The notes under the pieces: model-generated | What the model was told of the DNA's origin: nothing | The model's input: only the letters and a program-made list of their open reading frames with translations | The model's database searches: none | Source of the DNA: Kappaphycus alvarezii | Lineage: Eukaryota > Rhodophyta > Florideophyceae > Gigartinales > Solieriaceae | Direction: 5' to 3' | DNA length: 64,000 nt | Assembly (NCBI GenBank): GCA_002205965.3 | Contig: NADL03000674.1 | Location: forward strand, 186,001 to 250,000 | In this document: positions 1-64,000 of the stretch, piece after piece | Layout of the letters: every line of letters begins with the position of its first letter | Numbering within the stretch: position 1 is the stretch's first letter | Made by a program: the position numbers and the translations under genes

Positions 1-1
1 C

Positions 2-1141
2 CAGAAAGATAAGCAAGCCAACCAGAAACCTGCAGGGTTTTTACAACCTCTTGATCCCCCGAAAACAAAGTGGACGCACATAACCATGGATTTCATCACA
101 CCACTTCCAAAATCAAGGAACGGAAATGGTGGAGTACTCACGGTCGTTGACCGACTATCAAAAATGATAAGGATTATCCCGACAAAGCCAAAACTAGATG
201 CCTTTCAACTGCCAGCCTTTTTAAAGACCACATATACAGAAACCATGGAATCCCGGAAAATATCATTTGCGATAGAGATCCAATTTTTATGAGCAAGTTT
301 TGGAAAAGTCTATTCCACCTATTAGGTACCAAAATATCCCCTTCTTCTGCATACCACCCACAGACAGATGGGCAATCTGAAGTGATGAACCGAAAGATTG
401 AGGAAATGATTCGTTCCTTCGTTAGTTTCGACAAATCCGACTGGGACAAATACTTGGTCGACTTTGAAGTTGCCTACAACTCCTCGATTAACGCAACTAC
501 AACATTCTCCCCATTCTTTCTCAATTACGGAATTCACCCTAAAACTGTTCCTTTGGACATACTAGCCACAGAAAACCCAGCCGCGGCAAACTTCCTCAAA
601 GCTATGCGAGAATCACTGAAAAGGGCCCAAAAACAAATAAAGAGGTCGAACGATGCCACAGCATCTTATGTCAACAAAAGTAGGAGGCCTTCGACGTTCA
701 AAGTTGGTGATAAAGTCTGGCTTTCAACTAAAAATCTAGCTCTGGAGGATGGCGCTGGATCTCGTAAACTTAACCCCAAGTATTGTGGCCCTTTCGAAAT
801 ATCGGAAAATATTAACGGAGTCACGTACCGCTTAATTCTTTCCCAGCCAATGATTGATAAGGGAATTCACAATGCTTTCCACGCAAGCCTCCTTAAGCCG
901 TACTTCCGAGATGAATTTGACCGAGAACTCCCACCGCCACCACCAATAAAAACGCAGGATGGACACATAGAGTACGAAGTCGAATCCATATTAGCACACA
1001 AGAAGCAAAACAGAAAAACCAAATATCTCATCAAATAAAAAGGGTACCCAGATCACGAAAACTCCTGGTTGTGTGAAACAGAGCTTCAAAACTGCCAAGA
1101 AATATTGAAGAGCTACAAGAATCGGGGCGACTTTTCTTCTT
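2..1141 (+). pseudogene. Ty3/gypsy chromovirus pol 3' end: integrase and chromodomain, broken
   Basis: Integrase joins retroelement cDNA to host DNA, and a chromodomain can steer it to chromatin. The window opens just before the integrase core: the first catalytic Asp lies in MDFITPL (86-106) and the second in CDRDPIF (about 270-290). The YHPQTDGQSE motif around 350-380 supplies the catalytic Glu. A GPF-like segment (about 785-800) and a C-terminal chromodomain (about 960-1130) follow. Two breaks are visible. The frame shifts near 215-225, in a T-rich stretch, so the part with the second Asp is read in another frame. In the chromodomain, TAA at 1036-1038 sits where the family has the aromatic-cage Trp of the KWKGY motif; the frame then stays open to the TAG at 1139-1141. 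The order integrase-chromodomain marks a chromovirus. The element is dead and its 5' part is outside the window. Confidence 0.9.
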
Positions 1142-1152
1142 AGGGGAAGTGA

Positions 1153-1756
1153 TGTGACGAATATGCCCAGTAGTATTCCGCTAGTAGCCTTCAAACGGCA
1201 TGAGCACCGTAGAGAGGCACCAGTGCAACATAAGCACTGTAAGGAGACATCAGCGCAACTAATGTACTGTAATCTGGCACCGACGCAACGCAATACCACA
1301 GACCAATCAGACGAAGCCATTATGGATACCTGGCGTACTCCTAGATACTTTCAAGGCAAGACCAATCAGAAAGTGCTTTGTGCTGTCTCGCCAAGTGGAT
1401 CAATGAAACTCTGCCATGATGGGCAATATTGTCAGTCTCACCGCAATATACTCGGTGAACTCTCAAAACCTTGTAGTATTACGCCCCTAGGCCTGTTCTT
1501 CTAGAATACCTTTGAATTTAGTATTGTTTGCTTACCATTCATTGTCACTCTCGTTGAATTCTTCTCTATATAAACCATGGTCAGAAGCTCCGGTCTGTTC
1601 ACCGGAAGCTTCAACCATCAGTTCAACCATCGATTACCTCTTGTGCGCCCAAACCCCCACACGAAGCGAGCTTCAAACCGGGAAAGTAAATATATGTATT
1701 GCAATGTGTGCCTATGAATAATTATTGCAATGGAGGTGAAATAAGGAAATGTAACA
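1153..1756 (+). repeat. Probable 3' LTR of the chromovirus
   Basis: The LTR candidate begins 12 bases after the pol stop, next to the purine-rich AGGGGAAG. It starts TGTGAC and ends GTAACA, a near-perfect terminal inverted repeat of the TG...CA type, giving about 604 bp. It holds a TATA box (1567-1574) in the sense orientation. The matching 5' LTR is outside the window, so the ends rest on the short inverted repeat and position alone. Confidence 0.6.
1567..1574 (+). promoter_or_regulatory. TATA box inside the chromovirus LTR
   Basis: TATATAAA in the expected orientation for Pol II transcription of the element, about 415 bp into the LTR. Confidence 0.45.
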
Positions 1757-4700
1757 GGAATAATTGGACAGAAGTCATTAGAGAGACAAAAAATTCCCGT
1801 TAGGGTGCTTCAGGACAGGTTTTCATCTCTGCGCAAGGAAAATTCAACGCAAAGCATTGCAACATAAAATTGAGACTAAAAAAAGTGCTACCGTGGTATA
1901 TTTTTGAGACAATAGACAGCAGGAGACGTTCTACAGACTTACGGCTCACGAGTATTACCCAAACAGAATGCCAGATTAATTAATTACTCTCACGAATCCC
2001 CCCCAAGCTGAGAAGATTTTTAACATTTTAGAATCATAGTTACTGTAGCAGCTCAGTCAGAGTAACTTTTGATTTATAGTACTTTCGTAGAATATCATGC
2101 CATGATTTCTTTGCAGTTCTAGTGCAAGGCAACGAGGTGGAACTAGAAAGTTTACGCTCCTAATTGCGTAAGAAATCACTACACAGTGTTTGAAGCCGAT
2201 TTATTTTTCACCTCTCTGCAGGATAGTAGCTCAAAAGTTGTGAGAACTTAGATGGTAGAGACTTTTAAAGAGTAAAAGGGAAAAACGAAACAAGGAAAAT
2301 ACGTCTTTCGCGTAAAAGATCACAAATGTTCAAGATACCTCGGCTAAGCAGGGCAGATAGGATATTTTTCTCCTATGAGGGATAAAAGGGATACAGATAC
2401 TTCCTTTTATGACAAAAACACTAAAAACGTAGAAAAATGAATGAAAATCAGGCTACTAAGCCAAGCTGATGGTCGTGGGTTGATGGTGCTTCAGGTCACT
2501 GTAACTGCAATCGCGATGCGTTCGTAAGATGGGGAGCGAAACTACCAAGAGAAATAAGCAGAGCCAAATTTCAAACAATGGTGAAGAAGGTACCTTCTGC
2601 ACCTATTTACTAGCAGGGGCACTCGGACAAAACATTAAAAACGAAGATATACTTAGCTTTTAACTAAGGTCGCGAGTTAAGAAAAGTTTCTTTCTGTTAG
2701 CTGATTAGCGGTCAGAAATATCAGAGCCAGTTATTGGTCCAGTGCCATGCTCAATAAAGTAAACTAATGTACAGTGCCCTGTAAAGTGTTAAAAATTAAT
2801 GGGCTACAGTGGCACCTAACACTTGTGGCTCGGAGAATGATTGCGAATATAGATTATTAGAACCATTTTCATACAAATTGGTATTTCAATACAACTGACT
2901 TCCACTTTTATCAAGAAAAGTTCAAAATTTCCCATTAGACATACCCATTCCTAATGAATATTTATGGGCTTCTTATTTTTGCCGAAACATATTGTTCTAG
3001 TACCGTGAATTCGGCACTAGAAAAATAATTTACCAGAAAAAGTACCAAATTATAGGGCCGAAAACGGGAGATAGAGGAAAAGAGAATTATTGAAAATAAT
3101 TTATAGCTAATTAACCAACAAAAAATCAACTTTCCCCTAGGAGCTCAATAATTCAAGTTTCGTCCACTCTACATCGAAGTGCAAAGTTAGCGTGAAAGAA
3201 GTTGGAAAGTTTACCTATACTTGATGGATATTTACAAAAAAACATTTATAGGTCCGAGCTTAACTTCTAACCTCGTTATTACTCAAGTCTGAGTTTCGAA
3301 TATTTCTCCCAATCGCTCAGTCTCTTTTGAGAAAATAATTTAGTCATAATGTGTCAGCTTTTCCAGTCTACTTAATTCAAAATAAAACTAGAATTAATAC
3401 CATTAAAATAATACGAATAATTCTTACTAACGAAAGATACCGAGACGCAAATACGTTTATGATAAACTGCCTTATTTATTTCCCCACAGATTTTAGTTTA
3501 CGAAAAGTGATAGGACAGATTTCGTGGCACATCCAGGACTCAGCAAGTTTCCTTCGAACATCTGCAAGCAGTTTTATTTCCTTTGATATCTCCGAAATTA
3601 TACATTCTCTAGCTCAATTTCCGGTGCTTATGTGTTCCCTTCGAGCAACAGGATCCCTTCATAAAATTATAGACAAAGAGATTTTTTTGTGCGTACATCA
3701 TGAGAGTAGACCAAGTGATTTGAAATCGTACAGGAGAAATCAACTGAATGCTCAACGGTTAGATTTCAATACAGTGAAAAGAATTTACAGAATACTGCTG
3801 TCACTCATTGAAGAATAGATAGAAGTATGACTGTAAGCCCTTTCCGATCTGGTCGCAAAGACTTGATGCTAACCTAACTTTTGATTATGATCGAGATCGA
3901 AAACGAGTAACACAAGTTCGTTAAAAAATATTTGTTTTAAATCTATTAATTTAGAGAATTCCTGTTTATACAGATGTAAATGCAAGTGGCAAAGAGACTG
4001 GGAGATATGTATGGATACAAGATTTGGTGATATAAGAAGAATTTTAGCTCGGAGAGGGTTGAGTGAATGTTATAAAAATTACTAAAAAATTAGGTATCCA
4101 AAAGTTCATGTATCTTGAAGATTCAATCTTGATGTTAGGAGAATATAACGGATACAAAAAGCTATAAAAAAATCCTTTTATCTAGGCTCATACGAAAAAC
4201 TGGAAGTGCATTTACTTGGATGAAACAGAGCGCAACAGTAGCTTGAAAGCTAAGACTAGAAGTATTCCAGGTTGTACATGTAAGATATCCTCCATAGAGG
4301 ACAGTGATGAATTTCTGTTTAAATTTTGAAGAATCGAGATGTGTTAGAAACAATTACGGTTCGGCGTCAAATATCAGTTCTACGTTGAAGCTTATTTATA
4401 GTCATGAAAGAGAACCATATTTACAGTAAATTTGTTAAAAAATGGATCGACATTCTTTCGGTTATTTTCCTTTAGACTAGAATAAATTCGACTCAGATTG
4501 ATACATACCTCTTCCGCGGCTTTACGGGTATACAAAATATGAAAAATTATAGTATAAAAGCTTATAAGAGGAAATTTATGGGTGCAAAGCAATATTGATG
4601 GGCTTAAGATGTACGCAAAACAGCGATAATATTGGACTCCGTAAGTTTCCCGCTAAAATGAACTATTTTGGTATTTCCTGAGATGTGTCTCTACAGCATT

Positions 4701-7260
4701 TACAAATGAGTAGAATCTTCCAATTACCTGGTTTACTATGCACTAAGGTTTCTTTTTTTCATGTAACTATATGGGAGGGGGAAAAAGAGCCCAACTTACG
4801 TATCTATAATTTACAATACCCTATCTTTCCTCAACCGCATGCATGGAAGATCGAAAAAATAATTTTTGAGAAGAAAATAGTGTGCTTAAAACAAGGGAAC
4901 TATTTAGAACTTAATTTTATACATTGTTTTCAAAATATGTGCTATTGTGGACGTAATGTGAAATTAATATTACATTATGTTTTTTTTCAAACCGGTTCCA
5001 ATAAGTAGTACTTCGATTTCTCATGAAAGATGATATTTCACTAATAATGATGTTTTTGCTGTTCATATTGTTGCCAAGGATCATTCAAATAAGGATGCAA
5101 GACATTAGACTCGAATTTCTTGTCCAGGTTGTGAAATATACAGACATAATTTTAATGAGAAAATGTTCTAGGGCCTGCGCGAAGAAATAACTGAACTTCC
5201 CTGAGCTATCAGGACTCCGAAAAGTAAGGGCCACCTATTTTAATTACTCTATGCTGCTTTTAGTTGTAAACTGCTGTTTTATTGCAAATTGATGTTGAAT
5301 AAACTTCCTCTAATAAAGCATATTTACGTCTTCTCGCTGGAACCTGTCATAAGATACTAAACGATGCGTGTATGCATCAAAATTCATGGATGTCATAAAT
5401 ATTCTAAAACAGGTCGATGTAGGAAGAGAAATTTCGTGTTTTATTGTTTTACGGATTGAAGGACTAATAATATATCTAAATAATCCCTCTCAGAGCTTTT
5501 TAAGTGAGGAGGTTATCATTTTCTATACTAACATCGATAAAGAAGCATAAATATGAACTATGAGGTAAGGGAGTGAAAATTACAACAAACCAATGATTCT
5601 TCCTTCGCATGGAATCGAATAAAACCATACCTAACCTTACTAGTAACCCTTCCTCCATCTATTATGGAGAAATTTAAGAGGGTTGGAACGGTATCCGTTG
5701 AGTTGATGAAGTTTTAGATAGCGAGATTAAAGATTTGGCGGTGATTTCATATCTTGATAAGGTTTTAAGTTTGGGCATGTGGTCGAATATTTCAATGCCT
5801 TGATCGCTAGAAAATGTGTAGCCATACTTCATTTAGTGAATTTTCACGAATTAAAGGTCATGATAAGATATTTCTGCTTGATAAAATACCGAAACTAAAT
5901 TTGAAAGACGAAGTGGATCTCTAATTAGGAGCTTTATCTTTGAGAAGGAGAACTAAAATATTCAAACAAAAATTTGTTTGTCCTCACAATGTATTTGGGT
6001 TCACAAGGGAAAATTACTCTGAGATTGAGTATAAAACACCTGAAAAGACTTGTTCTTCTGAAAAGAGGGGTTTAGACGTGTATTTTGGGGGTGGATATAA
6101 CAGAAATCCGCAGGAAGAACTGGTCTCAAATCAGCCGGGATCTCGAAGATGGTATGTAAACGGGAGCCAGGGAAGGATAAGAGGGCCTGAGAGGTGCAAA
6201 TTTACAATCTTAGAACAGTAAAAGAGTTTTTAGAACCCACCTACCCGGGTACCGCATCCAAACAGGAAGTAGGAAGTAGATTCAGGTCATAACGCAGGGC
6301 AGTTTTTTCACCAAGCTGATGGAGAAGCCCAGTAGCTTCTCAAGGTGAGAGATGGGTCGCAAAGCCTCCGAACCGAGGATGAGGGTGGCGATGACTGTGC
6401 CGTCGTCAGCCAGTCACCCGTAAAGGCAATTGTCAGGAAGCGCTAAACACCCTAATATTTCCTGGTAGTAGCGAGCATAAATGGATCTATGTGATCAATG
6501 GATGGATGGCAAGGGAGAACAAGATACTTCCGAGCGTAATGGGAAATGGATTCCTGTGCAAATGTGAATGACATGTTCGCCAAACAAAATGTTCCAATCA
6601 TGGTGCGATTAACTCCGTACAAATAGTGCACCAAATAAGCGAGGGCGAAAATATATTCACCAGTCTTGAGCATTAAATTTAAGGGCTCCATGATTTTCAA
6701 AGCATTCGATGTAGTACCATAAAAACGACTGGGCATCCGTCCGTCGTAAAACGATCCTTTCCGCAAATTCCTGTTCTGTTCACCCCGAGATCACTCCTTG
6801 AACTGTCTTACTTCAAACCATCTTCATACCCTTTCTTTCGACAAATATAATATCCTTTTCCTTTATGAATGTAAATTCTGTACAACTCCATTATCTACTA
6901 TATGCTTTAAAAATTTTTCCTCCCTTTTCAAAAAAAATCTTTCGACTCGTGATCCACCTCGTCCTCCAAATTCAATACAAATATTTTATCAACTACATTT
7001 TTTTAAAAATCCCTTGAATGTGTGTGAATCAAAGCCGCAGTATTGCCTGCTTCTCTTAATTTGCCGAAAGCCATGAAGCTTCTCGAAGTCATTACCCTAG
7101 TTACAGTTCGATAACAACGTCGTTGCAGCAACAATCCTGGCATCAAACACTCTATTGGTTCACCCATTTTGTCCTCAATATGACCAGCCTCAACCCGTCC
7201 CTCACCATAGTCAATCAAGTCAGACACAACATTCCGCTAACGGCCTAGTTTTGATGGAAA
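1757..7260. other. AT-rich stretch without recognisable genes
   Basis: Several ORFs of 60-155 codons occur (for example 3351-3818, 4685-5008, 5940-6221 on plus and 6452-6766 on minus). They lack known motifs, mostly lack an ATG start and show no coding context. I see no tRNA, no LTR pair and no clear transposase. Parts may be old repeat relics beyond recognition. Around 6240-6440 composition is less AT-rich, but I recognise nothing there. Confidence 0.5.
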
Positions 7261-7844
7261 ATGTGCCGACTAGCTAAGAGGAATACTGCAGAAGGATGGA
7301 CAGTGAAAGGCGTTCTGGAGTGGGTCCGTCGCCAATTTGTGGAGCAGACAGAGGAACCAGAAGATGAAGAAGAGGCAGAGGAAGGAGAAGAGTCAGAAGA
7401 GGCAAAAGAGCTGCAAAATGACGAGTACGAAGTAGAGGGGTCGGAAGATGAGAAGGATTAGGTGGACCCATGGGAGCCAATTGTATACAACCGTAGGGGG
7501 CTGATGTGGAGGACGGAGGGTAGATTGAAGGTTGAACCATATTCTCGGACCCCACTGTTGGGGATAGAGCTGATTTTTAAGGTCTTGAGGAGGCATTGGA
7601 GTACTTTTTTACGTCCGAAGAGGCTATCAATCATTCTGGGTGGTTCGAAAGAATTTGTGGGGAATGCATTGGAGGTATGGATGTTTTGGAGGAAATTTTT
7701 GGCTCTCACTTCGAAGACAAATATTTACAGAAGGAGATCCAGATAACTATCCCGATAGTATCTACTGTTAATCTTTCTGATCCACAAGATTCCCTTCAAT
7801 TCATTTATGGTACCTCGTATGTTTGTTTGAGACTTCAGGATTAG
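7261..7844 (+). pseudogene. Acidic two-segment ORF next to an LTR-like block (copy 1)
   Basis: Not a family I recognise. The first segment (7261-7461) reads a short helix-like stretch (VLEWVRRQF) followed by about 40 residues that are mostly Glu and Asp. The second segment, in another frame (about 7590-7844), contains FERICGECIGG, a Cys-Gly-Glu-Cys motif, then an acidic-hydrophobic stretch. The same two-part arrangement occurs at 25756-26289 (VVEFVRR, acidic run, FEDICGDC), and the nucleotides around the CGxC motif are visibly homologous (7644-7700 against 26220-26276). The frame break suggests a decayed copy. Both copies lie just upstream of sequence related to the LTR of the Ty3/gypsy element at 30092-37582, so they may be a 3' accessory gene of a related element. 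Function unknown. Confidence 0.5.
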
Positions 7845-8173
7845 CCAAAATAGCTTAATAAGCTGATTAAACTGCTTCCTCTAGGAGAGGTTAAGCAAGT
7901 TGGGAGACAACTTCAAGTGCAGACCCAAGTAGTCTAGAAGTTGGGAGTCACCTTCTGCCGTGGGAAAAATTTCTTCAATGCTAACCCCTGAGCACACAAT
8001 GTGGTAGACCGTTCCCCTTCTATTCTGTATTGTAGCATCTCGGTTGTACTTCCTTGTTCATTTCTTCTCGTCCCCACAACCATAATTCGGGAGCACTCTT
8101 TTTGCTTGCAACGCCTTCGTCTTGGGGAAACTGGCTCTGAGAATATCATCCTCGGCTGATTTATTCTGATCAA
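7812..8173 (+). repeat. Degenerate LTR half related to the 30-kb Ty3/gypsy LTR
   Basis: This block aligns by eye with the 3' half of the 720-bp LTR (30092-30811, reverse complement). The shared order is: GTATGTTTG, GGATTAGCC, an AAGCTGA segment at the TATA position, a CTTCCTC tract, AAGCAAGTTGG, a CAACTTC hairpin, GTAGACC, and a final TGATCA where the intact LTR ends in TATCA. The TATA box itself is mutated. It is probably a relic LTR in plus orientation. Confidence 0.65.
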
Positions 8174-8175
8174 AA

Positions 8176-8290
8176 TGCTTTTAGAAAGAGCTACTTTTCA
8201 AAAATGGCTAAACATCTGCAGTAATCTCAATCTCCTAGATTCCAATAGCTGTTGATCAAAATTTCGGCCCTGGTGTAGCTAAGACGTACA
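8176..8290 (+). repeat. Dispersed repeat unit, copy 1
   Basis: A unit of about 115 bp sharing several blocks with 9988-10105: TTTTAGAAAG, GCTACTTTTCAAAAA, and CTCAATCTCCTAGATTC, with scattered changes. It begins right after the LTR-like block. Identity unknown. Confidence 0.6.
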
Positions 8291-9850
8291 TTAAGCTTAA
8301 TAAAAATACACCATGTGTTGTTTAGATTAAATTAGTATCGGAGTCAGCACGAACCAATTCCGTAGTATTAACATTTCTATGATCGATACCGAAACAAATC
8401 TTGTTTGCTTGCTGAAGCTAGCGACAACTTAGTAATAGAGTATAGAACTATCTTCGCTTGCTGCAGAAATTTACGAATGTGTGCACTTTCATATAAGTTG
8501 ATTGCGTATTAGCCAGCATTTGACCCTAGGGATTCCTCTTTTTAGATTTTGATATATTAAATGGCTTTTTGCAGCTTTTGTTGCACGACGTAGTCATCCA
8601 GAGCGACTAATTCGCTACCTTATGGTTCACGGTCTTGATGAAATAGACCTTTAGGTGTCATTTTTCAGGACTTCCTAATTACAGATAACATATTCTCCAT
8701 GGTGGTGCTCAGTAAATGATATTTTTCTGTGCCGGAAAATTTTTGTGCAATTTTTTAAAACTAGTTAGGAATATATCATCCATCTAGGCTTTATTGAAAC
8801 TGCAGTTTTAGAAACTGAGGAAATATTTTTATCTCCATCTCGTTTCCCTACACTGATGCTAAACTGTTGAAATGATCTTTAATATAGAAACACAAATACT
8901 GTTTATTATGAGTCATCGAGGGACAATGTTATCTATTTTTCTTTGTTCTTTTCCATTACCCTCAGCAGGACACACGTTTTATGCCTTTAAGTTGGTATTC
9001 AATATTCTGTAGGCTGTAACTTATATAAACCAAAAATTTATCCAGATAAATTTTTGGTGATGGATAAATTTTTACCTGGAAAATGTTACAATAATAATTG
9101 TTATCTTAACTATGGTTACAAGAATTACTACATTGTTTCCCGGAAATTTTTGTAGTAGTTCATCCTTGAAATTCAGTGTAAATAATTTTAAGTTACTGGA
9201 AATATGTTTACAGCTTCCGAATTCGAACTATCCCGGCCAATCAGTTATTCTTAATATTGGTTTCCTACATTATTCATAGTTTTTCAAGTTTGATTTTAGG
9301 TGATTTAGTAATTATTCACTTGGAATTATCTATTTTCAGATCTTCGCATTTTCGCGACTTCGATAGTAGTGTGTTGAACGTTTATTGAAGAAGGGACCAC
9401 CAAAAAGGGGCTGACGTGGGCCATAGCATTTAGGGATGGATACCAGCAGTATAAATACATTATGTATCAAGCGGCGGTGACACAAATTAAAAGAAAAAGA
9501 CAATAGTCAACTGAACAGAGCAACTTAAACTTGCATCAAGCTCCCCAGCACATCTGCGAGGAGATCAGCCTTTCGTAGAGCTGTAGACCGTAATGTTATT
9601 ACTATCGGCTCAACGCAGTCACTCAACCTGCTCTACAGGTCGCAGTCGAAAGTTTTCCGCCAGACCTCAAACCAGCATTCTGAGCGGCCGACTGTAATCT
9701 GGCATACTTGCCAGGAGAAGAACTTTGATAGTACATCAGGGAGTCAGTAGAGTCGCATAGAGCGAAACACTATTGTAGAATTCCCTTGACACTGAGAGAT
9801 TGCAGAGGAGCACCAGGAACGCGCAATGGGGTGCATATTTCTTCGGATCG
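8291..9850. other. AT-rich stretch, no gene recognised
   Basis: No convincing ORF. A TATA-like TATAAATAC at about 9451-9459 is followed by no recognisable ORF. From about 9500 the composition becomes less AT-rich, running into a G-headed signature at 9851-9896. Confidence 0.4.
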
Positions 9851-9896
9851 ATGGGGAATATGGGGTGCGTCTACTGCAGGACTTCGGAGGGCTGAA
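9851..9896 (+). repeat. G-headed short repeat signature
   Basis: Reads GGGGAATATGGGGTG, then CTACTGCAGGA and GGAGGGCTGA. It belongs with the sites at 14072-14118 and 24295-24340 (plus) and 57240-57290 (minus), a subgroup of the dispersed signature described under findings. Confidence 0.5.
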
Positions 9897-9987
9897 AATC
9901 AGGAGAGCTGTAATAGGTGCTCTAGGATGGAACATGTAGATGACTAATCAACTTTACTTCAACGACCTTAATTCTGACGGCCGTGGA

Positions 9988-10105
9988 AAATGATTTTAGA
10001 AAGTGCTACTTTTCAAAAAAGGCTGAACCTCTGCAGTACCTCAATCTCCTAGATTCTGCCTAAGGACGATCACATATTCGGCGCTGATTTAGTTAAGACT
10101 TCCAT
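9988..10105 (+). repeat. Dispersed repeat unit, copy 2
   Basis: Second copy of the unit at 8176-8290, same orientation, ending about 30 bp before the stop codon of the peroxidase gene, so it may overlap that gene's 3' flank. Confidence 0.6.
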
Positions 10106-10136
10106 TTCGGAGGGTTAACGAAGTATCGTTGGCGTT

Positions 10137-11813
10137 TTAGATGACGAACACATTTCCTGACGGGATTTGAGAGTCGCGAATATTAGTATTTCTGAGAACA
10201 ATCTCTCGAAATACGCTATCAGTCCTACGTTCTAGGTCTCGGATAAAGCCGCGGAATTCCGTGCTGAATTCCCTTGGGAATGCTCCTGTCCTTAAGTAGA
10301 AGAATTGATCTCCATCGCGAAGTCGTGTGAATTCGGCAGTCCACACGGCAACCATGGTCTCACCAAAACTGGAACCAGGGAGATGGTCCTCTGCAAGGAG
10401 CCCGGGGAACGCTTCAATGTCATCAACCTGTTCGTAAGCGGCAGACAAACGTGCTACAGTCACGCTATCTGAACTGATGTCCGAAAATGAGGTCATCTTT
10501 GGTAATCCGAAGACTTCACGAATTTCATTGTACTTCGGCAACGCGTGATCCCTGCCCCTCTGAATGTTGAGTGCCACTAGATCGAAACCCTCCTCAGCGA
10601 CAGGTGTGAACTCGAACAATTGGTTTCTGAGAGTATCGACAATTTTAACGTCTACTTCCTGTGCAAGCGAATTTGCGACGCCCCGAACGATATTTTCAAA
10701 TTCAGGCTCGTCGAAAGTGTCTGCAGGCCTGAAGAACACTTCTTCCATAGGAATTGGTGAAATTGGCCCAGACGGGGAAGTACGCGGAATGTTCGGGCCA
10801 ACCATGGTGTGACCAAAGCGAAACGCGGCTCCAGCAAAGAGATCGCTGACAGTTGGATCAGCACGGCGATCAAAAATTGTGTATCTAGGCAACGTAGATC
10901 CAACAATAGTAGGAAAGAACTCATCGTACACAATTTTCTGGAACTGGGCAATATTAAGCAGGCGAGCGTAGTCAAAGATTACATTGCCCGGGAGTCCAGG
11001 GAGGCGTTCCTTGACCAGATCTGCAAGGCGGTTATGCTCGCGCAGGAATAGGGTATGGACGGCAGTGAGAACTGGATGCTCATTCGAGCGATGGTCTCCA
11101 GCAATGAAGAAGTCATCAGTTGCATCAGGGGCATTGAATAAGCCATTAGTATTGCGCGGGAGCAGGTCCGAGCCAGATACCCTTAGCTTTCCTGTCGGGG
11201 TACCATTCTCGAGTTCCTGAAGGTCGAGCGCCCTCGCATCCTCGGGACCGTAAACTGCGACAAGATCAACCGGGGATGAAAGGATGTTGATTGGGCGAAC
11301 AGCAGAGCTGCCATCAACTCTAGCACGAGTAGATCTGAAAAACGGCAAAGTTTCCTCTTCAACATGCGCGTCTCCCTCAGGTACTGGAATGTCGAAACGC
11401 TCCTCCTCCTCTAACGGGGTGGCCGCGAAGTTGTGGTCCAGAAATTGGCCGAAGAAAACGAACAGCTGATTAATCCCGCGATCGTTTGGGATATCCCCTT
11501 CTTGATCACAGATGATGTTAGAGATTTCACGAGCAGACTTTAGATCATCTCCAATGGGCTCTTCAGCATTTGCGTCAGTGTAGCTGAACTGGGGGAGACG
11601 GGCCATGCCGAAACTGGGGTCGGTTTCGGAACTGCAGACACCAGTAAAAGTACGGATATCGATGCTGCGGCAAAAGCGGCGATCTCTAATGCGGTCTCGC
11701 AGAGGCGAAAGACTTTCGGCACCTATTCCATTTGCTCTAGGGGGTTGAGCGAGGACAACTGCGAATAGGACGCAGAAGAATTGGAGCCACAAGATGGAAA
11801 TCGCTGTAGACAT
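10137..11813 (-). CDS. Secreted animal-type haem peroxidase (intact)
   Basis: An intact 558-residue ORF with ATG start and TAA stop. The protein should be a haem enzyme of the animal peroxidase (An_peroxidase) superfamily that uses H2O2 to oxidise a halide or organic substrate. Residues 1-22 form a signal peptide ending near LAQP, so it should be exported. Landmarks: FGQFLDH (121-127) with the distal His127 and the ester-forming Asp126; GDHRSNE (239-245) with catalytic Arg242 and the second ester residue Glu245; FRFGH (331-335) with proximal His335; LNIQRGRDH (415-423) with the Asn that bonds the proximal His. The residue after the distal His is Asn128, where mammalian enzymes have a calcium-binding Asp. 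At 558 residues it is near a minimal catalytic domain, without accessory domains. It is intronless, paralogous to 17493-19162 and 60294-61962, and the only intact copy. The substrate cannot be told from sequence. Confidence 0.93.
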   Translation of the reverse strand: MSTAISILWLQFFCVLFAVVLAQPPRANGIGAESLSPLRDRIRDRRFCRSIDIRTFTGVCSSETDPSFGMARLPQFSYTDANAEEPIGDDLKSAREISNIICDQEGDIPNDRGINQLFVFFGQFLDHNFAATPLEEEERFDIPVPEGDAHVEEETLPFFRSTRARVDGSSAVRPINILSSPVDLVAVYGPEDARALDLQELENGTPTGKLRVSGSDLLPRNTNGLFNAPDATDDFFIAGDHRSNEHPVLTAVHTLFLREHNRLADLVKERLPGLPGNVIFDYARLLNIAQFQKIVYDEFFPTIVGSTLPRYTIFDRRADPTVSDLFAGAAFRFGHTMVGPNIPRTSPSGPISPIPMEEVFFRPADTFDEPEFENIVRGVANSLAQEVDVKIVDTLRNQLFEFTPVAEEGFDLVALNIQRGRDHALPKYNEIREVFGLPKMTSFSDISSDSVTVARLSAAYEQVDDIEAFPGLLAEDHLPGSSFGETMVAVWTAEFTRLRDGDQFFYLRTGAFPREFSTEFRGFIRDLERRTDSVFREIVLRNTNIRDSQIPSGNVFVI

Positions 11814-11923
11814 GATATGCGAGACTATGATTACCGATGATCGATGATTTGAGGAGGCGAGAGAGCTGATTTCGTCGACGGGATAGAGCAGATTTGTAAA
11901 AGTCGATGTCGGAGGATTGAGAC

Positions 11924-11931
11924 ATTTATAC
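11924..11931 (-). promoter_or_regulatory. TATA-like box upstream of the intact peroxidase gene
   Basis: GTATAAA on the minus strand, about 110 bp before the ATG at 11813, a plausible core promoter position if the 5' leader is about 80 nt. No other regulatory site is evident. Confidence 0.35.
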
Positions 11932-14464
11932 TCGTGTGGGGCAATGGTTCTGTGAAGGACGAAATCCCTCCGCTATTATCCGAGAGCTGAATGAGTCGGT
12001 GTGGAATAGCCCCTGACCACAAATGCTTCGAATGAAGAGGCTTATTCATCAATGCCAGAGAGGAGAGGACGAAACGAGGGGTTGGTTTACTGCGATGTCA
12101 AAGTAGGTTAAAGTCCTCGGAAGCTATGCGGTACAGCGATGTCGAGGGATCGATTGTGAAACGATGAGTGAAGATGCTATGGACCAGCTTGCAACAAGTA
12201 GTTATTAGTCTGTCAACACGCATGCCGCGTTCGAAGAAACCTGAAACGAGGCATGTCAAGGAAAGTACTCCTAATTGCGAAGCATTTGCGTGGAAGGGGG
12301 GGGAATCGCGGTGCCATACTGATTAGGGATGTAGGACGGCTATTTTCCAAAGACTAGGGGTTGAAGTGCTGTATTGCAATAATCTCTCGGCGTTAAGCAC
12401 AAAATTTCCGCACAACCACGAACGCGAGGGCTTTCTTGGCTGTTTGTATGATAAGTGGTGGGCCTCGCAGAACTCATATGCTGGTTCCAGTCCCCGGCAA
12501 TACGAAGTAGAGAAATTCGGTACTGCACTGCATGGTTGTAGAGCAAACAAGTTTGGCGTGACAGGCATTTTTATGGATTCACAGCAATTTCTCAATGAGC
12601 CATAATTTTCGACAACACCACCGTTCTACGAGATAACGCCTGATTAATTTGAGCAGCGACACTGCCATGTATCATACTGCACTGTACAGTACAATACGCT
12701 GCCTGGGTACCAGCCAGCATAAATGTTACAGTAAATGAACGCTGTTTTCCCCCAATTTGTGCATTGAGTCATAATTTTAGGCACCAATACATGCGTTTCG
12801 TACACGTAAGAGAATGTTACAAACCTCTTGCAAGGTAATTAGCAAAGGGACTAGCTAGTGCTCAAAGGTCAGAGCTATCCTGTTACAAAGATATGCTGCG
12901 TAACAGGTTGCTGCGAAGGCCGTAAGCCTGTTTGCAGAACTACTAGCTAGCTATTTTTTTGTTGCTTGTCCATAGCACCTGCACTCGCCGTTTTATTGTA
13001 CAGTAGATCTCGGACATCGCTATACCGCATAGCTTCCTATGGCTTCAACCAGGTTTTGCCATCACAGTATACCAACCCTACGTTTCCCCCGTGATGGAAG
13101 AATACGTTTCTAGTCCGACAATGCACTATTGCTGAAAGCCATGAGGGGAGCCAAGTTGCTGGGTTTAATAGCAACCAACGGTTCTCCAGGATATTTCGGG
13201 CCACAACCGACCATATCTTTCAAATATTAAAGCACCCCACATTCCCTCCGTTCTCCAAATGTTGTGGGTATCTCAAAACACCGGTAACACTGTACAAGTA
13301 TTTGTTCAACTTCGGTCTCGATTTATCCTCACAATCAGCTTGGAATTCTATGCATTCGTGCTCGTCTTTTAACTGCATGATTGCGAAGCCGATTGTGGTT
13401 GTCTAGAAAACTTAAGAATAGAATGAATATGTCTTCCAAGAGTAAAAGCACCCATTGCAAAGCGGTTCAATTACTGATTCGATCACAGGCAAAGCGTTAT
13501 ACTTCACGATAGTGCCATTCAGCCTCCCTACGTGCTGATCACGCCAACGAGTGGCCTTTCATAGTTCCTAGACAATGACTGCTGTTATGTGCCCAGCTTT
13601 ATGTTGCCCACTGTCAATAAGCTATGCTTTTATGGTTTCCATACATCTTTGCATTTGACATTTACATGTAAGATCCATAACATTATGCTCTGATTATTTT
13701 CCTAATATCTCGCTTGTCAGTTCATGCAAAATGGGGAAAGATTTGGATGTTTTACTCTTGGAGGATATATGCCACTCTCATGTAAAATTGCCGCAGCCTC
13801 TTAATTTCTTCGAAAGCCCTTGAAGAAGAGTTCGTACTAATCCTGATATTTGTAGGAATAACTTAACTCTACTGTGTTAACTTGTCACTTTTTGTCGTTT
13901 TCAACGTCTCTGTCATTCCGTGGAGAAAATTTTCGCGACCATTAATATCAGCCGGCCTATCTTTTACAGTAAATGAACCCCCTGTGTTCCCCACATATAC
14001 GAATGATATGAGAAGATAATTTTTTGTAGTATTCCCTTTTTGTCATAACATGTCAGTGCCATTCAATGCAGGGGGGCATAGGGAGTGTAATTACTGCGAG
14101 GCTCTGGAGGGCTGTGAAGTGGGGGAGTTGTAGAGGGGGGGATGGAGGTGCTTTACTGATTTGGGATGTAGGACGGCCGTTTTCCCAAGACTAGGGAGGC
14201 AGGTCTGTGTATAAGAGAGTCTGAAAATTAGGCAGAGTCAGGAGGGACGAGTTTCACAGGGCTGGTGTGAGGCCAGGTTTTCGAGGTGCAGGAATGCTGC
14301 GCCCATCAGTGCTCGTAGAAGCTCCCCATTTTAGCACAGGTGTACACATGAAATCTGAAACTTTGGGTGTTTTAAAGACTGAAAAATAGACTCTCCTTTG
14401 TTCAAAAGGGGAAAGGGGAAATTTTGGGTGTTTTTAATCCATGAAAAATATGGTCAGCAATTGT

Positions 14465-14546
14465 AAATCTGAATGTCGTATTAAATACATGTAGCGATGG
14501 TCGAAGCAATGTACAAATCATTGCTGTCGAATGCTAGCACCAGCAA
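14465..14546 (+). repeat. 82-bp direct repeat, copy 1
   Basis: Near-identical to 15652-15735: both read AAATCTGAATGTC, TATTAAATAC, GTAGCGATGGTCG and end in GCTAGCACCAGCAA. In this copy a G-headed signature follows directly, in the other it does not. Confidence 0.75.
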
Positions 14547-15651
14547 CGGTCTACAAAAGGGGAAATTTTTGGGTTATTTTAATTCATGGAAGATGTGGTC
14601 GGTAACATCCACGCGGCTAATGCGTTATGCGGGATAAGTCGTCGCTGATGGGTAACACTACAGTTCATGACCTTCCTTACAGGGCCAGCTCAATGCCGGC
14701 ATTTCTACAAAAGTCCATCAAATAATTGGCAGTCGGCAAGAGAAAGCGGGTTAGCTTTTTTGAGACCTCACTAGTCTTTTTACTGAAGGTACCCATCCCC
14801 ATTTGTAGTTGCTCTGCTCGTACAATTTGCATGTGATCTTGACCACGGAAACTCCGCGCGTAAATGATTATTATCTATTAAAGCGGCAAATTAAGCCAAG
14901 CAAAGAAAACTGATTTGCGTGCATGGACATAATGGGCCTGCAAACATGGCGCTTGAGCAGGACAACATGATCTTTTAGACATTTAATATACACTGTACAG
15001 CGCTAGACTTCTCTGGGTAACCACAAAGTTCATTTCAACAACGAAGTGATTTCCTTGGGTCAATCCCTGTCGCCTTCCAACAACGGACTACCATCCTATT
15101 CTATTCTTTATTTTATTCTAGGAAGCAGAGCAACTAGCAAACCGCAGCTACGGGATCAACACTGGTAGCCCCTCAAATGTTGAACTCATCATTGGCTCCT
15201 TGTTGAGAACTCAACAGTCTACTCCACCTGCAACAATGCATGGATGCGTACTTGTCATCCTTATTATCGGCCACAGAACAATGTTCACGATTACTAACTA
15301 CCGCCCGGAACGAATGATTGAATTGGGCACGCAAACTAGCCACCCAAATTTTGCTGTACGGGCTTGTTTAATAATTTAGCACATATGGAATTATACGCTG
15401 GCAAAAGCCAAGGATCATTTGATGCTCTTAAATTAGCGTCCAATGTAACAGCCCATACCGTGAACAGGTCTACGCTATACCATACAGCCGTGGACCGTAC
15501 CATACAGCTGTGCATTTAGCCACACCATTATTCAATGTGTACATAACACCGCATTGACGGCGTCGGAACTATCATCTGTGATCCGCCATTTGGGAAAAAA
15601 TGAGGGTGTCTTTATTGAGATGTATGGATTGGCTGGAACCCATTTGGAGTG

Positions 15652-15735
15652 CAAATCTGAATGTCATATTAAATACAGGTAGCGATGGTCGGAAGCAATG
15701 TACAAATCATTGCTGTCGAATGCTAGCACCAGCAA
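15652..15735 (+). repeat. 82-bp direct repeat, copy 2
   Basis: Partner of 14465-14546, 1.2 kb away in the same orientation, just outside the left arm of the inverted duplication. I see no ORF through it. Confidence 0.75.
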
Positions 15736-15933
15736 GTCTACCAGAAAGTCGATGGGATGTGTACCCACATTGTGTAATATCACGTAAGATGCATTCAGGA
15801 GGCCGTTATTGATCTGAATAACAACTTTTTAATTGGCTTTCATAAAATTTTAATTGGAACCCTCCCTGATCTGTTTGTCGGAAATTTCAACAAACCTAGA
15901 CCGTTATGAGTGTCCTTTTAATGTCATATCTGT

Positions 15934-17280
15934 CATTATATATTTCCAATCAATCTGCGGTACTCACCGCAACCTTCGATCAGAAGCAGAGGGAAGCGTT
16001 CCACCAATTGCAGCTGCCCTGTCCAGAGCGAGCCTGCCTCCAAGCCTCTCTCCCCTTCTCCATGGGCGGTTTCGGTCTCCTGCAAACTTCAGACATTACC
16101 GAGGCTGCTTACACAGCATCTGTACTTGATTCGTTTAGACTTATCTCCGACCTGCTCACTCTTTCCCAGGACCGCCACTTAGAAGAGATCCCTCGGTCCG
16201 CCATCTCGCTCTTATCCTCCCGCCACCCGCAGCTGTCTTCGTCGCTTACAGCTACGGCTCTTTTCGAGCGTTGTTCATCGCCGGTCCCCGGCGAAAGGCT
16301 CCAGTCTGCGATCACAACTGAACTCATGCTATCGAAGTCCGATAGGTTGTTCACGTCCGCGGCAGCCCACGACCGAGCACGGCTCCTCTCCTTGCGCACG
16401 TCCTCCGCCTCGTCTGTTTTCTCTTCGCTTCCTCACCCCTACCGCGGTACGTACATGTCCTCTTCTCGTGGAAAGTCGCTCTGGCTCTACATCTCGGCAT
16501 CGCGCTATTCCCTGGATCTACTCGCTGTCCGGTCTGCTCCCGCCGCTCGGCCGACATCGCACCCGTCTTAGATCCAAGTGGTCAACACGCGTTGACCTGC
16601 AAATACGAAGACGGAATGACTCGTCGTCATCACATCCTCCGCAACGTTCTTCCCCGCTACTGCAAGGAAGTTGGGATCGTCGCCCTCGTCGAACATCCGC
16701 TCCTCTACCAGGTTCCCAACCCATCTGGGCATTCGGAGTCCCCCGCGCTACGAATGGACATTTACATACCCGCTGCATACGGGCTTCACAGGGGGGGCAA
16801 AGGTTTGGGTGTTTTACTTTTGGAAGATATATCCGATCTATACCATGGTTTTCCAGACAACCGCAGTGCCGATATCGCCGTCGACGTTACTGTTGCCCAC
16901 CCCCCGCACGCCGCCACATTTCGCCAAGTACGGTTACCGCAGGCGCTGCCGCAACACTCGCATAGCGCGAGAGACATCGTCATTACGGCACTTACTGCAA
17001 CCAAAACGATATCCTCCTCTCCCCCGTCGGGATTGATATCTATGGCGCCTTGGGCGACGACGGCAAGGGTTTTTTCCGCCGCCTTGCTTCCTTCGCTGCT
17101 TCCCGTCGCGGTTCCTCCCCTCAACAGGAGCTCCGCGACTTCGTTACCCGTTTGCATTTAGTCTTCAACTAATGCAGGCGCGGCAGGTTTCTACCCGCCG
17201 CCCGCATCCGTAGTTGATTTATGAACACCCTCCGCACGCTTCTGTGCAACATTGTACAACCCATAAAGATTTACCACCAC
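15934..17280 (+). mobile_element. 5'-truncated LINE (non-LTR retrotransposon) 3' part
   Basis: The insertion is flanked by the 9-bp target duplication CATATCTGT (15925-15933 and 17281-17289), and the right arm lacks it here. It carries the end of a LINE ORF. First comes an RT-downstream region (LPFSMGGFGLLQ, about 16055-16090). Then, after a frame change, there is a zinc-binding stretch, CPVC followed by HALTC and RRHHILRN, at about 16530-16650. Last comes a restriction-like endonuclease-type stretch, RMDIYIP with AVDVTVAHP (16750-16910), and a C-terminal segment GIDIYGALGDDGKGFF (about 17025-17075). A G-headed signature (16793-16845) lies between the two endonuclease-like halves. The 3' end is a short ACC-repeat tail. 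Frameshifts make it non-functional. Confidence 0.8.
16793..16845 (+). repeat. G-headed signature within the LINE
   Basis: GGGGGGCAAAGG, GGGTGTTTTACTTTTGGAAGATATATCCGATCTA split over the core. It shares its downstream GTTTTCCAGACA with the copy at 20768-20830. The target duplication is not clear here, so its separate insertion is unproven. Confidence 0.45.
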
Positions 17281-17492
17281 CATATCTGTGATAGGCTGTC
17301 GATAGGTGTCGGGACCATTTACTGCGCAGATATATGCTCTTTGTGCCCTCTATTGAGAGGAAGTGTTTGCAATTCTGTCCATGAGAATTTGTGCGAATAC
17401 AGTAGTTTGGAAATATGAAGTTCAGCTACGGAAGTGGGGAACTCGGCAAATTAATTTTTTTTTGCCTAGGTCCTCGACTTGAGCTCATCCTT

Positions 17493-19162
17493 TCAAAGTC
17501 TGAACACATCACCAGTAGGAAGCTCGGATGCAATAATGTTTGTGTTGCGAATAATGATTTGTCGGAACAAGCCCGTACTATTAGTCAAGTCATGAACGCA
17601 ATCTCTCAGACGGCGACGGATAAGCCGAGGGAGAGCCCGACGGATTCGAAGGTAGAAGAACTGGTCCCGTCCCGCAGTCTCCTAAATTCTGCCAACCATA
17701 CTGCCGCCATAGTTGGACCGACGCTGGACCCTGGGACGTGGTCCTCTGCAAGGAGACCTGGGAAGGCCTCAACATCATCCACACTCTCGTAGGCCTTTTC
17801 CAGGCGATCGGCAGTTTCGGGGTCACTGCTTATTTGAGAGAAGCTGGTAAGCCGTGGAAGCCCGAAAATGCTGCGGACTCGGTTGAATGTCGGCAAAGCG
17901 TGATCCCGACTCCTCTGGATATTGAGCGCGATCAGATCGAATCCTTCCTCTAAGGGAACACTTTCGAATAACTGATTCCTGAGCGCATTTACAACCTTCG
18001 AATCAACTTCCTGCGCAACTGAGTTTGAAACACCGCGCATAACCGCTTCGAACTCCTCTTCGGTAAACGTGTCAGCTTTCCTAAAGAATAGTTCACCCAT
18101 AGGGACTGGGGTGATGGGGCCAGAGGGACTTTGGCGCGGGATCGTGTTGTCGACCATGGTATGACCAACCCGGAAGGCGGCCCCAGCGAAAATGTCCGAC
18201 ACAGTTGGGTTTGTGTCCCTACGGAATCCCCTGTAACTGGGTAGTCTGGAGCCAATGATGGCTGGGTAGAATTCCTCATATACGATTTTCTGGTATTGAG
18301 CAATGTTGAGTTTGCGGGCGTACTCGTAGACTTGCCTGGCCGGGAGACTAGGGATGCGCTGCCTGATTTTCTCAGCAAGATAGTTGTGCTCACGGACAAA
18401 GAGGGTGTGCAGGGCGGTGAGGGCAGGATGCTCATTGACGCGGTGGTCACCAGCTAGGAAAAAGTCTGCAGATCCATCTGGAGCATTGAAGAAGCCGTTG
18501 GTATTCCGGGGTAGGAGATTTCCTTCAGATACCTTTAGATTCCCCGTGGGTGAACCGAACTTGTCAAACTCTTGCAGCTCGTTGTTACGCAACTGGTTGG
18601 GGCCGTACACAGCGACCAGATCGACTGCGGACGGTAGCGTGTTGATGGGGCGACGAGCTTTACCTCCGTCGGCCTCGCCACGAACGGATCTGGTGAAGGG
18701 AAGGGTATCTTCTTCTACTTTGTCGTCACCATCGGGGACGGGGATATCAAAGGAGTCTCCCGCTTGAGTTGGGGTGGCTACAAGGTTGTGGTCGAGGAAC
18801 TGGCCGAAGAAGACGAATAGTTGGTTAATGCCACGACTGTTGGGGATTGATTCGTCTTGATCGAAGATGATGTTTGATATTTGACGGGCGGAGCGAAGGC
18901 CTGCACCTGTGGGTTTCTCAGAGGAGCTCCCCGTAATGTAGCTGAACTGGGCCATTCGGGCCTGACCCCACGAGGGGTCTCGCGTTGAAGTGCACTGGCC
19001 GGTGAGGGTGCGGCAGCTGATGCGACGGCACACGGATCGGCGCCGTTGAGTTGGACGAAGGGGGCGGAGGCTCTGAGAGCCACGACCGTTGGGCTCAGGG
19101 GCCTGGGAGAAGACCACGGTAAGGAGCAGGACAGCAAAGAGAGTGCGAAAGCAGAGAGACAT
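17493..19162 (-). pseudogene. Animal-type haem peroxidase, left-arm copy, one frameshift
   Basis: Paralogue of the gene at 10137-11813. I chose the ATG at 19162 because a signal peptide (MSLCFRTLFAVLLLTVVFSQ) starts there; the longer reading frame upstream would need GTG. It keeps FGQFLDH with the distal His, GDHRVNE with Arg and Glu, FRVGH with the proximal His, and LNIQRSRDH. After RRLRDG a G run is one base shorter (CCC at 17666-17668 on plus) than in the right-arm copy (four G). The frame therefore leaves the conserved C-terminus and stops at 17606; the homologous stop would be at 17493-17495. The right-arm copy has different breaks. Residual function cannot be excluded, because only the last 60 or so residues are changed. 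An assembly error in the G run is possible. Confidence 0.88.
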
Positions 19163-19491
19163 CGTGATGGTGGGGACAGGTAAAGTGACGGTTTGAGTTC
19201 CTGAGGGGAATTTTGTTAGGGGAATATCGTTCACGGCTGAGCTGTTTTCCGAGGAGTGGGGGAATGATGGGGTAGTTTACTCCTTCGTCTGACACTTCTT
19301 GCGGGGGAATCTTAACGGAGTTTCCCGAGGGAGAGCAGTTTAAAACAACATCTCCACAAGTCGGAAGGGCCTCCCAAGTTGAGCGATGGTGCACCATCAC
19401 GAGGGGGAATTGTGCAGCACATCTACAGGGATAGTGGATCAGCAGGAGAGGAGGAACCGGAACTGGATGGCCGAAACCATGCATACAGAGT

Positions 19492-19809
19492 TTAGATAGG
19501 GGAAAGGTTCTGGTATTTTACTCTTGGAAGATATATCCGTTTAGATAGGGTGAAGCTAGGGCGCGGCTTCTTGTTGCAGATGACGAAGCTAGTTATGGGG
19601 AATAGACAAGAAGCTGGCAATGATTCTCTTTCTGGTTGAGTCAGAATGTAACGTATATCAATGGGAAACTTTTGCACAGCACAGCTGAAGGCCTCTTCAA
19701 GGCCTCTTCGAGTTGCATCGAGGGATACAGTGGCAGGGGCTGGTCGTTGACACTGGCGGCCTTCTTCTCTTGGAACAACAAGAAAAGATTCTTGTACTTC
19801 AACTGTCAC
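19492..19809 (-). other. Open frame upstream of the peroxidase copy, shared by both arms
   Basis: A 105-codon frame without ATG (it begins at GTG after an in-frame TAG). It reads a Glu-rich N-terminus and ends in residues encoded by a G-headed signature (19496-19545). It is conserved in the right arm at 59646-59963, but the arms are too similar for that to prove coding. I recognise no family. It may be an exon relic or chance. Confidence 0.25.
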
Positions 19810-20082
19810 CTAGGGCCCATCAACAAGTGCAATAGGATTTCGCTCCAGCGTTGATGGAATGACAAAGCCGAATTCTAGCGGGTGTTTTGATACCTCTCTG
19901 AGATTAGATAACAGCAGCGGTATCTATTCCTCGTTTTGGGTGACACAGTCAACGGAGGCGAGGAGGGGAATTAGGATGACACCGCCTTGGAACGTGTGTA
20001 CGATCATCGCTGGAGCCTTGTCACGCGGGTGGCATGTTGGGTCTAGTGCGAGTGGTGCGGGGGTTATCACAAAGAAATCTAT

Positions 20083-20137
20083 GATAAGGGGGTTTTTGGC
20101 TGCTTTTCCTGTTGGAAGATATATTCGATCTACAGTA
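20083..20137 (+). repeat. G-headed signature with the empty target site of the right-arm mini-element
   Basis: A signature copy (GGGGG, TTTTTGGCTG, TTGGAAGATATATTCGATC) ending in ATCTACAGTA at 20128-20137. The right arm carries a 69-bp insertion at exactly this word. Confidence 0.6.
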
Positions 20138-20767
20138 GTCCAACAAATGCGCTACCATAAAATCGTTTTATGAATTCGTTCCTATGAAATTTCTAGTTTT
20201 TTTGAAATTCAAAATCTAGAAACGAGGCACGTAATACTGTATGTGTTATTTAAGAAAAGGAATTACGTCATCTCTCGACAGTAATTCTATCGGTACAGTA
20301 CTGATAATAGTAGAACACCTACGGTACGGTGGGATGATGGATATGACAGAATGTACAACCAAAACAACTCATGCACGTTATTCGAAGGCACACCGGTTAG
20401 CTTTCAGCCGAATAGTCGAACCAGTCAGTGTACCGCACGGACAGATATTAACTTAAGATATATAGTAAATAAAAGGGAACCGTTGTGACTTTAGTCCTGT
20501 TCTCCACAAAACAAACTGTATTGTCCAGAATGCAAAGACTCATAACCTTTACACCATTTGCAGTAAACCAAACACTGTTTGCTCGTCACGCGGCAAAGAA
20601 TCGTCCATAATAACGCCAGTTGTCTGTTGCAGGGAGTTTTGGGCAAATCTCAGTGCCACAGCAAGTTGGTTCCAGAGCACCTCCGTTCACCTAGTAAATC
20701 AGTCGCTACGCGAATCAGGCCTCGTCTCCATAATCTCCACCTCAAAAGCTCAATCCCAACTATGGGA

Positions 20768-20830
20768 GAGAGTTTTGGGTGTTTTACTCTTGGAAGATAT
20801 ATCCGATCTAGCCCATAGTTTTCCAGACAC
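20768..20830 (+). repeat. G-headed signature with inverted flanks
   Basis: TTTTGGGTGTTTTACTC, TTGGAAGATATATCCGATCTA split over the core. It is bracketed by AACTATGGG and CCCATAGTT, a 9-bp inverted pair that could form a hairpin of about 70 nt. Its arm partner is at 58215-58275. Confidence 0.5.
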
Positions 20831-21279
20831 CACACTCATCTCAAAAAGGTATGCCGACACAGTAATGGGGAAAGAACTACGCTCCCTAAAAGGCTACCTT
20901 CAGGCCAGCCATCAAGCAGGGCGCATTGGACATGACGGCTGCTGCAGCGTGCCTTTGCATCAAAACCTCCGCACCTTTCCGTACGTCTCCAATGCCCTCA
21001 TGGTCACGTTCCTTGCCACGTCATTTAGCACCGCACATGCATCCGGGTGCCACCTTCCAAGAGTGCAGATTGACCCCAACTATTGTACCATTGATCCTTC
21101 ACAATAAAAAAACCATTAACCCCCTGTCCAGTAAGATATAACATATGGACTGCGTAAATTAGCACAGGATGGGTCAGTTGCAACTTACTACTCCGACCCA
21201 AAACAAAATCTTAACAACTGAACTTAGGGTCGCCGTGCAGTAATTGAAGCAGCTGCATACGAAAAGCCGTAGTCAATAA

Positions 21280-21352
21280 GTTGAAATCGGGGGTTAATTT
21301 ACTGTGGTAGATATGTGGGTTGGTACCCAGTGAATTAGTACCTGAGCGTAGA
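21280..21352 (+). mobile_element. Mini-element, 73-bp insertion with 10-bp target duplication
   Basis: The insertion lies between TAGTCAATAA (21270-21279) and TAGTCAACAA (21353-21362). The right arm has a single TTATTGACTA (57759-57768) at the matching position, so this is an insertion into the left arm. It contains the signature GGGGGTTAATTTACTG followed by GTAGATATGTGGGTTGG. No terminal inverted repeat and no ORF. Confidence 0.75.
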
Positions 21353-21949
21353 TAGTCAACAATAAAACCTCATTATTAGCTTGCCATAAAATTAGATTCC
21401 TGACAACAAAAAATGAAATCTCGAGGTGTATCGGAAATTGTTCGAATCATTACTGTCAGCAAAGGGGCTGAGATGGACACGTACGTTGCGTGATGGCGAA
21501 GGCAACGAGGTTCACCGTGCAACGTGGCGACGTGGTGTATAATGTCAAGTCCAGATTAAGAAGCAACGATGTAAGTGTTACTGCAGCGTTGTTATGGGCT
21601 TATGGGCTTACGCAGGGAACAACATACTGCTTGTAACTTGCGTGCAACTTGGCAACGGGACGCAGTCATTTATTGTATCAGAAATGATACCACTATACTG
21701 CACAACACGCAAGGGTTATTTGCGATGCTACCACTGATGGGAGCTGGGTTGATTTTGTAAAGTAGTGTCTTCGGTGAGCCCGGCATTTATTTTAGAGGCG
21801 GAGTTGTCGGCTTATAACGCACTACCATTACGTTGGACCACACAGGAAGTCGGAAGTCGGCACAAAGTAATAGCTCTGAGAGCATCGCAAATAACCCTTG
21901 CGTTTTGTGCAGCATAGTGGTATCATTTCTGATACAATAAATGACTACA

Positions 21950-22343
21950 TAAATCCTGGTTCAGCGTGCTGCAGAGCATGGAGGCCCAGAGAAAGAAGCG
22001 CTTCGCCGAGAGCATTATACTACACGCGTGGAGCCTGTTTGAAGCCATACAGGGACTTGAGTAGCTTGTACACGTGGGTGGACGGCCTGTTTTCATCAAA
22101 GATTCTCGGAAGAGAGATGTAAAGATCCTCTTCTAGTTCAGCATTGATGAACGCATTAGCGACATCAAGGTGATGCACGTGTTGGCCTTTGCGAGCAGCG
22201 TGAGTGAGAAGCAGGCAAACCACAGTAAAGTGGCTCACTGGGGCAAGGGTTTTGTCATAGTCGTCAGCAGTTTGAAAACAGCCGAGAACGACAAGGCGGG
22301 CTTTGAAGCGCTTCTTTCTCTGGGCCTCCATGCTCTGCAGCAC
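21950..22343 (-). pseudogene. Copia reverse transcriptase N-terminal part, inverted within the element
   Basis: On the minus strand this reads the start of a Ty1/copia RT: KRFKARLVVLG, the LAPVSHFTVV stretch, LDVANAFINAELEEDLYISLP with its conserved Asp, and YKLLKSLYGFKQAPR. It faces the rest of the RT, which is on the plus strand. About 38 bp at its two ends (near 21967-22005 and 22308-22346) are inverted repeats of each other. Confidence 0.85.
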
Positions 22344-22352
22344 GCTAAATCA

Positions 22353-23385
22353 GGATTTAAGGGCACTATCGATGGTGCTCTGGTTATTGTTGTCGTGTAC
22401 GTTGATGACTTGCTTGTCACCTCTTCGTCGGACAATGCAATCAAGACAGTCAAGCGCAGGGTACAGCGTCATTTCGACACACGTGATATGAGTGATGTCT
22501 CTGCCTTTCTGAACGTGTCGATTGAGCGCTGAGGCGCGGGGTACTTCCGCAATTAGAGGGGGTACATCTAGAAAATTCTGGAGACCTTCAACATGCACTA
22601 TTCAAATCCTGCTGTCACTCCGATGGGCCCGTCAATGTATCGTCTGCTGACTGAGCGCAAGCCGCATAGCGACGAAGAAACTGCAATCATGATCAATGTG
22701 CCCTTCCGACAGCTTATCGGCAAACTTCTCTACCTCTCAACTTGTACACGTCCCGATATTTCAATCGCAACTTCGATTCTTGCACGCCACATGTCCGCCC
22801 CGCGTCCTGTCCACTGGACTACCGCATATCTTAAAAGCGTATCTTACGTTACTTGCGCGGGACAACCCAGTTCGGCCTTCACCTTCATGCCGACAATGAC
22901 CAGCTCTCCGCCTATGCCGATGCCGACTGGGCTGGCGGCAGTGACCGATCATCCGTTAGCGGAAATTTAGTCTTCTTCGGCGGAGCTCTTATACTTTGGC
23001 GGAGCTCGAAGCAACCGTGCACCGCTCTTTCGACCACGGAGGCTGAATACGTGAGTCTGTAGAAACTAGCTCGTGAAGTTCACTGGCCCCGTTCCCTCTG
23101 TGATGAGCTGGGTCTGATGCAAGAGGGGGAAACGCCTACATTCGAAGACAACACCGCAGCAATTGCGTGGGCGAGTGACATCGCTAATTTCAAACGCAAC
23201 AAGCACATTAATGTGCGTGCCCATTACGTTCGCGACCTCGTCAGGAAAAAGGAATTGGAGATCAAGCACATCGCATCTGAGAAGCAACGTGGTGACATCC
23301 TCACTGAGCCGCTCTGCGGGCCGACCTTCGCCAAAGGTCACGATGACCTCTGTTTGTGCGTGGTTCGTACATCGCGAAACTGATT
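22353..23385 (+). pseudogene. Copia reverse transcriptase C-terminal part and RNase H
   Basis: It begins SGFKGTIDGALVIVVVYVDDLL, with the YVDD catalytic box at about 22396-22407. The thumb region with RPDISIATSILARHMSAPRP follows, then an RNase H reading YADADWAGGSDRSSVSG, TEAEYVSL and NKHINVRAHYVRDLV. Breaks: stops near 22530-22575, a frame change near 22835, and TAG at about 23060 after EYVSL. Non-functional. Confidence 0.88.
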
Positions 23386-23405
23386 GACGTGACACTCAGA
23401 GGGGG

Positions 23406-23906
23406 TGTCAGCAAACGGGCTGAGATGGACACGTCCGTTGGATGGCGAAGGCAACGAAGTTCACCGTGCAACGTGGCGACGTGGTGTGTAGTGTCAAGTC
23501 CAGAGGCTGAGATGGACACGTACGTTGCGTGATGGCGAAGGCAACGAGGTTCACCGTGCAACGTGGCGACGTGGTGTATAATGTCAAGTCCAGATTAAGA
23601 AGCAACGATGTAAGTGTTACTGCAGCGTTGTTATGGGCTTATGGGCTTACGCAGGGAACAACATACTGCTTGTAACTTGCGTGCAACTTGGCAACGGGAC
23701 GCAGTCATTTATTGTATCAGAAATGATACCACTATACTGCACAACACGCAAGGGTTATTTGCGATGCTCTCAGAGCTATTACTTTGTGCCGACTTCTGTG
23801 TGGTCCAAAGTAATGGTAGTGCGTTGTAAGCCGTCAACTCTGCCTCTAAAGTAAATGCCGGGCTCACCGAAGACACTACTTTACAAAATCAACCCAGCTC
23901 CCATCA
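23406..23906 (+). repeat. 3' LTR of the copia insertion, with an 87-bp tandem duplication
   Basis: TGTCAGC...CCCATCA, 501 bp, preceded by the purine tract GAGGGGG. GGCTGAGATGGACACG begins at 23418 and again at 23505, marking an internal tandem duplication of about 87 bp that the 5' LTR lacks. Confidence 0.85.
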
Positions 23907-23994
23907 ATTACCAACGATTTTATTGCAACGTTTATCTTGTGTGGGGCATATTTAGGAGTACTGTAGTATGAAGTGACTAATAGTGAGAGAAAGG

Positions 23995-24855
23995 ATTTGG
24001 GGTTCTTTACTGATTAGAGATATACGACGGCTATTTCCCTAGACTGGGGGTTGGTCTATGTATTGGAGGGTCTGAAAAGGAGATAAAGTCAGGCGGAGCT
24101 ATCTCACAAGGCCAGTGTAAGACCAGCCGTTAAATGACTAACAGTGAAGTAAATTGAAACGGAAAACGTAAGATTGGTCCTTAGTACTCTTACAAATATC
24201 AAATGCTTTATTCGGTACATGCACAGATGCTGGAGGAGATTGCAGTGCGTAAGCATGCGGGCGTTGTCCTGACATATTTGTATCCGTGGGCCAAGGGGAA
24301 TAGCGGCTGTGGTAACTGCGAGGTTTCGGAGGGCTGAGAACAGGGGTATGTCTCGTAGACTAGGGGAAAAAGGTTAGATGATAATGCGTATATTCAGTTT
24401 TTTCTGTGTCCTTAGACAGTGACAGGATGTTCCATGGAAAGAAAGTTTGGTGAGAACAAGTCCTGGGGGCTTCTTTCGGAATCGGGCCCTTTTGAGGTTG
24501 CCATGCGAGAGGGACATGAGTTTGGATTGAAGTAGGAGCTCATCCCTTGGTACAGAGGGAAAGTATGAGTCTTTCAATAATTGGGAAGTAGGATAATTTC
24601 CCAAACGAGGGGAAATTTGGGGCGTTTTATTAATTACAGATGTAGGGCGGCTATTTTTCGACACTAAGGGGGATCAGGTATGTGTATTGGAGAGTCTGAA
24701 AAGTAGGCAGACTCAAGAGGGACGATCTCACAAGGCTGGTGTGAGGCCAGCCGTAAGCCATGCTGAGTTGGACGAGACAATCTCCCAATGGGGAAAAGGG
24801 GGGGTTTGTTTACTGCGACAGATGTATTGGCCGTAACCCAATCAAATTTCATATA
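23995..24855 (+). repeat. Cluster of G-headed signatures, including a longer family
   Basis: Signature copies start near 23995, 24295, 24608 and 24797. The 23995 and 24608 copies run on for about 150 bp through a common unit (GGCTATTT, GAGAGTCTGAAAA, CTCACAAGGC, GTGTGAGGCCAGCCGT). All have inverted partners in the right arm (57590 to 56750). An ORF on minus (24374-24664) shared by both arms is not recognised. Confidence 0.65.
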
Positions 24856-25120
24856 TGAGTTTTGCATTAGATGCATGTTGTGAGAAACCAAAGGTAAGGC
24901 CAGTTTTTTTCTCACAGGATTGAGTACAGTGGAAGTAAGCTTGAAAACTAGCAGATCAGCAACGCGCCGTGATTACTCTAGAGAACAGGCTGGAGACCAG
25001 CCATCAGGCATGAAGCATCAGTGCAGGAGACTCGCAGAGACGCCGTTGGATAGATGAGCAGACTCAGCTCTAAACTGTCTGCCTACGTACAAATTCAACG
25101 TCGTAACTTGCGCCAACACC

Positions 25121-25755
25121 GGATATGGTTGCGAAGACCCAAATATTATGACACCGTCAGAAATGCTCGAGAAGAGGCATTTACACTATATTTAGGGTTA
25201 GTGTTGTCACGCGTGCGCGCGAAGCCAATTTTTCATCTTCGTCATCTGAATTAAACATACTTAGCCCCTTCCTCTTTACGAAATTGCTTATACCCACGGT
25301 CCTCACTCATCCTCTTTTACTTTGCTGGACTCCCAACCTTTCCAATACTCGCAATAAACCACCCCTTTACCCCCTTTTGCTCAGCCCCAAACAGATACCA
25401 CCTATTCTTTCTATCCGTGCTTACCCTTTCAGCAGTCCTCTCCAAATTTACGGCTGTTTTACCTACATATTTCAATACTGTATCCAACCCTCTAAATTGA
25501 CCCCAAATCAAGTCCTCTTCCCTTTTTGCTTGTCCCATTCTATTAATTTATTTTTTCTGTGAAAAGGGGCGAAAATGAAATACTGAATTCCGCTTAGATT
25601 TATTTATCTATTTCAAATCTGCAGAATACACCCTTGAGAGCCTATTTAAACCCTGTTATTCCAAGTTCCAAACCCATTGATCATTCTACTTACTACTTAA
25701 CCCCTACCCATTCGAAACACCCTCAAGCCCCTGCCACTCTCTAAATTCCACCAAA
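25121..25755. other. Pyrimidine-rich stretch without a recognised gene
   Basis: Outside the inverted duplication. Strongly C/T-rich on plus between about 25260 and 25750, leading into the acidic ORF. I see no repeat pair or promoter motif that I can support. Confidence 0.35.
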
Positions 25756-26289
25756 ATGAAAAATGTATGCTCCTACAGCGTCATTTTCAAAACTCGCCAC
25801 CCTCGCCCCCTAAACGCCATTCGCCTACTCCCTCTAGACCCTACTGACCGCGATATATATCTCCGCCCGCAAACAAAGAAGAAGGTTGTCGAGTTCGTTC
25901 GTCGCTTGTTCATTGACGATGATGCAGAGGAGATATGTGAGGGGCAGGAGGTGGGGTTAGAGAATGGAGCTGGGGAGACTTTTGAGGAGAGGGCGGCCCC
26001 GGAATTGGTTTACGAGAATGGAGATAAGAAGAAGGATGGGGAGGAGGACGAGGATGAAGAAGATGACGAGGAGGATGAGGGGTAGGGAGAAATGGAAAGT
26101 GTTGGAATGGAGGGGCAGGGGCTGGGTAGTATTGAACAGTTTGTCGCGACGCTGGAACCGGATGCAGGCATCTTTCGTGGTTTAGATATTTTTCAGGAGG
26201 AAATGGCGATTGTAAGCCTTTCGAAGATATTTGTGGGGATTGTTTGGTTGATATCGATATTTTGGATGATTTGTTTGGATCTAGCGTAG
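25756..26289 (+). CDS. Acidic protein gene next to an LTR-like block (copy 2)
   Basis: Not a recognised family. An ATG-started ORF of 110 codons (25756-26085) reads a basic, hydrophobic N-terminal part, KKKVVEFVRRLF (residues about 42-53), and a long Glu/Asp-rich end. After TAG at 26083-26085 a second frame contains FEDICGDC (26219-26242) with an acidic-hydrophobic stretch, matching FERICGEC in copy 1. The two parts are in different frames, so this copy is either split or broken. It is followed from about 26300 by sequence related to the 720-bp LTR at 30092. That placement, at the 3' end of a retroelement in sense orientation, suggests an accessory gene between pol and the 3' LTR, but no pol is visible upstream. 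Confidence 0.5.
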
Positions 26290-26399
26290 GGAATTGAAAT
26301 TGTAAGGACTACAATCATTTCAACGTCTAATGAGAATCTTTTAAGTATCTTTTAATATCTTCACAGCATCTTTTCTTGGGATTCTAATTCCTTAGAAAA

Positions 26400-26755
26400 C
26401 GTTTCTATGAACTGATGATATTTAGTATGTGTTTGCCAAGAATTTAGGGGTAACAAAAAGTCTATTTAAGCTGAGTATACTGCTCTCTCAGAACGGGGTC
26501 AAATAAGTTGGCAGAAAACTTCAAGTCAAGTCCCAAGTATTGAAGAAGTTGAGAGTCAACTTCAGACCCAGTAAGCTTTTTTGTTAATTTTTGTAAGAGA
26601 CGATAGGTGGTACAGCCTGCCCCTTCTGAATATACTTGTAGACCCTTGGTTCTTCATCCACATATACTACTTTCTGATCCTTCAAATATACTACGGTAGC
26701 AATTTTGTCGCTTGCAAAACCTTTCTTCTGAGATAGTGAGCGTCAGATATCCCTT
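26400..26755 (+). repeat. Degenerate LTR related to the 30-kb Ty3/gypsy LTR
   Basis: Matches the LTR by eye: ATTTAGTATGT, TCTATTTAAGCTGAGTA at the TATA position, AAGTTGGCAG, GAAGTTGAGAGTCAACTTC as the hairpin, GGTGGTACAGCCTGCCCCTT, and CGCTTGCAAAACCT. Same orientation and order as 7812-8173. Confidence 0.65.
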
Positions 26756-27030
26756 TTCCGCCGTTTTACCGCTATCAAGTATCCGAGCGCCGCGTAAGGC
26801 AGCCATTGACTGGCCGAAGCAACAGCGGTACAATTACGCGTACTCAGAATCCAAATACAGGGCGAGGACGGTCGAGTAGGATCACAAAACCAAGCAAAAT
26901 CACCAAACAATTTTGAATTTTAGCATCGCACGAGTTATTTATCTTTTGATGACTACCCTACAAAAGACTCTCTCAACGAGCAGCATATCCACACATCCGC
27001 CCATGTGTACACCATGGCTTCAGCAGATTA

Positions 27031-27735
27031 AATGGTTATGAAGCTCCCAAAAATAAGCAGGGCGCAAGATTTCATTCAATCGCGCCGTTGCCTGAAAGCC
27101 TACATTCGCAGCGGCGATGTTGATCTACAAAGTCTTGACGACAAACATACAAGTTTGAACAGCGACGTGATTCGGGGTTGGGGAAAGATATGATCAAAGT
27201 CAAGACCGCTATCATTCTAAATCTCAATAGCGACCCACTCGCCCAAATGAGCTCGCTCATTGATGACGATGAGTGCACCCCAAAAGAATTACGGGAGGAG
27301 CTTACTATTATTTGTAAAGCCTCAAATGATCAAAACGTTATCAAATTGCAGCAAGATCTAAAAGAACTTCTTTTCGAAATTGGGAAGACTTTGAAAGACC
27401 ACTTAAAAAAAATTTATGAGATTTTGTGTAATATCACATCCTACGACCAGCAGCTCAAGGATGAAGAAAAGACCAAGTTAACTCGCACGTGCCCAGAACA
27501 TTCCCCCCATCGCTACGATATTATTCAAGATGAATTTGACGAGCTTCTTCTCTCTGTGACCACAGAACTTCCTCCAATTGATGGGCAGCAGGCACCAAGT
27601 GGCTATAAAACCACACATATTCCGAATTCATCCGCCGCAAATTGTTTCGGAAACGGGAATAGTGTCCAATAAGGGAGATTAAGGAAGAATTGAAGGTCCG
27701 GTAAGTGTTTCTTTTGCGATAAGCCAGGCCACTAC
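27031..27735 (+). pseudogene. Copia gag, 5' part
   Basis: ATG at about 27031 begins a gag-like protein (KLPKISRAQDFIQSRRCLKAYIRSGD). The frame shifts near 27170, and the longer part (27178-27672) reads a helical gag core with NLNSDPLAQMSS and DHLKKIYEIL. A second break near 27672 precedes the zinc knuckle CFFCDKPGHY (about 27702-27735), which is interrupted by a mini-element. Part of the old copia element split by the Ty3/gypsy insertion. Confidence 0.75.
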
Positions 27736-27813
27736 GGGGGAAATTTGGGGTGTTTTTAATCCATGAAAAATATGGTCAGCTGTTCCCTAAGGGATGTCGT
27801 GATGGTAAAGGCT
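27736..27813 (+). mobile_element. Mini-element, 78-bp insertion in the gag zinc knuckle
   Basis: The insertion is flanked by GGCCACTAC (27727-27735 and 27814-27822), a 9-bp target duplication. Without it the knuckle would read through as C-x2-C-x4-H-x4-C. It starts GGGGGAAATTTGGGG, continues TGTTTTTAATCCATG and then AAATATGGTCAGC, the same signature as the other copies. The remaining 30 bp or so are unlike them. No ORF, no terminal inverted repeat. Confidence 0.8.
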
Positions 27814-28146
27814 GGCCACTACGTGAGGGACTGTTGGCATCGGTATGATATTTCAAATAATGTTAATTCAAAAAACTACATCGGCCGTGGACGAAGTCAT
27901 GGTGGTAGAAAATGACGAAGCTGGGGCCGAGAACGCGGCGGATATAAAGGGCGCAACCTTAACGGAAATTATCACCCAAATTTGTACTCTCCATTTTGCC
28001 AAGGACAACAGCCCCACGAAACACAAAACCAAGTACGAGATCTTTTCGTCGATCCGGCGAGACCCCCTGAAATTACACTGCAGCCGCCCCAGAGTCAAAC
28101 GTGTCTCGTGCATCTGCCCCAGAAGAACCCATCTATCAACATGTGT

Positions 28147-28435
28147 AGGTTCATAGCCAAATTCAAATTTCGAAGCACGGTCGTTAATTGTGGGGAAGAG
28201 AAATCAGGTACTGAACTATTTGATTTTGGGGTCTCCCACTATTTTCTTCGCTCAAGGAAGTCACTCAAGAACTACGAACGAATTAAAAAAGCAGATGTAC
28301 AAGCTGCAAGCGAATTGTCGATCATATTTGGAAAAGAACTGGTCAAGTTCTCGACGGAAGGTAGATTCTAAGTTGAAGCATTCCATGCTACGAAATTAAC
28401 TACGATCAAACTTTCAGTCGGTCAGATTACCTATT
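28147..28435 (+). pseudogene. Copia protease region
   Basis: FDFGVSHYFLRSRKSLKNYE (about 28210-28275) corresponds to the copia protease active site, normally Asp-Ser-Gly. Here the Ser codon has become Phe, which would abolish catalysis. ADVQAASELSIIFGKELVKF follows as expected. A stop ends the frame at about 28371. Confidence 0.65.
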
Positions 28436-28639
28436 CTTAAAACTTCCTTTTCACTATGGACCCGCCTGCCCAAAATGTTTTCAGAGCGTTATTTGGAAAC
28501 GGAACTCAGCCGATATTGATATATCGAGAAGGGTTCAACAATGAGATAGATGAAAACGGACTATACCAGATGCACAAAGAAACGTCGAACAATGCCGAAA
28601 CATTCTCGAGAAGCGCTATGAAACTTTTTTGGTGCTCAG

Positions 28640-29425
28640 CACAATAACTTAAGCCAAAATGCATTGGATCTCGACTGGCACTATAAGACAGGGCAACCCG
28701 CTCCGAGATGATACATGAAATCAGCAGCAAACTTTAAAAACGTAGAGCCATTTCCGCAGAAACTGTTGGAGGAAATGCTTTGCATTCCATGCGCAACTTC
28801 CAAGGGGAAGCGAGGCGCAGTAGCTTAAAGCCTCCGCATGACTCTCTATCCGTTATAGTTAGTCCACATGGATATACCGGGCAAAATGCAAGTAACGTCT
28901 CACGGAAACAGCAATTATGTCGTCGGTTTTGTTGACGAAGCCACGGCTAAGTTGGACGCCTACTTTTTCAATACAAAAGCCGTACTATACCAGTCGTTAA
29001 TGTACTGCAAAATACTATTTGAACATGAAACGAGAATAAAGCTGTTAAACATTCGTTTAAAAGGAGCAGGCGAAATAATTGGCAATAATGCGAAAACGTT
29101 TTGTTTCAACAAATCCATCCGTTTAAGACCATCACCGCTGCATGCTCCGCAGATCAACTGTGTAGCTGAAAGATTTATACAGGAGATGGAGGTTTGTGCG
29201 CGTATGTTCTTCTTCGCTGCAACTATGGGAAATGAAGTTTAGGCTTAAGAAATGCACCACGGCAACTAGCTGCAAAACTGCCTACCTTTCAAGCATGTCA
29301 ACGGTGCGACACAGATCATTCAATGGGACAGAAGCACAAGAATCGATTTCAAGAACCTCCCTTTGTTGTCCAGTAAAGATTCGCATGCACCTAGCTGTTA
29401 GAAAATGCCTAATATGACGCTATCC
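28640..29425 (+). pseudogene. Copia integrase
   Basis: The zinc-binding region reads DWHYKTG and CIPCATSKGKR (about 28670-28815). The core reads MDIPGKMQVTSHGNSNYVVGF (first catalytic Asp, about 28868-28930), then RLRPSPLHAPQINCVAERFI, where family members have HTPqqNGvaERkN with the catalytic Glu. The second Asp region is poorly preserved, and several stops and frame changes follow after 29240. Confidence 0.75.
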
Positions 29426-29841
29426 ATCCGCAATATTCGTGGCCGATTCATGAGTATGAAGAGTACCGAGACACTGTATCGTATCTATATTTCGGAGAGA
29501 AAAAAGATCATCCAGACTCTACATAAAGATCTTGAACGTTGTAAAGAGTACCAGCTACCGTGTGTACCCACACTACTAGGCGGTTTCGCAAGAAAACACG
29601 AGATGGAAACGAGGCGAACGTGCACATTAAATTTGGGTACATTCTGACACAAGCATTTCAAGGTTATCACACTGTGTTGTTACATTCTACACACGGAGCG
29701 AAGCAAACGAACGTGATCCTCTTTTACCAAGCAAATTTGCTGAAGCCGTCAAGAAAAAATATTGGTGCGTCGCGATTGATGGCTAATACAATGCATTACG
29801 GGACACAAAGACCTGGAAATACATTACTCGTGCAGTAGATA

Positions 29842-30091
29842 TGCGTTCTGTCACATATGTTTGGACTTTTCGCTTAAATCCACTAGACGGTGAAGGCACC
29901 AAGGTATTGCACAAAGCAAGGTGCGGCTTGCGTGGTGGAAATCAGAAACAGAGCCTCGAATTTGACTCCGAATCGCTATATTCCCTGTGGCCTCCCATGA
30001 ATCCATAAGAATGATTCTCGCGATCAATTCTGCCCAAGGTGTTGTGGTCGAAGGAGAGCATGTAAGCTATGCGTACATATTTGGAAATATC
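29842..30091 (+). pseudogene. Copia reverse transcriptase, first part (split by Ty3/gypsy)
   Basis: It reads VWTFRLNPLDGEGTK, KARCGLRGGNQ, then with one frame change a YSPV-like stretch, SIRMILAINSAQGV and SYAYIFGN up to 30091, the insertion point. The rest of the RT resumes at 37583 in a compatible frame. This is the fingers-palm start of a Ty1/copia RT. Confidence 0.8.
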
Positions 30092-30811
30092 TGATAGGGG
30101 TAAATCGTCGGGAGAAGAGATACTTAGAACCAACTACCCCAAGACGGAGGTGTTGCGAGCGACAAAAGTGCTACCGTGGTATAGTTGAACAAATAAAAAG
30201 GAGTGTATATGGGAGAGAGTTGAGAGGGCTACAAGCAAGTATAAAAGGGGCAGGGTCTACCACTGATGCTCTGCGACCAGCTTAGGAAAAAGTTTTCTAG
30301 GGTCTGAAGTTGACTCTCAACTTCCTACTACTCGGAGCTTGACCTGAAGTTGTCTGCCAACTTGCTTGACCTCTCAAGGAGGAAGCACTTTACTCAGCTT
30401 ATATAGACCTTTCGGCTAATCCTAAAGTCTCAATCAAACATACTAAATACCATAAAACGCATTCACGGGAATCGTGTGAACCAGAGAGACCATTAGAAGA
30501 TATTTCCTCAAGGTAAATATCTAGGTGCCATACCCATGCCAGCCACCCATCGGCCAGGGGTGGGAATTGATGTGGCCATTATATAGACCTTTCAGAGTCA
30601 CTCGTAGTATCACCCACAACCTAGAACTGTACTGACATCCACTATGACAGCGTGTCCTAAAATAAAAAATCAACCGATGAATTTGCCACACTCACCCAAA
30701 TTAAAAATATCTTGCAAATTCAAAAACTGTAAAAATATCTTCCCAGTTCCAATACTGTATACAATTATGGTCCTCATCTAAATTTTTTCGTGTGCGAATT
30801 TGCGCACATCA
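30092..30811 (-). repeat. 3' LTR of the Ty3/gypsy element
   Basis: In sense (minus) orientation it begins TGATGTG and ends CCTATCA. TTATATAGACCTTTC occurs twice on plus (30399-30413 and 30579-30593), so the sense strand has two identical 15-bp blocks each holding a TATATAA box. Downstream of the inner one lie two hairpins built on AAGTTG/CAACTT, one being GAAGTTGACTCTCAACTTC (30306-30324). Confidence 0.95.
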
Positions 30812-30830
30812 CGCCCTCCCGCTCAAGACG
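30812..30830 (-). promoter_or_regulatory. Polypurine tract of the Ty3/gypsy element
   Basis: On the minus strand GAGCGGGAGGGCG abuts the TGATGTG start of the 3' LTR, the expected plus-strand primer position. Confidence 0.6.
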
Positions 30831-30844
30831 AACGTCCCGGCTCG

Positions 30845-33800
30845 TCACTGCTCTTGTTGTTCTTGTGGGAGTTCTATCCATTCATCAGGGAGAGTATAGG
30901 GTTCACTATAAGGATATGGTAGTAGCTCATTTCCAATATGATGAGAGAGTGTGTACCGTGCGATGACCGGCTCATCTCCTTGGTCAAGAGTTTCGTAGAT
31001 TCGGCGTATGGTTTCATAGTGTTCTCTAATGAGCTCCTCCCGTTTCACTTCTCCAAACCTTCCAAATGTGAGGTAGTAAACGTAGTATGCAAACTTTTCT
31101 GGCAACGGGTCCAGAAACGGGTATCTGAAGGAGAAAAAAACTCGCAACATAAGGACTGAGTCCTCACGAGTAAGGTGCGCCCCGTGAATGGTCTGGAAGC
31201 ACATGCAAATACTAATGGCAAAAAAGGAAATTACTTCTGCTTCTCGAGGGTCCTCTGTCATTTCGCGAAGCCAACGTCTAATTGGTAGTCGTCCAATAAT
31301 TAAGGATGCATAGTTTCCCCCTGGGAGACTAGGCGGTGTTTGAGGCGATCTTCTTGGCGATCTTCCTCGCTGCTCCCGACGCCTTGCCCTCTTCGATGAT
31401 CCGCCCCGATCACTTGATGGTCCAGCTCGTATCATCATCACGGCCTCGGGAGGATCCTGGTCTTCGGCTGAGGTTGTATTTCTGAGCGGAGCAACGTAAG
31501 GTTCCCATAGAGGATATGGGACCAGTCGATATTCCATATCAGGGGGCAAGCTGTAACCTCTCAGTCGCACATCTTGGTTGTTCTTGAGAAATACGTAAAC
31601 TGGACGGATAATGTTCAGATATGTTTGCGACAAGTCTCCGATAGCTACCATTCCATACCTCCCTATAGAGTAATGATATATGACTTCCACAAACTCTGGA
31701 CCTGCTTCCGTGAACCTTCCGTTTTGGAATGAGAATAGAACTCTGATCAATAGTCGGAAATCTTCTTGAGGTAGCAATGGTCCGTTCAACGTACGAAAAC
31801 ATAGGCATATATTAATGTAGAAATGGATGATTACGTGGAGTTCGTAGTAGTCACGCGTAATCGAGATGATCCATTCCCAGGCCCTTTTTCCTCCCATAGG
31901 AATCATTCTATAGTTAAAGATGAGTATGCCTCGTGGTTGCGCATAGTCCTGTGTGAGAAGGAATTCTTCAGGCCTCTGATGGTAAGGGACCAGACGACGT
32001 GCATGGATTGCCCTCCTTGATCTCTTCCCTGAGCTTGAACAGAGCTTATAATGCGGGTGTCTTTCCTCCGTGACGATGCAAGGGTTCGAGTACTTTGTTT
32101 GGAAAGCCGGCCACTTCACAGCCTGTTGCATTGCTTTTCCGTGTGCTACAAGTACTTTAGAGCCGACTGAGAAAGTTTGGACTGGAGGCTCTTCATCCTT
32201 ATTTCTTGTCTGTGTTAGCGCGCGGTGTGATCTCCAGCTTTCGGTGGCCAATAGTTCGACCTCTCTACTCTCTTCATCGATAACATTTGTTTCCATATCT
32301 CTCTGTAACATTCTAGGAGCTCTTCCGTACATTAGCTCAAACGGTGACCGTCCACTTCTTCCTCTTCTTCGCCGATAGCCGTATAACACTTTTGGTAAGG
32401 CATCTTCCCACTGGATTTCATTCTCGGACATAGTTTTCGATATTGATCGTTTGATGGTTCCAACCATCCTCTCCGCTTTCCCGTTTGACATAGGAGCATA
32501 TGCGAGAACTGTCTTTAGCTGAATACCTTTTTCTTCCAAGAAACGAAGCAGTGAAGTTGCAGTAAAACAAAGTGCGTTATCCGAGATGATCCTTTTTGGA
32601 AGACCAAACGGTTCAATTATTTCTTTTTCGATGAATCTCAGGACCACTTCAGCATTGGCCTCCTCAACTGCAACTGCTATTGGCCATCCAGTAAGATGTT
32701 CCACCCCTATAAGGAGATATTTGTTTCCGGAAGAGGTTTCCTTGAATGGGCCGGCAAAGTCAATTGAAAAGGTTTCAAAGAGACCGGAAACTGGAAAGCC
32801 TAGAGTTGTCTTATACTTTCGTATTGGCGTGAATTTTTGACAGTTGTCGCAGCTTTTCACGAAGTTATAGACGTCCTTATGGATACTGGGCCACCAGAAT
32901 CTCTCAGTAACGAATTTCTTGGTTGTTTCGAGATCCCAATGCCCTAACTCATCATGAAAAGTCCTCAAGATCTTCATTCTTTCTTTCAAAGGGGCCACTA
33001 GTCGAGGACCGGCTTTCGTGTGTCGGAAGAGTTTCCCATTCCATAGTGTAAAAGCCTTTTGATTCCTACGTACCCAATTTCTGTGTTCAATATCAACCTT
33101 TCTCATTTCTAGTCCATCCAGGAATTTAATTAGTCCGTCAATATTAGCTTCGTACTCGTTATTGTTCGGCACTTGCACCTCGGCAACTCCGACGATGTTC
33201 TCGGAAGCTTTTTCATTTGGAATCAGTGGATCCCTCAAGCGGGATAGGTAGTCGGCAGGCTGATTATTGCGTCCGGGCCTATACACAATTTCAAACCGAT
33301 ATTCTGCGAAAATGTCGAGCCATCGGGCCAAGCGGTGATGTACATCTTTCTTTTGGAATGCTGTCTTAAGTGCCTGGTGATCAGTTATCAAGACAAATTT
33401 CTCGAGTGATAAAAGGTATACGCGAAACTTTTTCAGTGCGAAGACAACAGCGAGCGCTTCTTTTTCGCAGACTGAGTATCTCCTTTCCGCATCATTCAGA
33501 GTGCGACTTGCGAATTGAACCGGGTGTAGTCTTCCGTTTTCATCTTTTTGGGACAAAACGGCACCCAAAGACCGTTCTGAGGCATCTGTCTCCACAACAA
33601 ATGGTCTCTTGAAATCTGGATACATGAGCACTGGGGGGACACATAGCTTATCTTTAAGCTCTTCAAATGCGGTTTGCATTTCCTTGTTCCATAAAAATTT
33701 TCCGTTCTTTGTTGTGCTGGCATGTAACGGTGCTGCAGTCTTGGCGAAATCTTTGATAAATCTCCTGTAATATGAGGCCAGTCCTAAGAAGCTTCGAACC

Positions 33801-34897
33801 TCCGTCTTTGAAGCGGGCCTTGGTGCCAACTTGATTTTTTTCGTTTTCTCTGGATCCACTTTAATTCCCTCTTGATCGACGATATGACCGAGTAATTGGA
33901 TAGACGTTTTCGCAAAGAAGCATTTGCTTAACTTAATTTTCAGGCTGTACGCAGCTATTTTCTCCACCACAGTCTTGACATGCGATATGTGCTGATCCAA
34001 GGTTTTTGAGAATATCACTACATCATCGATATAAACTCTTGCAAATGGAAGTCCTTTCAAAACCTCGTTCATCATTCTTTGGAATGTAGCTGGGGCATTC
34101 ATGAGACCAAAAGGCATCACTTCGAACCTGAATGTACCGGCTTTGCTGGTAAAAGTTGTTTTTTCCTTGCATTTTTCATCCAATGGAATCTGCCAATAAC
34201 CAGTGTAAAGATCAATTGAGGTGAAGTATCTCCCGTCCTTCAAGTCCTCGAGGATTTCCTCCATATTCGGAATCGGAAATCGATCGGGTATCATTCTCTG
34301 GTTCAGTTGTCGGTAATCGACGCAAAAACGCAGCTTTCCATCCTTCTTTGGTGCGACCACAACTGGAAATGACCATGGGGATGAAACTGGCCGAATGATA
34401 TCATTTTCCAGCATACTTGTAACATTCTCTGAGATAAATTGGTCATATTTTGGCGGTTGACGTCTAGGCCTGTGGTAAATTGGTTTAGTATCGGTAAGTT
34501 CAAATGAGTGAGTGACCGGTACACTTGCTTGTCTTAAATCGGAAACGCTCCATGCAATTACTTCGGAAGATGTTAACATGTCGGATATTATCATTGAGGC
34601 GGGGGCTGGAAGGTGCTGTACTTTTTCTTGAATTTCTCCAATTTGGCGCTGGTCCTTTTCTTGATCCTCACCCTCCAAATTTTGAAGGACCTCTTCCGGC
34701 GTGCTCACATCTTCAGATATGGAATTCGATATATTCTTGTTTTCCGTGCAATTGTAATCTTCTTTCATGCCCCGAATTCCGTCCTTTGATTCGATATTAT
34801 CGCAAAAAGAAACACATTCAGGTGTCAAACCTACCCTAGAATTCCATTCTTCATCTGTTTCAAACCCAGAATCATAATCGTCCCATGTCATGTTCAT
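30845..34897 (-). CDS. Ty3/gypsy Pol: reverse transcriptase, RNase H, integrase and duplicated tail
   Basis: An intact ORF of 1350 residues. RT about 110-390 with CVDYRQLN, IDLYTGYWQI, MPFGLMNAPATFQ and catalytic YIDD (289-292). RNase H about 425-555 with TDAS (437) and TDHQ (505). Integrase: HHCC zinc finger about 648-686 (H, H, C-D-N-C), then catalytic Asp at about 713 (SIDFAGP), Asp at about 773 (SDNALCF) and Glu at about 809 (GKAER). A GPY/F-like module (about 910-970) ends the usual part. Residues about 989-1338 are extra: two diverged copies of one domain joined by an Arg/Ser/Pro-rich linker (see separate entry). The ORF's ATG overlaps the protease stop as ATGA and lies in the -1 frame. 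No chromodomain is seen. All catalytic residues are present, so the enzyme could be active. Confidence 0.95.
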   Translation of the reverse strand: MNMTWDDYDSGFETDEEWNSRVGLTPECVSFCDNIESKDGIRGMKEDYNCTENKNISNSISEDVSTPEEVLQNLEGEDQEKDQRQIGEIQEKVQHLPAPASMIISDMLTSSEVIAWSVSDLRQASVPVTHSFELTDTKPIYHRPRRQPPKYDQFISENVTSMLENDIIRPVSSPWSFPVVVAPKKDGKLRFCVDYRQLNQRMIPDRFPIPNMEEILEDLKDGRYFTSIDLYTGYWQIPLDEKCKEKTTFTSKAGTFRFEVMPFGLMNAPATFQRMMNEVLKGLPFARVYIDDVVIFSKTLDQHISHVKTVVEKIAAYSLKIKLSKCFFAKTSIQLLGHIVDQEGIKVDPEKTKKIKLAPRPASKTEVRSFLGLASYYRRFIKDFAKTAAPLHASTTKNGKFLWNKEMQTAFEELKDKLCVPPVLMYPDFKRPFVVETDASERSLGAVLSQKDENGRLHPVQFASRTLNDAERRYSVCEKEALAVVFALKKFRVYLLSLEKFVLITDHQALKTAFQKKDVHHRLARWLDIFAEYRFEIVYRPGRNNQPADYLSRLRDPLIPNEKASENIVGVAEVQVPNNNEYEANIDGLIKFLDGLEMRKVDIEHRNWVRRNQKAFTLWNGKLFRHTKAGPRLVAPLKERMKILRTFHDELGHWDLETTKKFVTERFWWPSIHKDVYNFVKSCDNCQKFTPIRKYKTTLGFPVSGLFETFSIDFAGPFKETSSGNKYLLIGVEHLTGWPIAVAVEEANAEVVLRFIEKEIIEPFGLPKRIISDNALCFTATSLLRFLEEKGIQLKTVLAYAPMSNGKAERMVGTIKRSISKTMSENEIQWEDALPKVLYGYRRRRGRSGRSPFELMYGRAPRMLQRDMETNVIDEESREVELLATESWRSHRALTQTRNKDEEPPVQTFSVGSKVLVAHGKAMQQAVKWPAFQTKYSNPCIVTEERHPHYKLCSSSGKRSRRAIHARRLVPYHQRPEEFLLTQDYAQPRGILIFNYRMIPMGGKRAWEWIISITRDYYELHVIIHFYINICLCFRTLNGPLLPQEDFRLLIRVLFSFQNGRFTEAGPEFVEVIYHYSIGRYGMVAIGDLSQTYLNIIRPVYVFLKNNQDVRLRGYSLPPDMEYRLVPYPLWEPYVAPLRNTTSAEDQDPPEAVMMIRAGPSSDRGGSSKRARRREQRGRSPRRSPQTPPSLPGGNYASLIIGRLPIRRWLREMTEDPREAEVISFFAISICMCFQTIHGAHLTREDSVLMLRVFFSFRYPFLDPLPEKFAYYVYYLTFGRFGEVKREELIREHYETIRRIYETLDQGDEPVIARYTLSHHIGNELLPYPYSEPYTLPDEWIELPQEQQEQ
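30884..31933 (-). other. Duplicated domain of unknown function in the Pol tail
   Basis: Copy A (residues about 989-1137) and copy B (about 1191-1338) align by eye. Shared landmarks in order: Trp with a hydrophobic run; FYINICLCFRTLNG against FAISICMCFQTIHG; an acidic turn (QEDF/REDS); LLIRVLFSF against LMLRVFFSF; a Pro/Glu/Phe stretch; a Tyr-rich segment ending SIGRYG or TFGRFG; a helix with YLNIIRPVY or HYETIRRIY; and PYPLWEPY against PYPYSEPY. The linker (1138-1190) is basic and rich in Arg, Ser and Pro. I know no such domain in gypsy Pol. The site corresponds to where other elements carry a chromodomain or an env-like gene. It looks globular and mostly helical. Confidence 0.85.
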
Positions 34898-35850
34898 TGT
34901 CCCCGAGCGTACCCTTTCTCACTTCCGAAAGTGTTAGTTGGTTCGGAATCTTCGCTGTCATAGCTAGAAGTGAAATCTTCACTGTCCGTCTCTCTTAGAT
35001 CTTCCGGATGTGTGCTTTTGTCGAAATCCAGGGGCATCTTCACGTTTCTGCCGTCAACATTAACTGAAACGATTTGGTTGCCCAAGTCAATGCAGGTCCC
35101 TAGTCTTTCCATGGTAGGGCAGCCAATGATTGCATCGAAAGGGAGATCAGGCATGACAAGAAAGTCTAAATCAACTTTAGAGTCCCCAAAGAACACGGAA
35201 ACCTTGTCAACAGTGCCCATGCATTTTGATACGGTTCCATCCGCCACAGTTATTCTTCGAGTAGTTGGAATAATTTCAAGACCTAGATCTGTCACCAAAG
35301 TTTCTGAAATAAGGTTTGGAACAGCGCCCGAATCGAAAAGAGCTTGGGTTTGCATTCCCAATACTTTGACTGGTACTAGTTTAAGACGTCTTGGTGCTGT
35401 CGAGGCCGATTGAAGAAACAGTTTCTTACCCTTAGCGGACTTATTAGACCTGATAATTTTTTTGAGTTCTTTCCTCGCGTCCTCTGCGTCGCCCCTCAAA
35501 AGTTGACCAAACGTTATCCCAGTTGGGGCTGATGCAAGCTCAGCCACCAAATTGTACTTCTTCACATATTCTAGTACGTCCTTTGGGATATTCTTAAATT
35601 TCTTACTCTTTTTCGTCTTCTTGGCCGGAGTGACTCCAACTCCTGGAACAACTTGATCAGACCTCTTGGTTCGAGGAGGTACAGGTGCTGGGATATGTTC
35701 CAGCATTCCATAATCTAGCCTAGGTTTCTTCGATAAAATGTTCCCTTCCCCATCCCTTTTTGTCACATTGACTTGACTGATTTCTTCAGCGATGGATACG
35801 TTACCGGCATCCGTCAACTTGTGATCCTTTCTGTTTTGTAAGATTTTCAT
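34894..35850 (-). CDS. Ty3/gypsy aspartic protease ORF
   Basis: 318 codons. A basic, Lys-rich N-terminal half (KKTKKSKKFK near 80-90) leads to a retropepsin-type protease that would cleave the element's polyproteins. The active site is LFDSGA (about 172-177), and DAIIG (about 250) is the usual second motif. An acidic C-terminal tail follows. It overlaps gag at 35847-35850 and pol at 34894-34897, each as ATGA with a -1 frame change. Its frame continues open upstream of its ATG into gag, where it encodes a second zinc knuckle (C-x2-C-x4-H-x4-C, about 35890-35945), so protein may be made as a gag-protease fusion rather than from this ATG. Confidence 0.88.
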   Translation of the reverse strand: MKILQNRKDHKLTDAGNVSIAEEISQVNVTKRDGEGNILSKKPRLDYGMLEHIPAPVPPRTKRSDQVVPGVGVTPAKKTKKSKKFKNIPKDVLEYVKKYNLVAELASAPTGITFGQLLRGDAEDARKELKKIIRSNKSAKGKKLFLQSASTAPRRLKLVPVKVLGMQTQALFDSGAVPNLISETLVTDLGLEIIPTTRRITVADGTVSKCMGTVDKVSVFFGDSKVDLDFLVMPDLPFDAIIGCPTMERLGTCIDLGNQIVSVNVDGRNVKMPLDFDKSTHPEDLRETDSEDFTSSYDSEDSEPTNTFGSEKGYARGQ

Positions 35851-36773
35851 CTCTGGTCCTGACTCGCTCCTTGCGTCCGATAAATTTGCTTTTCTGTTGT
35901 CTTTAGACCAGCAGTTACTTTCATGATGCCCATATCGGCCGCACTTTCCACAACGAGTGTTTCTATGTGGATTATCAGGACACTATTTGCAAAGTGTCCA
36001 GGCTTGTGACAGTAGGAACAGACTTCTGCGGCCTTGGGGGCCCCAGACTGGTTCTTCTTAATGGTAAGAGTAAGGCTTTCCAACTGCGAGGTTATCATGT
36101 CAAGTCGATTATCGAATCGGGTTTCCAACCTTTCTTCCAAGTTTTTGACATCGCTCCTGACTGATTCCAATGCTGCTGCGCTAGTCGCTGGCCTTTGATA
36201 ATTCTTTTCAGGATGTACGATAGACACCGATGTGCGGGTTTCCCTCGGTACCTCACTCAGTGACTGAAACGTCTCCGAATTTTTGACAAATTCTACTATG
36301 GTACCCTTCAGTTCATTAAAAGTGTGAGGGCCCTTGATGAGGAGGAAATCGGAGAGCCGCTTATCCCCCATCGCCGCCTTACGCAGCATTCCGTACTTGG
36401 CTTGGGCGTTGAACCCAGCCTTTTCATAGAGATCACACAAGTATACCAATGAGCTTAACAAATCGTCGAAGTTGAGCCGGGCCTCTATGGCGGTACGAAT
36501 CATCTCATCTGGTTCTACCTCCTTAGCATATTCTTTCACGAGCCACTCACATACCTCACCGAAGTTACGCCCATTCCCGTTAAGAGACCACCCGTTGATA
36601 AACTTGGCCTTATATTTGTGCTTTGCGTCACCATGAAGATAGGCGAAGATACTTTCGGCCTTCTCTTCATCGCTCTTCTCACGCATCACAACGTTGACAT
36701 ATGTATAGAGAAACTCCTCAACGTCTTCATTCTTGCCCCCTGTGAACGTTATACGAGCAGCGTTGAGATCCAT
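35847..36773 (-). CDS. Ty3/gypsy Gag (frame changes within the zinc knuckle region)
   Basis: 308 codons from ATG at 36773. The structural capsid region (about 1-170) has the retrotransposon Gag pattern (FTGGKNEDVEEFLYTY, then AESIFAYLHGDAKHKYKAKF). A coiled-coil-like stretch (about 205-240) precedes the zinc knuckle CSYCHKPGHFANS (252-264). The last Cys of the knuckle is not in this frame: it appears if one base is re-read at about 35980, after which the -1 frame reads a second full knuckle and runs on into the protease ORF. This is either a one-base deletion in this copy or a real -1 frameshift site; no canonical slippery heptamer is seen. Residues after 264 in the annotated frame are probably not native. 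Confidence 0.85.
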   Translation of the reverse strand: MDLNAARITFTGGKNEDVEEFLYTYVNVVMREKSDEEKAESIFAYLHGDAKHKYKAKFINGWSLNGNGRNFGEVCEWLVKEYAKEVEPDEMIRTAIEARLNFDDLLSSLVYLCDLYEKAGFNAQAKYGMLRKAAMGDKRLSDFLLIKGPHTFNELKGTIVEFVKNSETFQSLSEVPRETRTSVSIVHPEKNYQRPATSAAALESVRSDVKNLEERLETRFDNRLDMITSQLESLTLTIKKNQSGAPKAAEVCSYCHKPGHFANSVLIIHIETLVVESAADMGIMKVTAGLKTTEKQIYRTQGASQDQR

Positions 36774-36843
36774 GATTACAGAAAAGAAATCCCCTCGAAT
36801 GGTTCCCTAAGACTGCTCAACTCGAATACCTCGGGTGCAACCC

Positions 36844-36861
36844 CCTCCACAAGAGTACCAA
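36844..36861 (-). promoter_or_regulatory. Primer binding site of the Ty3/gypsy element
   Basis: Two bases after the 5' LTR, the minus strand reads TGGTACTCTTGTGGAG, starting TGG as expected for pairing with a tRNA 3' CCA end. It does not match the common initiator-Met primer site (TGGTATCAGAGC). The tRNA cannot be named here. Confidence 0.55.
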
Positions 36862-36862
36862 A

Positions 36863-37582
36863 TGATAGGGGTAAATCGTCGGGAGAAGAGATACTTAGAA
36901 CCAACTACCCCAAGACGGAGGTGTTGCGAGCGACAAAAGTGCTACCGTGGTATAGTTGAACAAATAAAAAGGAGTGTATATGGGAGAGAGTTGAGAGGGC
37001 TACAAGCAAGTATAAAAGGGGCAGGGTCTACCACTGATGCTCTGCGACCAGCTTAGGAAAAAGTTTTCTAGGGTCTGAAGTTGACTCTCAACTTCCTACT
37101 ACTCGGAGCTTGACCTGAAGTTGTCTGCCAACTTGCTTGACCTCTCAAGGAGGAAGCACTTTACTCAGCTTATATAGACCTTTCGGCTAATCCTAAAGTC
37201 TCAATCAAACATACTAAATACCATAAAACGCATTCACGGGAATCGTGTGAACCAGAGAGACCATTAGAAGATATTTCCTCAAGGTAAATATCTAGGTGCC
37301 ATACCCATGCCAGCCACCCATCGGCCAGGGGTGGGAATTGATGTGGCCATTATATAGACCTTTCAGAGTCACTCGTAGTATCACCCACAACCTAGAACTG
37401 TACTGACATCCACTATGACAGCGTGTCCTAAAATAAAAAATCAACCGATGAATTTGCCACACTCACCCAAATTAAAAATATCTTGCAAATTCAAAAACTG
37501 TAAAAATATCTTCCCAGTTCCAATACTGTATACAATTATGGTCCTCATCTAAATTTTTTCGTGTGCGAATTTGCGCACATCA
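36863..37582 (-). repeat. 5' LTR of the Ty3/gypsy element
   Basis: Same length and, by eye, same sequence as 30092-30811, with the two TATA blocks at 37170-37184 and 37350-37364. Transcription of the element on minus should start in this copy. Confidence 0.95.
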
Positions 37583-38560
37583 ATATTTACATTACTACTG
37601 TCATGGAGCATCATACCGATTCTTCAGGAATTTTAGAGAAACTGGAAACGTTTTCCTCGTTCAGAGGTTGATGTATAGCACACGTCAAGATGGGAAGAGT
37701 TGGGGCTCCATCGTTGTAGAAACAATAATGAACTGGGATTTAAAGCAGCCAAATATTTACCAGCGCATCTTGTATAAGACCGTTCAAAACAAGTTTGGCC
37801 TTATCGTAATCGTCGTTGACGAAATGAAGCTCACGACCGACTCGCCAATGTTACTGAACTACCTAAATTCGAAACTAAGCGCCAATCTCGGCATGAAGTT
37901 CTTCGGGAGATTAATTTAGTTTATTGAATGATAGATCGCTCAGTACGAAAAAGAAATCACACTATCATAAAGAAGGTACGTTGAGCAGCTGTTGAAGAGG
38001 TATGGATTGGAAACTGCAAATGGATCGTGGACACCGCTCGCTCCTGACGCAGACATGTCAGCCATGCATGCCGACGAGTTTCCGATTGGACGCCGCAAAC
38101 AAGCACATTACGACCGCATATTCGGAGAATTACTTTATTTTGGACTTTGCTACCGACAGGATGTCACGAACGCAGTCGCAGATCTGGCCCGTCAAGTTTA
38201 CGCACCGAGAACCAGGGATTTGGAGCATGTAGAGAGAATTTTTCGCTACGTATCAGGGTCGCGGAGCCACGAAACTACTCATCTTCGTAACAAAAATCAA
38301 GTCTATTGTTGGACGTATATGTAGATTCTGATTGGTCTGGGGTCGCTGCGGACCGGAAGTCAACCACCGGATTTTTATCAACGTGAATTCAGTTCCCATG
38401 TCATGAGAAAGTAAGAAGCAAACAGTTATTTCCCTGTCCTCCGCCGAAGCCGAATACGTTCCACTATGGACTTGCGCTGAAAACGTCGCATGGACTCTAA
38501 GAATTCGAAGGTTACCCCGGAAATGGGATGCGAATTCCCTGACTAAAACAACTGTTCCTA
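37583..38560 (+). pseudogene. Copia reverse transcriptase, second part, and RNase H
   Basis: Continuation of the copia element split at 30091. The first frame reads NIYITTVMEHHTDSSGI. Then, with a shift, come LVQRLMYSTRQDGKSW and IVIVVDEMKL, where the family has YVDD; here it is VVDE. RRYGLETANGSWTPLAPD and the ELLYFGLCYRQDVTNAVADL region follow (about 37990-38185). RNase H reads DSDWSGVAADRKSTTGFLS and SSAEAEYVPLW (about 38325-38475). Several frameshifts and stops. No LTR of this element is recognised on either side. Confidence 0.82.
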
Positions 38561-41500
38561 TAGCCTGATTTTCCAGCTAGACTGTACATCGCTAAGATGA
38601 TACTATTATGAAGATAGAAGATTTGTTTTTATTAAACCTTGCTGCATATACTAACGCAAAAGTACATAAAAACTAGTAATTTTGAAATAGCGATGAAACT
38701 GAACGAACGCGTTTCGATCATGATATATATACTTGTCAAGTTCTTGAAATTCCTATAGCTGCGATAACTATGGTGTTGTCTTTCATGAAATCTTCGTCGA
38801 CCAGAAGCAGGAAATTTGAGAGGAGTATCTGCGCAAGATAAATTAGACAACTAAGGCATGTTTTCACTTTAAAAGTGGCCAAAAGAGAAGCTCCTTCTTG
38901 AAAAAGCTCTCAGCAAATTATGTATAAGTCTTATTATAAAACATTGAACGTAATTATCCAACCATAGGATGTATAATTTATTCGAGGACCAAATTTTGTA
39001 TTATAATTGAATAATGAATCGCATTTATAGACAGTAAATACGGAATGCAAGTTGGAATTTTCATAGTTGAAACAGTTACGTGATTTTTCTTTCCCTCTAC
39101 TCTTTTGGAATGTTCTACAAAAATCTTACATGGTCATCGATGCGGTCGTAGTTAATTTAAGACTTTTCTCCTTATTTTTTGATTGTACTGGAGTTTATGT
39201 TATTCTATTCGGTATTTCTCCGTTCAATAATTCGCTCACAAAAATTATATTTCAAAGAAATTTTGCATCCCGTGTGAGTCGAACCAAAATAGTCACAGAC
39301 GGCCGCGCAATGCCGTAGCTCAGTTGGCACCAATACATCATTTGTATCGTATAACATTCCGCGTTGCTCACTTTCATCTGTTGGAGCCTTTTGAGTTAAG
39401 AGTCAGCTTCAAAAAAATAATTTTGATGCACCATTTGCTGTTTTTTCGTACATATTGATCGATATTTTGAAAAGCGTTTTCTACATACAATCTTATGGCC
39501 TTTTAATGCACAGAAAATTTCATAGTTTAAATAGGAGGCAAAATAAAATAGATAAATTTATTTTTTGTACTGCTTACACAAATTGAAGATATGGTAACGT
39601 AGGCTGCTACTGTGAATCTAGAAATTTTCTTGGCATGAATTAATTCATTAAAGACAAAAGATTGACTCTTTTAATTTCAATAGTCGACTATTGGAGACGC
39701 ACTTTTCGATCCGCTCACATAACTAAAAAGCCTCTTCTATGCAGAGTTGATTTATTGTATGCTCCTGAGTGCGTCAAAGCATAGCTAAGTGTAGGTAAAC
39801 ATTTTTCTTTGTATTAATGCCTTTTTTGACCAGACCCATTAATTTCCATAAAATATGCCCAACATATAAATAAAGAGCTAATTTCTTACAAAACTCGATG
39901 AGTCTAAGTTTAAGTTTCTATTTATGCCTTTTTGTCTTCTTCAACAACCGAAAAGACTCGCCCAGGTCATGGATGTAGCTCTATCTTTGCTTTTCCTGCT
40001 CATATATTAAAGCGACCAGAGGTATCCCTATTGAAAGAAACTCAATTATCTCAGTTTTAATGACAGCTGTTTTCCCAGGTAGAAGACAAGACTTACCCTT
40101 GTAAGCCACTAGGTGAATTGAGAAAGAACATAGTTAAAATAGAGTAAAGTTATATTGGAACTGATGGAAATATGTACGCTCCAAAAATGTAACTTGGGAA
40201 AACTAGGACAAGGTACAGCGCCACACAAAATTACCAATATTCAAGCCTTTCAAATGCCGTAAAACATACTCTATGTACATCGACATCTACGTAAATTCGG
40301 TCACATGAAGACAAAATTGATCTAAATATAGTAGACAGGAAGAAATTGATAACCCTCATAATGTACAACGTACGTTAAAAAAGACCTTATCCCGACTAAG
40401 GTGGATTTATTTAAGAAAAGCATGTAGGAGAGCATTTAAATACTTTTTTACGCTGATTTCGACTTGAAATACAGCTAAATCGATTAAATATACAAGTATG
40501 TTGTTTCTACTTGCCCTCAAATGAGTTACTCACGTTCTATAGGATAAAGACTTATTCTCTGTAAGAGGAGATAAATTTCAATATCATATCTGTCTTCGAG
40601 AACATCTGCAAACTTATTGTCACTTTTTACCTTCTATAAACTTAGATTTTGTGATAAATATTAAATCGATGCTTTTTGTGGTTCAATATGTTGATTTTCA
40701 GGTGATTTTTATGTGCAAGACGCTCCTCACTACACAAAAGCTACCGTATTTGATGAGAAGTTCTAGCTTTATTTACCTATTCGTAATAATCTTGAAGTCT
40801 TGAAGTATTTCTTACACGTTTAGCTTCTTTTTGCGTCCTCATGGAATTTTTTTATTTCATCTCTGCATATCATTGAATTGATTGAACTTTTGTAAGTACT
40901 GATGGTCTGTACGAAAATGTTCATCAAGTTTAAAGATCAGTCAAAAAACGTTTTCTGAAAGTTCCCAGGGACGAATCAGTAAAATTGTCCAGTTGGTTAA
41001 TTATCGTAACGCAAAGTTTCAATTTAACCTCTTTGAAGGTACAGTATCTATGGATTGTTTAACTAAAAAAAATATTCACTGCCAAACTTTTAATTAACTT
41101 CTTTCCTTTTGTGAGAATTTGGTTTGCGCGGATTGTTCACCCGGATTTTCTATTAGAATAATGTCCGTTTCTTAACTATTTGGTACCGAAGATACGCATT
41201 CGCACGTTTAAGTAGAGTCATACCCTCGCACTTTTAAAGGCTATTGGTTGATGCGAGAGGAAGGGACCCTGAATATATTTGGGCTGTAAATACACATGTG
41301 TGTATAGCTGCTGTCTTTACATATGCCGTGTGATGCTAAAAGATACGTAAACCTCATATCCTAATCTTGAGACAGTTAAACATTCAGGGGAAAAAATCGA
41401 CCCCCTGTAGCGAATTTCGCAACGACATAGACCACAGAAAGAATCTAACATGAATTGAAACAATTTGTAAATATCAGCGAATGTATGATCGGTTTACACG

Positions 41501-43559
41501 GGAGGTAAATACAAAGAGAAGGCAGTGGATAAATATTTGGAGAAGTAAAAGGATAAAGTAGCTACTGTTGTAGAGGAAAGAACTGAAATGGAAGGACTAA
41601 GAGCTACCGGTGTGTGCATATGTAATATATTACAACAACAAGCGTATTTTTACTAAAACATAAAATTGATAGTGAGCCATCAGAATATCCACTATGCCAT
41701 ATTAAAAACACATTTTTAGAGCATAAATAAAAACAGAATGAAGTATTGACCGCATAAAATCCTAAATAAAGGAGATTAATCGCAAACTTGAGTACTAGGA
41801 TAAACTTATCTAATTGAAAATTACAGGTAAGTCATGGCTAGTTTCTCTACAGGATACTACAAAAAAATCGGGTAGTTCCGACTAAACATAGAAGCATCCA
41901 ACATATACCAACTCTAACCGAAAATGAACCGAAAGTTTGGTATCATGATACTGTAGGCGGATTCTGCTGAGCTAAAAGTTTTCAAATATTTGGAGACGAC
42001 GTGTTAAGATATCTACACTAACGTGAGAAAAGATTCTAGATGCAAACAAACTATGATTAAGTATAAATAGCGATCAATTTTCTAATCCCTACCCCAGTTC
42101 CATACAGTGATGCTGATTTTGGAAAATATATTGAACGGTGATCTCTAATTTCATTTATTGTAAATCATCGAAACATATTTCTAGCAGTCTTACATTGGTC
42201 CTATGTTTCACTTTATTCGTTGTAAAACAATTTATATGTCATTTAGTTGGATTTTACCCTCCGCAGGATACATTAATTGCAATTATAATACCCTCAAATA
42301 ACCATTGAGATATATTCATACCTAAAAATACTTGAGTCATTATTTCTGAGCCTTATTTATGTTTGAAATTTTAATACAGTTTTATCTGAAATTTCTGTTG
42401 CAGATCTCCCTTGAACTGCAGTATAAATAATCCTAGGCTGCAAGAAACAACTTAAAAAGCTTCTATTCATTAAGTTTTATTCGTTTCTATTTTGCACCAA
42501 CCTTTTGAAATCTTCACGTCTGACTCTGCCTCCTCTTTAGACTCTTTAATGCAAACTCCTTCCCCATATTCTCTGGAAATAGCAGCCCTACATCTCTAAT
42601 CAGTAAGGCAACCCAAATGATACCTCTATTTCAAGTAATATTTCAGGCAATTTATTATTTGTTCAAATAGAAACATCCTTTTTCGGATCTAATTACTTTA
42701 ATATTTTACATGGTATATCAAACACGTTGAATTGAGCAGCAGTATTGCTGATCAACTAATAAAATTCAATCTTCGAAATATGTTCCTTTAACATCATAAG
42801 TCGAGTTTTCTGGTTGTGCAAAATAATCGTCCCTCTATTGGTCCGCTCTTTCTGTTGTAACTTAGCTTCACGAAGAAAATACATCGTTACTAACGGCTTT
42901 CTCCAGGGTTTTTTAGTGTCTGTCATTTCACCTGGAGAAATTTCTTTCGATTAAGGATTTTATATACGAATTTATCGTAAAGGAACCATTACCTTACATC
43001 ATGTTCATCTCCAGAATCTCTTCGAAAAATATACAGATGGCATCTGTGCTGTAATATTTGGCGTTATAGTCAAATCGTGGCGGTAAATTGGGGTTGATCT
43101 AATGCGAGTGCTGCTGGGCTTGGGAGTCTAATTATATGACATTACAGCGAGACTGTGTTTCAGAACTTTCAGTAGGAATAACAGAGCATTTCTATATTCC
43201 AAAAAGTAGATAGTAGCCCAGTCATCAACCCATGGTTTAGCAAATCATGGGAACTTATGAATCCCGATTGGAAAAAGCTCCGGTAACATATATAAAGAGA
43301 CACGGCGGAAAAAAACTGGAGAACATCCTGCTGTCCATTTCTGTTTCTCAGTTTACCTTCTGCCTTTGTCTTTACCAAAATCTATAGTATGCACATTAAT
43401 TCACAGTCAAGGGCAGGGAAACTGTAGCTAAACAGAATGAGATATAGATATGTGTAGTTTGCTCAGGTCCAAGAGCTTGAATTCTTACTTCGGTGCTTCA
43501 GGGATTCGCAGTGCTCGAAATCTCGGGGTATCCGAACGGTTGTCCTGCTTCTTCACTTT
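38561..43559. other. Long AT-rich block without genes
   Basis: No ORF above about 85 codons has any recognisable motif, and no repeat pair was seen, except a minus-strand G-headed signature at 42585-42640. The block contrasts in composition with the transposons on both sides. It could be old intergenic or decayed repeat DNA. Confidence 0.5.
42585..42640 (-). repeat. Isolated G-headed signature
   Basis: On minus it reads GGGTTGCCTTACTGATTAGA, then GATGTAGGGCTGCTATTTCC. This matches the longer subfamily at 23995 and 24608 and is the only copy found between 28 and 56 kb. Confidence 0.55.
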
Positions 43560-43675
43560 CGTTATTTCATGGAAAGACTAGTTCCCGGAGTAATCGACAA
43601 GATCAGGTACCTATATCTTGGTTATTTCAGTAAGACAGGATCTTTCGGAGTAATCGACAGAGGTAGGTCTTCAAG
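43560..43675 (+). repeat. Imperfect tandem repeat, unit about 58 bp
   Basis: Two neighbouring units share GTTATTTCA, AAGAC, CGGAGTAATCGACA and AGGT. The second begins at 43620. No ORF crosses them. Confidence 0.55.
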
Positions 43676-44639
43676 ATAATGAATCAACCGGGAAAAGTGG
43701 ATAGTCCCAGTATATCAGTGGTAAACTTGGGCTGGCAAAGCGTTTTGCAAGAGATGTGTCAGAACTGGTTTTTTTCCTCTTTTCATTCACAAATGGTATT
43801 ACACTGATCTTAAATACTGCAAGATATAGAAATGACTTCATGTTCGGGCTGTGCTTTTGATCGGCTACAGTACAGTTTTTGCATGCCATGAAGTCAAAAA
43901 CTGCTTTAGGTCGCCTGATTTGTCCTGCTTGGATGATCAGTATAGTCCAGCTCGGATAAATATCTTCCGTGTCTTCTTTTAAAGGTTCAGGGTCCTCCTA
44001 ACCTAGTGACGTGTAAGTAGCTAATTGACAAAACCGATTGCTACTGCCGGCCTTCAGTGATCTGTGAATCACCCAGTGTCTACGTAGAGCGAACATACCT
44101 GTTGTATATGGCAGTTAAAAGTCCTAAAGTCCTGTCCAAAGTCCGACTGCGGCATATCTGAACGTATCTTGTTCCAAATGCTGATCTCTTACCATTAAAG
44201 CTCACATCTACTTTGTTCAACCTTTTGGAGAATAACTGGGCTCACTTTAGAAAATTACTCTGCTCGAGAGGTGGCCTTATAGCTCCTCTCCCGTTGTTGT
44301 TTCGGTATGAGTTTGAGTCGGTTGTGGTTGTCTGGAGTACTTTAGCGCAGAGCGGAATACATTTCAAGAATAAGGCAATGAAACATGACCTTTACATTCC
44401 AAATTATAAACCACCCAAACTTCTTCCCCATTGTATAAACGTTAGTATGATGGTTTTCTCCAAGATAATTTCTCGAAAATGTGCTTCTAAGGCACGATCC
44501 CTTGTCATTTTGTTGCAGAGCATGCTAAAACTTAGTTTTATCATGAAAATAGGGACGGAGAAGGTCATTTTGGTGAGTCAGATCGTAGTGGAGCTTCATA
44601 TTGGCACTCTGAAACCAGGGGTACCACCACTCAATGTAC

Positions 44640-44885
44640 CAAACAGACATAGCTTGAACTGCAGATGTTGCGGTTTCATCTTCATAACGGCGACTAATGC
44701 CACTAACAAGATATCCTCCTCTCTGATGTCGGTATTGATATCTATGGCGCTTTGGGCGACGAAGGCGGTATTTTTTTGCGATGCCTTGGTTACGCCGTTT
44801 CTTCCTGCTGTGATTCCGGTGCTCTGAAGGAACTTTCGGACTTCGTTAGCCGATTTGCGTTTAACTTCAAATTGATGCACGTACG
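44640..44885 (+). mobile_element. Old LINE 3' fragment
   Basis: Diverged copy of the LINE at 15934-17280. It shares GATATCCTCCTCTC, GATATCTATGGCGC, TTGGGCGACGA and GACTTCGTTA, and in the coding frame GIDIYGALGD. It overlaps the end of a 204-codon ORF (44213-44827) that reads it in another frame, so that ORF is probably not a gene. Confidence 0.75.
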
Positions 44886-44949
44886 ATAAGTTTGCACCCG
44901 CACCTGCCGTGAAGTTGATCTTCGAATACGCTACACACACTTACACCTC

Positions 44950-45355
44950 CTGGGATATAGAGAAAATCTATGCATATGCGTGTTGCGCGCATATTAAAGC
45001 ATATTTTAGTCCTCACCCTGCACTCTTTGATGAGGGTTTAGTTCTACTATATCTATACAGTAGATACTCCGTTGATATTTCTATCTTTTTTAGGTCTATC
45101 TAGACCACAGAATCTATAGACATTTACTCCATTGGATATTTATGGATACTCCAGAAGATTTTATCCTAGTAGACACGACTTCTCGCACGTGATAGGGCTA
45201 GTCGTCGGTGCCGGGATTGTTTATAATTTGTGCAACTGCCGCACTGCGGTGAGTAAAGGGAGCAGCCAATTCATCTTTTTCAACCTAGAAAAATCTACCA
45301 AAACCATTCTGTTTTTTTCGGAGTCGCCTATAAGCGTCACTCTGCTTTTTGAAAA
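44950..45355 (+). repeat. 5' LTR of an old copia element
   Basis: Pairs with 48237-48612: shared CTATACAGTAGATACTCC, AGGTCTATCTAG, GATATTTATGGATACT, GCACTGCGGT or GCACTCCGGT followed by AGTAAA, and CTGTTTTTTTC. The ends are approximate, since both copies are diverged. No target duplication was found. Confidence 0.75.
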
Positions 45356-46636
45356 CTTGAAATTCACGACAATCACGATTTATCCGTGGTTTCAGATCTT
45401 TCCAAAAGTAAGTTTTCTTACTATCTAGTGAGAATTTTCCTATCGCCTAAATTTTATAGCGGTATTTAAGGCTACGTGTAAGCCTGAAATTTGTAACCAT
45501 ACGATTTACTCTTCTTTTCATTAAATAATAGGTAGTACCTGAACATCGCATTGAAATTGCTACAGTGATCTGCCCTGTGTCAGGCCCGGCGCTAGTTGCG
45601 TCTAGCTCCAGATCCGCCTTGGTAGGTCGCAACAAGCTGTTCCGTAGCTCCCTCTGCGACTGGTTATGAGCGTTCAACAGCAAAAACTGCGCCAAGGTGA
45701 CCGTAAAGCTCCCAGAAAGCTCTTCTACACATCTTCCGCTCCCACGTCCAAATCTGGCCAGTCAGGCTGCAGTTGAGACTAATTCAAAACTGACTATTAC
45801 AACCCAGAAAAATCCCATTTCAAACGATATATCGATACGAACGAGATCTTGATCTAATCAGGATAGTCGTTTTACGGCCAAAACCAATCCGGTATCAGCA
45901 GATAAGGGAAGGTACACTGAAAAGTGAAAAGCGGAACTCGAAAAACCCCTACTTCGAATCAAGTTCAAGACTCCAGTCAAAAACTGCTTTGTGTGCCACG
46001 TGTGACACGGAGGCGATCGAGCTTGTTCAAGAAAGAAGTCGCCCAAATAGAAGGACGTCCTCTGATTGGAGAGCGCTTTAATCAGGGCCGCCGCCTTGTA
46101 GACCGGGCCAGGACTACCAAAAAGACTTCATTGAGAGAGCCTAACGCGATTAAGTACTGTAAATGTGTACCGTCATGCGCAACAGCCAGAAGAAGTTTCA
46201 AAACCACCTCCTTAGCGGTAATCACTTGAATCGCCGTACTATCAAAAAAGACCCACCGCACTGTAAAACGTACCCCAAGAGCTTCTAGAGCCACCCTCTC
46301 TTTCAGCGCTATCTTAATGGAAAGGACCATGAGGCTAAATTAGCAGATATTCATTAGTATAATTCTATCTGCGCGACTGGATCTAGTACAGTAAAATTGG
46401 AATCGATTTAAAAAATCCTTTGCAAAAACAATTGAAAAATCAAAACAAATCCTAGACCACAGTACACTTCGCTTGAAGGGACAAACAACTCCCTAAAATT
46501 TGTTTAAGACAGAAGTAACTCCTGAAAAAATCAAGCAAAGACACTCAAAACAAATGAAACCAAAAAGTTGAAGACAATATCGAAAGAAAATATATGAAGG
46601 GGAGAATTGAGTTGATTTTGCCATATACGGAACAGA
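45356..46636. other. Copia leader or unrecognised internal DNA
   Basis: Between the 5' LTR and the first gag-like ORF. Short ORFs on both strands have no recognisable motif. Possibly the untranslated leader plus decayed gag. Confidence 0.35.
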
Positions 46637-47390
46637 ATGCCGATCGGACAAGGTATTGACCTGCATTACAAAGTCCAGCGCAGATTTACGGAGCGAGTTC
46701 GTTACTATGAGGCAGCTACAAATTCGAACGGTGCAGCCCTCAAATACCTCGTTATCGCCGACTATCCACCTATGGATCTATTTGATACATACGTGCTCTT
46801 CAATATACACTTTAACGAAGGTTTTTGGCCTTCCGTAAGACAAAAGGAATCAATACACTGTCACTAGAGTAAGGTTTATTCTTCAAAACAATTGTGTTCA
46901 CGATATATTCCAAAAGTGACATCCTGACAGCCTTGAGATGCATTGATTCCTATTTATCTCGAGGTAACCCGCAGCCTATAGGAATTCCATCAGATCAAAG
47001 GGCTTCTAGTGGTATATCTACGAGCCATGGGTACCTATCTGAAGACCAAGTATCTCATTACATATCTCAGAGATTTAAAGACAAGAGCAAGAAATTATCT
47101 AGGGCCTTATGCGAGTATTGAAATGATTATCTTTCAAAGTACGTCTACGCTTGCCAGCTCTATTCTTTTACGACGGCGAAACGCCTTAAATATCTACTCT
47201 ATTTCCTTACCAGCAAAGCAAAACTTTTCTACACTCTAAATTTAGAGGGAAAATTCCGTTCTGCGCTCTGCGCCGAGTTAGAGAAAAATTTTACTGACGA
47301 CGATTGTACTGATGATGATTGTTCGGAAAGCAATGAATCCCAGTCCGCTGAATATTTCTTTTGCGAGAACATGGATTGCGATGCTGACTA
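46637..47390 (+). pseudogene. Copia gag remnant
   Basis: Two ORF pieces (46637-46867 and 46894-47121, then open past a stop to about 47390) read a gag-like helical protein: ALKYLVIADYPPMDLF, then QVSHYISQRFKDKSKKLSRAL and LYFLTSKAKLFY, ending in a Cys/Asp-rich stretch. I assign it by position in the element and by general resemblance, not by a strict motif. Confidence 0.5.
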
Positions 47391-48206
47391 TCCCGGGTCT
47401 GAGAGAGATAAAACCGATTTCGGCTTCAAGCTCAGTCAAAACCAGTATTCAAAGAGTCTCGAGATATTTCTATCTGACGGACGCCTCTCGAATTTTAGGT
47501 CCTTGAGACAAAAAGTTGCTAATTTTGCGCTCACGAGGCCGGAGATATGTTGCGCAGTAAACATGGCCGCTAAAATTACAGAAAGTATGTTCTCTAAAGA
47601 TGGCATCAGTCGTATTAACAAAAAAAACTCGTCCCACGAGTGATGAAGGACCCACTTATACATCTTAAGTACTATAAAGTTGACTTCAACACACTGAGAA
47701 TAGAAGTCTACGGGGACCTTCGTTAGCCAATAATAACGAAAATACATCACATCTGGGATATATTGTGCTCCCTACAAACGAATCTGACTGATGAAATGTA
47801 CAGAATTTCTCAAGCCTCTGAAAGCGGGAGAATCACGCTTTCTTTCCTAGGTGCCGAATTTTACGGCTTCTTTGACGCTTTTGATGCGCTTTATATAATC
47901 AAGCACGACCTAGAATCAATCCTGGGGACAAAGATACCATTATCAATGTTCACGGACTCTAAGAGCCTATTAGATGTCATCAAAGATTTTCATGCAACCC
48001 TGGAGGAAACACTAGTGAAAGACGTAAGAGTTGTATGTCAAGCGTATCAGAGGAATGAGATATATCATGTCAGCTCTGTGCGAACTTCGAACAATCTTTT
48101 TGATATGTTTACGAAGGTTAGGAAATGCGAAGCATACATCAGAGTCCTTTCCCGAAACATTTGTGAATTATCAGATGAACGATGGATCCTCCCATCGGAT
48201 GTATAA
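47391..48206 (+). pseudogene. Copia RT end and RNase H, joined directly to gag
   Basis: FKLSQNQYSKSLEIF, TRPEICCAVNMAAKITESMF and ISRINKKN (47423-47630) are the region just after RT in one copia lineage. After a break, RNase H follows: LGAEFYGFFDAFDALYIIKHDLE, FTDSKSLLDVIK with the catalytic Asp, and an EIYHVSSVRTSNNLFDMFTK end (about 47850-48115). Protease, integrase and nearly all of RT are missing between this and gag. Confidence 0.85.
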
Positions 48207-48236
48207 TAGAAAAAGAGTATGGGTGAGGGAGAGGGA

Positions 48237-48612
48237 GTACGGAAAAAATCCACGCACATACTGTAGTCCTTGAACTCTTCAACTTTTGATAAGGGCCCAA
48301 TTCTTATTTATCTATACAGTAGATACTCCATTGGTATTTATATTTATTTTAGGTCTATCTAGGCCACAAAATCTATAAATATTTACTCTATTAGATATTT
48401 ATGGATACTAAAGAAAGATTTTTATGCTAGTAGATAACATTTCTCGCGCATGCTATGGCTATTCGTCAGTGCCAGAATTGTGTACAAGTAGTGCAGCTAC
48501 CGCACTCCGGTCAGTAAAGAGAGCAACCAATTCATCTATTTTCAACCTAGGCCAATCTAGCAAAACCGTTCTGTTTTTTTCAGAGTCGCCCGAAAGCGTC
48601 ACTCTATTTTTA
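48237..48612 (+). repeat. 3' LTR of the old copia element
   Basis: Preceded by the polypurine tract GGGTGAGGGAGAGGGAG (about 48219-48236). Partner of 44950-45355; divergence by eye is substantial, so this is an old insertion. Confidence 0.75.
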
Positions 48613-48794
48613 GTACTTTAAAATGAAAGAGACTCCATTCGACCATAAAATGTACTCAATTGAGTTCAAAATTTTTTTCGACGGAAAAACTATAGATTAA
48701 AATAAATTAGAATTTGAAATCATGAAGAATGAAAAAACTTTTAATCAGTCGTAGCGGGCCAGCGTACAGTAGCGAAACGTCTTTGCTCTGTATC

Positions 48795-51050
48795 GGAGGA
48801 CCGGGTAATTGTGGGTCACCGTGGTGATTTGGGTCAATTTTTTAAATAATTTTCGAAGCTTTTTTCCATATAACCATCTAAAATGTCAAAAAATTTAAAT
48901 AAACTTCGAAGACGTGTTTTTGGCGCTATTTCGGCAATAGAAGCATAAAATTAGCGGCAAAATACGCCTAGAATCATTGTTCACGAGAGCAATGCACATG
49001 CCATTACACCACGAAAACAAAGCGCATACACGTGTAGCCTCATATATCTCAATTTGCGGAACTTTGGTAGCCTCCGCGGAGAGCAGCTTATGAAAGCGCT
49101 ATGGAGGGCGATATTTTCAAGAGCAGGGTGAAACTGGCAATCAAAAGGATTCCGGAGGACAAATGGAGCATCAGAATGACGGCAAAGGTGCATCGGGTGT
49201 TAAATACAACACTACAGAAAAAAATGAATCAGAACAGCACCGAACGAAAGGCCAGAGGGCGACCTCCAACCTTTCAAAAGGAGGAGGATCAGACGATATC
49301 GAACGCCTGTACAGAGTTCGCTCAGAATGGAACACTACTTTCGGGAGATATTTTACGAGACCTTATAAAAAATTTCATTTTTCAGACTCCCTACTGGAAG
49401 GAAGAGTAAGCTCCCTTCAGTGACGAGATGCCTAGTGCAGACTACATTTAAAATTTTCTGAGGCGCCATCCAACTCTCGGTCTCAAGCGAGGATCTGCTA
49501 TTGATAATAGAAGAGCCGACCCGAAGTCACCGGAATATCTCGCCTGACACTTTGCTCGTTTTCAGAAGATTCAAAAAGAGTACAAAATCAATAACCCAGA
49601 GCAGATATTCAATATCAACGAGAGCGGTTTCTCTATAGCAGCTGCTCATCGCGCACGAGCTAAAGCACAAACTCGAAAGATAGAAATAACTCAGGTCAAC
49701 TAAAATGGTCATAGAATGCAGAGCATGTGGCTCTGATGCCTGTAGTGTCGGCAGACGACAAAGAGTGGAAGCCCCTTGCCATTCTACTGGGCAAGCAGTC
49801 CAAATGGCGTAAACGACGAAACGACAGCATTAAAACACCGTCAGATTTCCTACTTTCAACACCAACGTTGCTTATCGAGACCCTGTGGGCATGGATGAGT
49901 CCTTTTTTTCAATAGGTTCAGTCTTTTATAGAGAAAATTGCGGCGCCCCGGAAGAAACGCAAGCACATAGTTTTGACTCCTGATGGGTATGGTGCTCATG
50001 TTTCATATGATGATCTTCGGCTTTTGAAGGATAACAATCTCATCGCAGCTGTTTTGCCTGCTCATAATAGCCACCGAACACAAGTAATGAATTATACTGT
50101 GTTCTCACCGTTTAAAACTAGTATAAAAAATGAAATCAATAAGCGCACTCCTTTTGTTTCAAAGGAACATCGTAGTGATGTTTACACTCTTTGCGATCTG
50201 CTACATTTCATTTACATAAAAGCAGTCACATACAAGAATATTTTCAATGAGTTTCGAGCATGTGGTTTATGGTGCCTCAAAAGCCAGGTTGTTGACTCTC
50301 CAGTTATCAAAGTTAGGGATATAACGAACTGTGCAAACTATGATAACAGGATTATGATTTTACGAACTACAAGGTGCTCGTGCAATCATATCAATTTGTA
50401 GGCAAATATATCGCAGCAGTCTCAATTTTCTACGGTTTGACGGAGTATTTTTAATTTCAAGGACTATAAACACCAAAAGAGGGTGCCTATTTACTAGTGA
50501 CGATGTGCTTTCAGAGTTGCAGGCTCGAGAGCAAGAGCGTTCAACATTGTCAAAACAGAGAATCAGTCATGCGCAAGAAGTAGAGGGGCGACGCGTCGCG
50601 AGAGATCTTGCAAATGCGCAGAGGTAAGTTCAACGACAGGTCGTGGCTGCTGAGAAGAATCGAGAGAGCCAAGAGTGTGCTAGATTGAGGGAAGCTCATG
50701 GTTCAAGGCTGTAGGCTTGGAAACCAACAAGGCACACCAGAAGGTCTCTCGCGAGGGCTAGAGCTGCAAGATTAGCAGGGTTGTATCGATAAAAATTTTG
50801 GAAATACATGTTAAAAGTTGCATAATGACCAAGTGTTCAGGTTTTTTGGCTGCTAAGAGGGAACTAGGGCCAGTGCTATTGTATCTGTATCTCGCGTTGT
50901 TGACCTGTTTACCGTCCCAAACTTTGTAAATTATATTCCATGGGCTGCAGTAACATGAATGTCACGTTTGAAGTAAAGCGAAGCAATAATTGCAAAGTTA
51001 CAATGATTTGGCACAAAGTGACCGTAATTTGCCTGGTTACGACACAAGAC
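48795..51050 (+). mobile_element. Pogo/jerky-like DNA transposon with degenerate terminal repeats
   Basis: The left end (about 48804-48840) reads GGGTAATTGTGGGTCACC and GATTTGGGTCAA. The right end, on the opposite strand (about 51005-51043), reads GGCAAATTACGGTCAC and GTGCCAAAT. These are imperfect inverted repeats of the type seen in pogo-like elements. They enclose a decayed transposase. Confidence 0.6.
49101..50780 (+). pseudogene. Pogo-like transposase (DDE_1 type), broken
   Basis: The N-terminal helix-turn-helix region (VKLAIKRIPED, then GRPPTFQKEED) is followed by FLRRHPTLGLKRGSAIDNRR (about 49457-49515). FNINESGF (about 49608-49632) corresponds to the first catalytic motif, where the family has Asp-Glu; the Asp is Asn here. 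LTPDGYGAHVSYD (about 49974-50010) is the second catalytic motif, and LPAHNSHRTQVMNYTVFSPFK (about 50053-50115) follows as expected. Frame changes and stops occur near 49420, 49550, 49700 and 50400. The C-terminal KRGCLFTSDDVLSELQARE region (about 50475-50535) is still readable. Confidence 0.85.
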
Positions 51051-51539
51051 CAATAAAGTCATTAATTGAACTTTAGAGAAAACATAATATGCATGCCAAG
51101 CTACCTAGTCATTTTCAGAAATGGCTGCCTGTAATGCTATTACATAAGTCCATTGAAAAAACGCTAAATAATTCGGAACAGATTTTATCTTTATCAAATT
51201 TGATAACAACTATTTCAAAGATTGATTGAAATGCAGAGTTCTCAGTAAATCTGACAAATTTGGTGAATCTCAATCATGGCGGTCTTATTCGAAACCAATC
51301 GATAATTGTGCAATACCTCGATCTCCAAACCAATACAGTTGCCTTGAACTGACCTACCTGTACCATAGGCATCCTGATTCCGGTACTCAAACGTGGGGAC
51401 CAACATACAGTACTCTAGTGAGATACACCCTCTTTGCCTCTTACCCCACTGAAGGAAAGCCATCGAGGGAGGTCTCTCCTCTCTCCTAGCCGACCTCCTG
51501 GATCTTCCCGATGCAAATTGGATTTCAAAGAAGAATAGG

Positions 51540-52480
51540 CCCACTCCACGCCCTCATAGCCACGGAAGCAGCTATATGATAAGGGGATCACTGGCTTGCC
51601 GCTCTGGACACGTTAGAGGTCTATGGCAGGTGAACAGCAAACCGCTACTACACGACTGCGGACGCATGTTCCCCACACAGAAACAGCCATGATAAGAGCA
51701 TGCCTCCTCTCCCTCAAGCTCTAGACAAGAGACGATTGCACCCTTACAACAATGGTAATCCGTCTCGGTCTCACCCGAGGTTCCCCTCTCTCCCAATCCT
51801 ATTCAATGTCTTTATCAATGGCCTTCCTAAAGCCCTGACGGACATCACGACCCCTCCCACCTCCGTGCAAACTATTCGCAGACGACTTCCTCCTTCACTA
51901 CCACGACCCTTTCCTCCTCCAGACTCTCCTCGACGAATGCCAACGGTGAGAATTCGCGCGGCGCATGAACAGGGCACCCAATAAGTGCATAATAGTCTAC
52001 CAAGACCTAGCCCACCCAAGATTAACATTACAATACAATCGACGGCGATCCTTCTTTCTGACAAGGCCCCTTAACTAGGAATGACAATCACCCCCCTATG
52101 GATACATCCTGGCGTGACCATCAACAGGGCATATCGTACTCTACAATGCACCCGGACCTTTCTATACACAACGCCCCTCACTACTGACATGACCCCTCCC
52201 GTCCTGGCCACCTCCTCTACACGTTCTTGCGCAGTACGAACCTATACGGAGCCATCCTGCTGCGCGACCTCGACGAGCTCCACCGCGCCGACCTCTCCAT
52301 CCAGCGGCCCTCTTCGCATCTCATCACCGCTCGAGAGGTACTTTCAACACCACCGCTTATCTCGCCTACGAGCCTGTAGTGCAATGCGCGGTGAGCAGCT
52401 CTTCTCGTCTAGGAACGGAACACCTTCAGACATAAGAAACCCGACGCCCACACCTAGTGCGTAGGTAGGTATAAATGCTT
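51540..52480 (+). pseudogene. LINE reverse transcriptase relic
   Basis: LTRGSPLSPILFNVFINGLP (about 51765-51825) is the RT motif before the catalytic box. FADDFLLHYHDPFLLQTLLDE (about 51877-51940), in another frame, contains the catalytic FADD. Later, LYGAILLRDLDELHRADLS (about 52238-52295) resembles the post-RT thumb of non-LTR elements. Frame shifts and stops throughout. It differs from the LINE at 15934-17280, which covers a different region, so whether they are one family is unknown. Confidence 0.78.
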
Positions 52481-54276
52481 GTTGGCTAGGTTAGGTTTAT
52501 TTAAGAGGGCAGGGTGAGTGAAGTTAGGGTCAGCCAAGTAAGGGAGATCCAAGTTAGAGATAAGTAAACTCGACACTTGGCCCAATAGATCGCCCTTCAC
52601 CGGCGAAAATATCAGGTCCAATTTGGGGGCCGAGTGGTCCAGATTGCAAGCCCTCAAGCCCATCGGGTGAGTATACAGTACCAGGAATAATAGTGGGCGA
52701 CAAAAGAAAATTGCCCTTACTGTACAGTACAGTGCCTGCTGGTTAGCGGTAAATCAGATAAAAAAATCACCAAAATCAGCTCTGCCGATGGCAGTACAGT
52801 GTGAGTGCCAGTTGCACTACAGAGAAATCTTCCAATCCCGGACCTCACCAGACTGCTCCAACGACAGGCCTCAACTTCCTCTCAAAACTAGGCGGACCAT
52901 AGAAACCAGAAGACCACGGCAGCCCGCGCATTACACCATATCACAACTTACGGAGCAAACTCAGTACTCCACAAAACTCTCACCTCCCACCTCTGGCGCA
53001 CCCATCCTACCTTTACATCTCCGTCCGGAAGACCCGTATCGGCCCCCTATGCCGCCGCCAACGTTGCTGGTTACTTTGCTACGCATCCATCACAAACGCA
53101 AATTGGATCCGTCCCATCCTTCCTCACCTCCCCATACTCAGGGGGCACCCAAATCGCCTCGCCCTTCGCTAGTCCCAGCAGTGGTTCGCACACCACTCAG
53201 TGCCTACGACAACGTCCCATAAAACTGCTACTAGGACCATGGAACTCCTCCGGGACAACGCCCTCACCGACAGCCAGCTCTTAAAATTACGCGACGCCAT
53301 CACTGTACTATATTCTCATTGCTTAGGGGTCACCTCGTTGCATCCCGTACCATCAAATACGCAAAAGGCCCTTATCTCACCACACCGCTCACTCAAGTCT
53401 GACCAAAACAAGTTTCACCTTTTTCTGCATTACGGTATTCACTCGCAAGATTATCCTGGAAAGATAGCCCTTTAGGCGGCTTTTAGTCAGGAGAATAAAT
53501 AAATTTCCACTACACCTGTACCTCAGGACCCCCCGACAGGATTTTTTTGGTCATGAACGAGTCTTTTGTTTGTTATAAATATCATTAAAATTTTTAATAT
53601 GCATGTGTTTCTGTAATTACTGTACACAATACCATTTTTTATGTCAGTCTCGAAATGACTTACTGTACTCGTTAACTATGCAGTTTGTCCAGAAGATCAA
53701 CCTTTACCTAAAAAATCAAGTATTTGAGCAAGTACAGGATTTTTGCGCAAGAACGCAGTAACTGTGGTTGAGACCTAATAAATTTAGAAATGCACTCTTT
53801 TGATTGCCAAATGAGTTATTCAAAGGGCTCGCGATGGTGCCGGAGCAGCATCTGTGATAGCCCAGCAGGAATACTTAGATATTTTATGTTATTAATCTAG
53901 TACAAAATGCTACCGTAGCCACTAGATTTAATTTTTATGGTGGACTAGCTCTACACTGCACTGTACTTTACTTTCAAATGCAGTGCAGAAGTGCTAAAAG
54001 AAGCTATATAAGGGCTTGCGTACGGAGTAGCGGAGCAAGTCCAAGACAAGAATCATCAGCCATCAAACAGAAGAAGTAAACACTTGTTCTTGCTGCAATA
54101 AGGGGAAGCCGACCCGTCGAGCACAACGGACAGAAGTTGCGTCAGACATTATCAGCTTGGCTTGTAGGGCTTACGGTGGACTTCCACCAGCAACCTTGCT
54201 GCGTGCTACACTTGTCATACTTTTTGGGCTGTGATACTACAAAATGTTCTGAATTGAGTACTGTACAGTTTTCGAA
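52481..54276. other. Unassigned stretch with Pro-rich ORFs and TACTGTAC words
   Basis: Plus ORFs at 52788-53222 (Pro/Ser/Thr-rich, 144 codons, ATG) and 53200-53475 may be LINE-derived, being next to the RT relic and of similar composition, but they carry no diagnostic motif. From 53480 the DNA is AT-rich. A TATA-like TATATAAG at about 54005-54012 has no recognised gene start behind it. TACTGTAC or GTACAGTA words are unusually frequent. Confidence 0.35.
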
Positions 54277-54344
54277 TAGAGGTTTTTAATTTACAATCTA
54301 GAGGCTGAAAATGCAATTTCGAGCAAGACTGCCAGCACGGATAA

Positions 54345-54992
54345 TTTAATGAAAGACTGAAATCTTGTAATGAATTTTGGACAACCTTGGTTAAGTTCGG
54401 TCACTCTATCCGCAGCAACATAGCGACAAGTGACGAGTCGATAAGTCAAAGCCGTGCAAGAGCTATAGAAGCGCGCATTCGTAAGGCTGAAACCGGTAAG
54501 CGGGCACGCCACGCTTTCGCTTCGCAGCGCAGGAAGCCCGAGTCCAAGAAGAAGAAGGAACACAGAGAGTTTGCCGCACAGGACTTCAAACTTAAAGCTC
54601 TGGACGCAAGCTTGCGAACTAAAAAGCCAAATGAAGCTTGCTTCCACGCGCTTACTGCAGCTATATATGCTATCAACGGCCAGCATCAGCTCCTCTCATC
54701 CCTTGAAGTGCCTGATGTCCCGTCTATCCCTGTCCCTGAGCTGGACGACAGCAAAACAGAAGCGCTAGATACGAATGAACAGATAAATGCGCCTGGTACC
54801 GAAGGAGAAGGCCGGAGTGCTAGCGCTGGTGAAAGTTCTTTCGACAGCAACGGGCATGAGGCGAATGACGAAAACGATGAAGATGAAGACATCGATCACA
54901 TTTTTAAATGTCGTCCATGTACGACTCAAGCCGATCCAACATCCTCTCAGGTGAGATTAGCGGCACTCCATATCTTCGAATGCGCCTGTTAA
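54345..54992 (+). CDS. Accessory ORF of the Harbinger element
   Basis: The frame is open from 54345 but has no ATG near its start, so the true start may be spliced or lost. Residues rich in Arg, Lys and Ala (RARAIEARIRKAETGKRARHAF, shown here only to its 20th residue in function: a basic helical region) occupy the first third. The end is acidic (DENDEDEDIDHIF). Harbinger elements usually pair the transposase with a Myb-like DNA-binding protein; I see no Myb Trp pattern here, so the assignment rests on position. It converges with and slightly overlaps the transposase end. Confidence 0.45.
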   Translation, partial: FNERLKSCNEFWTTLVKFGHSIRSNIATSDESISQSRARAIEARIRKAETGKRARHAFASQRRKPESKKKKEHREFAAQDFKLKALDASLRTKKPNEACFHALTAAIYAINGQHQLLSSLEVPDVPSIPVPELDDSKTEALDTNEQINAPGTEGEGRSASAGESSFDSNGHEANDENDEDEDIDHIFKCRPCTTQADPTSSQVRLAALHIFECAC

Positions 54993-56207
54993 CAAGACTT
55001 GCAGCCACATCGTACATAGCGTGGAACAGGCTATCTTCCAACGACCATCTGTCTATAAAGAGTCTAAATCGATTACTTACCAGCCGACGCCCTATTCGTT
55101 CCGAATTCTTTGTCTGTTTATGTCCCGGTCCATATTCTGTTTGAACGGAAAAATCATTGCCTGGTTTGCTTTTGAAGGGCTCACTACGTGGGAGCCTTGG
55201 CCTTGGAACCTGTATCGGCTATAGCATGCCAGTTATCACTAAAGAATTCAGATGTGTCCCTATGCGGTGAACTGTCATGAAAAATACCCCTGCCATGTCT
55301 CGCCCCGTTAGCGATATGTCCAACCGAATTATAAAACCATAGATGTCAGTCCCCACCAACAAAGCAAATCAATAGAAACTATGATGCCCATCGTAGCGCT
55401 CTTCCTGCGTTTGTGGGTTGCTTGTCCGCCATGTTATCTGCTTAGTACCGTCCCAAAATTCTTCAAAAATAGGGAAACCAAAACAAGACCTCTCATTGAC
55501 AGTCGGAAGTTGCGTCGGCCACTTTATGCGGGACCAATCACCTTTTTTTGGATATGTTAGAAGTGCCCAGGTCACATGCCTTACGTAGTTGTTAACAGTA
55601 CCAGTACTTACCGTAAAGCAACGCAAACGTCTGAAGCCCAAGGCTCCCCTCGTCGCCAACCCAACAGATTGTTGAACAAAAGCAGCATTTTAAAACTGAG
55701 TAGCGCTCGCTTGCGGCTTTGTCGCAATGCTTTTAGGTCAGTATCAAATTCCATTCTGGGGTTTATCGGCTGATCTAAAAGAGGCTTCAACAACGAAAAA
55801 AAATCCATAAATTCTTCATAAGTATGCCCCGCACGTTGAAAACATTCCTGGATCGTTATGCTCGATAACAGATCTGAAAAATGCTCTCCTTTGCCCGGCG
55901 ATCGCTCGTATATCCCCTTAATTCCGAGGCGTGAATTGCCTCGTCCCGGAGGGATCTCCCGCTCACTTGCCGTTTCAGCGCGACTTGCATGCTCATTATC
56001 CGTGACAAGAGCAACAAAGGCACAAGTCTCCTCTTCCATGAGCATGAAAGCGGCCATCGCTGCAGCTACCAAGTTGGCATCCGTAGCAAAAACGATCTCA
56101 TAGACCTGGGTAGCAGTGAAGGCGGATCTTTGCCGTTCAAAAAAGGCTGGAAAACAGCGCAACATAATCGTAGAAACAAGTGCCATGTATTGCCAGTAAT
56201 GCGGCAA
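54955..56207 (-). pseudogene. PIF/Harbinger transposase, broken
   Basis: The N-terminal part (55608-56207, 199 codons) includes HTYEEFMDFFSLLKPLL and LLLFNNLLGWRRGEPW. After a frame change near 55630 it reads VSTGTVNNYVRHVTWAL and IKWPTQLP. FWDGTKQITW (about 55445-55475) holds the first catalytic Asp, and YDGHHSFY precedes a stop at 55369. Downstream pieces read FALLVGTDIYGFIIRLDIS, then SERIGRRLVSNRFRLFIDRW and a LFHAMYDVAASLVNRRIR end (to about 54960), with the catalytic Glu plausibly in SERIG. The second catalytic Asp is not obvious. Non-functional as it stands. Confidence 0.85.
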
Positions 56208-56749
56208 TTGGGAGCAGCCCCCAAAATACCATGGCTTGTAATCCTGAAATTGATGATTTGTTCTGTCTCAGAACGTGTCTAGCCTAGAGGGCTCTAGCAA
56301 GATTGCTATTAAAAAACCTCTAAAAGACACTAGAACTCGTATAGATTTAACGCCACCATAATTAAAATCTCTTGTAAAACAAACACATAAACTACGTGTA
56401 CAATTTGGGTCTAATCCAATCAATATTCATCATACGTGTGTGCATCTAGGGTACCATTGCCTGTGGTGGTGCAGGGTATGACGTTGAATTTGTACGTAGG
56501 CAGACGGTTTAGAACTGAGTCTGCTCATCGATCCAACGTCGTCTCTATGAATCTCCTGCACTGATGCTGCATGCCTGATGGCTGGTCTCCAGCCTGTTCT
56601 CTAGAGTAATCACGGCGCGTTGCTGATCTGCTAGTTTTTAAGCTTACTTCCACTATACTCAATCTCGAAAGGAAAAACTGGTCTCACTTTGGGTTTCTCA
56701 CTACATGCATCTAATGCAAAACTCATATATGAAATGTGACTGGGTTACG

Positions 56750-57600
56750 GCCAATACATCTGTCGCAGTAAACAAACCCCCTTTTCCCCATTGGGAGATT
56801 GTTTCGTCCAACTCAGCATGGTTTACGGCTGGCCTCACACCAGCCTTGTGAGATCGTCCCTCTTGAGTCTGCCTACTTTTCAGACTCTCCAATACACATA
56901 CCTGATCCCCCTTAGTGTCGAAAAATAGCCGCCCTACATCTCTAATCAGTAAAACACCCCAAATTTCACCTCGTTTGGGAAATGACCGTACTTCCTAATT
57001 ATTGAACGACTCATACTTTCCCTCTGCACCAAGGGATGAGCTCCTTCTTCAATCCAAACTCATGTCCCTCTCGCATGGCAACCTCAAAGGGGCCCGAGTC
57101 CGAAAGAAGCCCCCAGGACTTGTTCTCACCAAACTTTCTTTCCATGGAACATCCTGTCACTGTCTAAGGGCACAGAAAAAACTGAATATCCGCATTATCA
57201 TCTAGCCTTTCTCCCCTAGTCTACGAAAATTACCCCTGTTCTCAGCCCTCCGAAACTTCGCAGTTACCACAGCCGCTATTCCCCTTGGCCGACGGATACA
57301 AATATGTCGGGACAAAGCCCGCATGCTTACGCACTGCAATCTCCTCCAGCATCTGTGCATGTACCGAATAGAGCATTTGATATTCGTAAGAGTACTCAGG
57401 ACCAGCCTTACATTTTCCGTTTCAATTTACTTCACTGTTAGTCATTTAACGGCTGGTCTTGCACTGGCCTTGTGAGATAGCTCCGCCTGACTTTATATCC
57501 TTTTCAGACCCTCCAATACATAGACCAACCCCCAGTCTCGGGAAATAGCCGTCGTATATCTCTAATCAGTAAAGAACCCCAAATCCCTCCTCTCGCTATT
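56750..57600 (-). repeat. G-headed signature cluster, right arm
   Basis: Minus-strand copies at about 56755-56800, 56930-56985, 57240-57290 and 57548-57598 are the arm partners of 24797, 24608, 24295 and 23995. They were therefore present before the duplication. An unrecognised plus ORF (57002-57205) corresponds to the left arm's 24374-24664. Confidence 0.65.
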
Positions 57601-58214
57601 AGTCACTTCATACTACAGTACTCCTAAATATGCCCCACACAAGATAAACGTTGCAAACAAATCGTTGATAATGATTCGAACAATTTCCGATACACCTCGA
57701 GATTTCATTTTTTGTTGTCAGGAATCTACTTTTGTGGCAAGCTAATGATGAGGTTTTATTATTGACTACGGTTTTTCGTATGCAGCTGCTCCAATTACTA
57801 CACGGCGACCCTAAGTTCAGTTGTTAAGATTTTGTGTTGGATCGGAGTAGTAAGTTGCAACTGACCCATCCTGTGCTAATTTACGCAGTCCATATGTTAT
57901 ATCTTACTGGACAGGGGTTAATGGTTTTTTTTTGTGAAGGATCAATGGTACAATAGTTGGGGTCAATCTGCACTCTTGGAAGGTGGCACCCGGATGCATG
58001 TGCGGTGCTAAATGACGTGGCAAGGAACGTGGCCATGAGGGCATTGGAGACGTACGGAAAGGTTCGGAGGTTTTGATGCAAAGGCACGCTGCAGCAGCCG
58101 TCATGTCCAATGCGCCCTGCTTGATGGCTGGCCTGAAGGTAGCCTTTTAGGGAGCGTAGTTCTTTCCCCATTACTGCGTCGGCATACCTTTTTGAGATGA
58201 GTGTGATGTCTGGA

Positions 58215-58275
58215 AAACTATGGGATAGATCGGATATATCTTCCAAGAGTAAAACACCAAAACTTTCCCTCCATA
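58215..58275 (-). repeat. G-headed signature with inverted flanks, right arm
   Basis: Partner of 20768-20830, with AACTATGG and CCATAGTT at its two sides. Confidence 0.5.
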
Positions 58276-58307
58276 GTTGGGGTTGAGCTTTTGAGGTGGA
58301 GATTATG

Positions 58308-58640
58308 GTGGTGGTAAATCTTTATGGGTTGTACAATGTCGAACATAAGCGTGCGGAGGGTATTCATAAATTAACTACGGATGCGGGGGGCTAGTAGAAA
58401 CCTATCGCGCCTGCGTTATTTGGAGACTAAACGTGAAACGGGTAACGAAGTCGCGGAGCTCCTGTTGAGGGGAGGAACCGCGACGGGAAGCAGCGAAGGA
58501 AGCAAGGCGGCGGAAAAAACCCTTGCCGTCTTCGCCCAAGGTGCCATAGATATCAATCCCGACGGGGGAGAGGAGGATATCGTTTTGGTTGCAGTAAGTG
58601 CCGTAATGACGATGTTTCTCGCGCTCTGCGAGTGTTGCGG
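58308..58640 (-). mobile_element. Short LINE 3' fragment
   Basis: A 333-bp insertion with the same 3' end as 15934-17280, but starting much later in the element, at CGCAACACTCGC. The left arm has no insertion here. Flanking words CCAAAATCC and CCATAATCT (read on minus) look like an imperfect 9-bp target duplication. A variable 5' end with a constant 3' end is what target-primed reverse transcription gives. Confidence 0.8.
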
Positions 58641-59249
58641 ATTTTGGAGACGAGGCCTGATTCGCGTAGCGACTGATTTACTAGGTGAACGGAGGTGCTC
58701 TGGAACCAACTTGCTGTGGCACTAAGATTTGCCCAAAACTCACTCCAACAGACAACTGGCGTTATTATGGACGATTCTTTGCCGCGTGACGAGCAAACAG
58801 TGTTTGGTTTACTGCAAATGGTGTAAAGGTTATGAGTCTTTGCATTCTGGACAATACAGTTTGTTTTGTGGAGAACAGGGACTAAAGTCACAACGGTTCC
58901 CTTTTATTTACTATATATCTTAAGTTAATATCTGTCCGTGCGCGTACACCGACTGGTTCGACTATTCGGCTGAAAGCTAACCGGTGTGCCTTCGAATAAC
59001 GTGCATGAGTTGTTTTGGTTGTACATTCTGTCATATCCATCATCGCACCGTACCGTAGGTGTTCTACTATTATCAGTACTGTACCGATAGAATTACTGTC
59101 GAGAGATGACGTAATTCCTTTTCTTAAATAACACATACAGTATTACGTGCCTCGTTTCTAGATTTTGAATTTCAAAAAAACTAGAAATTTCATAGGAACG
59201 AATTCATAAAACGATTTTATGGTAGCGCATTTGTTGGATTACTGTAGAT

Positions 59250-59318
59250 AACGCATTAGCCGCGTGGATATAACCGACCACATCTTCCATGCATTAAAAT
59301 AACCCCAAAATTCCCCCC
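59250..59318 (-). mobile_element. Mini-element, 69-bp insertion with 10-bp target duplication
   Basis: The insertion is flanked by TACTGTAGAT (59240-59249 and 59319-59328); the left arm has the word once (20128-20137, reverse strand). On minus it reads GGGGGGAATTTTGGGG, TTATTTTAATGCATGG, then AAGATGTGGTCGG and a tail CACGCGGCTAATGCGTT. The tail is shared with the signature copy at 14556-14625. It lies directly beside another signature copy (59330-59372). Confidence 0.85.
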
Positions 59319-59645
59319 TACTGTAGATCGAATATATCTTCCAACAGGAAAAGCAGCCAAAACCCCCTTATCATAGATTTCTTTGTGATAACCCCCGCAC
59401 CACTCGCTCTAGACCCAACATGCCACCCGCGTGACAAGGCTCCAGCGATGATCGTACACACGTTCCAAGGCGGTGTCATCCTAATTCCCCTCCTCGCCTC
59501 CGTTGACTGTGTCACCCAAAACGAGGAATAGGTACCGCTGCTGTTATCTAATCTCAGAGAGGTATCAAAACACCCGCTAGAATTCGGCTTTGTCATTCCA
59601 TCAACGCTGGAGCGAAATCCTATTGCACTTGTTGATGGGCCCTAG

Positions 59646-59963
59646 GTGACAGTTGAAGTACAAGAATCTTTTCTTGTTGTTCCAAGAGAAGAAGGCCGCC
59701 AGTGTCAACGACCAGCCCCTGCCACTGTATCCCTCGATGCAACTCGAAGAGGCCTTGAAGAGGCCTTCAGCTGTGCTGTGCAAAAGTTTCCCATTGATAT
59801 ACGTTACATTCTGACTCAACCAGAAAGAGAATCATTGCCAGCTTCTTGTCTATTCCCCATAACTAGCTTCGTCATCTGCAACAAGAAGCCGCGCCCTAGC
59901 TTCACCCTATCTAAACGGATATATCTTCCAGGAGTAAAATACCAGAACCTTTCCCCTATCTAA
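59646..59963 (+). other. Open frame upstream of the right-arm peroxidase
   Basis: Counterpart of 19492-19809; same absence of an ATG and same ending within a G-headed signature (59918-59966). No family recognised. Confidence 0.25.
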
Positions 59964-60293
59964 ACTCTGTATGCATGGTTTCGGCCATCCAGTTCCGGTT
60001 CCTCCTCTCCTGCTGATCCACTATCCCTGTAGATGTGCTGCAGAATTCCCCCTCGTGATGGTGCACCATCACTCAACTTGGGAGGCCCTTCCGACTTGTG
60101 GAGATGTTGTTTTAAACTGCTCTCCCTCGGGAAACTCCGTTAAGATTCTCCCCGCAAGAAGTGTTAGACGAAGGAGTAAACTACCCCATCATTCCCCCAC
60201 TCCTCCGAAAACAACTCAGCCGTGAACGATATTCCCCTAACAAAATTCCCTTCAGGAACTTAAACCGTCATTTGACCTGTCCCCACCATCACG

Positions 60294-61962
60294 ATGTCTC
60301 TCTGCTTTCGCACTCTCTTTGCTGTCCTGCTCCTTACCGTGGTCTTCTCCCAGGCCCCTGAGCCCAACGGTCGTGGCTCTCAGAGCCTCCGCCCCCTTCG
60401 TCCAACTCAACGGCGCCGATCCGTGTGCCGTCGCATCAGCTGCCGCACCCTCACCGGCCAGTGCACTTCAACGCGAGACCCCTCGTGGGGTCAGGCCCGA
60501 ATGGCCCAGTTCAGCTACATCACGGGAGCTCCTCTGAGAAACCCACAGGTGCAGGCCTTCGCTCCGCCCGTCAAATATCAAACATCATCTTCGATCAAGA
60601 CGAATCAATCCCCAACAGTCGTGGCATTAACCAACTATTCGTCTTCTTCGGCCAGTTCCTCGACCACAACCTTGTAGCCACCCCAACTCAAGCGGGAGAC
60701 TCCTTTGATATCCCCGTCCCCGATGGTGACGACAAAGTAGAAGAAGATACCCTTCCCTTCACCAGATCCGTTCGTGGCGAGGCCGACGGAGGTAAAGCTC
60801 GTCGCCCCATCAACACGCTAACGTCCGCAGTCGATCTCGTCGCTGTTTACGGCCCCAACCAGTTGCGTAACAACGAGCTGCAAGAGTTTGACAAGTTCGG
60901 TTCACCTACGGGGAATCTAAAGGTATCTGAAGGAAATCTCCTACCCCGGAATACCAACGGCTTCTTCAATGCTCCAGATGGATCTGCAGACTTTTTCCTA
61001 GCTGGTGACCACCGCGTCAATGAGCATCCTGCCCTCACCGCCCTGCACACCCTCTTTGTCCGTGAGCACAACTATCTTGCTGAGAAAATCAGGCAGCGCA
61101 TCCCTAGTCTCCCGGCCAGGCAAGTCTACGAGTACGCCCGCAAACTCAACATTGCTCAATACCAGAAAATCGTATATGAGGAATTCTACCCAGCCATCAT
61201 TGGCTCCAGACTACCCAGTTACAGGGGATTCCGTAGGGACACAAACCCAACTGTGTCGGACATTTTCGCTGGGGCCGCCTTCCGGGTTGGTCATACCATG
61301 GTCGACAACACGATCCCGCGCCAAAGTCCCTCTGGCCCCATCACCCCAGTCCCTATGGGTGAACTATTCTTTAGGAAAGCTGACACGTTTACCGAAGAGG
61401 AGTTCGAAGCGGTTATGCGCGGTGTTTCAAACTCAGTTGCGCAGGAAGTTGATTCGAAGGTTGTAAATGCGCTCAGGAATCAGTTATTCGAAAGTGTTCC
61501 CTTAGAGGAAGGATTCGATCTGATCGCGCTCAATATCCAGAGGAGTCGGGATCACGCTTTGCCGACATTCAACCGAGTCCGCAGCATTTTCGGGCTTCCA
61601 CGGCTTACCAGCTTCTCTCAAATAAGCAGTGACCCGAAACTGCCGATCGCCTGGAAAAGGCCTACGAGAGTGTGGATGATGTTGAGGCCTTCCCAGGTCT
61701 CCTTGCAGAGGACCACGTCCCAGGGTCCAGCGTCGGTCCAACTATGGCGGCAGTATGGTTGGCAGAATTTAGGAGACTGCGGGACGGGGACCAGTTCTTC
61801 TACCTTCGAATCCGTCGGGCTCTCCCTCGGCTTATCCGTCGCCGTCTGGGAGATTGCGTTCATGACTTGACTAATAGTACGAGCTTGTTCCGACAAATCA
61901 TTATTCGCAACACAAACATTATCGCATCCGAGCTTCCTACTGGTGATGTGTTCAGACTTTGA
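60294..61962 (+). pseudogene. Animal-type haem peroxidase, right-arm copy, two frameshifts
   Basis: Same gene as 17493-19162, inverted. ATG at 60294 begins the signal peptide. After SYITG a G run is one base short (60523-60526; the left copy has four G), so the N-terminal ORF ends at 60677. The long middle part is read in another frame to about 61633, where a C run is again one base short (GACCCG at 61631-61636). The C-terminus continues in a third ORF (61672-61962) and includes the QFFYLR segment that the left copy loses. The distal and proximal His, the Arg-x-x-Glu and the LNIQRSRDH motifs are all present. The breaks differ from those of the left copy, so they arose after the duplication, or they are sequencing errors in homopolymers. 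Confidence 0.88.
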
Positions 61963-62269
61963 AGGGATGAGCTCAAGTCGAGGACGTAGGCAAAAAAAAT
62001 CGATTTGCCGTTTCCCCACTTCCGTAGCTGAACTTCATGTTTCCAAACTACTCTATTCGCAGAAATTCTCATGGACAGAATTGCAAACACTTCCTCTCAA
62101 TAGAAGGCACAAAGAGCATATATCTGCTCAGTAAATGGTCCCGACACCTACCGACAGCCTATTCCAGATGTGACACGAACAGGACACTCATTACGGTCTA
62201 GGTTTGTTGAAATTATAGAAAGGCAGATCAAGAGGAGTTCCAATTAAATTAAATCTTATGAGAGCAACT

Positions 62270-62809
62270 TGAAATTGCCACTGAACAGGATATAGAGGGT
62301 TGATTAAGGGTGTAGATGTTTTGGGAAGGGTAAGTTCTTGTTGGCTCGAGTCCCACGGAGGGGACTTGAGTGTCCTTATATACTGCGTGAAGCACAGGTA
62401 AATGCAATGGGATACTGTAGCCCCATTTAGGAGAGTGATGCACGTTGACTCTCGATGATTCAGTACAGTACCTGATAATTAAAAAAACCCAGGATAATGA
62501 TGCAACCCAGGAGAGGATTCGTTCTTTCGCTTTGTACTGTAATAATTATATTGTGACACGCACCCTCGGAAGGATGAATCATCCATTCCGACTGGGCCCC
62601 AGCTACCTCTGCTGCTTTTTGTTCAGCTGCTTCTGATTTTCTTTCGATTTGAATTTTGTATCTGCTGCTGCTTCATTTTCTTTCCTGCTGCTGCTATTAT
62701 CAATCTGCTGCTGCTGTTTCATTTTCCATGAATTGTTTCGGCTGATGCAGCTTGTTTCAGTTACTGCAGCTTATACATAAAGTTGAACTAAATAAAGAAA
62801 TAATTTCCA
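62270..62809 (-). repeat. Probable 3' LTR of a copia element
   Basis: In sense (minus) orientation it starts TGGAAATT and ends AATTTCA, an imperfect inverted repeat, close behind the copia RNase H stop at 62825. It holds a TATATAAGG box (about 62373-62381) and a CTG-type trinucleotide run (about 62600-62720). The partner LTR is outside the window. Confidence 0.5.
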
Positions 62810-62824
62810 TAAAAGGTCCCGTAG

Positions 62825-64000
62825 CTATCCAAGTGCCACAAGCCAATCATCCGCTCCAAAGCGTTTTTGGCATTGCTTTGTGAGTAGATCCGCCTTGTTG
62901 TGGTTAGAGCGAATATGCCTCAGCTTGATGATGCTATCACGGATCAGTTCCTTAACCTTGTGTACCCTGAGATCAATGTGCTTGTTCTTGGGCGTCACAT
63001 GGTCTGCCAAAGCCATTGAAATGTCCACTGTACTGTCTGAGTCGGTAACAGTTGGGCAGAAGTGGCGACCTTCAGTCCAAGGGGCTTGGTGACATATTTC
63101 CCAGAAGAGTTTCCTTATCCAGGATACCTCTTTTCCACAAGCTGCGAGTGCAACATATTCGGATTCTCCGGAAGAGTTTGCTATTACGGTCTGTCGCTCG
63201 ATTTCCAGTAGATTGGTGAACCGTTGATGTCGACCATGAACCCAGTTGTTGATAGCCTGGTATTCATACATCCGCCCAGTCAGTCGCATCTACGGAAGCA
63301 CCGATAGAATCGCTGTGATACCTTACGGCTACTGTAGTGGAGTCCCAAGTGAATAGTCCTGTTTAGATAGCGAAGTAAACGTTTAACCAGCTTCATATGA
63401 CGCTCAGTCGGGCATGGGCTTGACGGGCCAATGCAGACATGGGAATGACAAGTCGGGTCGAATAGAAACGGTCAAGTAGAGTAATCCGCCAATCATGCTT
63501 GGATTAGCGTTATGTTCATTCCCATTCAGTCTCGAGTCCCCATGTTCTGCTGGAACCAGCAGTTCTACGTCCATCGAGAGTGGAGTCAGGACAGCGTTTG
63601 ACCGGTCCATTCCATATGCCCGCAGAAGGCTCCATAGCGCGTTTGGTCGATCCGGATTCCCAGTGGAGAAAGAGTGATTGTCCATCCGATGGAAGATTTC
63701 AGTTCACCAAAGAATTTGATGTCGAATGTGGATGACAACAAAGTAGGGCGTGGGAATTGAAGCAAATGCCATATCATCGACCAAGACTGCTAGTATTATG
63801 TATTCTGAGTTAGCACGAAGAAAATACAGTCCGTTTCGAAGTTGGAAGGTTTCATTCCCCAATTAATGAGCTTTTCGTGGAAAAATGATCCGGAGATATG
63901 CCCTGATTGTTTCGCGCCATAGATGGACTTCTCCAGCTTGCAAATGTGCCCGCCGTAGCTAGCTGACGGGAAGAGTTTGTCGCTGTTCCATGTATATCGC
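62825..64000 (-). pseudogene. Copia reverse transcriptase end and RNase H (cut by window edge)
   Basis: Read leftwards from 64000: a decayed RT with LVDDMAFAS (about 63755-63785; the family has YVDD), then LLRAYGMDRSNAVLTPLSMD and IGGLLYLTVSIRPDLSF (63404-63685), a break, and RNase H (62825-63289). The RNase H reads QTVIANSSGESEYVALAACG, KNKHIDLRVHKVKELI and NKADLLTKQ. Frame breaks near 63290-63400 and 63690 make it inactive. It is a different copia lineage from those at 21454, 27031 and 44950. Confidence 0.85.

Follow-up and report, generated by a model that had tools for sequence, protein, structure and literature searches.

A tandemly duplicated domain of no recognized family ends the Pol protein of a Ty3/gypsy retrotransposon in Kappaphycus alvarezii, with an outer copy that appears to have been exchanged as a block

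Additions at the C-terminus of integrase can decide where a retrotransposon inserts, and few kinds of such additions are known. Among them, the chromodomain measures about 50 residues. Env-bearing Ty3/gypsy elements instead carry coding sequence between integrase and the 3' LTR. Chromodomains at the C-terminus of integrase are held to aid targeting (PMC3605345, PMC9289625), and the polyproteins of Ty3/gypsy and other retrotransposons have gained chromodomains, methylases, helicases, and AlkB-like proteins (PMC6338049, PMC9289625). C-terminal additions to Ty3/gypsy elements are a known kind, and we found no description of a duplicated tail such as the one reported here. Titles and abstract openings in an openly licensed literature collection, on red-algal Ty3/gypsy elements and integrase tails, the elements of the Kappaphycus genome, and domain swapping in LTR elements, described none.

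We analyzed a 64,000-nucleotide stretch of the genome of K. alvarezii, a farmed red seaweed (hereafter, the window). As shown in Table 1, the window holds a recently moved, many-copy Ty3/gypsy LTR retrotransposon (Metaviridae) whose Pol protein ends in two copies of one domain, T1 and T2. Pfam returned the domain order protease, reverse transcriptase, RNase H, and integrase, as in Ty3/gypsy elements, and motif positions placed the integrase triad at D720, D780, and E816, the last residue lying just past the rve match. RNase H models hit one region only (residues 410-540), and no second RNase H of the Tat/Ogre-like kind was found. The LTRs have TG...CA termini and a short target duplication, with the window copy's flanks sharing four of its five bases. 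The original prediction, made from this one copy, described an unrecognized tail fused to a Ty3/gypsy Pol between identical-looking LTRs. Both statements held: Pol continues for 362 residues past integrase (996-1357, 31933..30848), and the LTRs are identical. The span given for the tail, 30884..31933, was correct at its upper end but stopped 36 bases short at its lower end and omitted the strand, the tail being on the minus strand. According to the ORF list, no further ORF of at least 100 amino acids lies between integrase and the 3' LTR.

The claim of an intact ORF applied to Pol, whose catalytic motifs are in place, but not to gag, which is frame-broken in the window copy. This gag is split at the first zinc knuckle (35847-35982), where two other copies (L009, L028) read through, and the split may be genuine or have arisen in assembly. 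A GPY/F-like module had also been proposed ahead of the tail. The stretch KYSNPCIV...HARRLVPY does resemble one by eye, but the resemblance is weak and Pfam did not report SH3_Tf2-1 in the Pol protein at E ≤ 1. Elsewhere in the window, positions 151-1038 hold the end of another Ty3-type Pol in which Pfam recognized SH3_Tf2-1 (151-1035); the start of a chromodomain is visible there by eye, and Pfam reports none. The window also carries animal-type haem peroxidase genes as single long ORFs at 10140-11972 (Pfam E = 1.8e-115) and 17609-19276 (E = 2.7e-113), and a third haem peroxidase ORF at 60362-61870 repeats, by eye, long stretches of the one at 17609-19276.

Table 1. Positions of the element and its parts in the window
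Feature	Position	Strand	Basis
Whole element	30092-37582	-	bounded by identical 720-bp LTRs
5' LTR, 720 bp, TGATGTGCGC...CCTATCA in element orientation	36863..37582	-	720/720 match to other LTR
Likely primer-binding site	36843..36862	-	position alone: directly inside 5' LTR
gag ORF, 319 aa, broken at first zinc knuckle	35847..36806	-	ORF list
ORF of 362 aa with second zinc knuckle and aspartic protease	34894..35982	-	Asp_protease_2, E 1.2e-10 (Pfam)
Pol ORF, 1357 aa (P0001)	30845..34918	-	ORF list and translation
Reverse transcriptase	33878..34351	-	RVT_1, E 2.4e-34, residues 190-347; YIDD present
RNase H	33299..33616	-	RT_RNaseH, E 1.5e-38, residues 435-540
Integrase zinc-binding domain	32828..32992	-	Integrase_H2C2, E 2.4e-17, residues 643-697
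Integrase catalytic core with D720 and D780	32501..32767	-	rve, E 6.9e-9, residues 718-806
T1, inner copy of T domain, residues 996-1146	31481..31933	-	homologous to T2
Basic Arg/Ser/Pro-rich linker, residues 1147-1199	31322..31480	-	composition, pI
T2, outer copy, residues 1200-1357, type a	30848..31321	-	homologous to T1
Segment differing as a block from sister family (linker and T2)	30863..31480	-	course of identity against L034 and L033
Polypurine-tract region, 33 bp, from Pol stop codon to 3' LTR	30812..30844	-	31/33 identical to L034
3' LTR, 720 bp	30092..30811	-	identical to 5' LTR

Judged by their sequences, T1 and T2 are true homologues, in agreement with the prediction of two diverged tandem copies. 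BLASTP aligned them over 143 residues with 47 identities, 74 similar residues, and no gaps (80.9 bits), and their raw score was 198, whereas T2 shuffled 1000 times never scored above 47. Their DNA similarity has dwindled to one chance-like match of 15 nt (E = 0.33), which makes the duplication an old one. All motifs quoted in the prediction were found in the order given, and the 53-residue linker is rich in Arg, Ser, and Pro as claimed (10, 8, and 8 residues, respectively), with a pI of 11.6. We propose a T domain of about 140 residues with the pattern F-x-I-x-I-C-x-C-F ... R-V-x-F-S ... G-R-F/Y-G ... L-x-P-Y-P-x-x-x-P-Y. The pattern was defined from the window's family (family A) and a sister family (family B; L033, L034, L035, and L038), so the fit of these families to it is circular. 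Across T1 and T2 of both families, 37 columns are invariant. This number drops to 25 when P0002, the database relative described below, is included, as it deviates from part of the motif. AlphaFold models had mean pLDDT of 41.4 (T2 first, two rows) and 38.7 (T1 first, three rows). Both of these low-confidence models place helices at roughly matching positions, followed by an extended end with PYPxxxPY, and the T domains are probably helical on this modeling.

A strong Pfam match of both copies had been named beforehand as a refuting outcome, and at E ≤ 1 Pfam assigned no family to the whole tail or to T1 or T2 alone. The tail likewise had no match in PHROGs or NCBIfam, and no credible sequence match in the PDB. 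A search of the PDB with the tail alone returned an Sm D1 chain at E = 1.4, which we took as chance, and a profile of four T sequences returned zero PDB matches. Against 5.8 billion proteins, the 362-residue tail had no match at E ≤ 1 among 949 candidates, and region 996-1357 of the full Pol protein had none at E ≤ 10 among 2203 candidates. The four-sequence profile recovered one relative among 791 candidates, P0002 (E = 8.7e-42), which is a 144-residue protein from a contig of 1027 bases and 64% identical to the family B T2. Eukaryotic genomes are sparsely represented in these protein collections, so the scarcity of matches says little about other red algae. Pattern searches gave 333 matches in viral_contigs and 95 in genome_contigs, with zero relatives in either. 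A derivation of T from gag, from the protease ORF, or from other parts of Pol was also considered and rejected, with profile comparisons giving probabilities of 0.1-0.4%. No T domain was found in three loci of other Ty3 lineages (L017, L019, L036), which are few and fragmentary. In a more distant relative with an integrase 50% identical (L030), no T domain was found either, but this locus was not counted as tail-less because its frame is broken at that place.

Next, we consider the abundance and mobility of the element. The genome assembly searched comprised 336,021,096 bases in 884 contigs and contained at least 113 copies of the tail. Among the matches listed, all 113 had 99-100% identity to the window tail and 112 were without an internal stop, while a second genome search gave 100% identity for 150 of the 150 matches listed. 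Near-identical copies fill these listed matches, and more diverged copies do not show there. Sequence of the element group occurred in three of twenty 10-kb stretches chosen blind to content (L013, L024, L028), amounting to 8,384 of 200,000 bases. We tested seven copies for target duplications, separately from the window copy; these were the copies with both flanks, chosen for long open frames. All seven had perfect 5-bp duplications at different sites, which indicates that the elements moved as units together with the tail.

No shared target sequence was apparent by eye in 19 three-prime flanks, apart from a slight bias in the bases of the duplication. These flanks came from L009, L033, L034, L037, L038, L045-L056, L058, and L059, with the window copy excluded. 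Fifteen had originally been fetched and five were added from other copies, and L057 was then left out because its LTR match ended three bases early. The five-base duplication started with G or C in 15 of these 19 and ended with one of the two in 14 of 19, a weak preference, and base 6 after the LTR was a pyrimidine in 18 of 19. We also observed tails in the same orientation spaced by about 7.48-7.85 kb in six contigs of the assembly (G000), four with T2 of type a (C385, C420, C606, C671) and two with type b (C84, C335). This spacing resembles that of head-to-tail arrays, and in C385, the contig whose array was followed along its length, the unit is about 7528 bp with a single LTR between neighbours.

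Some copies have lost parts of the tail. Two loci (L031, L032) have a common deletion junction at which the integrase core meets the end of T2, and in a third (L039) the core is joined in frame to T2 with T1 lost. The absence of T1, or of T1 and most of T2, from these copies implies that the tail is dispensable in cis for a copy's existence. Such derivatives would presumably depend on other copies for what they lack. Since the one junction is present at two places in the genome (L031:930-975 and L032:3530-3575), the shortened form may itself have multiplied.

The interpretation in the original prediction was partly supported, and its suggestion that the tail has been kept by selection was borne out. 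On the basis of substitution patterns, the tail is under purifying selection on its protein sequence. Family B has the same architecture as family A and one open frame of 837 residues in L033 and 726 in L034, both cut by the start of the locus. Between family A and L034, dN/dS was 0.07 for integrase (dN 0.016, dS 0.231) and 0.19 for T1 (dN 0.052, dS 0.282; about 18 nonsynonymous and 28 synonymous differences), such that T1 evolves faster than integrase in this comparison. Between L034 and L037, a broken copy whose integrase shares about 87-89% identity with that of family A, values were 0.21 for T1, 0.27 for T2, and 0.30 for integrase. T2 gave 0.17 between L034 and L039. In the comparison of L034 with L013, dN/dS was 0.14 for T2, 0.46 for T1, and 0.48 for integrase. 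Assuming 72% nonsynonymous sites, the synonymous excess had binomial p values of 3e-6 (T1, family A and L034), 1e-5 (T1, L034 and L037), and 2e-3 (T2, L034 and L037). Support was weaker for T1 between family A and either L037 or L013 (0.43 in both). Very close family B copies gave 0.66 for T1 (L033) and 1.45 for T2 (L038), each on six differences, and 0.63 for integrase (L035, broken). These values come from few copies, of which L013, L035, L037, and L039 bear stops or frame breaks that push dN/dS upward. Stop codons in the tails of relatives had been named as evidence against a function. L013 does have stops and frame breaks there, yet it also has them in reverse transcriptase, RNase H, and integrase, which looks like the ordinary decay of a dead copy.

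Comparison with the sister family brought out a difference that the original prediction missed, and that is not visible from a single copy. Along the alignment of family A with L034, identity stays at 94-95% through integrase (893/949) and most of T1 (370/391), and the end of T1 has 52/62. It then falls to about 53% within the linker (70/131, with 36 gap columns besides) and T2 (238/439), and returns to 91-94% in the polypurine region (31/33) and the LTR (657/718, about 91%, with 69 gap columns besides). Both edges of the block fall within about 20 bp. The course of identity was the same against L033, and two further copies side with L034 in T2. One of these, L037, matches L034 at 397/437 positions in T2 and 147/167 in the linker. 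The other, L013, is the most distant copy (reverse transcriptase about 74% identical), and its T2 is B-like, with identities of 0.67-0.82 to L033 versus 0.33-0.60 to family A in eight 60-column windows starting at element position 6245.

A sharp-edged block in which T2 is about 54% identical between flanks of 91-95% looks like replacement of the family A linker and T2 by recombination. From these alignments, the apparent source of the segment at about 30863-31480 is a lineage that diverged before A, B, L037, and L013 separated from one another. T2 of type a and type b are 51% identical to each other and 33-35% identical to T1, which marks the donor's domain, too, as an outer copy. The motif DPPEAVMM is common to the linkers of A and B, which otherwise differ for the most part, and its retention in both types suggests a donor with the same layout. 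Such exchange usually arises by template switching between co-packaged RNAs. Only family A differs from the rest in this way, so that a single event would account for the replacement of T2.

Exchange is not confined to T2 and, on sequence comparison, reaches to the form of the LTR. LTRs occur in a short form of 720 bp and a long form of about 1.5 kb, and all four combinations with T2 type were found: type a with short (the window, L001-L009) and long (L060) LTRs, and type b with short (L033, L034, L038) and long (L035) LTRs. The long form has an acidic ORF of 184 residues inside the LTR, located at L060:3619-4170 within the LTR at 3106-4615. Relatives of this LTR were observed at L031:2440-3885, at window positions 25419-26777, and in L035 and L024. 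The window stretch resembles a lone long-form LTR (69% over 1417 bp). For the ORF, dN/dS was about 0.27 between L060 and L031 and 0.30 between L060 and the window, these relatives holding two and one stops, respectively. Hence, the LTR-encoded protein may be under selection, judging from these ratios.

What might the tail do? We favor, at a probability of roughly 0.38, an integrase-borne arm that binds a host factor and has an exchangeable outer module. We arrive at this reading by analogy, because of the tail's position, as in chromodomain-bearing relatives, and its exchange, as in systems with swapped recognition parts. T1-T2 would remain as the C-terminal part of integrase or of a late cleavage product of Pol, with T1 and T2 as small helical binding modules flanking a basic, flexible linker. 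The arm would have a host protein as its partner, for instance a factor of chromatin or of nuclear entry, with T1 as the conserved anchor and T2 as the part conferring specificity, and template switching between co-packaged RNAs could bring in the T2 of another lineage. Counted in favor of the arm are the in-frame position immediately behind the C-terminal region of integrase and 33 bp ahead of the 3' LTR, selection, block exchange, mobility with the tail, the linker's pI of 11.6, and the similar runs of helices. Counted against it are the low pLDDT values (41.4 and 38.7), the lack of a shared target in the flanks, the derivatives that have lost parts of the tail, the few copies and the weaker ratios among the dN/dS values, and the fact that one event would suffice for the exchange. 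A more specific version, in which T1-T2 is a new fold forming a two-part host-recognition arm on integrase with its outer cassette swapped by recombination, is conceivable but doubtful. Alternatively, the element's protease may cut the tail from Pol, releasing an accessory protein that occupies the env position and acts, for example, against a host restriction factor, with T2 in an arms race. This alternative fits nearly as well as the integrase-borne arm, and we hold it to be possible, if somewhat improbable. The env position, the replacement of T2 as a block, and the faster evolution of T1 than of integrase between A and L034 (0.19 vs. 0.07) all agree with it, and the DPPEAVMM retained in the linker could be a processing site. 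However, only one tail dN/dS exceeds 1 (T2 of L034 and L038, 1.45, from six differences), and none of Pfam, PHROGs, or NCBIfam matched the tail.

The remaining explanations are less likely. If T served the particle in its structure or assembly, for example as a helical domain of capsid type joined to Pol, the mostly helical secondary structure of both low-confidence models would be expected, but gag is present as a separate ORF and a profile comparison of T with this element's own gag gave a probability of 0.4%, which makes this explanation unlikely. We consider it very unlikely that the tail is a degenerate envelope protein. It precedes the 3' LTR, and hydropathy in T2 reaches a mean of 1.67 over its most hydrophobic 19 residues, yet this value is borderline, means are lower at the equivalent place in T1 (1.28) and in the tail of family B (1.44), the stretch sits in a predicted helix of the repeated domain, and there is no separate ORF. 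The most improbable of these explanations is that T2 of A and B diverged through rapid point-by-point evolution rather than recombination. It has no direct support, and the A copies compared include none of intermediate age. In contrast, synonymous divergence between A and L034 reaches saturation within the block versus 0.23-0.28 outside of it, and both the abrupt edges and the four combinations of T2 type with LTR form argue against gradual divergence.

If the integrase-borne arm is real, an element could change its host target or escape from a host factor in a single step, much like the exchange of surface or receptor-binding genes in some viruses. Families A and B offer a natural comparison, being almost the same element but carrying distinct outer modules, the part in which they differ most. 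Should their insertion patterns, processing, or host partners differ, the function of the module would follow. Their T2 also seems to offer a clear example of cassette exchange within a Pol gene.

When placed in context of described elements, the closest likeness is to chromoviruses, in which an extra folded domain also ends integrase. The present tail differs in having no chromodomain or other Pfam domain, and in carrying two domain copies, each about 150 residues long, of which the outer is block-different between families. Env-bearing Ty3/gypsy elements have coding sequence in the same interval between integrase and the 3' LTR, whereas this tail, compared with errantivirus-like elements, is in the Pol frame, forms no separate ORF, and has no convincing transmembrane anchor (best 1.67). 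The AlkB-like 2-ODD genes of orchid Ty3/gypsy elements, the DNA methylases of others, and the helicases of retrotransposons are likewise lineage-specific additions to a canonical gag-pol (PMC9289625, PMC6338049). Those additions belong to recognized families, whereas the T tail matched none, is tandem-duplicated, and is in the Pol frame. Unassigned coding sequence is also present in plant Ty3/gypsy elements that have additional ORFs without a known domain (PMC9289625), while the T tail is distinguished by its location inside Pol, its internal duplication, and its block difference between families.
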